In this document: positions 1 to 64,000 of the stretch, piece after piece | How the letters are laid out: each line of letters begins with the position of its first letter | Numbering within the stretch: position 1 is the first letter of the stretch | Origin: Haliotis asinina | Taxonomy: Eukaryota; Mollusca; Gastropoda; Lepetellida; Haliotidae | Direction of reading: 5' to 3' | Assembly (NCBI RefSeq): GCF_037392515.1 | Contig: NC_090288.1 | Coordinates: 56,405,673-56,469,672, forward strand | Length of the DNA stretch: 64,000 nucleotides | Notes under the pieces: model-generated | Seen by the model: the letters and a program-made list of their open reading frames with translations, nothing else | Databases searched by the model: none | Told to the model about the DNA's origin: nothing | Position numbers and translations under genes: made by a program

Positions 1-1010
1 TGATCGAGAACTTAAGCAGATAGATTTGCATTGAAGTGAAATGTTTTGAATTAAAGAGCGTGAGCATGACGTCTTATGGAAGAAATAGGTCAAGAGAATG
101 CCAATCAATTTGTTGATGATTTTTCTTTTTCAGTGAAAATATGCCTGCGATTATTATGACTATCAGTGGTTGAATTATTAATTTATAGTGAGACATAAAT
201 GGAATCTGTTGCCATTGTTACGAGTGCCATACTCCAACTGGCACATTCTGTATGTCAGAGTTTAGGTGTACATGACTCTTTTGTCTAGTTTTAAGGTGAC
301 CCTGTTTAGCACTTGTTAATTAATGTCAATTTTATCAGCTGATACCCACTTCTTGCCATTGATCAATGATGATTGAAGGATGTCAGATGCTTTTTAATGT
401 AAACTGTTCACTGAATTCCTTACCTTGTCAAAAATTATGAAAATTTGGGTGAAAATGTTCCTGACAACATGAAATGTCTTTATTAAGCTGGGGATTCAAA
501 CCTTACACCAAGGAAAAATTTTTGTACTATATGTGTAACTGGAAAATAAACAGTTTAGTAGCTTTTTTTCACAAGACAATTGTAACAAAAAATGTAATCT
601 AAAATTTTTCCTTACATCTTCTCCACCCATTGTCTAATGTTTAAAGCAAGTACAGATGTACTTGTTAAAAACTATTCTGTCTCTGTTTAGACAATGTTGA
701 AGTTATAAAAACAGAAAGGTTGCTATTTTTAAACTGAAAAATGTAAGTTACATGCTTGCCCCATTTTTCAAAAGTTTGTTCATTAACAATTGTTTTGTTA
801 TCGCTGTTTGTATATGTTGAGTGTCAGTAGTATAACCACCCTGAAACCGAAACTCGAGGAAATGTGGTTATTAGTGGATGTCAAAGTTTTAAACTTGTCC
901 CTTAGCATAACTAGACCTAATTTTATACATCGTGGGGAAAGGAAGCTTCATCTATCAGACGTCACGGCTTGAATTAATTTGCCAGCCATTGACATGTTTT
1001 ACAAGCCCCT
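1..1010. other. non-coding, no gene recognised
   Basis: AT-rich sequence with stops in all frames apart from short chance ORFs. I see no splice-consistent exon, RNA gene or repeat family here. Confidence 0.5.
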
Positions 1011-1014
1011 GTTC

Positions 1015-1085
1015 TTTTCTGAAGTCTCATACAAACTGTTGCCATGTAGCTGGGATATTGCGGAGCGTGGCATAAAACTCACTCA
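1015..1085 (-). repeat. fragment of ACTCAC-tailed dispersed repeat (family 2)
   Basis: The sequence carries the 'gccatgtagctgggatatt' core and ends in an ACTCAC run. This matches the end of the longer copies at 5015-5250 and 7013-7268. Confidence 0.6.
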
Positions 1086-1211
1086 CTCACTCTCTTTGAA
1101 GTTAAACCATGTACCCTTGACATGCCTTGTCTAAAAACATTAGATACCGTAAGTGAAGTGGATTTATCTTGACTTGCTCTATGTTATTGTGGTAAGGATC
1201 AGTGATTGTGA

Positions 1212-1377
1212 GTGAGTGACAGAGTGAGTTTAGTTTTATGTAATTTTTTGTGATATTCCAGCAAAATCATGGTTTGGGAGACAAAAAAACTGGTTTTGCA
1301 TATTGTACCCACATGGGGAATTGAACTCTATCTTCGGCGTGATGAGTGAATGCTTTTACTACTCAACTACCCCACAG
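1212..1377 (-). repeat. tRNA-derived SINE-like repeat (family 1)
   Basis: It starts GAGTGAGTTTAGTTTTA, then has a degenerate 'atattccagcaaaatcatgg', a 'cccacatggggaattgaactc' box (B-box-like GTTCGA on the other strand) and ends in 'ctaccccacagcc'. The same order recurs at 3110, 6374, 15648, 17675 and 59724, so it is a dispersed family. On the minus strand the A/B-box arrangement resembles a tRNA-derived SINE. Confidence 0.65.
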
Positions 1378-1446
1378 CCTCTGTTGATTTAGAAAACTGA
1401 CTCATCCTCTAGTAAGTGCATGGCCTGTATAATTTGTTAAGTGTAC

Positions 1447-1600
1447 TAACTGGAGTCTATTGGTATTTTAGTGACTGGTTTTACTCTAATATTCCAGCAA
1501 TATCATTGCAGGGGACACTAGAAATGGGCTTCACAGAGTGTAACTGTGTGGGGAATCGAACTCGTGTTTTCTGCCTGACACGCTACCCTACTGCCCTCTT
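1447..1600 (-). repeat. tRNA-derived SINE-like repeat (family 1), diverged
   Basis: It shares 'atattccagcaatatcattg', 'agaaatgggcttcacag' and 'tggggaatcgaactcgtg' with the other family-1 copies. The 5' boundary is unclear. Confidence 0.6.
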
Positions 1601-2299
1601 ATGTTTGAAATTATGGGTACTGAACCTTAGTCAGTTCAAAGGCTATAGAGATGATAACATACATGGTTAATAAGCACTACTTCAAATGAAATTATTTCCT
1701 GCACCAGAAATGGAAATGCATTGTGACCATAGTTACCAAATTGATTAATGTATCTCTGTTTGTGATTGTTTCCTTATTGAAGGGAATTGAGAAGATTCAC
1801 TGTTTTTTATATGTCCTTGTTCAAGTTGTAATGCCTTGAATCAGTAGGGACAGACATCTATATATATATTTTTCTCATTTCCAAACAAATGAAAGCGAAA
1901 ATGTTAAATTGTAGAATCTATTTACATTTCAACATAATGGCACTACCTTACATAATAGGTTAAGGATCAAGAATGGCATGGTGTTTGTTTAGATTGGTGG
2001 TAGGGGTTGTTAAACGGTTGAGTTGTGATTTATTATTGGGAAGCTCACTTGCTCCTTTCAGAGAATGTATTGTCTTGATCCCGTGAAGAAAAATGTATCA
2101 TAACACCAGTATCATGCATTACTGTTACCTTGAGTTGACTAATATGACCAGAAAACTGTGACTCTAATCCCAGTAAACTATGAAGGTCATTGATAGAATA
2201 ATTGGTGTCAAACACATCTGATTATGATAGAATTTGTACCAACACAATGGTATCTTTAGCATTTATGTCACAGAGATCAATGGTACAGAATCAACCATG
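1601..2299. other. non-coding, no gene recognised
   Basis: AT-rich sequence. I see no coding signal, repeat family or RNA gene. Confidence 0.45.
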
Positions 2300-2985
2300 C
2301 AAGACACTATTATGGATTACAACTTCTTTAATTCTTTTAACATGACGTTTCAAGGCTAATTCTTGCCCCTTCGTCAGGTGGATAATGAACATAGGTAACA
2401 TTGCAGAATATATACAGGTATACATGAAGCCAGAGAGGTAAGATGTATATACAAACCTGCAGACCATTCAACATCAGACTCAAAGAGCACAAAACTTCAG
2501 TAGGAAAATTAGTTCTGAAATCGGCCCTCTCTGAACACATCGTCAACTATCCAAACCACTCCATCAACTGGAAAAACACTGAGATCCTGGCTTCCAACAT
2601 CAGTGATTTGATGGAGAAGGAAGCTTTGGGAAGCAATCAACATCAGAAGATTAGAACCTCAGATCAATAGAGATCAAGGTGTGTACCTACCCTCTGCCTG
2701 GTGTGTCAACAAGGATTCATAGACTCTCAATCTATCAGCTGTGTAAACATCAATGTACTGTTAAAACCCTTTCCTCCTTTCATCTCTCCTCTGTGATTGT
2801 ACATACCTAACTACATTTATGTGCTTGTATATACATCTTACCTCTCTGGCTTCATGTATACCTGTATATATTCTGCAATGTTACCTATGCTCATTATCCA
2901 CCTGACGAAGGGGCAAGAATTAGCCTTGAAACGTTGTGTTAAAAGAATTAAAGAAGTTGTAATCCATAATAGTGTCTTGCATTAC
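2300..2985 (+). mobile_element. Penelope-like element remnant with long inverted repeats
   Basis: About 150-bp arms at roughly 2300-2452 and 2826-2985 are near-perfect reverse complements. The arm carries the 'ctgacgaaggggcaagaa...gaaacgttgtgttaaaagaat' type end seen in Penelope-like retroelements. The central part (about 2443-2750) reads as the C-terminal GIY-YIG-like segment of such an element: a CRPFNIRLKEHK motif, then WKNTEILASN, then an in-frame stop where the family usually continues. Retroelement debris, not a host gene. Family assignment is from recalled motifs. Confidence 0.65.
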
Positions 2986-3109
2986 CTCACCAACTTCCAA
3001 ATGCCTTTGAAGAATTTCATCAGAATCAACCATGTCACAGTGCAAGTCCATTAACCCTGATCGTGAGGTATGTGGACCTATTTGGATCCTCAATGAATAG
3101 GTTTCATGC

Positions 3110-3275
3110 ATAAGTGAGCAAATGAATAAGTTTAATATCATCTCGCTTTTAGCAATCATGGCAGGTGACACCAGAAATGGGCTTCACACATTGCTTGTAC
3201 ACAGGTGGGGAATCAACCCCAAGTCTTTTGGTATGCCCTAGTGAATGCTTTAACCAGTAGGCTAACTCACCACTC
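3110..3275 (-). repeat. tRNA-derived SINE-like repeat (family 1)
   Basis: It contains 'gacaccagaaatgggcttc', 'ggtggggaatcaacccc' and 'gctttaaccagtaggctaac' in the family-1 order. Confidence 0.65.
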
Positions 3276-3935
3276 CTTCAATGCATTTAGGCATGCAGAA
3301 TTATCACAGTGGCTTCATATCTTTATAATGTTTGGGTTCTGTAATATCTAATGCGCCTTCAGTGCTTGTCTAACAAGTAGAGGACTTTTTATTTTAGGGA
3401 TGATTTTTTTCTGATGTACATTTTTGTCAAGGGTACATAATTTATTGGCCTTCAAGGGTTTTGGTTAGAATGCATTTTAGAATGACTCTTTTGTACTTCT
3501 TGTGATATGTACATTATGTAAATTCTCAAGCTGAAGCTCGTTGTTTCTAGTGTATGGCATCTGGTCTGCTTTTCTGAAAATAAAAGTGAAAATATGCTTC
3601 AATACTTGTACGTTGTCAGTATGTAAACAGCTGCATGTGGACCAGATAACCCATTTGTTCTGAAGAGTAGTGAGGAGCGGTGATTGTCTTGTATGATGAC
3701 AATCAATACACCAAGTCTGACTACCCAATCCATTACTACCATCCTTCATGTACATTCATCACAATGGGGATCTGTTCATACCTGACAAGACATTTGTTTG
3801 TGTTGCTAGATTCATTAACAAACTGATTTCAGCATGTTCAGTCGGAAATTATCATAATGTGTCAAAGATGTGCAGAGAGGATGAGTAACAACTTCTATAT
3901 ATACAGAGGTGATGAGAGTAACATGAAGTCCTGAC
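3276..3935. other. non-coding, no gene recognised
   Basis: No coding signal or recognisable repeat was seen. Confidence 0.4.
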
Positions 3936-4720
3936 TGTGTTGGTGGTGTTGGTTGAGGCACATGTACCATTGGCCTTAGAGTGGTCTTTAGTCACACCTG
4001 AACGTCACATTTATAACGGCAGGCAGTCGGCCGATGTGGTGGCTGTTCTGACCTTGGTAGGGAATGTCTATTCTAATTGGAGATGGGATGGTTTGGGACT
4101 GTGTTCTTCTCGCTGTTGGAGAGTCGATGCTATGGTTCTGTCTACAGGTCGTTTGGGATAGCCATTGAGGTTGATCAATGTGTTTCTTAGATGGTCTATT
4201 TCAGCTTGGAGATAGTCAGGGTCGCGGATGGATTTAGCTCGTCTGGAATGGCGCGTTTGATCTGAGACTGGTGGTTGGAAAGGTAATGAATATACTGGTC
4301 AGAGTGGATGGGTTTTCTGCAGACGGAAAAGGTGATGTGGCAGAGGGGTTCTTCAAGGACACATCTGGGAACGTCAGTTTCTGTTGGTCCTTTATCTCCA
4401 GCGCGATCTGGATGCGCAGGTGCTGCTTGTTGAGATGGTCGAGGAGGATGGCTGCGTAATGGTCAGGATCTAGTATGCCAGTGAAGGGGTCATCCACGTT
4501 TCTATGCCAACAGAGTGTTTGGAAAGGGGATGTAGCGAAAGGGGATCTCTTTAAAGCTGGTCATGAAGGTCGCGGTGATTAGCGGCGACAGAGGTTGCAG
4601 CCGTGTTGTGGTACAAGACCTTCGGTTCCGTCCATTTCGGTTCAGTATGTAACAAGGAAGGGCAACAACATTCCGAAACGTCGCCCTCACAGCAATAAAG
4701 AAGTTGCCCATCCATATATT
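3936..4720 (-). pseudogene. Penelope-like reverse transcriptase remnant, frameshifted
   Basis: Minus-strand translation gives reverse-transcriptase landmarks in order but in changing frames. They are a PLSPLITATFM stretch near 4600, a VDD-type catalytic motif near 4495 (NVDDPF), then HLNKQHLRIQ and KLTFPDV near 4400. After a frame change comes a CRKPIHSDQYIHYLSNHQ segment near 4310. This order (palm motif, YVDD-like box, then CRKPTHTDxY-like thumb) is characteristic of Penelope-like elements. At least two frameshifts make it a dead copy. The flanks towards 3940 are too decayed to delimit well. Confidence 0.65.
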
Positions 4721-5010
4721 GTTATCCTTTCTTACAATTCCATCTTCTAAATACCTCTCAAAGAAGTAACGGTATATGATAATTAACTTCCGGGAAATAG
4801 TGCCCGTCTATCGATGAAATGCATAGGTTTTGACAAAATGATTGGATTTCTTTCTCCTTTTTATAATGGGTTTAAAAGGTTAATAAGATGACGGTACGAA
4901 AACCGAAAATACCATATTTTTTTTTATTGACTTACGGTATATCGCACCAAAGGCATAATACTGGGGTTCTGCTAATACCGCTGTATAGCGTTTCACCCCA
5001 ACAAAGTGGA

Positions 5011-5250
5011 ACCTGTGAGGACCCGGGTTAGAATATTGATCCTCAGTAACCCATGCGGCTCGTAAGAGGCGAGTGACGGAATCGGATGGTCAGGCTCGCT
5101 GACTTGGTTATCACCTGTCATCGTATACCAGTTGCGTATATTGATGCTCATGCTAATAATCACTGGATTGCTTGGTCAGATTCGATAATTTTCTGCGGCC
5201 ATATGGCTGGAATATTGCTGATTGGGATAAGACTAAACTCACTCACTCAC
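5011..5250 (-). repeat. ACTCAC-tailed dispersed repeat (family 2)
   Basis: It runs from 'gtgaggacccgggttagaat' through 'gtaagaggcgagtgacgg', 'tggtcaggctcgctgacttg' and 'atatggctggaatattgctg' to the ACTCAC run. The same layout recurs at 7013, 9345, 10505 and 60283. I recognise this repeat as common in abalone-like gastropods (recall, unchecked). Confidence 0.7.
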
Positions 5251-6373
5251 TCACAAAGTGGTTACACATCACATCAGGTTTCCCACCCACGTCATGATGA
5301 CGTGCCGTTGCTGGAATAACTCTCAAAGCGACGATAAACCGCAAAACGCTCGCTCATTTATATGAGTCACCGCGTAGTATGCTGTGATGATTCTCGCTAA
5401 TACAATTAATACTTCTTTCATTTCTGTTTTATTGTTCAATCGAAGTAGGCTACGTGACGATTCTATTCCTACTTGTATTTCCAACTGTATTCGCCACCAA
5501 CCTGAGACAGCTCACGTATACTGTGACCGTATCAGAACGTGTTGTATAATCGTTTATGTATTTCGATAATTCCTTTGTACACTGGAAGTGCGTTTTCCGA
5601 GGCAACACTGGAACAGATCTAAGCCTACCTCAGACTAACATCTAACATCTAAAATCTAACAAATAAGAAACACTTTTTACAAGAAAACACTCACTATATT
5701 AATCTTGAAACAATATAAAAAAGTGAGCTCTGAAGCTTTCTACATTTTCAGAAACTGAAATTAGCCAGCCATTTTTTTTCGTTTAAGCCCGACAGGTTTG
5801 TAAGACTTTATATTTAGACAGTATTAAGGGGTTGTCCAGCCTTTTTAGCAAGTAATCGTTTGTAAGCCCGGGCTTTTAATTTTTCACAATGGACACTTAC
5901 CCTCCTGGATTAACATCTTCTTTCCAGTTGTCTTAGACAGATGGACATTTTTCAGTGCCTGTATGGAAGACTAGCTAAGCAGATCTTAGTGTCGTATGTC
6001 TACCCCCATTGTTCCTACTTCAGTCTGTTTATTTTGATAGGTCCAAAGGTCACCTCAATTGTTATACTTCCGCTTTAGAAGGACATTACTCTCACTTATT
6101 GGATCCCGCGACGCTCTGCGGTGTGCTGTAAGTATTCGCTGATGTGTTTTAGCAATAACTGAATATTGTGTGAAAAGTAATAATTGTAGTAAGTCTTGAC
6201 ACTGATGCCAAGTAGTGAACCCTGTTTTAGGAAAATGAAGCTAAAGTATATCCTCTGTACACCGTTGTAATGAAATATGTCAAAAGTGAGACACCTAGAT
6301 GTGTACGTTTAGCATTATCATTAACAGTATCATATGGTGTCGACAGCGGAACAAACAGCTGCATACTATTGAG
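5251..6373. other. non-coding, no gene recognised
   Basis: Short chance ORFs only. No splice-consistent exon or repeat family was recognised. Confidence 0.4.
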
Positions 6374-6515
6374 AACAGTGGGGTAGTCAAGTGGTTAAAG
6401 CGTCTCTCGTCCCAAGTTCGATTCTCACATCGGTACAATGTGCGAAGAATATTTTTGGAGTCCGATACAGTGGTGTTTCTGGTGTATGGTTCAAAGAGGC
6501 GTAAAACTAATACCT
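6374..6515 (+). repeat. tRNA-derived SINE-like repeat (family 1)
   Basis: 'ggggtagtcaagtggttaaa' (A-box side), 'caagttcgattctcacat' (B-box side) and 'aggcgtaaaactaatacct' follow the family-1 order on the plus strand. It is too degenerate in its arms to be a tRNA gene. Confidence 0.65.
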
Positions 6516-7012
6516 ACTGGGTATTAAATAACATTGTCATACTGAAAGAGTGGATCGTGAAACAAGCACCTGTATACCTGTATTCATCAATGTCAAACTG
6601 AAATGTGTCCACTGTGAAATGAACAATACATTGTGATATCATAGCAATACTGTCCAATATATGTTATTGTATGTTGATCAACACTTTAACCTTCGACCTG
6701 GTTGTAAAATTACTTGCCGCGCGTACGTACCGATGGGGGATAAAACAACACGGCATGTTCAATTGTGTCGAAAGTTTAGAGGAAAACAGTTGTATATCTT
6801 TTGTGTAACAAGTATAAGTTTCTCGTTGTGAGACGAGTCAATATTGAAACAAACGGTTATATAACTATAGGGTATTTAGCAACATAGTTATTTGAAATGG
6901 ATCAGTGTTAAAACGGGCATCTTTATATGCAACATTAGAAATGGACTAGAACAAGCTGCAAACAAGGCACACAAGCACCCACGTACGTTAATGTGTCGAA
7001 CATTCGGTTCTC
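6516..7012. other. non-coding, no gene recognised
   Basis: No coding or repeat signal was recognised. Confidence 0.4.
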
Positions 7013-7268
7013 CCGAGACCCGTGAAGGTCCAGGGGTAGAATAGACCTTCAGCAACCCATGCGACTATGTTTGTCGTAAGAGGCGACTTACGGGATCGTG
7101 TGGTCAGGCTCGCTGACTTGGTTGACACAGGTCATCGGTTCCCAATTGCGCAGGTCGATGCTCATCTTGTTGATCACTGGATTGTCTGATCCAGACTCGA
7201 TTATTTACAGACCGCCGCCATATAGCTGGAATATTGCTGAGTGCAGCGTAAAGCTAAACTCACTCACT
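7013..7268 (-). repeat. ACTCAC-tailed dispersed repeat (family 2)
   Basis: Near full-length copy from 'gagacccgtgaaggtccagg' to the ACTCACTGACTC end. It includes 'cgtaagaggcgacttacggg' and 'catatagctggaatattgc'. Confidence 0.7.
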
Positions 7269-7860
7269 GACTCGGTTCTCCCGAACTAACCTTTGAACCC
7301 GTTCGAGTTCCTTCTATTATTCATCGTTATTCATTTTGGGGTCTCTCGAATTTCTCGACTGGATATGTCGAATTGCCGGTTGTCCCGAACACACGTGCCC
7401 GTGTTTTGTAAAATGGTATTAATATCCTTATGTTGACGTTAAAGGACCCTATGTATGTACTTCGTTATCCGATGATGGACATCGCCCAAAGTGAAGACAA
7501 AATTAAACATACGCGCAACACAACAGGAGTATTACATCGACACAACTGTGTTTGACCGTAGTATCTATTTCGCCACACTGACAATGACAAGCAGACAAAT
7601 AAAGGTTTTGAATAGATTGCTAAATTTCTATGATACCAGCGTGCTGGAAGCTTATTTAGACCAAACATACTACGCTACAGAACAATACTAATACATCGTG
7701 AATTAAATAAGCCACGTATCCATTTAGCTCCACAGCAAAATGATGTGTCCAAAATTTGGTTTTAGTATTTACCTTATGAGATTTATATTCGTCTTATTCA
7801 GAGATACCAAATTCTTGATATGAAATTCAGTTTCAGTTTCAAAAACAACAGTCCCAGTCA
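7269..7860. other. non-coding, no gene recognised
   Basis: Chance ORFs only; the sequence leads directly into the minisatellite. Confidence 0.4.
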
Positions 7861-8823
7861 TCGTAAGTAGCTTATAGGTCTTGTCAGTCATCGTAAGTAG
7901 CTTATAGGTCTTGTCAGTCATCGTAAGTAGCTTATAGGTCTTGTCAGTCATCGTAAGTAGCTTATAGGTCTTGTCAGTCATCGTAAGTAGCTTATAGGTC
8001 TTGTCAGTCATCGTAAGTAGCTTATAGGTCTTGTCAGTCATCGTAAGTAGCTTATAGGTCTTGTCAGTCATCGTAAGTAGCTTATAGGTCTTGTCAGTCA
8101 TCGTAAGTAGCTTATAGGTCTTGTCAGTCATCGTAAGTAGCTTATAGGTCTTGTCAGTCATCGTAAGTAGCTTATAGGTCTTGTCAGTCATCGTAAGTAG
8201 CTTATAGGTCTTGTCAGTCATCGTAAGTAGCTTATAGGTCTTGTCAGTCATCGTAAGTAGCTTATAGGTCTTGTCAGTCATCGTAAGTAGCTTATAGGTC
8301 TTGTCAGTCATCGTAAGTAGCTTATAGGTCTTGTCAGTCATCGTAAGTAGCTTATAGGTCTTGTCAGTCATCGTAAGTAGCTTATAGGTCTTGTCAGTCA
8401 TCGTAAGTAGCTTATAGGTCTTGTCAGTCATCGTAAGTAGCTTATAGGTCTTGTCAGTCATCGTAAGTAGCTTATAGGTCTTGTCAGTCATCGTAAGTAG
8501 CTTATAGGTCTTGTCAGTCATCGTAAGTAGCTTATAGGTCTTGTCAGTCATCGTAAGTAGCTTATAGGTCTTGTCAGTCATCGTAAGTAGCTTATAGGTC
8601 TTGTCAGTCATCGTAAGTAGCTTATAGGTCTTGTCAGTCATCGTAAGTAGCTTATAGGTCTTGTCAGTCATCGTAAGTAGCTTATAGGTCTTGTCAGTCA
8701 TCGTAAGTAGCTTATAGGTCTTGTCAGTCATCGTAAGTAGCTTATAGGTCTTGTCAGTCATCGTAAGTAGCTTATAGGTCTTGTCAGTCATCGTAAGTAG
8801 CTTATAGGTCTTGTCAGTCATCG
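7861..8823. repeat. perfect 30-bp minisatellite, 32 copies
   Basis: The unit TCGTAAGTAGCTTATAGGTC plus TTGTCAGTCA repeats 32 times (7861-8820) with no substitution that I can see, plus a 3-nt partial unit. Because 30 is a multiple of three and the unit has a stop-free frame on the minus strand, it makes a 350-codon ORF of a 10-residue repeat. That ORF has no gene context and I treat it as a by-product. Confidence 0.95.
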
Positions 8824-8869
8824 GCCCCTTAGCGCTGAAACTATAATCATCATGGATGGATTTGTTGTT

Positions 8870-9090
8870 TATTTGTTGCTAAACAATGTATTCAGCAGCT
8901 GCCCAGCTTTTTTTGCCGGTAATCGACTCCGTTGATTCACACCGCGACCATCGATACACACATCTAGGATACGATGGCATGTGTCAAACAAGTGATAAAG
9001 CCGGGCCGCCCGATCTCGTCACTAGCCTCATACAACAAACATGGGTTGTTAAAGATCAATTCTAACATGGATTCTCACAGGCCAAAATAC
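8870..9090 (+). repeat. degenerate family-2 repeat
   Basis: Diverged counterparts of 'aggatacgatggcatgtgtc', 'cccgatctcgtcactagcct' and 'catgggttgttaaagatcaa' occur in family-2 order. Confidence 0.45.
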
Positions 9091-9344
9091 TACAATTGTA
9101 TTTACAATTTCGAGGATTTGATCTTCCGTTTGTGACCTCAGATTAAGGTGATGGTTGTTATCAGTGTGACCAGTAGGAATACTTAAACGCAGCCTTGGCT
9201 TGCATAAAATGGCTACTAGATTACACATGATAAATTGTATGCAAACACACGAAAAGCTTTATGAGCGCACAGAGGAAAGGATATGTGCAAATAAGGCAAA
9301 CAAATGTATGGGTAAATGTTTGGACAGTGAATGGATAACCCGGT

Positions 9345-9765
9345 TAAGAGAATGAGTTTATTTTTGCTCTGCGGTCTGAAAATAATCGAGTCTGGACCAA
9401 ACAATCCAGTGATCAACAGCATGAAAAACGATTTACACAAATGGGAACAGATGACATGTGTTAACCAAGTAGGCGAGTCTGAACCGATCCCGTTCGTCGC
9501 CTCAAACGATAAGCATGTGTTGGTGACGACCACAATTCTAACCCGGACCTTCACGGTTCGACAACCTGCCTAAACTCATCTCAGATCATATTCACGATCT
9601 GTGATGACCCGGGTTAGAACTGGTCTTCAACAAAATCGTTTGAAGCATGTCATTGTATCTTAGTTTTGTAAATTGGTGCCCATGATGTCAATCACCGGAC
9701 TGTCTAGTCTAGACGCACTTGCTTACAGATAGTCACCATCCACCCAAACTATTGCAGAGTACTGC
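9345..9765. repeat. inverted pair of family-2 repeats
   Basis: A plus-strand copy (about 9345-9560: 'aataatcgagtctggaccaa', 'cagtgatcaacagcatgaa') is followed by a diverged minus-strand copy (about 9600-9765: 'tgacccgggttagaactgg', 'atcaccggactgtctagtct'). Confidence 0.55.
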
Positions 9766-10154
9766 TTTATAGTCATTGCAACACCACATGGAATTCCAAA
9801 CAAACAAGCCCCTTAACCCATCCAGATATCAAATATTTGAATTACCTTTCTAAATAACATTAGATTTATTGGGAATGTGTGTTTCATTCTCACTTTACAC
9901 GTTCCTTTTTTAAAATGAGTGCGATGCTTAGTAATCACAAATTATGTTCATCTTTGACTAAGTGCATGGTTAGACATTACCCTTTATCCACTAACATGTT
10001 CAGGACGCATTCGTATCAATTTAAATTAATTACTGACAATTAGTGTTTGAAAAGTGAATGCATTAAAGTGTAGGTAGGATTGTTAGTCTCCGCAATCCAG
10101 GTATGACTCAACAGGATGTTGACTAGGAGGTCAACGTTCAGGGGCATATTTTCT
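9766..10154. other. non-coding, no gene recognised
   Basis: Nothing recognisable was seen between the family-2 pair and the short minisatellite. Confidence 0.4.
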
Positions 10155-10318
10155 AGCGTTTGTGCGATAACTCCAGCCTTGGTGCAAAAATTCCAGCCAG
10201 CTTTAAGTCCAGCCTTTGTGCGATAAGTCTAACCTTTGTGCGGTTAGTCCGGCTTTTGTGCGAAAAGTTAAGCTTTTGTGCGATAAGTACGGTCTTTGTG
10301 CGATAAGTCCAGCCCTTG
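10155..10318. repeat. degenerate ~21-bp minisatellite
   Basis: About eight imperfect copies of a 'gtccagcctttgtgcgataa'-like unit lie head to tail, with frequent substitutions. Confidence 0.8.
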
Positions 10319-10504
10319 TAGATGCCATCGATCACGCTTTCTGCCACTATTTTAAAGTGAATGAAACTACTCTTGCTCAAAGGTTTCCGATCAGGGTTAC
10401 AGTATTTAAGTTAGACACGTGATACCACTCACTTATACCATTTTGAAAGAATTCTGTAATATGATTTTATATATTTTGGTGTTCTTTGTTTGTTTCATTG
10501 TTGT

Positions 10505-10720
10505 TTAACGCCACACCCATCAACGTTCTAGCCACGAGGTCGCATTGTAAATAATCGAATTTGGACTACACAATCCAGTGATCAACAGAATAAGCATCGA
10601 TCTACGTATTTGGGATACGATGACAACCAAGTCAGAGAGCCTGACCATCCGATCCTTCAAGTGGCCTCTTACGGCTAGCATGGGTTGCTGGAGATCAATC
10701 CTAACAAGGACCTACATGGG
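10505..10720 (+). repeat. family-2 dispersed repeat
   Basis: 'aataatcgaatttggactac', 'ccagtgatcaacagaataag', 'gatacgatgacaaccaagtc' and 'gcctcttacggctagcatgg' follow the family order. It ends about 90 bp upstream of the Toll-like receptor start codon. Confidence 0.65.
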
Positions 10721-10811
10721 TCTGTGCTGAGATTACTTGCTATTAAGAAACACTGCTATTCAGCATGAGTAATATCTGTTATGTCTGTCAGTTTCAGGTC
10801 ATTCTGTAACA

Positions 10812-12959
10812 ATGAAACTACACACTCGTATCTTCTTCATCCTGTGTGCTCTCAATCTGGCCTGGGCGTCTCGTCAATCAAGATCGTGTGGGAACAATGT
10901 GTGTCGGTGCGGACGATCGGCCGAAAACCGAACCATACAATACATGGACTGTTCTAACCGAAGTCTAACTTTCATTCCAAAGGCAACAAAACTAGACAAA
11001 ACCTCGCCGACTTACATATTCTTCAATGACAATGATTTAGCAGTCATAAATAATGACACATTTCGGAACATATCAAGGCTGAATGTTGTGTATCTGAGAC
11101 TACGAAGAAGTGGTATTGTGAACATATCCAGCGATGCATTCTCCACCCTACCGCATCTGTTAAGGTTAGATGTAAGTTACAATCGCATCAATCTTCATCA
11201 GCTAAGAACCTCACTTAGATCTCTGGAAAACAAAAACTTCCAGAACCTGAATATGAGCCATATGCATATTGAGTCCATCCCAGAAAATATGTTTGCATCA
11301 TTCAGGAATCTTTCTTCGATAAATATTTCACTTGCCTTCAATAGCCTTACATCAATCAGCCCTGACCATATTGGGGATGTTCCTGGTTTACAGTTTCTTA
11401 ATCTTGCGTGGAACAAGCTGTCAAATTTTTCAATGTGGCAAAATCTGACCAGTAATATGAAAAAATTAAGACTTGATAATAATTATTTTAATGCTTTTCC
11501 AAATTTCTGTAAGAACCATAGCCATTCCTTTTTTCCTGACTTAGAAAGACTCAGTTTGCAGTTCAACTTTATGAGAACGATAATTTCAGAACACTACAGC
11601 TGCTTGAAGAAATTGAAGAAATTATATCTGAATGGGAATTTGTTTAAGACTTTGAAATCCAACATGTTTGCCGGTCTACTATCAATTGACAGTATCCAGC
11701 TCTCAGAGATCTTTGCCCTCCTAACCATCGAAAAGGCCCCGTTTAACAATACCAGTCTAAAGAAAGCATTTTTCCGAAAAAATGCGTTATACACTGCACG
11801 GCCTCGTAAGAATCTCAACATTTTCGAAGGTTGTTCATCTTTGGATCTGTTGAATTTGGCTGACAACATTTTAGATAAAACAAGTGAAGAGCAGTTTGAT
11901 CAGTTATTCAAGCCAATTAGAAATTTGACTTATTTGATTATGGGAGGTTGTCGATTGACCAAAATCCCCAAAGCTGTGATCAAATACCTTCATAATCTCA
12001 GGGCGCTTGTGCTGTACAACAACAGGATCGGCTCTTGGCCAGACGGATCTCTTGACAGTCTGGTATATCTGGATACAATTTACATGAGGCAAAATGTCAT
12101 ATCGGTCGTCTCTGAATCGTCTTTCCCACCAGGATTCAGAAGAAGAGCCAAGCATATTGAGTTATTCTATAATTCGTTTCAATGTACATGTGAATTAAAG
12201 TGGTTTATCGACTGGATGAAGGAACGGCCACACGTCTTCAATTTACCGGAATATACAGAACTCTACAGATGTACGTCACCTGCTTCTGTTTATCGTGATG
12301 TCCTAGAGGACATACCGCTGTCAGAAAACATATGTTTGCTTGACCTGAACTCAAAAATAATCACGTTGACATGTTCAACGTTGTTGCTGGTGTTTCTTGT
12401 TGTCGGCTCGGTCCTGTATCGGCTACGGTGGTACTTACAGTATCTTGTGTACATGATCAGATACAGAAACCGCCATGAAACAGACACTGGAAACTATGAA
12501 TATGACGCATTTATCGCCTACAGCGTTGCCGACCGTCCCTGGGTTATCAAGACACTAATGCCCATTCTTGAAGGTGAAGGTCAACTGAAACTATGCATCC
12601 ATGACCGTGATTTCGAAGTAGGGAACCTCATTGTTGACAATATTGTTGATTGTATCGAAAATAGTCGCTGTTTGGTGATTCTTCTGTCAAACAGTTTTGC
12701 TCAAAGTGATTGGTGCCAGTTTGAATTGGCTCTTATTCAGAGATATGTACTGGAGAATGTAAATCGTCTGCTCGTGGTGGTCATGCTAGAAGACATCCAT
12801 ACGAGTTACATGACCAAAGCCATGACAGCAATGTTGCAGACGACAACTTACTTACAGTGGGGCGAGGAGGATTATGCAAGGACAGCGTTCTTTAATCGAC
12901 TGCGGCTGTTGCTGCGCAGGCCCACACAGAAAGCCAGAATACGGACAAATTCGGTGTAA
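10812..12959 (+). CDS. Toll-like receptor (LRR - TM - TIR), single exon
   Basis: A 715-residue membrane receptor for innate immune sensing. Residues 1-19 form a signal peptide, followed by a cysteine-rich N-terminal stretch (CGNNVCRCG). Leucine-rich repeats run to about residue 450, with many NxS/T sites. A C-terminal LRR cap follows (CTCELKWFIDW ... YRCTSP ... ENIC), then a transmembrane helix at about 516-540 and a TIR domain from about 562 to 700. TIR box 1 is YDAFIAYS. Box 2 reads RDFEVG at about 599-604, with Val at the position that is Pro in many TLRs. Box 3 is FFNRLRLLL. The single C-terminal cysteine cluster suggests the single-cluster (vertebrate-like) type. The ATG is chosen because the signal peptide starts there. 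A tttcag just upstream (about 10793-10798) could be a 3' splice site of a 5'-UTR intron. The ligand is unknown; by family it would signal through MyD88-type adaptors. Confidence 0.93.
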   Translation: MKLHTRIFFILCALNLAWASRQSRSCGNNVCRCGRSAENRTIQYMDCSNRSLTFIPKATKLDKTSPTYIFFNDNDLAVINNDTFRNISRLNVVYLRLRRSGIVNISSDAFSTLPHLLRLDVSYNRINLHQLRTSLRSLENKNFQNLNMSHMHIESIPENMFASFRNLSSINISLAFNSLTSISPDHIGDVPGLQFLNLAWNKLSNFSMWQNLTSNMKKLRLDNNYFNAFPNFCKNHSHSFFPDLERLSLQFNFMRTIISEHYSCLKKLKKLYLNGNLFKTLKSNMFAGLLSIDSIQLSEIFALLTIEKAPFNNTSLKKAFFRKNALYTARPRKNLNIFEGCSSLDLLNLADNILDKTSEEQFDQLFKPIRNLTYLIMGGCRLTKIPKAVIKYLHNLRALVLYNNRIGSWPDGSLDSLVYLDTIYMRQNVISVVSESSFPPGFRRRAKHIELFYNSFQCTCELKWFIDWMKERPHVFNLPEYTELYRCTSPASVYRDVLEDIPLSENICLLDLNSKIITLTCSTLLLVFLVVGSVLYRLRWYLQYLVYMIRYRNRHETDTGNYEYDAFIAYSVADRPWVIKTLMPILEGEGQLKLCIHDRDFEVGNLIVDNIVDCIENSRCLVILLSNSFAQSDWCQFELALIQRYVLENVNRLLVVVMLEDIHTSYMTKAMTAMLQTTTYLQWGEEDYARTAFFNRLRLLLRRPTQKARIRTNSV

Positions 12960-13460
12960 AACCATGATGTCATGGCCTTGCGGTTAATGTGTTCAACTCT
13001 ACACAATTTGTGCCCAGTGTCTTCAGCACCGATATTGTACATCATCCTCAATCAGTGTAACGGAGTCATATGTGTGAGCCTGGCGTGATTGCTATGGGGT
13101 CAAAGTGTGCACCAAGTATATGCTTAAGTGCTCTGTTATATTTTACACAGTTTGTGTTCATTATCTCCGGCCGTGATATTGTGAATTATGCTCAATCACT
13201 GTAACAGGCCCATGTGAACCTGACTCAGTGTAGAAGTGCAGAAGTGTAGAAGCTTCTTTGAGCTTCCTGACAAGGGACGAATGAGCAAAGTGACTCGTAT
13301 TTTCTTGTACGTTTTTCTAGGCACTCTTGTAATTTATACCCTGCACTGACAAATAATGGATTTCGTATATTTTATTTTGTTATGTATTGATTGTTCTTGA
13401 CAGTTTAATATTTGCTGCCATTGTACTCATTTGCCACCAAAAGGATTCCAGGTCAATAAA
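12960..13460 (+). other. TLR 3' region with a diverged internal duplication
   Basis: Two diverged copies of about 85 bp (about 13002-13090 and 13144-13228, sharing 'acacaatttgtg/acacagtttgtg' and 'ctcaatcactgtaac' blocks) sit in the probable 3' UTR. An AATAAA at 13455-13460 is a candidate polyadenylation signal. Confidence 0.4.
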
Positions 13461-14345
13461 TCAATGTATCTTGTTGGACAACAAAAGGACAAAATGTAAG
13501 CCCCACAAACCCCACTTAATGACCACCGACACTAAACTAGCGCAGGACTCTGTTCTATCTAGTAGTAGTCAAGGCGTGTTAAAGCATCACAGCTACAATA
13601 GGACGACAGTAACGTTTTGAACAGTCAACACCAACGGTGTTTAATGCTTGCTTCCCTGAAGCCTTTGAAAGATTTCCAGATGAAATGAAAAGATGTTGCT
13701 GACAAATACAGTCTTTAAACAAAACAATTAAAATTAAACTGAGCGTCGCATCCTGTCTGTATGGTGTCGGGATGTGGTGATCTAGCCTATGCATCCTATA
13801 TGCTTCCTGCTTGTCATAACTGATATCTATGGAAACCTAGAAGGAGCATTGTCGCGTTGTCGCGCAATTTAAGTGTTTTATTTTATGTTGTACATCTTAG
13901 AAGGGGAGACAATGCGACGTATTTTGAAAACTGATGCTATGCCGCATCGTCGCCCTGTGGATAATTAAAATACCCACTTTTCAAAGTACAACAATGCGAC
14001 ATTTGCGACAAAGGGCCGAAATGTCTCGTTATCGCATCGTCGTGCTTCGGTTAATTTGCCTTTTTTGGCAACGCGACGTTGTCCCTTCCATAAATATCAG
14101 CATTTGTTTTAAACATGTTTTCTTTTGTTATAGTTGACATTCTCACAACCATTTTACTGTGGTTTAGGTCTGTCAAAATGATTCACATGATTTCATCGAG
14201 AAAGCTTCAATACTGTCAATATGAGGCATAGTTTCAGCTCATTACTGTAAGCTTATAGCAGGTCACACTTCCATCGATTGATTGCCATATTGTATGCAAG
14301 AGTATCTATTAGATCATACAGGCATATATGTGTTAGATATTTTGT
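13461..14345. other. non-coding with recurrent GCGACA/TGCGAC motifs
   Basis: Between about 13850 and 14070 short motifs such as 'gtcgcgttgtcgcg', 'acaatgcgac' and 'atcgcatcgtcg' recur in both orientations. This could be a decayed DNA element, but no clear termini were seen. No gene was recognised. Confidence 0.35.
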
Positions 14346-14346
14346 G

Positions 14347-14371
14347 TGCGCCTCTCTCTCTCTCTCTCTCC

Positions 14372-14429
<58 letters not shown>

Positions 14430-14466
14430 TATGTATACACACACAAATATATATATATATATATAT

Positions 14467-14501
<35 letters not shown>

Positions 14502-14520
14502 TATATAGAGATAGAAAGCT
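14347..14520. repeat. compound microsatellite (CT)n-(TA)n-(GATA)n
   Basis: Consecutive CT, TA, CA-interrupted TA and GATA runs. The translated ORFs across it are low-complexity artefacts. Confidence 0.95.
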
Positions 14521-14828
14521 ATAGACACACACACATATACATATACATGTATCTATGCCAATATGCTGTCATAGTATGTCATACATCTTCTCAGTAAGTA
14601 TTAAATTGTTCACACGACCACACGAAATTGTTCATTACGCATCACCAGTGCATAGCACAGTCCCTAACATTACAGGCTAATTTCTCCTCTGACCCGTCTC
14701 AACGCCTTGGGTTTACTTTGGTGAGTGAGAGCTAAGCGGTATGCAGTTCAAAACGTGAACTAACTGTCACGGGCATTAAGCCAGGTATGTTAGAGCAGGC
14801 TATACTGTGTCAGGTGAGGTGAAACACA

Positions 14829-15011
14829 GGCCCTCGTGACATTGCGAGGATTATTTTTTAAATACATTTTGAGATGGCCCGTGACTTGAAACGCTTCGCA
14901 GTACAACATATCTAGATACATTATGCTGTGGAGCGTTTCAGGTCGGGGGTCATCTCAAAATCTTTATATTTTTAGACAAAAATCTTTAACCCTCGCAATG
15001 ACACGAGGGCC
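14829..15011. repeat. foldback (MITE-like) element
   Basis: It begins GGCCCTCGTGACATTGCGAG and ends in its near reverse complement 'ctcgcaatgacacgagggcc'. Inner arms 'ttttgagatggcccgtgact' and 'ggtcgggggtcatctcaaaa' also pair, as do 'ttgaaacgctt' and 'gagcgtttca'. The whole 183 bp can fold into one hairpin. No coding capacity. Confidence 0.75.
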
Positions 15012-15224
15012 TGAGAGGTGAAATGGGGTCGCATTTAGAGTACTACTGCGTTCATGTGTGTGTAGGGTCACTTCATGTACTAGCACAGACAGAAGCTGGT
15101 TTTATAGTACAAACTCGCTGTGATACCATGCCGCAGTCAAGCATGACTACCCCGACACATTATACAATCTCCGAGCCGACCAGTGTCTGTTTTACCCATT
15201 AATGCCGAGTGCCAGGTAGAGAAC

Positions 15225-15325
15225 ACCCCTTGCCATAGTGTAACGTCTTTTGGTTTGACGCGACCGGGAATGGAACCCTCGACCTACCGCTCTCCTTTGT
15301 AACCACTGCACCACAGAGGCAGTCG
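15225..15325 (-). repeat. tRNA-derived SINE-like fragment (different family)
   Basis: The minus strand has an A-box-like 'gtggtgcagtggttacaaag' region and a B-box-like 'aggtcgagggttccattccc', typical of tRNA-derived SINE heads. It lacks the acceptor-stem pairing expected of a real tRNA. Confidence 0.4.
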
Positions 15326-15454
15326 AAACCAATGTAGGAGAACAGACGTCTGATTAGCAGCAATTGAAGATTAGTGTCATCTGTTAGATACTATTGGTAT
15401 TGCCTGGGGCTTGGTACTCTTCAGCAGAGTCCAAATGACCAACAGTTCTCAGTC

Positions 15455-15560
15455 TTTATGATGGTGGTCTGACAATAAAATGCTCTAGTCAAAACAATCC
15501 AGTGACTGACATCACGAGATCTCAGTTAGTCGCCCCTTACGACTCTTATATGTCCAACAA
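15455..15560 (+). repeat. degenerate family-2 fragment
   Basis: 'aaaacaatccagtgactgac' and 'agtcgccccttacgac' match the family-2 central part. Confidence 0.4.
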
Positions 15561-15647
15561 TGAATCGTACCAGTCATATTTCAGCTACATACTTTTTGTA
15601 AAATGCATGATCCTTAATGAATGTTCAAGTATATAGCTTTGAACCAA

Positions 15648-15812
15648 GAGTGAGTGAGTGAGTTTGGGTTTACGTCGCTTTTGGTAATATTCTAGCAATA
15701 TCACGGCGGGGAACACAAGAAATGGGCTTCACATACTACCCATGTGGAGAATCGAACCCGGGTCTGTGGTGTGACGAACGAACGCTTTAACCTCTAGGTT
15801 GCCCCACCACCC
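15648..15812 (-). repeat. tRNA-derived SINE-like repeat (family 1), well preserved
   Basis: Clean copy: GAGTGAGTGAGTTTGGGTTT, 'ctagcaatatcacggcgg', 'gaacacaagaaatgggcttc', 'tggagaatcgaacccgggtc', 'cgaacgctttaacctctagg'. Confidence 0.75.
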
Positions 15813-17239
15813 CTCTTGAACCAAGAGCTGCTGTAGACATAAATTTCAGTAATAAACACTCCTGGGATTAAAACTCACAATTACAGGTTTCTGGCACACC
15901 CAAGGGACGCAACTCTTAACCACCCGGGGCACCCGTGTCTCAATTATTGAAGAGTCTTTAATGGAGACTGTGTAGAGTTGTGGAACGAACGCAATCACAC
16001 TGGTAGAGTGTGTTGACATTCGTGTGTACTGAGGAGGTAGGCGAGCAAAGGATATCTGTACGGGATCCCTGAACACACCTGCAAGGTGTCACTAACGACA
16101 TATGTGATAGTCGAGCAACGTTTGTTCACTGTGAACGTTCTTGTGACTCATACAGTCTGATCACCATACCACAAACCACTTGGACAGTCCCTTATGAAAT
16201 CATCCTTCCGTTTTGTTTCTCGGGAATGTAAGAGAACTTTCCGTTCATTCGAGGAAACACTTGACGATACTCACCACGCACGCACGCACGCACGCGCGAT
16301 CATGTAAGATGTCGATGCGCTTAATCAGTTAGTAGGAAATATTTCTCAGTAACTTACTCATTTTAAACGGTTGTTGGATCTTGGGCGTCCGCATAGAACA
16401 CCCAGCATTTGTATCTTGACCTTGAGCCACATTCTCGCGCTACATGCAGTGGTGTTTACCACTTCAAACGCTTGTTGATAAGGGTCCACACGCCGCTGTT
16501 GCTGTTTGCTGTTGCAATCATACGTAATTATATGCTACACTTGCCAATTTCAGTGTCTGCCAATCATGCTCAATAAGCAACAATAATATAAATACAATAG
16601 AATAATTATGTTCTGATTATGCGCAGCTCCTATTATTGGGAATTTACATATTCCTTGAACTTCACGTACATTACCCAGGTAGGGCTGACACCCCGAACCT
16701 GGCTTTCCTCTGTACTCCAGACCAACATGGACCATCTTTCAACTCCACTCATCGGAGATGTTATTTGCTCTTTTAGGAGAGCATACAACTGGTCCAGAAA
16801 TACCAAAATCACCCATTGTCCCCTAACAGTAAAAAACAACAACAGACAAACACAAGACTTAATTGTGCAAAAGCATGACAATCCAAGTATCAATTGGCAA
16901 GTACAGTCTATATGTGGACTGTCCACCTACAGCTGGAGGCCGTCAGGGACTCTTGCAGGAGTAGAATGTTAAAGTTGCATCAGACCAAAACTTCAAATGG
17001 ACATTTGAAGTCAGCCTCTCCCCTCTTTACATTAGAAGTTCACCTGGAAAAGGACAATCTAGCCCGATTTGTCGGAATCTGATTCTTCTTCTTCAGTAGC
17101 AGATATCTTTGATGATCATGTTTGTGTTTTGTTAATTATGATGAAAGATATGATTTATAACGGAAGCCAATTAAGGCTTCTCAGAGGTTCTTCATTTGGA
17201 GGAAACACGGTAAGGTGGTGACAAAACGAGAATGTAAGA
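15813..17239. other. non-coding, short (CACG)n run at 16276-16298
   Basis: Apart from the CACG microsatellite I see no repeat family, RNA gene or coding exon. Confidence 0.4.
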
Positions 17240-17585
17240 GGCCTCGCAATCACATCACTGCATCACTTTATAACTGCATCACATCACTGACATCATAACA
17301 TCACTGCACCACTGCGTCACATTACTGCGTCACACCATTACTACATCACACCATCACTGCATTGCAACATTACTGCATCACATCACTGCATGATAACATC
17401 ACTTAATCACATTACTGACATCATAAATTACTGCATCACAACATCATGACATCACGGCATTACCACATCACAATAGACCAGTATTATTACAACACAAGAT
17501 CACTACATCACTGCATCGCAGCATCGCATCACTGCATCACAACATCACAGCATCACAGTGTCACAGCTTCACATCACTTGTTGTG
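17240..17585. repeat. degenerate CATCAC-rich satellite
   Basis: Irregular tandem motifs of the 'catcactgcatcacaacatc' type run for about 340 bp. Confidence 0.85.
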
Positions 17586-17674
17586 TATCATAACTGATGA
17601 AACGTTACATCAACCATTCGTTTGCCATACCAGGAATCGATTACTTTTATTATCATGATACTTAGTGAGTGTGT

Positions 17675-17948
17675 GTGTGAGTGTGAGTGTGTGAGTGTGT
17701 GAGCGAGTATGGTGTTACGCCGCTTTTAGCAATATTCCTGCCAGATCACGCGGCATCCGTTATACGAATCCTCTAATGTTACCCACTGAAGGTAACATTT
17801 GTTACTCAGTGGTGGCTAGGTTATTTCTAATTATTTCCAGTGGATCGCCGAAGACCCAGGTTCGATTCTCCACATGCGCACAATATATGAAGCCCATTTC
17901 AGGTGTTGTATGGTTAAATTACGGCGTAAAACCCAACTAACTCACTCA
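17675..17948. repeat. head-to-head pieces of the family-1 SINE
   Basis: The left piece ('gttacgccgcttttagcaat') is minus-strand and the right piece ('cgccgaagacccaggttcga', 'gcgtaaaacccaactaactc') is plus-strand. About 90 bp of unrelated sequence lies between them. Confidence 0.55.
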
Positions 17949-18176
17949 CTCTTTCCCGTATCCATCATGAGCTGGATTACCTGTACCGCAAACTAGGCTT
18001 GTGATGAGGCACGATGTCATGAATCGGGTGGTGTGGGTGGGTGGCGTGTCAGTGACTCGGGTGCATGTGTCACCCACAACAATCACATCCACAGAAACAA
18101 CGCCCAGCATTCCGATGATCTCATTTTCTCACTTCCTGTAAAATCACTCACGATTGACTTGATTGGACGAGACGCC

Positions 18177-18184
18177 ACCCTATT
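18177..18184 (+). promoter_or_regulatory. possible TATA-like element upstream of exon 1
   Basis: CCTATTTA lies about 120 bp upstream of the start codon at 18305, which would allow a 5' UTR of about 90 nt. Position and sequence are the only evidence. Confidence 0.25.
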
Positions 18185-18304
18185 TAGCGCCTCGTTCTGA
18201 ATCTGTTTACTCACAAAGTTCAGAGTTCAGGTGGGAGCGTTATTGTGCATTCACGCGTTTCATCCTTCCAGTGGGACGAGCACAGCAATTCTTCTACAAC
18301 CACC

Positions 18305-18350
18305 ATGAAGGGGAACATGTTTGTAGCTGTGTTCATTGCGCTCTTATATG
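18305..18350 (+). CDS. exon 1 of secreted Cys-rich, probably GPI-anchored protein
   Basis: ATG in the context CCACCATGA opens MKGNMFVAVFIALLY plus one base, followed by a GTAAGC donor at 18351. The hydrophobic stretch is the first part of a signal peptide whose remainder (GVAGK) is supplied by exon 2 at 54252. The phase (1) matches exon 2. The full CDS joins 18305-18350, 54252-54372, 54967-55121, 57863-57980 and 58618-58852: 675 nt, 224 residues. I do not recognise the family with certainty. Extra exons inside the 36-kb intron cannot be excluded. Confidence 0.8.
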
Positions 18351-18354
18351 GTAA

Positions 18355-19384
18355 GCATTTCGTGATATTTCACACATATCGTGTTTTATGTGCAACGGTA
18401 ACTTTACTTAATACTTCATGATCGGAGATTCTATCTTCTGAAACTCCACCTGCACAGATGATCGGCCGGGCATCCACCTGCTCGTCATAACGACGTATAA
18501 ACATTTGAGTCATCAAAAATAGTTGAATGTACATGTCACTTCTTACATAAAAACGTATTTAAGAAATATACCTACCTGTGAATATATACTTTGTATTCAT
18601 CAATACTTAACGCTGAAGCACTGCTTCCATGTAATTGTTGGACGCACCTACATAGAACTAGAACTAATGCCTGCACTAAACGTTCGTTTTAGTGGGACCT
18701 ACAAACTAAGAGCCATTATGATACCCCTTGATATCAAATGCAGGTAGACCGTCGTGAGTTTTGACATGATCTGATCGAGAACCTTCAAGGACATGGCTAG
18801 ATAAGTCATATTGTTAAGCATTTCAAGGACGCCCTTGAGCGTGCTTTTTTAAATGGTGACTATGACAACCTATTCACTTGACTGCACCAAATGCAGGGCA
18901 GTGTTACCGAAGACGAATGTATGCTTACATGCTTTCTCGGGCGCATTGGCTCAGTGCATTTAATTTCAGATCGTAATCACACACTGCTGAGATTTTACAT
19001 TTTGAATGGTAACATCCCATGTGACTGCTTGACAATGCACATTGATTCAACATGATCTGTAATAAGTGTTAATTACATCTGAGAAACATTGTAGAAGAAT
19101 ATTAATGATAACAAGCTCATCTGTAAATCTAACCACTTGCATTTAGTAATTTGCATAATCGTTTTAAAGACCGATTCATAAATTCAAAGTTCATAATCTC
19201 TTTTAAAAACGATAACAATAACGTAAAAATTAGACTGATGCATCAAAGAAATCACACTGAAATACTACAAATTTTGTGGCAGTCAATATACCTATTTACA
19301 AATTATCTTATCAATACATTATTACCTAATTTCACCCCAACCTTCATCTTAATCCAAATCAAGCACCTCATTTCCCGGCACCAC
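18355..19384. other. intronic, nothing recognised
   Basis: AT-rich intron sequence between exon 1 and the minisatellite. No repeat family or ORF of interest. Confidence 0.4.
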
Positions 19385-19762
19385 TCCCAAAATGCTACAA
19401 CATGCTACGGTGTCACCTGTGTGAGCCTTTCTACATAGTGTGGGTAGAGGATGACGCCGTTGTCAGCTGTGTGGGCCTTTCTACAAGGTGTGGGTAGAGT
19501 ATGGGTAGATGTTACGCCGTTTTCCGCAGTGAGGGCCTTTCTACAAGGTGTGGATAGAGGGTGACAACGTTGTCAGCTGTGTGGGCCTTTCTACAAGGTG
19601 TGGGTAGAGTGTTGGTAGAGGGTGATACCATTGTCAGCTGCGTGGGCCTTTCTACAAGGTGTGGATAGAGGGTGACAACGTTGTCAGCTGTGTGGGGCTT
19701 TCTATAAGGTGTGGGTAGAGTATGGGTAGAGAGTGATACCATTGTCAGCTGTGAGGGCCTTT
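19385..19762. repeat. ~50-62-bp minisatellite at the outer Polinton border
   Basis: About seven copies of a 'gtgtgggcctttctacaagg' / 'tgacaacgttgtcagctg' unit, some with an extra 12-bp 'gtgttggtagag' block. The outer Polinton interrupts the last unit just after GGGCCTTT. Confidence 0.85.
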
Positions 19763-19889
19763 AGTAGTATAGGGAATGGGGGTTCTGGATCACTTTCAAA
19801 AAAAGTCTCTACAACGCCTTATTTACTAACTAAGGCTTTGGTTGGGCCCTTAGCTCTTGCTACTATTACCCCTACTACACGTTTACCGT
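19763..19889. repeat. terminal repeat of the outer Polinton
   Basis: AGTAGTATAGGGAATG, an imperfect 'gccttatttactaactaaggc' palindrome, then 'cttgctactattaccccta'. It aligns with both ends of the inner element. The integrase stop codon follows at once. Confidence 0.85.
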
Positions 19890-20858
19890 TTAACGTGTGT
19901 TGGTAGGAGGTAACACTGTGCCGTACGGTACGATCAATAATTCTTCTCTTACAAACCCCCTACCCGGCCCATCCCTCAAGTAGTATAAGTTAGGTTCGTC
20001 GGCTTTCATATCCACTTTATCTATGTTGTAAGTTTTGACTGACCATATAGGATCGGTGGCCCGCTTACGGCTATCACCCTCGTGTTCCCCCGGCTGGTAC
20101 AGATACCTTACTAGGGCCCTATCTGGTATCTGTTTCTCTTTCCCACGCAATGGAGCGGCCGACTCTGCAACTATTGATTTTAGTTTGATAGCGTCTGCCG
20201 GTTTCTTACCGGTGAGACGGGTGACTTCATGGTTGATTGCCGACACCACCTTGGGTAACCTCGTGACCCATTCAGTCGATCGTTTTCCAGGGGTGGCCAT
20301 CTCCCTAGCATACTGATGGCCAAACAAGCGCTCAGCCAAAGTCCTATTAAATCTCTCAACTATGGCTTGGCTGCGATGGGCTCTGGCCGTGCCATGCCTG
20401 ACCTTTGTATCGTGTTTGGCTAGCAGTTGTGACATGGCACCCATGAACTCCCGTCCGGGGTCAACTTGCAGCTCTGTTGGCCACGTCAGCGGGCTGCGTT
20501 TGTATATGCGTTCGAATCCTCTGGCTACCTGGGCCGAATCTTTCGTGGTCAAGGGTTCGGCTTCCTTGTAACGACTGGCTACGTCCACTACGGTTAAGGC
20601 ATACTTGTACCTCTTGTCGTGGGGTAGGAACAGTAGGTCTGCCTGGTGAACGCTATTAGGTATGTTAATACCGAACCTCCTTCTAGGCACGTAGCGTGGT
20701 GCCGGCAAATAGATCTGCCACAGGGCTTGTTTTTCAAGCCACGCTTTGGCTTCCTCCGGGGGTACTCGCGCTATTTTAGCTAGCTTATCTACTGCGCTAG
20801 CTCCTTTCCAGTACCCACGCGGGCTGTAGTAAATAGCCTCAAATTTTTTCATGTCCAT
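19890..20858 (-). CDS. INT: Polinton integrase (outer copy), open
   Basis: A 322-residue retroviral-type integrase that would insert the element into host DNA. It has an N-terminal winged/HTH-like part (YYSPRGYWKG ... AKAWLEKQ) and then the RNase-H-like core. The catalytic triad is D74 (HQADLLFL), D133 (QVDPGREF) and E168 (IVERFNRT), i.e. DD35E. A C-terminal strand-rich tail ends at PTNTR. It is nearly identical to the inner copy at 35422, with a few substitutions (for example Arg to His near residue 155). Its start overlaps the PolB stop by 20 bp. The reading frame is intact although the rest of this element is decayed. Confidence 0.92.
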   Translation of the reverse strand: MDMKKFEAIYYSPRGYWKGASAVDKLAKIARVPPEEAKAWLEKQALWQIYLPAPRYVPRRRFGINIPNSVHQADLLFLPHDKRYKYALTVVDVASRYKEAEPLTTKDSAQVARGFERIYKRSPLTWPTELQVDPGREFMGAMSQLLAKHDTKVRHGTARAHRSQAIVERFNRTLAERLFGHQYAREMATPGKRSTEWVTRLPKVVSAINHEVTRLTGKKPADAIKLKSIVAESAAPLRGKEKQIPDRALVRYLYQPGEHEGDSRKRATDPIWSVKTYNIDKVDMKADEPNLYYLRDGPGRGFVREELLIVPYGTVLPPTNTR

Positions 20859-22277
20859 ACGCGTATGTGTTTATCCCATCAATAGCTATCCAACGTTTCG
20901 TGTCCATAGGCGACAGGGACGTCTTGTTTATAGTCAGTCCGTATATCTTATGTCCATCACTTCTAAGTGTGTTCATTTTATGCCTAAAGGTACAGGTCTT
21001 GAACAGGGCTTCCTTGAATCTGGCGTGTTTGATGTGTTGTTTCACCACATACTTCTTAACCCCCTTAGCCTTCCGGATCTCACTATTGTCGGCTTTCAGT
21101 ATGGAGTACATCTTAGGTCTCAAACCTATGTACTCGGCTATGGGCGTGCCAGCACACTCGTCCTTCATCTTACCTAGGACCTTTTTATTTACCGTACTGT
21201 GTATGGTATGGGTCTTAGGGTAGTCGCTGGTGTCGTATAAATCGAGGTGTTTTTTCATGTCCTCGTACACGTCCTCGGTTCGAATTTCTAACAGCAGGGA
21301 ATCCGTGTCAGTGTACAGCACTTCACACCTGTCGCCGTACTGTTTCTTGAGCTCGTTGTAGTAAAAGTCGTACATCAGGTGTTTGGATAAATTGAGGATG
21401 CTCATCCCCACGTAAACAGGCCGGTTGAATTTTATGTGGCTTTTCTTCATGTGTAGGGCAACCAGGTTGTCTGTGAATATCTTACTACGGTTGAATGCCG
21501 GACTGACTATCAATCTCCTGAGCTTGTCTTCCTCACTCGACCGAACCAGCTTCACGGTCACGCGTTTCCTCAGGTTCTCCATAGTCTTACCAAACACCGA
21601 GTTGTTCATGAGCTTGTAGAGATTTTTCTCAAAATCACTGGTGGTTTTTTTTCGTAGGTCTGTGTTCATTCTGATGTAGGGCTCCATCCATGGGCTCTGG
21701 TCGAACATGAGCACCCTGTGTATTTTGGTCAGCCTCATACCCAACGACAGGTACAGCTGTAGGTTGCGATAGTGAACGATGTACTTGGTCTTATTCATTA
21801 AGTTAGGAACGAGTTTTTCAACGTCTGTCACACGCCCACCTAACAAGTTATGTTGGTACTCAGACATCCAGTCTGGGTTAACCCTCATACGTTCGGGGGG
21901 CAGGGGGTAGCTGTTGTGTGATGTGTGTAATTCCTTGGTATACTCTAAGTCAACCTCGAGGATATACCCTTTGTTCGAATCTGGTGCAACCCCCATAACA
22001 TCAACGTGGGGTACCCATTCGAATCCCCCTGTAGGTAGATACTGGCTCATGGCCCAGCCGTACAGGTTGTTTGCGTCGAGGTAGAGAATGTGATTGGTTG
22101 GCTTGTTAGGATCGTAACCTTTCACGTATTGATTATTTGCTTTCGCGTATCATTTGGATGCCATGGAAATCCCACCTCGCAAGCCTTTCTCAATGAATAG
22201 GTGCATGTCGTAATCTGTGAGCAATTCCAAATTAACTCCGGTCTTTTTAAGCAAGGCGTCCCACGACAGACCTGGGC
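20839..22277 (-). pseudogene. POLB: 3' half of outer Polinton DNA polymerase B
   Basis: The minus-strand frame matches the C-terminal half of the inner PolB, from the SP/GLSW site onward. It has polymerase motif A (DANNLYGWAM), motif B (NNSVFGKTMENLRKR) and motif C (YTDTDSLL). It begins exactly where the fragment at 45683 ends; the inner Polinton is inserted there. A CGA to TGA nonsense codon lies at 22150-22152, so even rejoined the gene would be broken. From 22125 to 20839 the frame is open. Confidence 0.92.
22273..22277. repeat. target-site duplication TGGGC, left copy
   Basis: TGGGC directly precedes the inner element's AGTAGTATAGGG. The same five bases follow its right end at 36534-36538 and at 45678-45682. 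The undisturbed PolB sequence in the inner element has one copy (GCCCA on the sense strand). Polintons usually make 6-bp duplications; here only 5 match. Confidence 0.8.
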
Positions 22278-22591
22278 AGTAGTATAGGGAATGACAGTTC
22301 TAAAACACTTTCAAGAAAAGTCTCTACAAAGCCTTATTTAGTAAATAAGGCTTTGGTTGGGCCCTTAGCTCTTGCTACTATTACCCCTACTACTTAACGT
22401 GTGTTGGAGGTAACACTGTGCTGTACGGTACGATCAATAATTCTTCTCTTACAAACCCCCTACCCGGCCCATCCCTCAAGTAGTATAAGTTAGGTTCGTC
22501 GGCTTTCATATCCACTTTATCTATGTTGTAAGTTTTGACTGACCATATAGGATCGGTGGCTCGCTTACGGCTATCACCCTCGTGTTCCCCC
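22278..22591. repeat. left terminal inverted repeat of the inner Polinton
   Basis: About 314 bp matching the reverse complement of 36189-36533 (345 bp). The main difference is about 30 bp present only at the right end. It includes a perfect 27-bp palindrome at 22328-22354 (13-nt arms AAAGCCTTATTTA around G) and, antisense, the last ~60 codons of the integrase, so the repeat extends into coding sequence. Confidence 0.88.
22384..22421. repeat. 38-bp direct repeat, copy 1
   Basis: The sequence starting CCCCTACTACTTAACGTGTG recurs identically at 22588-22625. It brackets the integrase-derived part of the left terminal repeat, suggesting a slippage or template-switch event at the inner boundary. 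Confidence 0.85.
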
Positions 22592-22625
22592 TACTACTTA
22601 ACGTGTGTTGGAGGTAACACTGTGC
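22588..22625. repeat. 38-bp direct repeat, copy 2
   Basis: Identical to 22384-22421. It lies exactly at the inner limit of the left terminal inverted repeat. Confidence 0.85.
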
Positions 22626-22654
22626 CTATGTCACGTTTATATCAATGAAACAGT

Positions 22655-23272
22655 TTAACGTGAGCCGCCTACGATCTCTTTGGTGTTCATAATAAAGGCT
22701 TGCTGGGCTTTTTGTATCCCCTGTTCTATGTACTTTTTTTTCTCGTCCTCACTGATAGCAGACTTACGAGACTTGGATCGAATATCTTGTTTCATTCCGT
22801 TATATTTTTTGAGTTCAGAGAGGATTGAACGAAACTCCTCTTCGGAGATCTTACTATCAGAGAGTGCCGTGGAAATACGCTCACTCACTGTGTTCAGCTT
22901 TGCTTCGGCCAGAACCCTGATCTCGTCGTGTTTCAATGCCTTACGATGAAGTCTGCGTGATACTAACTTAAGCGCCAACCCTAACACCCCTGCCACCCCA
23001 GCTGTTATTTCAAAACCTAGCACTATAGGTGCGGCCACGATGGTAGCTAACAACCCAACGCCTGCCGCCCCTAGTCCCATGCTGGTTGCCATAAGGGTAG
23101 TGTCAGCCCCGTCCACGATATTGAAAGCTCTATTGTACTTTTTACATAGTGCTTTCCGCGTGTCACGGTCTTGTTCTAGTTGACGTTTCACATCACATAA
23201 CTGCCTCAAGCGGAACCCATCTACGGTTTCCAGCGTCTTCGCTACTTCCTCTACGACTGGGTACAGACCCAT
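22655..23272 (-). CDS. conserved Polinton membrane protein of unknown function
   Basis: 205 residues. A charged N-terminal helix (QLEQDRDTRKALCKKYN) is followed by a glycine/alanine-rich hydrophobic region at about residues 58-105 that could make two membrane helices. Next is a basic, helical segment with KHDEIRVLAEAKLNTVS and EEEFRSIL motifs. I recognise similar proteins from Polinton-like loci in cnidarian genomes (recall), where the function is also unknown. It is the last gene of the leftward cluster; its start lies 2 bp beyond the stop of the next gene upstream. A role in virion membrane or host-membrane interaction is only a guess. Confidence 0.7.
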   Translation of the reverse strand: MGLYPVVEEVAKTLETVDGFRLRQLCDVKRQLEQDRDTRKALCKKYNRAFNIVDGADTTLMATSMGLGAAGVGLLATIVAAPIVLGFEITAGVAGVLGLALKLVSRRLHRKALKHDEIRVLAEAKLNTVSERISTALSDSKISEEEFRSILSELKKYNGMKQDIRSKSRKSAISEDEKKKYIEQGIQKAQQAFIMNTKEIVGGSR

Positions 23273-23273
23273 C

Positions 23274-23939
23274 CTATAATGTATATTTTGAAAGATATTT
23301 TAATTGGGTTTCAGTTAAAAATCTATTAATGAATTTAAAGTCTATAAGTTCTAGACTATTAGTCAGGGTAATAGGTGAGAGGCTAATAGAATTTCCTGTT
23401 GTAATAGAAACCCCCAGGAGGCTTATTACGTGGTTTATAGGACCCGTGGTATCCTGTTGTATAACAATACGGCAATATTTGCCTTTGTGTATGCTAAACC
23501 AGCTCATTAACACCTCGGGTAAAATTTGGTGTACTATTGGGGGGTCTCCATTGTCTGAATACTCAAAGAAGACTTCTATGATGAGTGTGAAAGGGGGGAA
23601 TATTATTTCAGGATTACTAAATGTTAATTTATTTTTGAAGAAAGACGTTAACCCATTTTTGCTAGTTCTTATTAATCCCCTCTCCGGAATGAAATCCCCG
23701 AGCCAGATACCGTTATTCCTAATCTTAGAGATACGCCCCAATTCAGTTAAAGTGATATAAGGTGAGGCGAGTGTTAAGTTGATCAACCATTTGGGCTCTT
23801 TAAAATCTGATAACGACATCCGTCTGTACACGTTGTCTTTGAATTGCAGGATGTATAATTCATCTTCCTCACCAGGCTGATCGAATCCCTCCGTATCTCC
23901 TAAGTCGTTAAGTGTAGTGTTGGGATGATGACTGGTCAT
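23274..23939 (-). CDS. fibre-like virion protein 2 (paralogue of 23950-24864)
   Basis: 221 residues, no recognised enzyme motif. The N-terminus shares with its upstream neighbour a DLGDT-x-GFD-x-PG ... LQ-x-K-x-N-x-Y-x-R block (about residues 12-48), and both end with an LSE/LTE-x-Q-L segment, so they look like tandem paralogues. The rest is strand-rich. Position directly after the penton gene suggests a fibre or spike attached to the penton through the shared N-terminus; this is inference from gene order and architecture. It starts 10 bp after the stop of the previous gene. Confidence 0.55.
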   Translation of the reverse strand: MTSHHPNTTLNDLGDTEGFDQPGEEDELYILQFKDNVYRRMSLSDFKEPKWLINLTLASPYITLTELGRISKIRNNGIWLGDFIPERGLIRTSKNGLTSFFKNKLTFSNPEIIFPPFTLIIEVFFEYSDNGDPPIVHQILPEVLMSWFSIHKGKYCRIVIQQDTTGPINHVISLLGVSITTGNSISLSPITLTNSLELIDFKFINRFLTETQLKYLSKYTL

Positions 23940-23949
23940 TATTATACTA

Positions 23950-24864
23950 TTACGATATAATTTCCAACTGGTTTTCTGATAATAATTCAGGGGTGAACTT
24001 CATACCCATGAAGTGTATGTTGTCAGGCAGGAAGATATTGGTTAGTGATATCTTGTTTTCCACGATCACGTTGACCCCCTGCAGACTGGTGTTGGAGTCG
24101 ACACCCACCCGCACGTAAACGTTGCATACTTGATACTGGTGTCGTTTCACCCACCCGAGTTTGATCCCCTTCACGATCTCGATATTATTCCCCGATGGTT
24201 CCCCTAGGTAGACTTTGATGATCAGTGTTGAGTTTGCCGGTAGACTCTCTAGTATCTTGACCACGCCTTCGAATTCAGACACCAACTGCAATTTCACGTT
24301 TTGTATGGCCGGTTTACTCGATAGCATGTGGGCTGCTATAGTGTTGACTGGGCTGACGACTACGCTACGTCTCTGAGTTGGGACGTAAGCCACGAGCAGG
24401 GTTCCATTGTTCACGACTTTGTTTAGGTGGTTGTCTTTGTTATCCGTAAACACGTAAGGGGAGACGAGTCTAATATTGAGAAAGCAGTCGTCGTTATCGG
24501 GTAACAACACCCACTTGTTATCTTCGGTGAAGACGAGCATATATGGTTTGTTTTGGACGACGGTAGTGCTCTCAACATCGTCTAAGTCGAACAGTTTACC
24601 ACCGAACGATGGGTATATTATCCAATTATTATCACCGGTGTTGACAAGGGCGTACTTAGTGTTGACTGTTGCTCTTGTGGTATCTATCATATCACTTAGG
24701 GTTCCACCAGAGGGGATTTCAACGCGTTTGTAAATGTTGTTTTTCAGTTGCAAGGCATACGATTTACCATCTACTCCGGGAGCGTCGAAACCGCGCGTGT
24801 CTCCGAGGTCGGAGATCCCGATATTGACGCATTTTTTCACTCCGGGTCCTTGTGCGCTGGTCAT
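23950..24864 (-). CDS. fibre-like virion protein 1
   Basis: 304 residues with the DLGDTRGFDAPG / LQLKNNIYKR N-terminal block shared with the next gene, then a long strand-rich region (WIIYPS, VLLPDNDD) and a C-terminal FMGMKFTPELLSENQL segment. No catalytic motif is seen. The start codon overlaps the penton stop codon as ATGA, so it is probably co-expressed with the penton-type protein. A role as fibre or host-recognition protein is inferred from position and from the conserved N-terminus combined with divergent C-terminus. Confidence 0.55.
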   Translation of the reverse strand: MTSAQGPGVKKCVNIGISDLGDTRGFDAPGVDGKSYALQLKNNIYKRVEIPSGGTLSDMIDTTRATVNTKYALVNTGDNNWIIYPSFGGKLFDLDDVESTTVVQNKPYMLVFTEDNKWVLLPDNDDCFLNIRLVSPYVFTDNKDNHLNKVVNNGTLLVAYVPTQRRSVVVSPVNTIAAHMLSSKPAIQNVKLQLVSEFEGVVKILESLPANSTLIIKVYLGEPSGNNIEIVKGIKLGWVKRHQYQVCNVYVRVGVDSNTSLQGVNVIVENKISLTNIFLPDNIHFMGMKFTPELLSENQLEIIS

Positions 24865-25514
24865 TTTACATGAAGCGTTAAGCTGAGGTATCCTATATTT
24901 ACAGGATTATGATTTATATCTAACACCGATATTGTCAGCTCAGGTATGTTGCCCTGGGTTAATCTCTTATACTGCCGTGGTGAAAACGACTCGGTTCTAC
25001 CGTCGTTGAATTTCTCAGTTTTCACCGGCACTGCTCTCAGTATAGTGGAAGGGTGACCTCCTTGAATGTTGTACGTTGTGCTCACCTGACCGAGATGAAT
25101 GTACAGCTCTCGGTACGGTACTAGGTCGGGTAACTTCGTGCCTGTGACGGTTGTTGTTGGTTTTATCTCGTCAGGAGGCATACCGAGTATCCTCGCTAAT
25201 GGTCGGCCGAGCCTCAAGGGGTTTCTTCCGTTGTTGATTAAAACCACTGTGCCGTTTGAGTCGTTCATCTTGAGTTCGGCTCCCAGGGGTTTGAAGACCT
25301 CATCGTTTAGAGAGCACACGCTGTAGTAGCCGTCAGTTATCTGGCTGCGAGTTCCACTAACGAACAGCTTATTGTTGCTGATATTGATGTTAGTCCATTG
25401 CGGTAGGTAGGTGATATCGCAGAGTGCGACTTCGAGTTGGCCTGACGTGTTATCGATCGCGTGCGTCAGCTGAACGGCCTCACCGCTCGTTATTCCTGGA
25501 AGTGTTATGTACAT
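24861..25514 (-). CDS. mCP: penton-type minor capsid protein
   Basis: 217 residues. The C-terminal part reads QGNIPELTISVLDINHNPV then LSLTLHVK, the strand pattern that ends the single-jelly-roll penton proteins of Polintons and adintoviruses. The N-terminal half (SGTRSQITDGYYSV) is strand-rich. It would form the fivefold vertices of the capsid. It is transcribed leftward from a 29-bp AT-rich intergenic region shared with the NPMQFWQNQ gene and overlaps the fibre-like gene by 4 bp. A second, truncated copy lies at 50061-50619. Confidence 0.8.
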   Translation of the reverse strand: MYITLPGITSGEAVQLTHAIDNTSGQLEVALCDITYLPQWTNINISNNKLFVSGTRSQITDGYYSVCSLNDEVFKPLGAELKMNDSNGTVVLINNGRNPLRLGRPLARILGMPPDEIKPTTTVTGTKLPDLVPYRELYIHLGQVSTTYNIQGGHPSTILRAVPVKTEKFNDGRTESFSPRQYKRLTQGNIPELTISVLDINHNPVNIGYLSLTLHVK

Positions 25515-25546
25515 ATTATAATATATAATTTATATATTATAATATG
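25512..25546. promoter_or_regulatory. 35-bp perfect palindrome, divergent promoter
   Basis: The arm CATATTATAATATATAA (17 nt), a central T and its exact reverse complement. The outer CAT and ATG are the start codons of the penton gene (minus) and the NPMQFWQNQ gene (plus), so the whole intergenic space is palindromic. TATA-like in both directions. Confidence 0.75.
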
Positions 25547-26713
25547 GATTTAGCACACTTGAAAATCGTGGTGAATGCAGATGGTACGGGGTTTAAAACA
25601 ACCTTTATTGATATCTTTGAAAACTATATCGTGTCCGTTAATAACGCGCAGGCGGTGGTAAACTGGAATCAAAACCCAATGCAGTTTTGGCAGAACCAAC
25701 TCAACTTTGCTGTGTGGTGTGCGACGACAGGGTCGGGTGTGACACCAGACTACGGTATAGACGAACTGAGTAAGGCGGTTATTTTGTTTCATATTTATTA
25801 TCAAACGAGACGAATATTGAAGGAAATAAGTGCTCCTCTTCCCCAAGATAAAGCGTGGAGTATGACGAATAACCCCTATGATAGGCGCGCTTATGAACGT
25901 GTTTGTGGGGAGTTTGAGATTCCAACGAATAAAGACTTTCGCCTTCCTGGTGTGAACCATGGTCTCGGTATAGTTCTCGTGTACTTCTACAGGTCCGGAA
26001 CATATTATGCCGGTTCTAAAGATGGTTCATACAACCCAAACCGGCATACATTTACAGGCCCCACAACGAATGAAAAGATCCATGTCAGCTGTATAAAGCA
26101 AACCAATCCTGATGCAGCCACAGCCTGGACTAAAATGATCTCAAAAACATCTAAAGAATTCACTCGTGCTGGTACAATACGCTTGAACGACTCGATTCGA
26201 ACGTACGTGTGGGCGCTGTTGGGTGCGCAGTCGATGACGCGTTCCAACATCCTCGGTAAGGGAACTGCTTACGACGCTCAGAAACAGTTCGTTTCCAACG
26301 TTGATGATGCTATCAATTCTCCAGTTGATCTCCCGAGGGCCATCGACCGTTACCAAAATGTGTTAGAATACGCCAGATCGAAAGTCAATTACGTGTTCGG
26401 CGTGGGGTTGTACATGGCTCCGAGTGATATGCAACTGCGAATAAAAAAAGTGGTGGGTTATAACAACAAAATAGTCATAGCCACGGCGGGCCAAAAGTTG
26501 GGTATCAACCCCGATATTAACACCCCCTATATCCCACACATCCCACCACGTGAAAAGGGTATAGTGGCGCCACCCTCGGAGTCTAAAGTTCAACCAACAC
26601 CACAGGAGGTGGCCCCCCATATTCAGACCTCCTATCAGCAGCATATTGATAATAAAACAGCCTTAGTGGTTGGTGGGGTAACTGTGGGACTTATTTGGTT
26701 AAAGATTTCTTAG
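25544..26713 (+). CDS. conserved Polinton protein (NPMQFWQNQ family), C-terminal anchor
   Basis: 389 residues. The best preserved motifs are NPMQFWQNQLNFAVWCATTG (about 46-65), APLPQDKAW, NPYDRRAYERVC, LNDSIRTYVWALLGAQ and LYMAPSDMQLR. A proline-rich linker (about 330-360) leads to a C-terminal hydrophobic segment (ALVVGGVTVGLIWL). I recall the same family beside capsid genes in cnidarian Polinton-like loci; whether it equals PX of classical Polintons I cannot say. It is probably a virion or assembly protein tethered to a membrane. Its 3' end overlaps the convergent coiled-coil gene by 23 bp, an arrangement kept in the outer copy (48816-48838). Confidence 0.7.
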   Translation: MDLAHLKIVVNADGTGFKTTFIDIFENYIVSVNNAQAVVNWNQNPMQFWQNQLNFAVWCATTGSGVTPDYGIDELSKAVILFHIYYQTRRILKEISAPLPQDKAWSMTNNPYDRRAYERVCGEFEIPTNKDFRLPGVNHGLGIVLVYFYRSGTYYAGSKDGSYNPNRHTFTGPTTNEKIHVSCIKQTNPDAATAWTKMISKTSKEFTRAGTIRLNDSIRTYVWALLGAQSMTRSNILGKGTAYDAQKQFVSNVDDAINSPVDLPRAIDRYQNVLEYARSKVNYVFGVGLYMAPSDMQLRIKKVVGYNNKIVIATAGQKLGINPDINTPYIPHIPPREKGIVAPPSESKVQPTPQEVAPHIQTSYQQHIDNKTALVVGGVTVGLIWLKIS

Positions 26714-27851
26714 CCGCTACGTACACCAGACCCGCCATGGCGACGATGGCTGCCCACAGGTTTTGACTGAGCCACATGGCAGTTTTAGACAGAGCGCTCA
26801 ACAACCACGAGACGATGCTACCCAGGATGCCGGGAAGGGCTTCGGCGGCTTTACCAGCCAGTTTAGCTAGGCCTTCCCCGAGTTTTTTTATCCAGTCTTT
26901 AACACCCCCACCGCCACTTGGAGTTCCCCCGCCGGCAGGTGTGGGGGTTCCTCCCACCAGTGACACCACCAGGGTTGATATGATGAAACCCAATGCAGTC
27001 AGAATACTGGCGATGGTGATCCCTTGCTCCCGGAATAATATCCGAATCCTGTTGGCTAAAGTTGTATCCTCATTCAGTATTCTATCGATTGTTTCCCGAA
27101 TACGACTGATCTGGGATCGAAGCTGTTCACGATTCGAGGAAGCGGATTCCAATTGTGTACGTCTCTTGTCTTCTAAATCGCGTAGTCGTTCATTGATACG
27201 GCGCTTCATATCATCGTTTTCAGTTTCGTTGAGTTTGGTTTTTTCCCTGGCGATGTGCTCGTCGATTTCGTTCAGTTTCCGCATGTTGTTCACGAGTTCT
27301 CCACGCACGCGTTTCACGGCTTCATCTAAGCCGCGCAGTTCCCTTACCGGAAAGTCAAACCCCGGTAACGGTTTGTCCCAGTAGGTGCTCAACAGTTTTT
27401 CTATGCTGTCCGAGGCTTCTGTAGCACGCTGTGGTGTCATTTCATCTCTAGTGGTGAGGTGGGATCTGGTAGCTTGCAGATCTTCTTTAACGACCTTAGG
27501 TATTGCACCACCGTAATCATTCATGTTTAGATTTGTACGGATAAATTCGACACCATGGCGGCTGGCTAGAGTTGACAAGGCCAGTGGTTTTTTATTGCTC
27601 TTGTTAAAGAGGTCAACCCCTGGGTCAGACTTAAGGCGTAGAACACCCTTTGTATCAATAAAAAAATTCTTATGGTATCGACCCTGTGGTTCAACGTAGT
27701 TTTTATCTCTTCTTAAACTTTCGTAATAATCATTTACCGTTGTTTCCAAGAGTTCTTGGTTCAATGGTGAACTAGTAAATGAGGTCTCCTGCTCATCGAA
27801 TGCCTGGGCACTAGCGCCCGGCATCTCCGTCATATCTATGTCTTCATCCAT
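26691..27851 (-). CDS. coiled-coil membrane protein of the capsid module
   Basis: 386 residues from the ATG at 27851 (MDEDIDMTEMPG); the longer frame upstream has only a TTG. An acidic N-terminus and a conserved middle (LRLKSDPGVDLFNK, LALSTLASRHG, GFDFPVRELRGLD) precede a long charged coiled coil (about 195-265). A hydrophobic segment follows (ILTALGFIISTLVVSLVGG), then a Gly/Pro/Thr linker, then an amphipathic part (LAKLAGKAAEALPGILGSIV) and a last hydrophobic helix. By analogy with membrane-active capsid cement proteins it may act in entry or assembly, but no homology to a known one was established. The divergent partner is MCP. Confidence 0.65.
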   Translation of the reverse strand: MDEDIDMTEMPGASAQAFDEQETSFTSSPLNQELLETTVNDYYESLRRDKNYVEPQGRYHKNFFIDTKGVLRLKSDPGVDLFNKSNKKPLALSTLASRHGVEFIRTNLNMNDYGGAIPKVVKEDLQATRSHLTTRDEMTPQRATEASDSIEKLLSTYWDKPLPGFDFPVRELRGLDEAVKRVRGELVNNMRKLNEIDEHIAREKTKLNETENDDMKRRINERLRDLEDKRRTQLESASSNREQLRSQISRIRETIDRILNEDTTLANRIRILFREQGITIASILTALGFIISTLVVSLVGGTPTPAGGGTPSGGGGVKDWIKKLGEGLAKLAGKAAEALPGILGSIVSWLLSALSKTAMWLSQNLWAAIVAMAGLVYVAAKKSLTK

Positions 27852-27883
27852 TAGTATTAAAAATATATTTCTTTTATATAACA
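27852..27883. promoter_or_regulatory. AT-rich divergent promoter between coiled-coil and MCP genes
   Basis: 32 bp separating the two start codons, almost all A/T ('taaaaatatatttctttta'). The outer copy keeps a similar 38-bp spacer (47705-47742). Confidence 0.5.
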
Positions 27884-29140
27884 ATGTACGGCAGAAAATT
27901 AGATCCTTTCAGAAGATTGAGAGAGCCATTAGGCGCCAGAGCCGTGCGCCAGTCAGTGACCATCACCAACAATCCCAGCAAGATAGACCAGAATCAAACT
28001 CTGCTGGTTAGATTTCCAAACCTTGGTGAGAATGACCTCATTGTACCAGGCACTGTTCGACTGGCGTTCAATATCACGTTGACCTCCGACAACGACAAAC
28101 GCGAGCTAGTGCGGAACGTGGGTCGAGCTATCATCAAGAAAACGACCGTCAAGATCAGCGGTAACGAGGTGTTGAGCATCGACGACAGCGACGTGTTTCA
28201 CTGCTACAAGGATCTCTGGAAAAGCGAGAGAGAACGAGTCAATGATGTGTACCAGGGCATCAGCAAATCAACCCGGTCGCGCATAGGATACGTCTTCACG
28301 CCAGACCAGCAAGACAAGCTATCGGACGGTGAAAAGGCCATCGCTCTAGCATACGGGAATCGATTCTGCGTGCCGCTCGACTTCGAGTTGCTCACGGGAC
28401 ACGCGCCGTTTTACCAGGCCGCGCTGGGTGATAGGCTCGAATACGAGCTCACGTTTAACGACTATAGCAAAGTAGTGCGTACGCCGAACGGTGATGAGGC
28501 CAGTTATGCCATAGACAACATCTCTCTGGAGTTCGACATGGTCACTAGCCCGGAGCTGGCCAGGCAGGTTCGAAGCCAGTACTCTGGGAAGATGGCTATC
28601 CTGTACGATCGCGTACTGAGGCATAGATCAGTCGTGCGAGATAAGAGCGACACTGTGTGGAATATCAACCTGAACGTTCCGGCGCGATCGATGAAAGGTA
28701 TCCTGGTCGTCCCCGTGGAGGATTACGATCCATTCCGGAGGGACAGCGAGAAGTTTTTCAACCCCGAGATTGAAAAGGTGGAAGTGACCATCGAGGGCGT
28801 GCCCAACCAGCTGTTCAGTCATGGTATGAGACCACACCAGCAGTGGGATGAGATAAAAAAGCTACCAGTTGGGGACTACATAACAAAGGACCTGGACCTA
28901 GGCTCCGTGCAGATCGGTGAATACCTGACCACCAAGTACGCCCTATGGTTGGACATGCGATCCACGGATGATGATAAACTGCACGGTAGCGGGCGCCGTA
29001 TAGATAACGGCAGCGAAGGGATAACTATCCAGATTACTAAGAAGGCTCAAACCGCTGGTAAGTTGAAATTATATCTGTACGTTATTATGGACGCGCAACT
29101 TAATATAGACAATGGGAGATTCGTGCAAGCCATCTACTGA
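27884..29140 (+). CDS. MCP: major capsid protein (double jelly roll)
   Basis: 418 residues, the expected length for a Polinton/adintovirus hexon. The N-terminus MYGRKLDPFRRLREPLG is followed by a strand-rich jelly roll with LVRFPNLGENDLIVPGT. A second half contains LLTGHAPFYQ, YELTFNDYSKVV and VPVEDYDPFRRD, and a C-terminal LYVIMDAQLNIDNGRF ends the fold. It forms the trimeric capsomers. It is transcribed rightward, divergent from the coiled-coil gene. The stop TGA is followed immediately by the palindrome TGGGGGGTACCCCCCA and by the ATPase in the same frame. The first ~170 codons occur again at 47196-47704. Confidence 0.85.
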   Translation: MYGRKLDPFRRLREPLGARAVRQSVTITNNPSKIDQNQTLLVRFPNLGENDLIVPGTVRLAFNITLTSDNDKRELVRNVGRAIIKKTTVKISGNEVLSIDDSDVFHCYKDLWKSERERVNDVYQGISKSTRSRIGYVFTPDQQDKLSDGEKAIALAYGNRFCVPLDFELLTGHAPFYQAALGDRLEYELTFNDYSKVVRTPNGDEASYAIDNISLEFDMVTSPELARQVRSQYSGKMAILYDRVLRHRSVVRDKSDTVWNINLNVPARSMKGILVVPVEDYDPFRRDSEKFFNPEIEKVEVTIEGVPNQLFSHGMRPHQQWDEIKKLPVGDYITKDLDLGSVQIGEYLTTKYALWLDMRSTDDDKLHGSGRRIDNGSEGITIQITKKAQTAGKLKLYLYVIMDAQLNIDNGRFVQAIY

Positions 29141-29156
29141 TGGGGGGTACCCCCCA
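29141..29156. repeat. 16-bp perfect palindrome after the MCP stop
   Basis: TGGGGGGTACCCCCCA directly follows TGA at 29138-29140. One of several G-run/C-run motifs in the element (see findings). Confidence 0.8.
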
Positions 29157-29770
29157 CACCCCCCAACAATAAACTGCCACAACTACCCACTGACCCACAC
29201 TGCGCCATAGTGTGCGGGCAGACTGGCTGTGGGAAGACCGTTTTCGTGTTGGATATGTTGGAGGGTTACTACAAGGATGTGTTCGATAACATCGTTATCA
29301 TGTGCCCTACTCTGAGCATGAATAAAACGTACGCGCGACCTTGGGTGATGACGGACCCGGACGTACACAAAATCGACCCTGGAACACGCCTGCATGACTG
29401 GTTGAAAGCTCTTCACGAGAAATTTAAAGGGGAACCGACGCTGTTCATACTGGACGACTGCAGCGCTAATCGCGAGATAACAAAAAAGAGAGACATGCTA
29501 TCGTACCTGGCCTTCTCCGGCCGGCATGCAAATCACAGCGTCTGGGTGCTAACGCAGAAGTTCAACTCGGTGTTGAAAGACCTCAGGGAGCAGACGCGAT
29601 GGGTGGCCTTATTTCACTGCAAGGACAGGGATTCGTTCGAGGAGTGTTTGAGAGAGAACGATGTGATGAGTAAATTAGAACGGGAACGGGTGAAGAAACA
29701 GCTCGCTGAAACTAAACACGCTAAGCTCGTTCTAAAAACCGACCAACCAGTAGCATATATAGTATGCTAA
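29141..29770 (+). CDS. ATP: genome-packaging ATPase (HerA/FtsK, A32-like)
   Basis: The Walker A motif is CGQTGCGKT (29213-29239) and Walker B is LFILDDCS (about 29444-29467). Further on, VWVLTQKFNSVLKDLREQTRW matches the sensor region of Polinton packaging ATPases. It would pump element DNA into capsids. The conserved N-terminal part (LPQLPTDPHCAIV) lies upstream of the first possible GTG. The frame is open back to the MCP stop codon, with no ATG before the Walker A motif, so translation by stop-codon readthrough, a non-ATG start or splicing is required. I give the start at the first codon after the MCP stop. Confidence 0.85.
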   Translation, partial: WGVPPTPPNNKLPQLPTDPHCAIVCGQTGCGKTVFVLDMLEGYYKDVFDNIVIMCPTLSMNKTYARPWVMTDPDVHKIDPGTRLHDWLKALHEKFKGEPTLFILDDCSANREITKKRDMLSYLAFSGRHANHSVWVLTQKFNSVLKDLREQTRWVALFHCKDRDSFEECLRENDVMSKLERERVKKQLAETKHAKLVLKTDQPVAYIVC

Positions 29771-29820
29771 GCAAAGCTAAGCTAAAGCTAAGCAAAGCTA
29801 AGCAAAGCTAAGCAAAGCTA
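29765..29820. repeat. 10-bp tandem repeat between ATPase and next gene
   Basis: Five to six copies of GCTAAGCAAA-like units, starting at the ATPase stop codon. May be a spacer or part of the promoter for the small-gene cluster. Confidence 0.8.
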
Positions 29821-29927
29821 TGATATTTGAAGTATTTATCGTGTGCAACTTAACCTTCATTTCTCTGTGTTTTGTCTGCATCGGGTATTATATAGTTAAA
29901 ACTAAATCTTACTTGTTATATTATAAG

Positions 29928-30488
29928 ATGGAGTGTGAGGAATTACTCGAACAATTGTCGTTGGAGGGTTCCCCCACTGTGGGGGATTCCCCCAAGCGAG
30001 AGAAACTGGTGGCGTTGGCTGTTGGCGGCAAAGCCAAACATTACTTTGGAGACTACACTCCGGATAAAATTCACAAAATGTCAGCCGAAGAAATCGATAA
30101 GCTGTACGCTAGATACGAGTCCCGGCTCGGAGCAGAAATGACAAAGACAATAGGATCGGCTATGACCCAGATATACACCGGTATTGTGTCACACTTCCTT
30201 CCCATTCCACCAGAGCGCCGACTTTACCTGTGGGAGGACCTAGATAAAGACCCTTTTATCGAACACGCCGTGAGCTCTATCAGCTGCGGGCTGTACCACA
30301 AATATGGTATGTTGTTGGCTCCAGTGACGGCGGCGATTATCACGGCAAAACATTGTCAATTTGAGAGAAAGAATAATAATAATAGTATAGATGGATGCTG
30401 CACAGGAACCAGTGGAGGTACCCCCAACAGTGGAGGAGACCCCTTCACAGGAACCAGTGAGGGAAGTGACCAGACAGAAGAATCCTAA
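29928..30488 (+). CDS. small conserved Polinton protein A
   Basis: 186 residues from the ATG at 29928 (MECEELLEQL); the open frame extends 36 codons further upstream, but that part is a hydrophobic, AT-rich, unconserved-looking stretch. Visible motifs are MSAEEIDKLYARYESRLGAE, HFLPIPPERR and SCGLYHKYGMLLAPVTAAI. I recall similar proteins from cnidarian Polinton-like loci; the function is unknown. The tail (GGTPNSGGD) comes from a G/C-run insertion and overlaps the next gene by 98 bp in another frame. Confidence 0.6.
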   Translation: MECEELLEQLSLEGSPTVGDSPKREKLVALAVGGKAKHYFGDYTPDKIHKMSAEEIDKLYARYESRLGAEMTKTIGSAMTQIYTGIVSHFLPIPPERRLYLWEDLDKDPFIEHAVSSISCGLYHKYGMLLAPVTAAIITAKHCQFERKNNNNSIDGCCTGTSGGTPNSGGDPFTGTSEGSDQTEES

Positions 30489-30693
30489 GAGAGTAGCTGC
30501 CGGTAAAAAACGGTGGTGTAACCAACATAAAGTGACCAACCCCCGACTGTTGTTGGCTGTAGGCGTAACTGCTGCCTTGGCTATCTCGTGGTTATATACA
30601 CGTGAGGGACGTGAGGTGGTACCTGAGGTGGTAACCCCCACTGTTGGGGGTGTGGGGGGTACCCCCACCGTCGACCCGCATATCATGTTATAA
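30391..30693 (+). CDS. small single-pass membrane protein B
   Basis: 100 residues. An acidic, proline-rich N-terminus precedes a basic KNPKRVAAGKKRW motif. One hydrophobic helix follows (LLLAVGVTAALAISWLY, about 54-70), and then a Gly/Pro/Thr-rich tail coded by G-run/C-run sequence. The basic motif next to a helix is familiar from other Polinton small proteins (recall). It overlaps protein A. Function unknown. Confidence 0.55.
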   Translation: MDAAQEPVEVPPTVEETPSQEPVREVTRQKNPKRVAAGKKRWCNQHKVTNPRLLLAVGVTAALAISWLYTREGREVVPEVVTPTVGGVGGTPTVDPHIML

Positions 30694-30719
30694 TTTTAAT
30701 ATTTTATATCATATACATA

Positions 30720-30947
30720 ATGTCTGAGGGGAAAACGTTCGTCAACGACGCATACCACGCCACAGTGGTAGCCAGTCTAGCCGTAGGGTACGCTCGGTTG
30801 ACTAAAATGGTGCTTAAACAACCAACTATCAAGCTAGATTTCAACCTGCAGGATATGGGTATGCTCATAATGAACCTTGGTATGGCGATGGCCACAAAAG
30901 ACATCCTAGTAAAACAAGGAATAATACCTGATAATATAATGAAATAA
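30720..30947 (+). CDS. small conserved Polinton protein C
   Basis: 75 residues: ASLAVGYARLTKMVLKQP, LDFNLQDMGMLIMNLGMAMA and TKDILVKQGIIPDNI. Two weak hydrophobic helices. The pattern is one I recall from Polinton-like loci in other animals. It is preceded by an AT-rich 26-bp spacer ('attttaatattttatatc') that may serve as promoter. Confidence 0.55.
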   Translation: MSEGKTFVNDAYHATVVASLAVGYARLTKMVLKQPTIKLDFNLQDMGMLIMNLGMAMATKDILVKQGIIPDNIMK

Positions 30948-30955
30948 ATATAGGG

Positions 30956-31381
30956 ATGGCCACGATAGCTATGATGCTCGGTGGGGCGTTAGTGAATGCC
31001 CTGGCATTTTCCGGGAGTAATTTCCTCTTCTCGAAACTACGAGATGATCACGCGGCTGAAATACAGGAAGAAAGGAAGCGACACGATCTCGCTACTGAGA
31101 AATTACAAAGAGCACAGGACGAGTACGTTAAAAAACGCCTCCAGAGGATCGATTTTATTAACGAGCAACTCAAGCGTGAAAACCATGCCGTTCAAACATT
31201 CAACGATGTCGATGAAGCAATGAAAGAATACTATCTACTAACTGGTAAACAATTGGAACCGCTCAATAAACCCACACTCGCTCAGTACTACACACCATCC
31301 AAGGGACAAATGAATCGTGAACTGGGCTTCATAGTGTTGGGTATAGCAGCTACTGCGTTGGTTGCGAAGCAATTAAATTAA
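30956..31381 (+). CDS. conserved Polinton protein D with coiled coil
   Basis: 141 residues: a small hydrophobic N-terminus (MMLGGALVNALAFSGSNFLF), a charged coiled coil with HDLATEKLQRAQDEYVKKRL, a conserved TFNDVDEAMKEYY segment, and a C-terminal hydrophobic helix (FIVLGIAATALVAK). Hydrophobic regions at both ends around a coiled coil suggest a membrane-associated virion protein. It starts 8 bp after protein C. Function unknown. Confidence 0.6.
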   Translation: MATIAMMLGGALVNALAFSGSNFLFSKLRDDHAAEIQEERKRHDLATEKLQRAQDEYVKKRLQRIDFINEQLKRENHAVQTFNDVDEAMKEYYLLTGKQLEPLNKPTLAQYYTPSKGQMNRELGFIVLGIAATALVAKQLN

Positions 31382-31400
31382 AATACCTATATAAGTAAAC

Positions 31401-31667
31401 ATGAGACCCGCTCCATACCGATGCGAATACATACTTATGGGGAAGACCGAGGCCTGTGGTAGGAAATGCAGGAATCAGGGGTTCTGTTGTTTCCATATGG
31501 GAAGCCCTAACTACACGTGTTCTGTGTGTGGTATCGGGGTTAAAGGACACTACTGTCTATGTAAAGCTCACGGAGCGAACGTAGTCAGACATCAACTCAT
31601 CTACGAGAATAAAAAAGGCTACATAAAAGAACGTAGGCGACTGCTCAAGATAGACTCCAGTGCGTGA
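31401..31667 (+). CDS. small cysteine-rich (zinc-ribbon-like) protein E
   Basis: 88 residues with many Cys/His: RCEYILMGKTEACGRKCRNQ, CCFH, CSVCGIGVKGHYCLCKAHG. The paired Cys and Cys-His spacings suggest zinc binding. The C-terminus is basic (KKGYIKERRRLLK). It lies between protein D and PolB. It could be a DNA- or RNA-binding regulator, but nothing specific is recognised. Confidence 0.5.
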   Translation: MRPAPYRCEYILMGKTEACGRKCRNQGFCCFHMGSPNYTCSVCGIGVKGHYCLCKAHGANVVRHQLIYENKKGYIKERRRLLKIDSSA

Positions 31668-31727
31668 AAGGGTTACCTCCCCTTACTGTGAACCAATTAG
31701 ACATTGGTTCTCTTAGGTGTAAACACG

Positions 31728-34700
31728 ATGTCTACTGTAAGCGAGCTCAAGCGGGTCGCAAAACAGAGAGGTGTGATCGGGTATTCTAGAATGCGGAAGT
31801 CAGCATTGTTGAGATTACTAGGTTTAGAAGCCCCTCCTTCAGTAAAACAATTAAAAACTCAAGCAAAACAGCTTGGATACACGGGTTATTCAAACCTGGG
31901 GAGAGCCGGGTTAACCGCATTGTTATCACATGCCCCCGTAGCAAAACCTCCCACTGTAAAACAACTGAAAGCCGAGGCACACGATTTGGGTTTAGGCGGG
32001 TATTCCTGTATGAGAAAACCACAGCTTGTAGAATTATTACGAGAGAATAGAGCTATTGACCTACAGTTCGTGCGCACTGAGCGCGCTGTAGGCAACTATT
32101 TGAGAGGTTGGCGCATGCACGTTGATAGAAACATAGACATTACAGATATCAAGCCTCTGATAGCTGATAAGGTCAACCAGGAACTAAATAACTTAGGAAG
32201 TATCAAGTTTCAGATCACAGTGAAAATGTCACTCGATAAGCAGGTTGGGGGCCCCACAGGGGCCACTGAGTATGTTCAGCCTTACTTCCAAGGTCAACAA
32301 GAGGTCGCCACACATACAGAGACCATTGACGCATCAATCGATACCAGTTTTCAGCAGATACGAGAATACCTAGAACGCTACACACACTTGGGGTCCGGGT
32401 GGGCTGTAGATAAAATCGATAATGTCTATCTAGACATAGCTAACTATGTGCCGTTCAGAGGCGGGTCATACCTAGCCTTGCCTCCCTACTATAGGAACAA
32501 ACATGCCATAGTAAACGTTAAGAATAGAGGAAACGATTGCCTGAGGTTAGCTATCAGGTCAGCCTTATTTCCAGCTGGCACTAATCCGAACAGGCCTTCT
32601 AATTATCCCCAAGACGATGGGCTCAACTGGGATGGTATAGATGAACCCACCCCCATATCCCAGATCACTAAAGTAGAAAAACAGAATAATCTGGCTATAA
32701 ATGTCTTTGGGCACGAAGGTAACACAACAATAGTACACAGGGTCAGCCCGGTGAAGGATCGCCAAGTTATCAATATATTCATGATCCAACGAGGTGAAAA
32801 GTATCACTACACGTGGATAAAACATCTCAGCCGGTTGTTGCACGACCAGTCGAAACACGATGGGGAAAAACATTTTTGTGTACGATGCCTACACGGTTTC
32901 AGTCGAGCTGATTTATTAGAATCCCACCGGGAGGATTGCCAAGGTGTGGGGCAGACGACCATACGAGTCGACATGCCTAAGGAAAGTGACAATATCCTAA
33001 AATTCAGTAACCACAAGAATCAAATGTCTGTGCCTTATATTATATACGCCGACTTCGAAGCCTTAGTTGTGGGTGGGGATTCCACCAGTGATACCGCCGT
33101 CGAGGCTCCCTTCACCCACAAAACACAAGAGCATAAAGCCTGTTCGTTTGGATACATTGTCGTCCGTTGTGACGGGGAAACGAAAGCTCCGGTAGTATAT
33201 AGGGGCCCTGACGCGGCTGAAAGGTTTCTAAAGTGTTTGCAGGAGGAAGAAAAAATTATTAGGAATACATTGTATAGAATCGCTCCCTTGCGTATGACCC
33301 GAGTCGACAGGCTAGCCCACGCTAGTAGCACTAACTGTCACGTGTGTGACTCACCACTTAACGGTGATTCGGTGAGAGATCACTGCCACATAACTGGTAA
33401 GTATAGAGGCGCCGCTCACAACGCGTGCAACCTCAAGCTTAAAATCAACCCTAAGACAATAAACATCCCCGTTGTATTTCACAACTTGAGAGGGTACGAC
33501 TCACACTTGATCATGCAGGCCATCGCGAAAATCGATGGTAATATAACGTGCATCCCCAACAACATGGAGAGATACATCTCCTTCAGCTTAAACGGACTTA
33601 GGTTCATTGACTCGTTTCAGTTCCTCCTGTCGTTACTCGACAGTCTGGTCAAGGCCAACAATACCTTCCCTATCACCGATCGATACACAGACGCCGAGAC
33701 TAGACCCCTGCTTATGAGGAAGGGTGTGTACCCCTATGAGTACATGGATAGTTGGGCCAAGTTCACCGAGACCAGACTACCCCCTATTGACTGCTTTTAT
33801 AGCAAGCTGAATGAGGCGTCCGTCTCACGAGATGATTACTCGCACGCGACCAACGTATGGAATAAACTGGGTTGTAAGAACCTGGGTGATTATCACGACC
33901 TGTACTTGAGGACAGATGTACTGCTGTTAGCCGACGTGTTTGAAACGTTTAGGCGGACATGTTTCAAGCAGTATAAACTCGACCCCGCATGGTATTACAC
34001 CAGCCCAGGTCTGTCGTGGGACGCCTTGCTTAAAAAGACCGGAGTTAATTTGGAATTGCTCACAGATTACGACATGCACCTATTCATTGAGAAAGGCTTG
34101 CGAGGTGGGATTTCCATGGCATCCAAACGATACGCGAAAGCAAATAATCAATACGTGAAAGGTTACGATCCTAACAAGCCAACCAATCACATTCTCTACC
34201 TTGACGCAAACAACCTGTACGGCTGGGCCATGAGCCAGTATCTACCTACAGGGGGATTCGAATGGGTACCCCACGTTGATGTTATGGGGGTTGCACCAGA
34301 TTCAAACAAAGGGTATATCCTCGAGGTTGACTTAGAGTATACCAAGGAATTACACACATCACACAACAGCTACCCCCTGGCCCCCGAACGTATGAGGGTT
34401 AACCCAGACTGGATGTCTGAGTACCAACATAACTTGTCAGGTGGGCGTGTGACAGACGTTGAAAAACTCGTGCCTAACTTAATGAATAAGACCAAGTACA
34501 TCGTTCACTATCGCAACCTACAGCTGTACCTGTCGTTGGGTATGAGGCTGGCCAAAATACACAGGGTGCTCATGTTCGACCAGAGCCCATGGATGGAGCC
34601 CTACATCAGAATGAACACAGACCTACGAAATAAAGCCACCAGTGATTTTGAGAAAAATCTCTACAAGCTCATGAACAACTCGGTGTTTGGTAAGACTATG

Positions 34701-35441
34701 GAGAACCTGAGGAAACGCATGACCGTGAAGCTGGTTCGGTCGAGTGAGGAAGACAAGCTCAGGAGATTGATAGCCAGTCCGGCATTCAACCGTAGTAAGA
34801 TATTCACAGACAACCTGGTTGCCCTACACATGAAGAAAAGCCACATAAAATTCAACCGGCCTGTTTACGTGAGGATGAGCATCCTCGATTTATCCAAACA
34901 CCTGATGTACGACTTTTACTACAACGAGCTCAAGAAACAGTACGGTGACAGGTGTGAAGTGCTGTACACTGACACGGATTCCCTGCTGATGGAGATTCGA
35001 ACCGAGGACGTGTACGAGGACATGAAAAAACACCTCGATTTATACGACACCAGTGACTACCCTAAGACCCATGCCATACACAGTACGGTAAATAAAAAGG
35101 TCCTAGGTAAGATGAAGGACGAGTGTGCTGGCACGCCCATAGCCGAGTACATAGGTTTGAGACCTAAGATGTACTCCATACTGAAAGCCGACAATAGTGA
35201 AATCCGGAAGGCTAAGGGGGTTAAGAAGTATGTGGTGAAACAACACATCAAACACGCCAGATTCAAGGAAGCCCTGTTCAAGACCTGTACCTTTAGACAT
35301 AAAATGAACACACTTAGAAGTGATGGGCATAAGATATACGGACTGACTATAAACAAGACGTCCCTGTCGCCTATGGACATGAAACGTTGGATAGCTATTG
35401 ATGGGATAAACACATACGCGTATGGACATGAAAAAATTTGA
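31728..35441 (+). CDS. POLB: protein-primed DNA polymerase B with N-terminal HeH/SAP-like repeats
   Basis: 1237 residues from the ATG at 31728 (the frame upstream opens only with TTG). Residues ~1-110 hold three ~35-residue helical repeats (TVSELKRVAKQRG-x-GYSRM, SVKQLKTQAKQLGYTGYSNL, TVKQLKAEAHDLGLGGYSCM), SAP/HeH-like DNA-binding units. A C2H2-like finger is at ~384 (FCVRC...SHREDC). Exonuclease motifs are D442/E444 (YADFEAL), D591 (HNLRGYDSHL) and D730 (RTDVLLLAD). An HNH/endonuclease-VII-like insertion has C537/C540 and DHCH at 551-554. Polymerase motifs A (D826, DANNLYGW), B (NNSVFGKTMENL) and C (D1082/D1084, YTDTDSLL) follow. It replicates the element from protein-primed ends. The last 20 bp overlap the integrase start. 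Confidence 0.92.
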   Translation: MSTVSELKRVAKQRGVIGYSRMRKSALLRLLGLEAPPSVKQLKTQAKQLGYTGYSNLGRAGLTALLSHAPVAKPPTVKQLKAEAHDLGLGGYSCMRKPQLVELLRENRAIDLQFVRTERAVGNYLRGWRMHVDRNIDITDIKPLIADKVNQELNNLGSIKFQITVKMSLDKQVGGPTGATEYVQPYFQGQQEVATHTETIDASIDTSFQQIREYLERYTHLGSGWAVDKIDNVYLDIANYVPFRGGSYLALPPYYRNKHAIVNVKNRGNDCLRLAIRSALFPAGTNPNRPSNYPQDDGLNWDGIDEPTPISQITKVEKQNNLAINVFGHEGNTTIVHRVSPVKDRQVINIFMIQRGEKYHYTWIKHLSRLLHDQSKHDGEKHFCVRCLHGFSRADLLESHREDCQGVGQTTIRVDMPKESDNILKFSNHKNQMSVPYIIYADFEALVVGGDSTSDTAVEAPFTHKTQEHKACSFGYIVVRCDGETKAPVVYRGPDAAERFLKCLQEEEKIIRNTLYRIAPLRMTRVDRLAHASSTNCHVCDSPLNGDSVRDHCHITGKYRGAAHNACNLKLKINPKTINIPVVFHNLRGYDSHLIMQAIAKIDGNITCIPNNMERYISFSLNGLRFIDSFQFLLSLLDSLVKANNTFPITDRYTDAETRPLLMRKGVYPYEYMDSWAKFTETRLPPIDCFYSKLNEASVSRDDYSHATNVWNKLGCKNLGDYHDLYLRTDVLLLADVFETFRRTCFKQYKLDPAWYYTSPGLSWDALLKKTGVNLELLTDYDMHLFIEKGLRGGISMASKRYAKANNQYVKGYDPNKPTNHILYLDANNLYGWAMSQYLPTGGFEWVPHVDVMGVAPDSNKGYILEVDLEYTKELHTSHNSYPLAPERMRVNPDWMSEYQHNLSGGRVTDVEKLVPNLMNKTKYIVHYRNLQLYLSLGMRLAKIHRVLMFDQSPWMEPYIRMNTDLRNKATSDFEKNLYKLMNNSVFGKTMENLRKRMTVKLVRSSEEDKLRRLIASPAFNRSKIFTDNLVALHMKKSHIKFNRPVYVRMSILDLSKHLMYDFYYNELKKQYGDRCEVLYTDTDSLLMEIRTEDVYEDMKKHLDLYDTSDYPKTHAIHSTVNKKVLGKMKDECAGTPIAEYIGLRPKMYSILKADNSEIRKAKGVKKYVVKQHIKHARFKEALFKTCTFRHKMNTLRSDGHKIYGLTINKTSLSPMDMKRWIAIDGINTYAYGHEKI

Positions 35442-36390
35442 GGCTATTTACTACAGCCCGCGTGGGTACTGGAAAGGAGCTAGCGCAGTAGATAAGCTAG
35501 CTAAAATAGCGCGAGTACCCCCGGAGGAAGCCAAAGCGTGGCTTGAAAAACAAGCCCTGTGGCAGATCTATTTGCCGGCACCACGCTACGTGCCTAGAAG
35601 GAGGTTCGGTATTAACATACCTAATAGCGTTCACCAGGCAGACCTACTGTTCCTACCCCACGACAAGAGGTACAAGTATGCCTTAACCGTAGTGGATGTA
35701 GCCAGTCGTTACAAGGAAGCCGAACCCTTGACCACGAAAGATTCGGCCCAGGTAGCCAGAGGATTCGAACGCATATACAAACGCAGTCCGCTGACGTGGC
35801 CAACAGAGCTGCAAGTTGACCCCGGACGGGAGTTCATGGGTGCCGTGTCACAACTGCTAGCCAAACACGATACAAAGGTCAGGCGTGGCACGGCCGGAGC
35901 CCATCGCAGCCAAGCCATAGTTGAGAGATTTAATAGGACTTTGGCTGAGCGCTTGTTCGGCCATCAGTATGCTAGGGAGATGGTCACCCCTGGAAAACGA
36001 TCGACTGAATGGGTCACGAGGTTACCCAAGGTGGTGACGGCAATCAACCATGAAGTCACCCGTCTCACCGGTAAGAAACCGGCAGACGCTATCAAACTAA
36101 AATCAATAGTTGCAGAGTCGGCCGCTCCATTGCGTGGGAAGGAGAAACAGATACCAAATCGGGCCCTAGTGAGGTATCTATACCAGCCGGGGGAACACGA
36201 GGGCGATAGCCGTAAGCGAGCCACCGATCCTATATGGTCAGTCAAAACTTACAACATAGATAAAGTGGATATAAAAGCCGACGAACCTAACTTGTACTAC
36301 TTGAGGGATGGGCCGGGTAGGGGTTTTGTAAGAGAAGAATTATTGATCGTACCGTACGGCACAGTGTTACCTCCAACCAATACACGGTAA
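35422..36390 (+). CDS. INT: Polinton integrase (inner copy), intact
   Basis: 322 residues, retroviral-type DD35E integrase: D74, D133, E168. The N-terminal HTH-like segment is present only in this copy and in the outer copy; the nine array copies downstream lack it. It overlaps PolB by 20 bp. The last ~65 codons lie within the right terminal inverted repeat. The stop is 143 bp from the element end. This copy has Asn where all array units have Asp in the IP(N/D)RALVRY segment, and Val in the EMVTPGK segment. Confidence 0.93.
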   Translation: MDMKKFEAIYYSPRGYWKGASAVDKLAKIARVPPEEAKAWLEKQALWQIYLPAPRYVPRRRFGINIPNSVHQADLLFLPHDKRYKYALTVVDVASRYKEAEPLTTKDSAQVARGFERIYKRSPLTWPTELQVDPGREFMGAVSQLLAKHDTKVRRGTAGAHRSQAIVERFNRTLAERLFGHQYAREMVTPGKRSTEWVTRLPKVVTAINHEVTRLTGKKPADAIKLKSIVAESAAPLRGKEKQIPNRALVRYLYQPGEHEGDSRKRATDPIWSVKTYNIDKVDIKADEPNLYYLRDGPGRGFVREELLIVPYGTVLPPTNTR

Positions 36391-36533
36391 ACTGTTTCAT
36401 AGACACCCAACCTTTTTGTAGTAGGGGTAATAGTAGCAAGAGCTAATGACCCAACCAAAGCCTTATTTAGTAAATAAGGCTTTGTAGAGACATTTCTTGA
36501 AAGTGTTTTAGAACTGTCATTCCCTATACTACT
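36189..36533. repeat. right terminal inverted repeat of the inner Polinton
   Basis: 345 bp, reverse complement of the left end apart from about 30 extra bases near 'tagacacccaacctttttg'. It contains the integrase 3' end, the perfect 27-bp palindrome (36457-36483) and the terminal CCCTATACTACT. Confidence 0.88.
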
Positions 36534-36538
36534 TGGGC
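36534..36538. repeat. target-site duplication TGGGC, first right-hand copy
   Basis: TGGGC follows the first right terminus. Because the flank was captured in the duplication unit, it is repeated after every array copy. Confidence 0.75.
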
Positions 36539-36550
36539 TGGAAAGCCAAA

Positions 36551-37406
36551 AGCGTGGCTTGAAAAACAAGCCCTGTGGCAGATCTATTTGCCGGCACCAC
36601 GCTACGTGCCTAGAAGGAGGTTCGGTATTAACATACCTAATAGCGTTCACCAGGCAGACCTACTGTTCCTACCCCACGACAAGAGGTACAAGTATGCCTT
36701 AACCGTAGTGGATGTAGCCAGTCGTTACAAGGAAGCCGAACCCTTGACCACGAAAGATTCGGCCCAGGTAGCCAGAGGATTCGAACGCATATACAAACGC
36801 AGTCCGCTGACGTGGCCAACAGAGCTGCAAGTTGACCCCGGACGGGAGTTCATGGGTGCCGTGTCACAACTGCTAGCCAAACACGATACAAAGGTCAGGC
36901 GTGGCACGGCCGGAGCCCATCGCAGCCAAGCCATAGTTGAGAGATTTAATAGGACTTTGGCTGAGCGCTTGTTCGGCCATCAGTATGCTAGGGAGATGGC
37001 CACCCCTGGAAAACGATCGACTGAATGGGTCACGAGGTTACCCAAGGTGGTGACGGCAATCAACCATGAAGTCACCCGTCTCACCGGTAAGAAACCGGCA
37101 GACGCTATCAAACTAAAATCAATAGTTGCAGAGTCGGCCGCTCCATTGCGTGGGAAGGAGAAACAGATACCAGATCGGGCCCTAGTGAGGTATCTATACC
37201 AGCCGGGGGAACACGAGGGCGATAGCCGTAAGCGAGCCACCGATCCTATATGGTCAGTCAAAACTTACAACATAGATAAAGTGGATATAAAAGCCGACGA
37301 ACCTAACTTATACTACTTGAGGGATGGGCCGGGTAGGGGTTTTGTAAGAGAAGAATTATTGATCGTACCGTACGGCACAGTGTTACCTCCAACCAATACA
37401 CGGTAA
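36551..37406 (+). pseudogene. array unit 1: 5'-truncated integrase
   Basis: Lacks the start codon and the N-terminal HTH part but keeps D, D and E. Ala at the EM(A/V)TPGK site. Carries a private silent change (aacttatac for aacttgtac) near 37311. Confidence 0.9.
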
Positions 37407-37566
37407 ACTGTTTCATAGACACCCAACCTTTTTGTAGTAGGGGTAATAGTAGCAAGAGCTAATGACCCAACCAAAGCCTTATTTAGTAAATAAGGCTTTG
37501 TAGAGACATTTCTTGAAAGTGTTTTAGAACTGTCATTCCCTATACTACTTGGGCTGGAAAGCCAAA

Positions 37567-38422
37567 AGCGTGGCTTGAAAAACAAGCCCTGTGGCAGATC
37601 TATTTGCCGGCACCACGCTACGTGCCTAGAAGGAGGTTCGGTATTAACATACCTAATAGCGTTCACCAGGCAGACCTACTGTTCCTACCCCACGACAAGA
37701 GGTACAAGTATGCCTTAACCGTAGTGGATGTAGCCAGTCGTTACAAGGAAGCCGAACCCTTGACCACGAAAGATTCGGCCCAGGTAGCCAGAGGATTCGA
37801 ACGCATATACAAACGCAGTCCGCTGACGTGGCCAACAGAGCTGCAAGTTGACCCCGGACGGGAGTTCATGGGTGCCGTGTCACAACTGCTAGCCAAACAC
37901 GATACAAAGGTCAGGCGTGGCACGGCCGGAGCCCATCGCAGCCAAGCCATAGTTGAGAGATTTAATAGGACTTTGGCTGAGCGCTTGTTCGGCCATCAGT
38001 ATGCTAGGGAGATGGCCACCCCTGGAAAACGATCGACTGAATGGGTCACGAGGTTACCCAAGGTGGTGACGGCAATCAACCATGAAGTCACCCGTCTCAC
38101 CGGTAAGAAACCGGCAGACGCTATCAAACTAAAATCAATAGTTGCAGAGTCGGCCGCTCCATTGCGTGGGAAGGAGAAACAGATACCAGATCGGGCCCTA
38201 GTGAGGTATCTATACCAGCCGGGGGAACACGAGGGCGATAGCCGTAAGCGAGCCACCGATCCTATATGGTCAGTCAAAACTTACAACATAGATAAAGTGG
38301 ATATAAAAGCCGACGAACCTAACTTGTACTACTTGAGGGATGGGCCGGGTAGGGGTTTTGTAAGAGAAGAATTATTGATCGTACCGTACGGCACAGTGTT
38401 ACCTCCAACCAATACACGGTAA
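37567..38422 (+). pseudogene. array unit 2: 5'-truncated integrase
   Basis: Same truncation as unit 1; Ala variant. DDE core retained, no ATG upstream of the core. Confidence 0.9.
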
Positions 38423-38582
38423 ACTGTTTCATAGACACCCAACCTTTTTGTAGTAGGGGTAATAGTAGCAAGAGCTAATGACCCAACCAAAGCCTTATTT
38501 AGTAAATAAGGCTTTGTAGAGACATTTCTTGAAAGTGTTTTAGAACTGTCATTCCCTATACTACTTGGGCTGGAAAGCCAAA

Positions 38583-39438
38583 AGCGTGGCTTGAAAAACA
38601 AGCCCTGTGGCAGATCTATTTGCCGGCACCACGCTACGTGCCTAGAAGGAGGTTCGGTATTAACATACCTAATAGCGTTCACCAGGCAGACCTACTGTTC
38701 CTACCCCACGACAAGAGGTACAAGTATGCCTTAACCGTAGTGGATGTAGCCAGTCGTTACAAGGAAGCCGAACCCTTGACCACGAAAGATTCGGCCCAGG
38801 TAGCCAGAGGATTCGAACGCATATACAAACGCAGTCCGCTGACGTGGCCAACAGAGCTGCAAGTTGACCCCGGACGGGAGTTCATGGGTGCCGTGTCACA
38901 ACTGCTAGCCAAACACGATACAAAGGTCAGGCGTGGCACGGCCGGAGCCCATCGCAGCCAAGCCATAGTTGAGAGATTTAATAGGACTTTGGCTGAGCGC
39001 TTGTTCGGCCATCAGTATGCTAGGGAGATGGTCACCCCTGGAAAACGATCGACTGAATGGGTCACGAGGTTACCCAAGGTGGTGACGGCAATCAACCATG
39101 AAGTCACCCGTCTCACCGGTAAGAAACCGGCAGACGCTATCAAACTAAAATCAATAGTTGCAGAGTCGGCCGCTCCATTGCGTGGGAAGGAGAAACAGAT
39201 ACCAGATCGGGCCCTAGTGAGGTATCTATACCAGCCGGGGGAACACGAGGGCGATAGCCGTAAGCGAGCCACCGATCCTATATGGTCAGTCAAAACTTAC
39301 AACATAGATAAAGTGGATATAAAAGCCGACGAACCTAACTTGTACTACTTGAGGGATGGGCCGGGTAGGGGTTTTGTAAGAGAAGAATTATTGATCGTAC
39401 CGTACGGCACAGTGTTACCTCCAACCAATACACGGTAA
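38583..39438 (+). pseudogene. array unit 3: 5'-truncated integrase
   Basis: Val variant (as in the parental full-length copy). Confidence 0.9.
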
Positions 39439-39598
39439 ACTGTTTCATAGACACCCAACCTTTTTGTAGTAGGGGTAATAGTAGCAAGAGCTAATGACCC
39501 AACCAAAGCCTTATTTAGTAAATAAGGCTTTGTAGAGACATTTCTTGAAAGTGTTTTAGAACTGTCATTCCCTATACTACTTGGGCTGGAAAGCCAAA

Positions 39599-40454
39599 AG
39601 CGTGGCTTGAAAAACAAGCCCTGTGGCAGATCTATTTGCCGGCACCACGCTACGTGCCTAGAAGGAGGTTCGGTATTAACATACCTAATAGCGTTCACCA
39701 GGCAGACCTACTGTTCCTACCCCACGACAAGAGGTACAAGTATGCCTTAACCGTAGTGGATGTAGCCAGTCGTTACAAGGAAGCCGAACCCTTGACCACG
39801 AAAGATTCGGCCCAGGTAGCCAGAGGATTCGAACGCATATACAAACGCAGTCCGCTGACGTGGCCAACAGAGCTGCAAGTTGACCCCGGACGGGAGTTCA
39901 TGGGTGCCGTGTCACAACTGCTAGCCAAACACGATACAAAGGTCAGGCGTGGCACGGCCGGAGCCCATCGCAGCCAAGCCATAGTTGAGAGATTTAATAG
40001 GACTTTGGCTGAGCGCTTGTTCGGCCATCAGTATGCTAGGGAGATGGTCACCCCTGGAAAACGATCGACTGAATGGGTCACGAGGTTACCCAAGGTGGTG
40101 ACGGCAATCAACCATGAAGTCACCCGTCTCACCGGTAAGAAACCGGCAGACGCTATCAAACTAAAATCAATAGTTGCAGAGTCGGCCGCTCCATTGCGTG
40201 GGAAGGAGAAACAGATACCAGATCGGGCCCTAGTGAGGTATCTATACCAGCCGGGGGAACACGAGGGCGATAGCCGTAAGCGAGCCACCGATCCTATATG
40301 GTCAGTCAAAACTTACAACATAGATAAAGTGGATATAAAAGCCGACGAACCTAACTTGTACTACTTGAGGGATGGGCCGGGTAGGGGTTTTGTAAGAGAA
40401 GAATTATTGATCGTACCGTACGGCACAGTGTTACCTCCAACCAATACACGGTAA
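39599..40454 (+). pseudogene. array unit 4: 5'-truncated integrase
   Basis: Val variant. Confidence 0.9.
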
Positions 40455-40614
40455 ACTGTTTCATAGACACCCAACCTTTTTGTAGTAGGGGTAATAGTAG
40501 CAAGAGCTAATGACCCAACCAAAGCCTTATTTAGTAAATAAGGCTTTGTAGAGACATTTCTTGAAAGTGTTTTAGAACTGTCATTCCCTATACTACTTGG
40601 GCTGGAAAGCCAAA

Positions 40615-41470
40615 AGCGTGGCTTGAAAAACAAGCCCTGTGGCAGATCTATTTGCCGGCACCACGCTACGTGCCTAGAAGGAGGTTCGGTATTAACATAC
40701 CTAATAGCGTTCACCAGGCAGACCTACTGTTCCTACCCCACGACAAGAGGTACAAGTATGCCTTAACCGTAGTGGATGTAGCCAGTCGTTACAAGGAAGC
40801 CGAACCCTTGACCACGAAAGATTCGGCCCAGGTAGCCAGAGGATTCGAACGCATATACAAACGCAGTCCGCTGACGTGGCCAACAGAGCTGCAAGTTGAC
40901 CCCGGACGGGAGTTCATGGGTGCCGTGTCACAACTGCTAGCCAAACACGATACAAAGGTCAGGCGTGGCACGGCCGGAGCCCATCGCAGCCAAGCCATAG
41001 TTGAGAGATTTAATAGGACTTTGGCTGAGCGCTTGTTCGGCCATCAGTATGCTAGGGAGATGGCCACCCCTGGAAAACGATCGACTGAATGGGTCACGAG
41101 GTTACCCAAGGTGGTGACGGCAATCAACCATGAAGTCACCCGTCTCACCGGTAAGAAACCGGCAGACGCTATCAAACTAAAATCAATAGTTGCAGAGTCG
41201 GCCGCTCCATTGCGTGGGAAGGAGAAACAGATACCAGATCGGGCCCTAGTGAGGTATCTATACCAGCCGGGGGAACACGAGGGCGATAGCCGTAAGCGAG
41301 CCACCGATCCTATATGGTCAGTCAAAACTTACAACATAGATAAAGTGGATATAAAAGCCGACGAACCTAACTTGTACTACTTGAGGGATGGGCCGGGTAG
41401 GGGTTTTGTAAGAGAAGAATTATTGATCGTACCGTACGGCACAGTGTTACCTCCAACCAATACACGGTAA
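40615..41470 (+). pseudogene. array unit 5: 5'-truncated integrase
   Basis: Ala variant. Confidence 0.9.
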
Positions 41471-41630
41471 ACTGTTTCATAGACACCCAACCTTTTTGTA
41501 GTAGGGGTAATAGTAGCAAGAGCTAATGACCCAACCAAAGCCTTATTTAGTAAATAAGGCTTTGTAGAGACATTTCTTGAAAGTGTTTTAGAACTGTCAT
41601 TCCCTATACTACTTGGGCTGGAAAGCCAAA

Positions 41631-42486
41631 AGCGTGGCTTGAAAAACAAGCCCTGTGGCAGATCTATTTGCCGGCACCACGCTACGTGCCTAGAAGGAGG
41701 TTCGGTATTAACATACCTAATAGCGTTCACCAGGCAGACCTACTGTTCCTACCCCACGACAAGAGGTACAAGTATGCCTTAACCGTAGTGGATGTAGCCA
41801 GTCGTTACAAGGAAGCCGAACCCTTGACCACGAAAGATTCGGCCCAGGTAGCCAGAGGATTCGAACGCATATACAAACGCAGTCCGCTGACGTGGCCAAC
41901 AGAGCTGCAAGTTGACCCCGGACGGGAGTTCATGGGTGCCGTGTCACAACTGCTAGCCAAACACGATACAAAGGTCAGGCGTGGCACGGCCGGAGCCCAT
42001 CGCAGCCAAGCCATAGTTGAGAGATTTAATAGGACTTTGGCTGAGCGCTTGTTCGGCCATCAGTATGCTAGGGAGATGGCCACCCCTGGAAAACGATCGA
42101 CTGAATGGGTCACGAGGTTACCCAAGGTGGTGACGGCAATCAACCATGAAGTCACCCGTCTCACCGGTAAGAAACCGGCAGACGCTATCAAACTAAAATC
42201 AATAGTTGCAGAGTCGGCCGCTCCATTGCGTGGGAAGGAGAAACAGATACCAGATCGGGCCCTAGTGAGGTATCTATACCAGCCGGGGGAACACGAGGGC
42301 GATAGCCGTAAGCGAGCCACCGATCCTATATGGTCAGTCAAAACTTACAACATAGATAAAGTGGATATAAAAGCCGACGAACCTAACTTGTACTACTTGA
42401 GGGATGGGCCGGGTAGGGGTTTTGTAAGAGAAGAATTATTGATCGTACCGTACGGCACAGTGTTACCTCCAACCAATACACGGTAA
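41631..42486 (+). pseudogene. array unit 6: 5'-truncated integrase
   Basis: Ala variant. Confidence 0.9.
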
Positions 42487-42646
42487 ACTGTTTCATAGAC
42501 ACCCAACCTTTTTGTAGTAGGGGTAATAGTAGCAAGAGCTAATGACCCAACCAAAGCCTTATTTAGTAAATAAGGCTTTGTAGAGACATTTCTTGAAAGT
42601 GTTTTAGAACTGTCATTCCCTATACTACTTGGGCTGGAAAGCCAAA

Positions 42647-43502
42647 AGCGTGGCTTGAAAAACAAGCCCTGTGGCAGATCTATTTGCCGGCACCACGCTA
42701 CGTGCCTAGAAGGAGGTTCGGTATTAACATACCTAATAGCGTTCACCAGGCAGACCTACTGTTCCTACCCCACGACAAGAGGTACAAGTATGCCTTAACC
42801 GTAGTGGATGTAGCCAGTCGTTACAAGGAAGCCGAACCCTTGACCACGAAAGATTCGGCCCAGGTAGCCAGAGGATTCGAACGCATATACAAACGCAGTC
42901 CGCTGACGTGGCCAACAGAGCTGCAAGTTGACCCCGGACGGGAGTTCATGGGTGCCGTGTCACAACTGCTAGCCAAACACGATACAAAGGTCAGGCGTGG
43001 CACGGCCGGAGCCCATCGCAGCCAAGCCATAGTTGAGAGATTTAATAGGACTTTGGCTGAGCGCTTGTTCGGCCATCAGTATGCTAGGGAGATGGCCACC
43101 CCTGGAAAACGATCGACTGAATGGGTCACGAGGTTACCCAAGGTGGTGACGGCAATCAACCATGAAGTCACCCGTCTCACCGGTAAGAAACCGGCAGACG
43201 CTATCAAACTAAAATCAATAGTTGCAGAGTCGGCCGCTCCATTGCGTGGGAAGGAGAAACAGATACCAGATCGGGCCCTAGTGAGGTATCTATACCAGCC
43301 GGGGGAACACGAGGGCGATAGCCGTAAGCGAGCCACCGATCCTATATGGTCAGTCAAAACTTACAACATAGATAAAGTGGATATAAAAGCCGACGAACCT
43401 AACTTGTACTACTTGAGGGATGGGCCGGGTAGGGGTTTTGTAAGAGAAGAATTATTGATCGTACCGTACGGCACAGTGTTACCTCCAACCAATACACGGT
43501 AA
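42647..43502 (+). pseudogene. array unit 7: 5'-truncated integrase
   Basis: Ala variant. Confidence 0.9.
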
Positions 43503-43662
43503 ACTGTTTCATAGACACCCAACCTTTTTGTAGTAGGGGTAATAGTAGCAAGAGCTAATGACCCAACCAAAGCCTTATTTAGTAAATAAGGCTTTGTAGA
43601 GACATTTCTTGAAAGTGTTTTAGAACTGTCATTCCCTATACTACTTGGGCTGGAAAGCCAAA

Positions 43663-44518
43663 AGCGTGGCTTGAAAAACAAGCCCTGTGGCAGATCTATT
43701 TGCCGGCACCACGCTACGTGCCTAGAAGGAGGTTCGGTATTAACATACCTAATAGCGTTCACCAGGCAGACCTACTGTTCCTACCCCACGACAAGAGGTA
43801 CAAGTATGCCTTAACCGTAGTGGATGTAGCCAGTCGTTACAAGGAAGCCGAACCCTTGACCACGAAAGATTCGGCCCAGGTAGCCAGAGGATTCGAACGC
43901 ATATACAAACGCAGTCCGCTGACGTGGCCAACAGAGCTGCAAGTTGACCCCGGACGGGAGTTCATGGGTGCCGTGTCACAACTGCTAGCCAAACACGATA
44001 CAAAGGTCAGGCGTGGCACGGCCGGAGCCCATCGCAGCCAAGCCATAGTTGAGAGATTTAATAGGACTTTGGCTGAGCGCTTGTTCGGCCATCAGTATGC
44101 TAGGGAGATGGTCACCCCTGGAAAACGATCGACTGAATGGGTCACGAGGTTACCCAAGGTGGTGACGGCAATCAACCATGAAGTCACCCGTCTCACCGGT
44201 AAGAAACCGGCAGACGCTATCAAACTAAAATCAATAGTTGCAGAGTCGGCCGCTCCATTGCGTGGGAAGGAGAAACAGATACCAGATCGGGCCCTAGTGA
44301 GGTATCTATACCAGCCGGGGGAACACGAGGGCGATAGCCGTAAGCGAGCCACCGATCCTATATGGTCAGTCAAAACTTACAACATAGATAAAGTGGATAT
44401 AAAAGCCGACGAACCTAACTTGTACTACTTGAGGGATGGGCCGGGTAGGGGTTTTGTAAGAGAAGAATTATTGATCGTACCGTACGGCACAGTGTTACCT
44501 CCAACCAATACACGGTAA
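43663..44518 (+). pseudogene. array unit 8: 5'-truncated integrase
   Basis: Val variant. Confidence 0.9.
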
Positions 44519-44678
44519 ACTGTTTCATAGACACCCAACCTTTTTGTAGTAGGGGTAATAGTAGCAAGAGCTAATGACCCAACCAAAGCCTTATTTAGTA
44601 AATAAGGCTTTGTAGAGACATTTCTTGAAAGTGTTTTAGAACTGTCATTCCCTATACTACTTGGGCTGGAAAGCCAAA

Positions 44679-45534
44679 AGCGTGGCTTGAAAAACAAGCC
44701 CTGTGGCAGATCTATTTGCCGGCACCACGCTACGTGCCTAGAAGGAGGTTCGGTATTAACATACCTAATAGCGTTCACCAGGCAGACCTACTGTTCCTAC
44801 CCCACGACAAGAGGTACAAGTATGCCTTAACCGTAGTGGATGTAGCCAGTCGTTACAAGGAAGCCGAACCCTTGACCACGAAAGATTCGGCCCAGGTAGC
44901 CAGAGGATTCGAACGCATATACAAACGCAGTCCGCTGACGTGGCCAACAGAGCTGCAAGTTGACCCCGGACGGGAGTTCATGGGTGCCGTGTCACAACTG
45001 CTAGCCAAACACGATACAAAGGTCAGGCGTGGCACGGCCGGAGCCCATCGCAGCCAAGCCATAGTTGAGAGATTTAATAGGACTTTGGCTGAGCGCTTGT
45101 TCGGCCATCAGTATGCTAGGGAGATGGTCACCCCTGGAAAACGATCGACTGAATGGGTCACGAGGTTACCCAAGGTGGTGACGGCAATCAACCATGAAGT
45201 CACCCGTCTCACCGGTAAGAAACCGGCAGACGCTATCAAACTAAAATCAATAGTTGCAGAGTCGGCCGCTCCATTGCGTGGGAAGGAGAAACAGATACCA
45301 GATCGGGCCCTAGTGAGGTATCTATACCAGCCGGGGGAACACGAGGGCGATAGCCGTAAGCGAGCCACCGATCCTATATGGTCAGTCAAAACTTACAACA
45401 TAGATAAAGTGGATATAAAAGCCGACGAACCTAACTTGTACTACTTGAGGGATGGGCCGGGTAGGGGTTTTGTAAGAGAAGAATTATTGATCGTACCGTA
45501 CGGCACAGTGTTACCTCCAACCAATACACGGTAA
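44679..45534 (+). pseudogene. array unit 9: 5'-truncated integrase
   Basis: Val variant. Its terminal repeat (ending 45677) is followed by TGGGCTGG and then directly by outer PolB sequence rather than another unit. Confidence 0.9.
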
Positions 45535-45677
45535 ACTGTTTCATAGACACCCAACCTTTTTGTAGTAGGGGTAATAGTAGCAAGAGCTAATGACCCAACC
45601 AAAGCCTTATTTAGTAAATAAGGCTTTGTAGAGACATTTCTTGAAAGTGTTTTAGAACTGTCATTCCCTATACTACT

Positions 45678-45682
45678 TGGGC
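45678..45682. repeat. target-site duplication TGGGC, right border with outer PolB
   Basis: TGGGC between the last CCCTATACTACT and 'tggtgtaataccatg', which is the antisense continuation of PolB broken off at 22277. Confidence 0.8.
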
Positions 45683-47198
45683 TGGTGTAATACCATGCGG
45701 GGTCAAGTTTATACTGCTTGAAACACGTCCGCCTAAACGTCTCAAACACGTCGGCTAACAGCAGTACATCTGTCCTCAAGTACAGGTCGTGATAATCACC
45801 CAGGTTCTTACAACCCAGTTTATTCCATACGTTGGTCGCGTGCGAGTAATCATCTCGTGAGACGGACGCCTCATTCAGCTTGCTATAAAAGCAGTCAATA
45901 GGGGGTAGTCTGGTCTCGGTGAACTTGACCCAACTATCCATGTACTCATAGGGGTACACACCCTTCCTCATAAGCAGGCGTCTAGTCTCGGCGTCTGTGT
46001 ATCGATCGGTGATAGGGAAGGCATTGTTGGCCTTGACCAGACTGTCGAGTGACGACAGGAGGAACTGAAACGAGTCAATGAACCTAAGTCCTTTTAAGCT
46101 GAAGGAGATGTATCTCTCCATGTTGTTGGGGATGCACGTTATATTACCATCGATTTTCGCGATGGCCTGCATGATCAAGTGTGAGTCGTACCCTCTCAAG
46201 TTGTGAAAGACAACGGGGATGTTTATTGTCTTAGGGTTGATTTTAAGCTTGAGGTTGCACGCGTTGTGAGCGGCGCCTCTATACTTACCAGTTATGTGGC
46301 AGTGATCTCTCACCGAATCACCGTTAAGTGGTGAGTCACACACGTGACAGTTAGTGCTACTAGCGTGAGCTAGCCTGTCGACTTGGGTCATACGCATGGG
46401 AGCGATTCTATAAAATGCATTCCTAATAATTTTTTCTTCCTCCTGCAAACACTTTAGAAACCTTTCAGCCGCGTCAGGGCCCCTATACACTACCGGAGCT
46501 TTCGTTTCCCCGTCACAACGGACGACAATGTATCCAAACCCACAGGCTTTATGCTCTTGTGTGGGGGAAACCAAGGCTTCGAAGTCGGCGTATATGATAT
46601 AAGGCACAGACATTTGGTTCTTGTGGTTACCGAATTTTAGGATATTATCACCTTCCTTAGGCATGTCGACTCGTATGGCCGTCTGCCCCACACCTTGACA
46701 ATCCTCCCGGTGGGATTCTAATAAATCAGCTCGTGTGAAGCCATGTAGGCATCGTTCACAGAAGTGGGTCTTTCCTTTGTGTGCCGATTGGTCATACAAC
46801 AGCCTGCTAAAGTGTTTTATCCATGTGTAGTGATACTTGTCACCTCGCTGGATCATGAATATATTGATAACTTGGCGATCCTTCACCGGGCTGACCCTGT
46901 GTACTATTGTTGTGTTACCTTCGTGCCCAAAGATATTTATAGCCAGATTATTCTGTTTTTCTACTTTAGTGATCTGGGAGATGGGGGTGGGTTCATCTAT
47001 ACCATCTCAGTTGAGCCCATCGTCTTGGGGATAGCTAGAAAGCCTATCTGAATTAGTGCCAGCTGGAAATAAGGCTGACCTGATAGCTAACCTCAGGCAA
47101 TCGTTTCCTCTATTCTTAACGTTTACTATGGCATGTTTGTTCCTATAGTAGGGGGGCAAGGCTAGGTATGACCCGCCTCTGAATGGCACGTAGTTAGC
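45683..47198 (-). pseudogene. POLB: middle part of outer Polinton PolB
   Basis: Minus strand, matching inner PolB from about residue 240 (VPFRGGSYLALPPYYRNKHA) to the YYTSP site where the inner element is inserted. It has the zinc-finger-like region, exonuclease motifs YADFEALV and HNLRGYDSHL, and the endonuclease-VII-like DHCH motif. It is broken by a TGG to TGA nonsense codon at 47007-47009. Compared with the inner copy it lacks a ~17-residue insertion after FEALV. At 47196-47198 it joins the MCP fragment through three shared bases. An ORF that continues from here through the terminal repeat is accidental. Confidence 0.9.
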
Positions 47199-47704
47199 AA
47201 CTCGAAGTCGAGCGGCACGCAGAATCGATTCCCGTATGCTCGAGCGATGGCCTTTTCACCGTCCGATAGCTTGTCTAGCTGGTCTGGCGTGAAGGCATAC
47301 CCTATGCGCGACCGGGTTGATTTGCTGATGCCCTGGTACACATCATTGACTCGTTCTCCCTCGCTTTTCCAGAGATCCCCGTAGCAGTGAAACACGTCGC
47401 TGTCGTCGATGCTCAGCACCTCGTTACCGCTGATCTTGACGGTCGTTTTCTTGATGATAGCTCGACCCACGTTCCGCACTAGCTCGCGTTTGTCGTTGTC
47501 GGAGGTCAACGTGATATTGAACGCCAGTCGAACAGTGCCTGGTACAATGAGGTCATTCTCACCAAGGTTTGGAAATCTAACCAGCAGAGTTTGATTCTGG
47601 TCTATCTTGCTGGGATTGTTGGTGATGGTCACCGACTGGCGCACGGCTCTGGCTCCTAATGGCTCTCTCAATCTTCTGAAAGGATCTAATTTTCTGCCGT
47701 ACAT
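47196..47704 (-). pseudogene. MCP: 5' fragment of outer major capsid protein
   Basis: About 170 codons nearly identical to the start of the inner MCP, ending at LDFELL. A deletion then fuses it to PolB. It cannot make a capsid protein. It is divergent from the coiled-coil gene at 47743. Confidence 0.92.
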
Positions 47705-47742
47705 TGTTATGTATAAATGAAATATATTTTTAATACTAAATA
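47705..47742. promoter_or_regulatory. AT-rich divergent spacer in outer copy
   Basis: 38 bp, almost all A/T, between the MCP and coiled-coil start codons, equivalent to 27852-27883. Confidence 0.45.
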
Positions 47743-48838
47743 ATGGCTGAAGACATACCTATGATGGAGATGTGGGATGATACTATGGATGATACAGGGG
47801 CCGAGCAGGAGACCTCATTCTCGCTAGGTGACGCACTCATGAAGGAGGACGCCGTCGACGATTATTACAACACAGTTGAAAATAAATCCAAACTCAAGCC
47901 GTTGGGAAGGGACTATTCCAGGTTTACCCTCGATAGCAATGGCACGCTGCGTTTGAAGGCTCACCCGGAGATCGATCTCGTGAATAAACGCACGAGAGAA
48001 CCGCTTGCTTTATCAACACTGGGCAGTCGACATGGGAGTGACTTGATCCGCGATGAACTAGGTTTCATAGATTACGGTGGCACGCGACCTAAGCTTCCTC
48101 CGAAGGTCCGTGAAGATCTGCAAGCTTATGATATTAAAAAGGTGTTGGCCGACTACGAGAACAAGCCCTTCCCGGGTTTCGAACTTACCTTTCGGGAACT
48201 GCGGGGGTTGGACCTGTTGATGCAAACCATTCGTGGTCAGCTCTGGAAAAGCACGGCCAAAGTGAGTGAGATAGACGGCCACATCGACTATGAAAAGGGC
48301 AAACTCGGTGAAACTGAGGACGAGTCTATGAAAGCCACCATCGAGGAACGAATACGTAATTTGGAAGAGGAAAGGCAGGTCTGGTTGGAGACAGCGTCCG
48401 GCTACAAAGAAAAGCTTCGATCCCAGACCAACTCTGTGCGGGAAACCATCAATCAAGTCCTCTACCGAGACACCACGTTAGCAGACAGGATTCGGATATT
48501 GTTCCGGGAGCAAGGGATCACCATCACCAGCATTCTGACTGCATTGGGTTTCATCATATCAACCTTGGTGGTGTCACTGACAGGGGGTACTGTGGGAGTG
48601 CCCCCCACACCCCCCCGGCGGTGGTGTTAAAGACTGGATGAAAAAACTCGGGGAAGGCCTAGCTAAACTGGCTGGTAAAGCCGCCGAAGCCCTTCCCGGC
48701 ATCCTGGGTAGCATCGTCTCGTGGTTGTTGGGCGCTCTGGCTAAAACTGTCACGTGGCTCAGTCAAAACCTGTGGGCAGCCATCGTCGCCGTGGCGGGTC
48801 TAGTGTACGTAGCGGCTAAGAAATTTTTAACCAAATAA
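47743..48838 (+). pseudogene. coiled-coil membrane protein, outer copy, frameshifted
   Basis: It follows the inner protein through its coiled coil and first hydrophobic segment (ILTALGFIISTLVVSL). The frame then shifts in a run of seven C at the Gly/Pro linker (about 48605-48617) and stops at 48630. The lost C-terminal part (LAKLAGKAAEALPGILGSIV, last helix) is open in another frame at 48638-48838. It diverges much more from the inner copy than MCP or integrase do. Confidence 0.88.
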
Positions 48839-50024
48839 GTCCCAAAGCTACCCCACCAACCACCAGGGCCGTTTTACTATCAATATGCTGCTGATTGGAG
48901 GCCTGAATATGGGGGGCCACCTCCTGTGGTGTTGGTTGAACTTTAGACTCCGGGGGTGGCGCCACTATACCCGTTTCACGTGGTGGGATGTGTGGGATAT
49001 ATGGGGTGTTAACATCGGGGTTGATACCCAACTTTTGATCCGCCGTGGCTATGACTATTTTGATGTTATAACCCACCACTTTTTTTACTCTCAGTTGCAT
49101 ATCACTCGGAGCCATGTACAGCCCCACGGCGAACACGTAGTTGACTTTCGATCTGGCGTATTCTAACACGTTTTGGTAGCGTTCGATGGCCCTCGGGAGA
49201 TCAACTGGAGAATTGATAGCATCCTCAACGTTGACAACGAACTGTTTCTGAGCGTCGTAAGCAGTTCCCTTACCGAGGATGTTGGAACGCGTCATCGACT
49301 GCGCACCCAACAGCGCCCACACGTACGTTCGAATCGAGTCGTTCATCCTGACTACCCCGGCATTAGTAAACCCTTTCGACGTGTCCAGCATGAACATTTT
49401 CCACCCGTCTGCGGTTGACTGCTCCACTTTCTGGACTGTGAAAGCAACACCACCTTTAAAGTTCATACGATCATCCCTCCATTCATTACTCGACAAAGCA
49501 AAGTCCTGGCGTAGTATATCTCGTTTCAGTAAATCATCACTGACTTCTTTCACTGATCGCCCCCCATCATAAGGAATACCCAACCCGTGGTTCGGGCCCG
49601 GCAAACGCCAATCCGTCTTCGGGTTTATTTCGAATTCATTGCAAATACGTTCGTAGGCCCGTCTATCGTACGGGTTGTTTGTTGCGTCCCACGCTTTGTC
49701 CTGTGGGAGGGGGGCGCTGATCTCTTTAAGGATACGTCTGACCTGGTAGTACACGTGGAACTTGAACACAGACTGACTCAGCGGTCCACGCCGAGTGTCG
49801 GTCAATGTCACACCACACCCCGTTGTAGCGCACCACATGGCAAAGTTGAATTGATTCTGCCAGAACTGCATAGGGTTGTTGAACCAAGCGTGGACTGCCT
49901 TGACGTTAGTCACCGAAAGCTTATACTTATCGAACACATCTAAAAGCTGGGCATTGAAATACAACCCAGGAGCAACCACGATCTTCATGGGGGAGAAATC
50001 TACGTCCAGTTTAGGGTAAAACAT
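48816..50024 (-). CDS. NPMQFWQNQ-family protein, outer copy, open
   Basis: 402 residues. It has NPMQFWQNQFNFAMWCATTG, APLPQDKAWDATNNPYDRRA, MNDSIRTYVWALLGAQ and the C-terminal hydrophobic ALVVGGVALGLIWL. It is open throughout, like the integrase, despite the decay of its neighbours. It diverges clearly from the inner copy in the first 60 residues and around residues 150-200. The 23-bp 3' overlap with the convergent coiled-coil gene is conserved. Confidence 0.75.
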   Translation of the reverse strand: MFYPKLDVDFSPMKIVVAPGLYFNAQLLDVFDKYKLSVTNVKAVHAWFNNPMQFWQNQFNFAMWCATTGCGVTLTDTRRGPLSQSVFKFHVYYQVRRILKEISAPLPQDKAWDATNNPYDRRAYERICNEFEINPKTDWRLPGPNHGLGIPYDGGRSVKEVSDDLLKRDILRQDFALSSNEWRDDRMNFKGGVAFTVQKVEQSTADGWKMFMLDTSKGFTNAGVVRMNDSIRTYVWALLGAQSMTRSNILGKGTAYDAQKQFVVNVEDAINSPVDLPRAIERYQNVLEYARSKVNYVFAVGLYMAPSDMQLRVKKVVGYNIKIVIATADQKLGINPDVNTPYIPHIPPRETGIVAPPPESKVQPTPQEVAPHIQASNQQHIDSKTALVVGGVALGLIWLKIS

Positions 50025-50060
50025 TTGAAACTCTTATATAATGAGTATATATACTCTAAC
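50025..50060. promoter_or_regulatory. divergent spacer, outer copy, with 14-bp palindrome
   Basis: 36 bp between the NPMQFWQNQ start (50024, minus) and the penton start (50061, plus). It contains GAGTATATATACTC (50043-50056), a perfect palindrome, where the inner copy has its 35-bp palindrome. Confidence 0.5.
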
Positions 50061-50619
50061 ATGTACATAACACTTCCAGGAATAACGAGCGGTGAGGCCG
50101 TTCAGCTGACGCACGCGATCGATAACACGTCAGGCCAACTCGAAGTCGCACTCTGCGATATCACCTACCTACCGCAATGGACTAACATCAACGCCAGCAA
50201 CAATAAGCTGTTCGTCAGTGGAACTCGCAGCCAGATAACTGACGGCTACTACAGCGTGTGCTCTCTAAACGACGAGGTCTTGAAACCCCTGGGAGCCGAA
50301 CTCAAGATGAACGACTCAAACGGTACAGTGGTGTTAATCAACAACGGAAGAAACCCCTTGAGGCTCGGCCGACCATTAGCGAGGATACTCGGTATGTCTC
50401 CTGACGAGATAAAACCAACAACAACCGTCACAGGCACGAAGTTACCCGACCTAGTACCGTACCGAGAGCTGTACATTCATCTCGGTCAGGTGAGCGACAA
50501 CATTCAAGGAGGTCACCCTTCCACTATACTGAGAGCAGTGCCGGTGAAAACTGAGAAATACAACGACGGTAGAACCGAGTCGTTTTCACCACGGCAGTAT
50601 AAGAGATTAACCCAGGGCA
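50061..50619 (+). pseudogene. mCP: penton-type minor capsid protein, outer copy, 3'-truncated
   Basis: From MYITLPGITSGEAV it is nearly identical to the inner copy up to RLTQG, then it breaks off at 50619. The last ~30 residues, including the diagnostic IPELTI...LTLHV strands, are missing. The open frame runs into unrelated sequence until 50669. This break marks the end of the outer Polinton. Confidence 0.9.
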
Positions 50620-51665
50620 TTTTCTATGACAAGGCCTATGTCATAATTTACTCAATATGTCATAGATGATAGAAAAAAAATATTCATGCACTTAAAAATA
50701 TGTAATATATAATGGAGCCAAGCTTCTATATTTATTAACTTGAAATGCTTCTGTTTATAATAAGGCCAAGACTATATATTTACTTAGACTGTAACAAGGA
50801 CCAACAAGCATAAATATATAATACAAACTTAAAGCTTTTGGAACAGTATACTGGAGCGGCGTTTATATAAGCCACAAAACTTGTTCGACTATCCAGGTTT
50901 CTGCTTGGACGGAATGAAAAATATGTTTAAATCATTTAAATATATGCCACTGGAGGCTCAGCGCCTGCTGTTGTATCAGGTCGACAGTTTCCAATATTTG
51001 CAGGCCCTTGTGGCATTGTAAATCATCGGTCATTTTTCCACTAGAATCTTTCCCATAGTTTCTTTTATGTATTAACATTCAGGAATCATCCGTGATTCAG
51101 CATATTATTAAGTTTCACTTCGTGGTATTTCAGCGCTTTGGGAATAGAAATGTTTTTAACAAATAAAACTTTGTTTTATTATGACAAAATGGGCATGCAG
51201 GTTTTATTCGGGGCATGTAGATTTTGATCACCAGCTGGCAAATTAACGTATTGCAATAATGTGAATGTCACATCGACTCCTGGTCCCTATTAAAGCTATA
51301 TTTTACTTATGTAACATAAATTCCTCAGTGGCGGACAACAACATGCTAGTGTGTAAACATTGGAAATAAACAAGTAAGCGCCAGGTGTTCAGGCTGTCCT
51401 GCTTAACTGACACCTAAACGACATTACATTGATGTACAACAGGCTACACCTATATGTCTGTAATACTTGCACACACATGTCTGGAAAAAAGTAACGTTAT
51501 GATAACCTAGAGGTCTCCAAATAAGGCGAGATAATACTTCTAAATGAGAAATCTTGGCTACATTATAAACTACACTTAGAAATATCACACATGACATATA
51601 TATGAAAGTGCTCAAGCATGTTGTATCTGTACAGCACGCAAATCATGTTCTAAAATGAAGTAACT
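50620..51665. other. intronic, nothing recognised
   Basis: AT-rich. A short inverted motif (TATGACAAGGCCTATGTCATA-like, 50625-50645) lies at the Polinton break. No gene or repeat family was recognised. Confidence 0.4.
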
Positions 51666-51669
51666 GAAT

Positions 51670-52400
51670 AAGACACCTGCACACCTGCGTCTACATGACA
51701 CTTATACCTGTATATACCTGACACGGACAGCTGCATGTCCTGACTCTCATACCTGCATGTAACCGGCATTCAGATGTGGATGCATCTCACTTTAACACCA
51801 GTATGTACCCAGCACTAACACTTGTATGTACCTGACACTAACACCAGTATGTTCCCGACACTAACACATGTATAAAGCTGACACTAAGACCTGCACATGC
51901 CCGACATTCACTTCTGAATGGATGTAACAGTAACACAAATATGCGCTCAGCACTAACACATGTAGGTCCCCTACACTAACACGTGTACGTACCCCACACT
52001 AACGCCTGTACGTACGCGACACTAACACCAGTATGTACCCAACACTCACACCTGAACGCACCTGACACTAACACCTGTATATACCTGACACTTAGACTTG
52101 TATGTTCCCGACACTAACACCTGCATATAGCTGACACTAAGACCTTTATGTACCTGACTCACATACCTGTATGTAACTGATATTCACACTTGAATGCATC
52201 TGACACTAACATCATCATGTACCCAACACTAACGCATGTATGTACCTAACACTCACACTTGTGTGTACCCGACTCTAACACATGTATGTATCCCACACTA
52301 ACACATGTATGTACCCCACACTAACAACTGTATATACCCGACATTAACACCTGTATGTACCCAACACTAACACCTCTATGTACCCGACATTTTTACCTGT
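51670..52400. repeat. degenerate ~23-bp minisatellite in intron 1
   Basis: About 30 imperfect copies of a 'cctgtatgtacccgacacta' + 'aca' unit. Confidence 0.85.
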
Positions 52401-53074
52401 AAAATAAGTATTCTGTGCTGCTTCAGAACCAATAAAGGTAAAAACACTGACACCTCCTGACCCGAGCGACACACACCTGCTACGAGGTAAGGGTCTTGTC
52501 ACATCTTCTCACTACACACATATCAAAGGAAACACAACACAATGTTTTCTTTGGACTGTATTGTGCAACTACCCACAATATAGTATTGTTAACATTGAGA
52601 TCATTCTGAGTAGAGTACGATTAAGTAGATTGTTTGCTTAGAATTTGGATCCTGGCATTTATTTTGCCGGTTTTGACACTTTTACACTCTACCTTTTTAG
52701 CTGAGGCGTTGCAGATTCTTGGTGCTCTTCAGCATTTCATATATTTAAATAGTTTAGATTGTTAAACTGTCTTTTTTGTTTGTTTTGCTTTTACTGCTGG
52801 GTACTAGCTGAGTGATTGAGCCCCTCTTAATAATTGCACTTATATTGTGTTGTTTGACAATCGGGATATGGAGTGATGTTATCACGTATGTTATGATGTA
52901 TTAGAGAGATGCGTTGACTGTAATGAAAACACAAATGATGATATTGTAACTTGCAACCCACCTCTCATCGTTGCCCTCAGGGATATACCTGTCAATCCAT
53001 TGTAATTTTACCTTAAGGACTACCTGTAGGCATGTTGTAAGGATCGTCTATAAGACTTTCACCCACTTAACCAA
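52401..53074. other. intronic, nothing recognised
   Basis: No recognisable repeat or coding signal. Confidence 0.35.
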
Positions 53075-53235
53075 GATCTTTTTATGGACAAACCTTCTTT
53101 AATCTTTTGCACACAACGTTTCGGGGTCATTCCAGATCCTGATCCAGAGTTCACCTGATGAAGGGATCTGGAAGGACTCCGCAGCGTTGAGTGCAAAAGA
53201 TTAAAGATAGTTTGCCCATAAAAAGATGTTGGCCA
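53075..53235. mobile_element. Penelope-type foldback terminal fragment
   Basis: 'tttttatggacaaaccttct...gcacacaacgtttcggggtc' on the left pairs with 'gcagcgttgagtgcaaaaga...tgcccataaaaagat' on the right around a 'cctgatgaagggatctgg' centre. The same kind of end is seen at 2300-2985. Confidence 0.55.
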
Positions 53236-54251
53236 TCTATAACAAGTTCTAAATGCCGCTAAATGGCATTTCACCCACATATCTGGATTAAAGTAACGTC
53301 ATGTTAACGTTGGGATGTCAAGGTAAGATGAAATAATACTATGGTTCTTAATGAGAGATTTATACTACATTATGAAAAATACACTTAAAATACCAATACT
53401 GTTGACTGTATTGCTCGTGTATTACCTTGTAGCGATCGTTTCAATACAAACCTTTCCGAGGTAAAAGTTCAAAAGGTATGTGCGAATGTCCACTTTCGCG
53501 ATTTGGTAAGCTGTGTTCTGATTGGTCCATCTCAAAGGTTACCTGACGCGACCTCCTACTAGGTTTTGTCAGACTCATTAGTGGAGTGTAAAGAAAAGTA
53601 CTGAGACTAAGTTTACTTAAAATGGAGTTTGAGCATGTAGTTTAAGCATCTCAACGGCACGCAAATCATGGTGCTATTATCAAGGTCTGAAAGGTTTAAA
53701 AAGTTAACAATAAAACTGCACATAGTGTCACAGCATGACTGCTGAGAGTTTCTAAGACTCCAGCCCTGCCAACAACGAAGCACATGTGACGTATGTGGTC
53801 TTACTTTAGTTTGTTCAAAATTGTAACTGTTCACCCTGCAGAAAATGGGTACGCGGTGAAATAAGTCGCCAGAGACGCAAAGGCAGCTTGGGGTATCCGG
53901 GCTAATAACGATCGGATTGTGCACCTTGAGCAGGAGACCTAGCCTGGAAAAGGCGTGTTATAAATATTCACATTATAATTATGACAGTGAAAAAGCTGAG
54001 AGAAAGGATTGTGATGAATGTGCAATACAGGTTAAAGCACTAAGATGTATTAGAAAGCATCGTATCAGATACATACAACAGTAATGACATTTGATACAGT
54101 TGTTCGACAAACTCAAAATATATCAATGTTAAAATATCGGATAGAGTCTGGGATAAAACATTGGCAAGATAACACCTATTCTGTAAAGCATTAACACTGG
54201 AACTCTCATGACATATTGGACACAATACTGTATATGTCCCCGACATTTCAG
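53236..54251. other. end of intron 1, nothing recognised
   Basis: No repeat family or additional phase-compatible exon was recognised before the acceptor TTTCAG at 54246-54251. Confidence 0.35.
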
Positions 54252-54372
54252 GAGTTGCCGGAAAATGCGACTCCATGACCCCGTCGAAGGTGAAGAAGTG
54301 TATAGTCGAGTCGGAACTCTTCCAGGACTCAAAACTACCGACGAATATGTCGACAGCTACTGCATTTTGCAG
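54252..54372 (+). CDS. exon 2 of secreted Cys-rich protein
   Basis: Acceptor TTTCAG, donor GTAAGT. With the base from exon 1 it reads GVAGKCDSM ... KKCIVESELF ... TAFC. The start completes the signal peptide (likely cleavage near VAG-K). It contributes three cysteines and ends in phase 2, which fits exon 3. Confidence 0.85.
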
Positions 54373-54529
54373 GTAAGTTTTGCGATTAAGAGTACGCGAT
54401 GCCAGTGTAATGTGATTGTATTATAGATAACACGCTGCCATCAAAATGTAATGCGGACTTGTGTTATATCACGGAAAACAACATATATGGCCATAGGTCA
54501 GGATGTTATGCATCTGACTACGTACATAC

Positions 54530-54805
54530 GTGTGGTCGTATGTTGAATAAGTATACACCACTATCACATACGTTGGGTTCGTATGTTGAATAAGTGCACA
54601 CCACAATCACATACGTTGTGGTCGTATGTTGAATAAGTACACACCACAATCACATACGTTGGGTTCGTATGTTGAATTACTATACACCGCAATCACATAC
54701 GTTGTGGTCGTGTTTTGAATTACTATACACTACAATCACATACGTTGTGGTCGTATGTTGCAGAAGAATACAGGACTCGCACATACGCTGCGGTCGTATC
54801 TTGAA
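54530..54805. repeat. 43-bp minisatellite in intron 2
   Basis: About six copies of a 'cgtatgttgaataagtacac' / 'acaatcacatacgttgtggt' unit, mildly diverged. Confidence 0.85.
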
Positions 54806-54966
54806 TTAGTATACACGATGAGACAATATACACCTAACACATTCCTTCAGCGACACTCGTGTGACAGATAACTGCTCTCATTTAGAGAGGGGACTACAAT
54901 GTCGTTTACCAATGTGTTTTCAGAGATAATGTTAAGAGCATGTGCAAATGCTGTACTGTTTTTCAG

Positions 54967-55121
54967 TGCCAATAACGGCCTTCAAACTCTGACCGGTTGT
55001 GTGGTGGAGGTGGTCAACGAATGCGAGGGCGACGAAAAGCAGAGTATGCTTGTCACGCAGCTGATTGACAAAGAACGGTACATGAATGGTCTCGGGCAAA
55101 TGTGCAACTACACAAGTGCAT
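54967..55121 (+). CDS. exon 3 of secreted Cys-rich protein
   Basis: Acceptor TTTTTCAG, donor GTGAGT. It reads ANNGLQTLTGCVVEVVNECE and then QLIDKERYMNGLGQMCNYTS. Three cysteines and an N-glycosylation site. Ends in phase 1, as required by exon 4. Codon usage is GC-richer than the flanking introns. Confidence 0.88.
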
Positions 55122-55897
55122 GTGAGTAACTAAGAGCGGGTCTACTAATACCTACTGTAATATTGTAGTATCTTGCATACTGTAACTTGCATCTGAAACG
55201 TACATTTTGACTTCTATGAAATTTAAAGGGGTAAAAATGACACGATTCTCTCTCCTGGAAATTCATCTATTTCGAATGATTTTACCAAAAGTGTTAAAAA
55301 ACGGTAGTTAAACTTTATTTGTTTTCACAGCTCCGAAACAAACGCAAGAAAAAACATTTTTTTCTATTTCCGTCAGTACTTTAGACCCTGATTTTGGTGC
55401 TGACTGCAGCTATGTTGATTTGATCAAATTTGTGTTCTCCGTCCACTTCAAAGATTTTACTTAATGACAAAAATGCCTCATTTCGTTCTCTCTTGTATGT
55501 ATGTTGAAAATCAATCTATCAATCTCTGATGACTAAATTTACACATATCCCTCTTCGATTGCGCTATTGTATGATTGGTACTAAGAGCCCAATCACGTAT
55601 TTGCTTTCGGCCTTTGGATATAACATTGAAACCTTTCGTTCTCCCTACAGAGAATTGTGAATAAAGAGTAATATAAGTATTAAATGGTCGTCACATCAAC
55701 GTATTTCCCGCCATTATTACCTGCAACCAGTGGTCAGCGGAAGAACCTTCAAAATCTCATGGGATATCCTGCTGCTTTGTTCATAATATCAATCATTGGA
55801 CCACCACACCCAGCTACAGTATTTGCTTACCATTGTGATCAAGCTGGAATCTTGAGTCTTTGACGTTTAAATGAAAAGAAAAGAAAAACGGCAATTT
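55122..55897. other. intron 3, left part, nothing recognised
   Basis: AT-rich intron sequence before the transposon pair. Confidence 0.4.
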
Positions 55898-56354
55898 ATA
55901 TATACTCTTAAAAATGTAGGGGAACCTGAACTTTGAAATCTGTTAGAAAGAAAAACCCACCGAGGAAGGTTACAGTGACATTCATCATATGTATGCAGCA
56001 TCATTTCACGTTATCACCACATGCAAACACACTGCATTGGAAGCACGTGTACGACATGGGAGCCTCCTACACGTGCATGGGGTGTCATTATGAATCTTGA
56101 CGTTTTTCAAGCAGGTCGATAAATCACTGTAGACCATTGTTTCCGATAATTTTCATGCATCTGCGCATGGTCAGGCTTTTCAGGATGAAATCACACACTA
56201 CTGACTGAAAATTGTAAACCTGAAATTTTCATGTCTTACTCCAGTCATCTAACCTGGGGATAACTTAACAAACCACCTTTGCTTTGAATGAAATCCGTAT
56301 GGTGATGCATTCCCAAAACATCCATTATTATTGTATCAACATTGATTCAATCCC

Positions 56355-57739
56355 ATATAAACTAGTGTCCAAAAGAAACGATACCAACTTTTTTCAAATT
56401 AGTTTATTACTAAGTGATTTTTTGTACAAAAACGTGCCAATCCGTATTGCATATCCTAAACAAATTGAATTTAATGGAAAATGCCGGGAACACTTTACCA
56501 CTTCCGGGGAGAGAGAGAGCCATTGGAATGATCCTACAAGGAGCGACACACGTCGACGTCGCCAGAAGGTTGGGCTGCGCACGCATCACCATCACCAGAT
56601 TGATGCAGCGGCTACGACAGACAGGTCACACGTCAGACAGGCCCAGGAGTGGAAGACCGCGAGTAACCACACTCGGTGAAGATCGTTACATCCGGGTAAT
56701 TCACCTGACGACGTCCACGGGGCCTACAGCACTGGGTCACTGTCGATCAGTCGACAGACTGTCTACAGGAGACTACGGCAGTATGGTACCCGGCCCCGTC
56801 ATCCCTACTGACGCCTCTCCTTACGCCTCGACATCGGCACGACAGATTGATGTGGGCCAGGCGAGTCCGACGCTGGCAACGTCGTGACTGGGCACGTGTT
56901 CTGTTCTCGGATGAAAGCAGATTCGTCATCTTCAGAAACGATGGACGGCAGCTTGTTTACCGAAGAGTTGGTGAACTTTTGGCGCTTAACTGTGTTCATC
57001 AAGTCCTGCCGTTCGGGGGTGGAGGGTTAATGGTTTGGGGTGGCATATGTGGTGACGTCAAGACAAGACTGTAGTAATTCGTGGAAATCTGAATGCGCAA
57101 CGTTATCGTGATGACATCTTACGACCTGTTGTGGTGCCCTTTCTTCAGCAACAACCTCGTGGAATCATTTTCCAAGAGGATAATGCAAGGCCACAAACAG
57201 CTACATTGACACAAGACTTTCTTAACAACGCCAACATACAGGTTTTGCCATGGCCCGCATGTTCACCGGACATGAATCCCATCGAACACTCATGGGACCA
57301 CCTCGTTCGGCAAATCCGACGTCGCCCTGTGCCTCCAGTCAACCTTCAGGACTTGGTACGATATCTTCTCGAAGAATGGCAACGCATCACTCCCAATGTC
57401 ATTGGACGTTTGACGTCATCAGTCCGCGGGCGTGTTCTGGCGTGTATTGAAGCTGACGGTGGACATACCCGCTACTGACTTGACTTTGAGACGTTCCAGT
57501 TGACATTTCACATTGTTTCTCTGATAAGTGCTCTATGGAAATGCTCATTTTTCGACCCCACCCATCTTTAAAGTCTTGTCAAATTCAGTGTTCAAAAGTG
57601 ACTGAAATGAATTCTTTTACAGATATTGAGAAATGATTTATCAAAAGAATAACACCAATTTTAACCGTGTATATTGTTCTGTTTCATTTTATGTCGTTGC
57701 AAACAAGTGGTATCGTTTCTTTTGGACACTAGTTTATAT
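56355..57739 (+). mobile_element. Tc1/mariner-like transposon, 32-bp terminal inverted repeats
   Basis: Left 56355-56386 and right 57708-57739 are exact inverted repeats (ACTAGTGTCCAAAAGAAACG at the core of the left one). TA dinucleotides lie at the ends, as expected of TA-targeting Tc1/mariner elements. The single transposase gene inside is broken. Confidence 0.88.
56474..57478 (+). pseudogene. Tc1-like transposase, frameshifted
   Basis: From the ATG at 56474 the frame encodes the N-terminal paired-like HTH region (ILQGATHVDVARRLGCARIT, then RPRSGRPRVTT). The frame then shifts. The catalytic D appears as LFSDESRF (about 56901-56924) in a second frame. The second D (FQEDNARPQ, about 57170) and the E (SPDMNPIEHSWD, about 57280) appear in a third, with spacing typical of DD34E. 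At least two frameshifts make it non-functional. Confidence 0.88.
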
Positions 57740-57862
57740 CCCACTTTCTACAATCGTACATTGAAAGTACAGCTCCCCTACTTTTTCAAGAGTATATATT
57801 CAGATTCAGTTAATAAAATCATTCTTGATGCCCAACATACGTTTCAGTTGTAACGCAGGCAG

Positions 57863-57980
57863 CATGTCCCCCTAAGCTCACGGTCGACCCGTTCTCCAGC
57901 TGTGTTGCAATTGCCGCTGTCAACCTCATCAACGCCGGTCATCCTAGCAACCTCAGCGTCTCGCTCGACACGATGTGCAC
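57863..57980 (+). CDS. exon 4 of secreted Cys-rich protein
   Basis: The acceptor is the second AG of 'taacgcaggcag'; the upstream AGs give stops or a wrong phase. Donor GTAAGT. It reads CPPKLTVDPFSSCVAIAAVN and then LSVSLDTMC. Phase 2 out. Confidence 0.82.
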
Positions 57981-58439
57981 GTAAGTGTGAATATTACCAC
58001 CTTTACTAAACTCAGATAAGATATTTGAAACTGTCTATGATACTGTTACCTCCATGCTTGTACAATGGTCAAAATACACATGGGCAATTGACGCCATAGT
58101 GATGATATTGTGGTACTGCCGATGTAAATTGTCGTTTTCAAGTTGGGACTTGAATAATGAAGACATATACTTAAAACAACTTAATGCGGGAAGTAGAGTA
58201 TTTCACATTCGTATAGTGAAACATATTGATCAAAAACATTACCGTAAACAAATTACCCATGCAGGAAATATTCATGAGAGTACTTCTGCTTGAAGTAAAT
58301 AAACATGTAAACATGTAATAAAATTTCAAATTCATACAAGACCCTTCATTGCTGGAATTCCCGATGTTACGAACAGAGAGTATCAAGTTACACCTCGAAC
58401 GGTATATGTACATATATATGTATGCTTCAATAAATACAT

Positions 58440-58560
58440 GCATGAACACACACGCACGCAACGCACACATACACCCATACATAAACACACACACACACAC
58501 ACACACACATGTATAAACGCATAAACGCATACACGCATACACACATACATACATACGTCA
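58440..58560. repeat. (CA)n and related microsatellite in intron 4
   Basis: ACACGC/ACAC runs, then CATACA repeats. The ORFs across it are low complexity. Confidence 0.9.
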
Positions 58561-58617
58561 CAAATTGTGGTTGTATCCTTTCGAGATATCGATTTTATGT
58601 TATTTTGATCCAAACAG

Positions 58618-58852
58618 GTATTTCACAGAGTACAAGAAGTGTTTCCAAGACCTCCCACCGGCTGAATGTTCGGACGTTTCCATGTTCTACATAAACGGCA
58701 TCAGTGGCGTGGAATACCCTTACTGTAGCCTGTCACAAGACGAGAAACGTCAAGCTATTGATAACTACCAGAATTATGTTAGCAGCAGTGCTGGGTTGGT
58801 GTGTAGCGTTTTGACTATCACCTTTGCCTTTGTTCTCTCAAAGATCATTTAA
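58618..58852 (+). CDS. exon 5 of secreted Cys-rich protein, GPI-signal-like tail
   Basis: Acceptor CCAAACAG. It reads YFTEYKKCFQDLPPAECSDV, then YPYCSLSQDEKRQAIDNYQN, and ends with a small-residue site (SSSAG) plus a hydrophobic C-terminus (VCSVLTITFAFVLSKII) typical of GPI-anchor signals. TAA at 58850. About a dozen cysteines in all form two similar-looking halves, reminiscent of DUF19/T20D4.11-like extracellular domains (tentative). The protein is presumably displayed on the cell surface; its function is unknown. Confidence 0.85.
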
Positions 58853-59187
58853 CTCTCACTCTTGTTAACGTTTTTATTGCAGCTGTGCATATTACATAGT
58901 TTTGAATAAGACGCAGTCTTTCACAGACAAGCTTTGACAGAAACTGATTTCACTGATTTCTAAATCACTTTGTCACATCGTATCTGGTATGAGAGGGAGA
59001 TACTTTAAGACTAAAAGCTTGGTAAAATTGTGGTTTACAATTGAGTTTTTCTTTGTCTTGATTGTATGGTACACAGTATTACACAACACCGTTGACCGAC
59101 ATACCTCGTCACGAGCTAATGAGGTTTACAGCTACCGATATGCATTATCAGTGCTAAAAACCTTTCTTGACCCCCCCCAAAAAAAAC

Positions 59188-59218
<31 letters not shown>

Positions 59219-59690
59219 GCAACAAAAAAAACAACAACGCCCACCAATTTGCCTTGTTTGTAGTTACGCTACGTTAAAAGGAGATATGCTACACAGCATC
59301 GTCAGCTGTGGTTAAGTCATGATATACAATAGAGATTCCATGTTCCTCATTTTAACCATCGATCTTAATCAACTCTCATTCGTCATTGAATCAGACAAGA
59401 ACGTGCAAAAAGATACTGAACATCTATTTGGAGATTTGTTTTATATACTGGACATGTTAAAGAAATATAAAACGAAAAAGATGTTCTGTATTTAGATGAT
59501 AAAAGGATGTAATACAAGTTCAAATAAGTTTTCTTCATGGATTTCTGATCATTATATTCTTCACATTTAGTATGGGTTTGAAATAACAGTCTTTCACTTG
59601 TTAATTAATCAAATATTTTGATTATTTTTTTTTACTATCACCTTTGCTTCCATGTACGTTTTTAATAAAAAATAGAAAAAAGCAGCAGTT
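58853..59690 (+). other. 3' region of the Cys-rich gene
   Basis: Includes an A-rich low-complexity tract (59175-59240) and AATAAA at about 59659-59664 that could be the polyadenylation signal. Confidence 0.35.
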
Positions 59691-59723
59691 ACGTTTTCTG
59701 GACGACACAGGGTTTGTTTGAAT

Positions 59724-59830
59724 GCTGGTTAAAGCGTTCGTTCGCTCCACCTAAGACCCGGGCTCGATTCCCCTCATTCGGAGAATGTGTGACTTCTGGC
59801 CCCAGTCGTGATTCTTGACTATTTCCATAT
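59724..59830 (+). repeat. family-1 SINE fragment
   Basis: 'gctggttaaagcgttcgttc' and 'agacccgggctcgattcccc' correspond to the A- and B-box parts. Confidence 0.6.
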
Positions 59831-59924
59831 GCGACATAGGACACCGGGTAGTATTTTGTGCTGTTAGTCTTTAGAAGGGTTACACCTTTTATTGAACACA
59901 GAAAATAAGCGATTTTATTGCTTA

Positions 59925-60055
59925 TGTATGTCGGAACTACTTCGTCACACCGAAGACCGGAGTTCGATATCACACATGGTTACTATGTGTGAAGTCCATT
60001 TCTGTGTCCCCCGCTGTGATACTGATGGAATATTGCTAAAAACAGCGTAAAATAG
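59925..60055 (+). repeat. family-1 SINE fragment
   Basis: 'caccgaagaccggagttcga', 'gaagtccatttctgtgtccc' and 'gaatattgctaaaaacagcg' in family order. Confidence 0.6.
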
Positions 60056-60282
60056 TACGTACTCCAAAGCGTCGTCAACGAAATTCGGAAACGACGACAT
60101 GTGAAACTACCTGAGACTGCTACCCAGTATATTAAATACAACCGTTAGCAACTGACCATATCATTTCGAAACACAAATGGAATCCAGTTAAGTGAACTCA
60201 AAAGAAAATAGCTCTGAATGTGCAAGTTGTCGGATGAAACGAATCCCTTGTGTGAGAAACATTCATTATCCATTATTAGAGT

Positions 60283-60490
60283 GAGCGAGTGGGTTTCGTT
60301 TTATCCCACACTCAACAATATTCCAGTTAAATGGTGGCGGTCTGTCAATAATCCAGTCTGGACCAGACAATCTAGTGACCAGCAACATGAGCATCGACCT
60401 ACGTAAGTGGGATACGATAACATGAATATACTAAGTCAGCGAGCATGACCACCCAGTCCCGTTAGTTGATTCTTATCACAAGCACTGGTT
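60283..60490 (+). repeat. family-2 dispersed repeat
   Basis: 'gtgggtttcgttttatccca', 'aataatccagtctggaccag' and 'agtgaccagcaacatgagca' in family-2 order. Confidence 0.65.
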
Positions 60491-60710
60491 AATGAAAATG
60501 AATAATTGTAACCGTTCTAACTCATATTCACATACCGTGTTTATCTGCAGTCGGCCTTACGAATAAACGGATTGACTGATTGACTGGCCTCTCTGGACGA
60601 GGCGCGTTAGAGTCATGATATATATATCCCCTGATCACGTTGCCCGTCAGAAGCGTCTGTGTGTCTGTGGTAGGGTCAGCTGACTTCCAGCACTCGGTTG
60701 CGACAGTTCC

Positions 60711-61015
60711 ATGGCAAAACTGATCATTGTTTCAGTGGAAATACTGTTCACTGGATACATGGCAAAACTGATCATTGTTTCAGTGGAGATACTGTTCACT
60801 GGATACATGGCAAAACTGATCATTGTTTCAGTGGAGATACTGTTCACTGGATACATGGCAAAACTGATCATTGTTTCAGTGGAGATACTGTTCACTGGAT
60901 ACATGGCAAAACTGATCATTGTTTCAGTGGAGATACTGTTCACTGGATACATGGCAAAACTGATCATTGTTTCAGTGGAGATACTGTTCACTGGATACAT
61001 GGCAAAACTGATCAT
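60711..61015. repeat. 48-bp minisatellite, about six copies
   Basis: Unit ATGGCAAAACTGATCATTGT + 'ttcagtggagatactgttcactggatac', almost perfect. 48 is a multiple of three, which opens frames on both strands (up to 184 codons); I do not regard these as genes. Confidence 0.95.
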
Positions 61016-61109
61016 TGATTGCATGGCAATACTGTTCATTAGTTGCATGGGCATACTGTTCTATAGATGCGTGGTAAAATCGAGCTTTCCGAGCTGGGCA
61101 CAACCGCCT

Positions 61110-61615
61110 ACAGAGGTGCATGCGTATGTATCAACCTACACAATGCATACTGAGCTAGACAGAACAACCCACAGAGGTAAATGTGTATACACCAACTTAT
61201 ATAAAATAAAGAGAGCTGGGCAGAACAACCCACAGAAGTGCCTGCCTATATATCATCATACATAAAGCACACCAAGCTGGACACAACCCACAGAGGTAGA
61301 TTGGTATACACCAACTTATATAAAATAAAGAGAGCTGGGCAGAACAACCCACAGAGGTGCCTGCCTATATATCATCATACATAAAGCACACCAAGCTGGA
61401 CACAACCCACAGAGGTAGATTGGTATACACCAACTTATATAAAATAAAGAGAGCTGGGCAGAACAACCCACAGAGGTGCCTGCCTATATATCATCATACA
61501 TAAAGCACACCAAGCTGGACACAACCCACAGAGGTAGATGGGTATACACCAACTTATATAAAATAAAGAGAGCTGGGCAGAACAACCCACAGAGGTAGAT
61601 GGGTATACAACATGA
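61110..61615. repeat. 119-bp tandem repeat
   Basis: Units starting ACACAACCCACAGAGGTAGA at 61281, 61400 and 61519, with diverged copies upstream. Confidence 0.9.
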
Positions 61616-64000
61616 AGCATACCGAGGTGGATGTCACATACCAAGGTAACCACAACAGAAGAATAGTTTGTTTTGCAAAACTTTATTCCTCCCCTTAAGA
61701 TATAAGTAACCCCAATACCTATACTAAACTAATTCTACAGGTGCAAATACAACTAACTAATCTAACTACCTAACCTAGCTACATATACAGTTCTGTCTAC
61801 CACTTATATTGCTAAAGTTATAATAACACTACTACTACTAACTACACTAAAATCCTAATACCCTCACTAATATAGATAATGATTACATATAATCCCAACT
61901 GGAAACTAAACAATTGAACTAAATAACAATAAAGGAATTTGCCACTCAGAGAGAACACTTTCTCTTTACAATGTAATCAGAATGTCAGTGCACTTTGGTT
62001 CCACTTGGTGACGTCATGGTATTTGTGTGGTATCCCTCACACCCAGGCGATGGTTTCCCTCACGGAGTTTATGGGGCCTGTGTAATGGTTGATGGCTGTG
62101 CCATCCACATCTCACATTACTAGGAGATACATGCTCCTTGTACAACAGGGAAGACTCTTGTCTGTCTCCTTACAGGCGGAGATAATACCCCTCTCCTTAC
62201 TTTAAGGATAACCGGCCAGTTCCGGGACACTACGATACAATATAAGTAACTACAGTTACTCATTAAGACATGTGTCAGTGTCTTATACTTTATACATGTA
62301 CTTTACTCCGATTTACATATTTGAAAGTGGAACAGTTTTTGTGGAACGGTAACATTCAAATTTTGAATGGCTTTGTGGCTATATAGTGTTACAATATGCA
62401 CATATATCTAGAAATACTACATCAGTTAAACAATTTCTTGCTACATCTACTCAATCAATAAATACAAAAGTAATAATGATAATAAAAACTTACGCCAGCC
62501 AGCGTGAGATGCAATCCCATACAAAAGTTGAATCCATGCAGGTGAACACAGGGGTGATTCTGGCTGACTGTGCAGATTACTACCCTTCCTCACTATTTAT
62601 ACTGACCTCCCATACCCAAGCTACTCAACACCTCTCTATTGTTTACAAATTAACACCCCAGCTCTCTGGCCATACCTGGTCACGCTTCCCTGAACATAAC
62701 CCTGTTCCCATAGTATTACCGAACATAATCTAACAACAACTTCCAACAATATATAACACACTCTAACAATACCATACTACATCTATTTACAGTACCATAA
62801 ACTAATTATATAAACGAAATCATCTGTGATCTTGACAGTGGATACACTTACCCACTTACTTACGATACTTACGATGTTACAACTCGACCAATAGGTATTT
62901 GACAACACACTCTCATGTTCCATTTCAGGCCGGGCCGTGTGAACATCGTGAACATCGTCATATTCTCAGTCAGGTCCCAGTATTGTGCAGAATGTACCTA
63001 TCGTAAACAGTGGTAAATCCAATAATTGAAGCCACTACATGCCAAACAACAAAAGCTACGAATCACATCATTGCTAACATACACAATGATCAGATGTTCC
63101 ACCGAGGTATGAGCACTACAGGTCATTTCCTATTCATTATTTAACTGCTCACTTCTCCTTGAGGGAGTGTCTCTTAATGTACTTGTGGTTTGGTCCTGAA
63201 AAAAAAGAAACAAAGACAACGAAGCCGCCCCCAAAACCTCCCCTCAACCAAAAATAACCCCCCAAAGCAAAACAAGAATCAAAACAATAAGAAACAAAAA
63301 ACGAAATAGAAAAAAATGTCTACTCATTTCCTTGCCTATATCTGTCTCAGCAGAAGTTTCCCGACCACCTTTTTCAGAATCGTTCGTATCAGGCAGATTG
63401 CACGGCCCTAATCTCCACGTCGTAGATAAATACATGATAACATCTTTGGATCTGATAGAAGCTATAGAGATTTGATAACTTATAGTGACATTCTGAAGCG
63501 TGAGGTTATATTCTCGTTACAGTTAGTACATACCTTTTGAGTATTCTCAGTATTCTTTTATTTGTGTCGAGTAAATTTAGAGTATTTTTCACATCAGTCT
63601 TATTCACTATTTGAACATGTAGAAACAATACTTTGTTCAGGCAGAAATTTTGCTATTAATTCTAAATCGGGAAACTTATTTAGAAAACATTAACGTCTCG
63701 TAACAAATGAACGATATTATGAGAATGTGTTTTTGATAATGATAGTGTCACGTTGATTAACTTGTCATTAATGTGGGTCACAAGAAGCACTGAGTGTGAA
63801 CATGACGTCTTATCTCTATTATGAGTTTATCCATGCAGTCTTATGTTAAGTGTAGTGACCACTTATTCCACATCTTCCTGTGTATGACAGGGTGTTGGCC
63901 AGGGTCGTGTTTTATCAGCCTGGTTGTTTACGCTCTCTGATAATGGTTATAAACTAAGGATCCCTTTGGGGTAATGCACTATGTGTTCTTCTACTTGATG
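61616..64000. other. AT-rich, nothing recognised
   Basis: Short chance ORFs only. I see no exon pair with matching phase, no RNA gene and no transposon end. The stretch 61670-62770 is unusually rich in ACTA/CTAA motifs. Confidence 0.4.

Follow-up and report, generated by a model that had tools for sequence, protein, structure and literature searches.

Tandem arrays that form from the ends of transposons have been treated in two reviews, with unequal exchange proposed for them; neither review mentions Polinton or Maverick (PMC9659126, PMC12628747). In Crassostrea gigas, the satellite CgiSat52 has a 1656-bp monomer with similarity to DNA/Polinton and lies on one chromosome, where one assembly shows 17 monomers and another 6, and oyster satellite similarities of this kind have been termed fragmentary (PMC8268682). 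The closest mechanistic precedent for the locus described here is provided by the CUP1 arrays of Saccharomyces cerevisiae, in which the junctions of types 2-5 show no more than 3 bp of homology and the type 1 junction carries an extra A and extra T's (PMC4232551).

Within the 64,000-nucleotide stretch of Haliotis asinina DNA analysed here (the window), positions 35526-45685 comprise, as assembled, exactly 10 × 1016 bp in ten head-to-tail units. Identity at a period of 1016 is 0.9987 across the array, against 0.275 for the best of 50 shuffles over all periods between 20 and 2999. An earlier note had claimed a ten-copy 1016-bp array of integrase core plus Polinton terminus, and its period and unit count are both confirmed. 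In each unit, 5'-truncated integrase sequence is followed by the right terminal repeat and then by 8 bp of flank. A Polinton-type element (the inner element) sits in the polB gene of a related (outer) element and has unit 0 as its native end; the array is composed of this one native right end and nine extra copies.

35526-36541 (+): unit 0, made up of part of the native integrase, the right terminal repeat and 8-bp flank; bases 1-13 are native
36456-36484 (no strand): palindrome in the right terminal repeat, identified by DNA folding and present in each unit; also at 22327-22355
36534-36541 (no strand): flank present in every unit: TGGGC (the target-site duplication, TSD), then T, then an ambiguous GG
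36542-45685 (+): units 1-9, the nine extra copies, with the junction TGGGCTGG/AAAGCCAAAAGCG and the integrase truncated at the 5' end at about residue 39-40

Head-to-tail units of a transposon segment in more than two copies make this a transposon-derived tandem array. A satellite DNA family would occupy several loci or a sizeable share of the genome; searched as an exact pattern, the junction was found at one locus. The array is local and not a dispersed satellite, unlike transposon-derived satellites, with which it shares the tandem arrangement of terminal repeats and adjoining sequence (PMC9659126, PMC12628747). Scans of the window against Rfam and for tRNAs gave no matches. The elements that surround the array are laid out as follows.

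19763-22277 (-): left part of the outer element, also of Polinton type, with terminal repeat, integrase and the C-terminal part of polB
22273-22277 (no strand): left TSD of the inner element, TGGGC
22278-22591 (+): left terminal inverted repeat of the inner element, beginning AGTAGT
27815-29140 (+): inner major capsid protein ORF, assigned from homologues
29141-29770 (+): inner A32-like packaging ATPase ORF (Pfam Pox_A32, E 1.3e-8)
31701-35441 (+): inner polB ORF, open over 1246 aa, assigned from homologues
35410-36390 (+): native full-length integrase ORF (P0002), 326 aa from stop to stop, overlapping unit 0 (Pfam rve, E 1.6e-10)
45678-45682 (no strand): right TSD of the inner element, TGGGC
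45678-50619 (-): remainder of the outer element, from the N-terminal part of polB onward

The inner element combines the Polinton/Maverick gene set of family-B DNA polymerase, rve integrase, A32-like ATPase and major capsid protein; the rve and Pox_A32 matches are above the Pfam cut-off, and the polymerase and capsid assignments rest on homologues rather than on their own Pfam scores. The capsid ORF is 59-66% identical to the best 120 of 2552 proteins, one of them named Major capsid protein in UniRef, and matches Pfam Capsid_N only below the cut-off (E 0.011). Residues 600-1246 of the polB ORF are 59-71% identical to the 120 matches listed, most of which carry a precomputed DNA_pol_B_2 annotation; the ORF itself gave no DNA_pol_B_2 match in the Pfam search. 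A maturation protease or minor capsid protein was sought in the ORF at 29802-30488, which had no Pfam or PDB match. The match in inverted orientation between the left terminal inverted repeat and 36189-36533 is split into a 116-bp piece (96.6% identity) and a 189-bp piece (97.4%), and the inner element has (AGT)2//(ACT)2 ends. The AGTAGT...ACTACT ends, terminal inverted repeats, PolB, integrase, ATPase and capsid protein are all shared with Maverick/Polinton elements (PMC8097293). The left part of the outer element is 97.1% identical, inverted, to 34003-36533 and has an rve match in the ORF at 19890-20870. Within the window the outer element has no counterpart of inner positions 28396-32438, and no right terminal repeat was found for it.

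The array junction has nine exact matches in the 1.14-Gb assembly, all at the array locus (control, 0). All 39 other high-scoring copies of the family, at 97-99% identity, have a single right end and the native breakpoint sequence; these sister copies are those scored among 2797 first-look candidates, a listing that does not include the units of the window. Two alleles, 511A and 634C, are present in all ten units, in none of the 39 sisters and not in the outer copy, which rules out both the outer copy and other family members as the source of the units. Since the junction is unique to this locus and all ten units carry these private bases, the array grew from the insertion at this locus after it had landed. 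The earlier proposal that the duplication postdates the inner insertion thus stands, the carried flank agreeing with it. The array is local in origin and recent relative to the divergence of the sisters. Outside the assembly, a search of viral_contigs with a single-protein query found no related locus and one with an alignment query returned a single locus at 29% (L001); a search of genome_contigs returned one related locus at 63%, on the contaminant contig L002. Neither of these two loci sheds light on arrays.

The sister copies also bear on the classification of the source element. A 6-bp TSD is reported for vertebrate Mavericks and is given for Polinton (PMC8097293), whereas the TSD is 5 bp in six of eight tested sister copies of the present family, as it is at the inner element; of the other two, L005 was mismatched and the left end of L010 was not found. 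A 6-bp TSD that had lost one base at the array locus is ruled out by the 5-bp duplications in the sisters. Judged from its predicted gene content, the source element is filed as Polinton-type, as a variant in TSD length.

The presence of ten intact right ends next to a family that was recently active might suggest a selected function, with the extra ends serving as integrase decoys or as a source of small RNAs against the family. However, the exact junction search places the array at one locus only, and the integrase frames of units 1-9 have no ATG upstream of the second catalytic Asp, so that such a role appears extremely improbable.

TGGGCTGG follows every one of the ten units. The earlier note had described eight bases of outer flank in each unit; these are indeed carried throughout, but five of them are the TSD and the closing GG also occurs at the integrase breakpoint, leaving the T as the only unambiguous flank base beyond the TSD. 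Its placement of the junction in short microhomology is not upheld: the ambiguous homology is 2 bp, which is no more than chance would give (at least 2 bp of shared bases occurs at 16% of random junctions), and the join is not clean, having two extra A's relative to the native sequence. With at most 2 bp (GG) of homology together with these A's, the junction falls within the limit of 3 bp seen at CUP1. Further features shared with CUP1 are kilobase-scale units, one repeated junction, an extra A and a homopolymer change at one CUP1 junction type, and expansion by unequal crossing-over; in contrast, CUP1 is a selected host gene whose arrays arise repeatedly, whereas the present array involves a transposon end and is seen once in the assembly (PMC4232551).

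The exact 5-bp TSD at the start of the carried flank, and a strong palindrome in the terminal repeat that could stall copying (13-bp stem, 3-nt loop; DNA fold z -8.2 and -5.1), would be compatible with an element-driven process in which the right end was acted on again and again, by the integrase or by protein-primed replication, and truncated ends were deposited each time at one target. Every unit nevertheless has the same internal breakpoint and the same two extra A's, which implies that the event happened once; each unit also includes at least one base past the TSD, and no similar structure occurs among the 39 sisters. This process is therefore highly improbable.

Once the 13 native bases that open unit 0 are set aside, variation among the units is confined to three offsets (458, 631 and 768), none of which is in a CpG context, ruling out CpG decay as their source. 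Pairwise differences among units over 995 bp average 0.96, with a maximum of 3. Such near identity could reflect over-expansion by the assembler of one or a few true units, but the three variants are unevenly spread and not in exact cycles, and the absence of the junction bases from all 39 sister copies examined, together with the restriction of the junction to this locus, makes at least one true duplication likely. An artefact of this kind is considered quite unlikely.

Along the array, offset 458 reads T/CC/TT/CCC/TT, and at offset 768 an A is kept in unit 1 alone, between units with G. So patchy an order is not what one copying event would leave unless exchange or mutation followed. Both sites are among the 33 of 995 that are commonly polymorphic in the family, which points to conversion, and possible donors permit conversion tracts of up to 339 and 168 bp. 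Every allele of units 1-9 other than those common to all units is also seen in sisters, although the sharing at 458 and 768 could instead reflect recurrent mutation. The identity of all nine junctions would also fit an extrachromosomal 1016-bp circle that gave rise to a rolling-circle multimer and recombined into the native end, and rolling-circle replication with reintegration has been cited for Bari1 arrays (PMC9659126). That route is unlikely, since it demands an additional circle and reintegration exactly in register at the native end, and the patchiness at 458 and 768 would call for later exchange or mutation regardless.

The array probably originated in an ordinary error of DNA repair that made a single non-homologous tandem duplication, after which unequal exchange and gene conversion enlarged the array and kept its units alike. 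The sequence of events begins with the insertion of a Polinton-type element into polB of a related one. Breakage or faulty replication at the right end of the insertion may then have linked a position immediately beyond the element (after TGGGCT or TGGGCTGG) to the interior of the integrase about 1 kb upstream; the join, which had at most slight homology and gained two A's, would have given one 1016-bp tandem duplication. The resulting perfect 1-kb direct repeats could have grown to ten units by unequal exchange. The patchiness of the few differences may stem from exchange together with gene conversion, processes in which dispersed copies of the family probably took part as well. On this view the array arose passively as a by-product and represents a young, local seed of a satellite; nothing about it suggests a function.

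One observation counts against a wholly random break, which does not predict it: the array breakpoint lies within about 4 codons of the breakpoint at which an unrelated integrase record (P0003) is internally duplicated, although this is one case, found post hoc. A 5-mer offset count detected internal duplication in one of 122 integrase sequences (P0003), the set being the best 120 of 3810 matches and two window proteins; BLAST self-comparison of integrase homologues, an insensitive method that missed P0003, detected none. It is conceivable, but distinctly doubtful, that the right ends of Polintons are a recurrent fragile site, at which the palindrome stalls copying and promotes duplication to integrase codon ~36-40, seeding terminus arrays. 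If so, P0003 would be a second case and arrays of transposon ends could titrate integrase.

The array is a young local example of a broadly known kind. The earlier statement that no Polinton with a tandemly amplified integrase/terminus has been described holds for an exact match, as a literature search, which covered the sources in part, found no description of exactly such an array; it is partly contradicted by the partly similar CgiSat52 and by the reviewed arrays of transposon termini (PMC8268682, PMC9659126, PMC12628747). CgiSat52 is likewise a tandem repeat that is confined in location and resembles Polinton in part (PMC8268682), but the present array still shows its source insertion, breakpoint and flank. 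Most transposon-derived satellites are met only after the source insertion has decayed. At this locus the source insertion, its TSD and the breakpoint can still be recognised, as can the extra bases and the early pattern of exchange; the steps from a single insertion to a ten-unit array can therefore be read in order. Copy counts of Polintons that are based on the integrase may be inflated by such arrays.

The interval 35526–45685 repeats with an exact period of 1016 bp through ten units, with an identity of 0.9987 at that period, confirming the ten-unit tandem array proposed in the earlier note (the window corresponds to C9:56405673–56469672 in an assembly of 1.14 Gb and 159 contigs). Unit 0, which forms the inner Polinton-type element's native right end, contains a portion of the integrase frame, the right terminal repeat, the ACTACT end at 36533 and then TGGGCTGG, which matches the right flank over 8 bases. 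The extra copies (units 1–9) start with AAAGCCAAAAGCG, whereas unit 0 starts with GGAAGCCAAAGCG. The native integrase frame overlapping unit 0 is open (326 aa) and matches Pfam rve.

The inner element, bounded on each side by inverted repeats, begins with AGTAGT at 22278 and carries an A32-like ATPase ORF together with major capsid protein and polB ORFs assigned by homologues. It lies in inverted orientation within polB of a related outer element, with 97% identity between the two over 2.5 kb and 91% between their polB proteins (459 aligned positions); the Pfam polymerase model scores on the outer polB fragment and gave no score on the inner polB ORF. Within the window, the outer element lacks a counterpart of inner 28396–32438, and no right terminal repeat was detected for it. 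At 19411–19762, a 111-bp tandem repeat array adjoins its left end.

Features of the window
7855–8823: 32.3 tandem copies (100% identity) of a 30-bp unit, enclosed by a minus-strand 369-aa open frame
10773–12959: one open frame of 728 aa similar to a Toll-like receptor, having leucine-rich repeats and a TIR domain
22327–22355 and 36456–36484: perfect palindrome (13-bp stem), found in each of the two inner terminal repeats and in every array unit
56269–57478: Tc1/mariner-like (IS630-type) transposase fragments

In the inner element's own polB the target site reads CCTGGGCTGG, and TGGGC at the end of the left flank (22273–22277) and the start of the right flank (45678–45682) forms a 5-bp target-site duplication. 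Among eight other family copies (sisters) whose left ends were sought, six have perfect 5-bp duplications (L003, L004, L006, L007, L008 and L009, with left ends L042, L043, L045, L049, L046 and L047, respectively); the flanks of L005 are mismatched and the left end of L010 was not found. This family thus makes 5-bp duplications, in contrast to the 6 bp given for Mavericks and Polintons in the available text of PMC8097293 and PMC10045372.

A unit search of the assembly, which scored 39 of its 2797 first-look candidates and did not include the window's own units in its listing, listed 47 matches: 39 near full length (97–99%) and eight of 29 bp that fall on the palindrome. All 39 scored sisters have a single unit-like match at the right end (∼1.5 kb read downstream) and the native start GGAAGCCAAAGCG at the breakpoint, and in 38 the alignment extends as far as the terminal ACTACT, that of L031 stopping at offset 980 of the unit. 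The junction pattern CCCTATACTACT-N(0-30)-AAAGCGTGGCTTG has nine matches assembly-wide, all inside the array, and its reversed control has none; this search was exact, and other breakpoints would escape it. The joint between element and outer flank occurs once in the assembly. Identical right flanks are shared by L009 and L016, 218 kb apart on one contig, and by L018 and L022, on contigs C18 and C4; these pairs represent segmental duplication or alternative haplotypes.

The bases at offsets 511 and 634 are absent from the outer copy and from all 39 sisters and are common to all ten units. The units therefore derive from the inner insertion itself and not from another copy, and the duplication followed that insertion, as previously claimed. 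Along the array from unit 0 to unit 9, the base at offset 458 runs T,C,C,T,T,C,C,C,T,T (sisters: C 22, T 17), A occurs at 768 in unit 1 only (sisters: A 7, G 32) and A occurs at 631 in unit 0 only (sisters: G 39). CpG decay was rejected as their cause, as none of the three sites lies in a CpG context. The variants at 458 and 768 more likely stem from gene conversion, with a dispersed copy, the outer copy or the left terminal repeat as donor, because common polymorphisms among sisters (minor count at least 3) occupy 33 of 995 sites and the chance of two random new mutations both falling on such sites is ∼0.001, a post hoc value that ignores the allele. The longest possible conversion tracts are 339 bp (donor L026) and 168 bp (donors L004 and L010). 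With the outer copy as donor they shrink to 78 and 50 bp, and with the left terminal repeat to 50 bp for 768; recurrent mutation is a possible source of both variants. Units 1–9 show no further variants, so the array is recent compared with the divergence of the inner insertion from its sisters. Unit 0 has three private alleles, where copies average 2.45.

The GG within the junction can alternatively be assigned to the integrase side, and the native sequence has nothing corresponding to two of the A's. Since 16% of random junctions share at least two bases, there is no clear sign that homology guided the join, and the GG(A)A-type microhomology suggested earlier is not upheld. The best-supported history is a single end-joining or template-switch duplication, which would have been followed by unequal exchange and conversion. 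The terminal-repeat palindrome, with a DNA fold z of −8.2, could have caused a stall or break. In the available portion of PMC4232551, yeast CUP1 array junctions show at most 3 bp of homology, one type having an extra A and extra T's in a run, a style close to that of the Haliotis junction. An internal tandem duplication of 119 residues in P0003, a 456-aa integrase record, starts within about four codons of the array breakpoint; as one among 122 sequences checked (120 listed of 3810 matches and two window proteins), this possible second case is a lead only.

Each of units 1–9 retains an uninterrupted stop-to-stop frame of 301 aa that contains the three catalytic motifs, which we take to be DDE. 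As the first ATG lies downstream of the second Asp motif, these units would be unlikely to yield an active integrase. There is no evidence of a function for the array.

Tandem arrays arising from transposon ends have been reviewed as a class, and the accessible text of these reviews (PMC9659126, PMC12628747) does not mention Polintons. The earlier statement that no tandemly amplified Polinton integrase/terminus had been described holds for the exact case, of which no identifiable description appears in the portions of the literature searched, but is contradicted in part by CgiSat52, an oyster repeat that is localized and partly similar to Polintons (PMC8268682, in part). The array is of a known kind, and its history is unusually legible.
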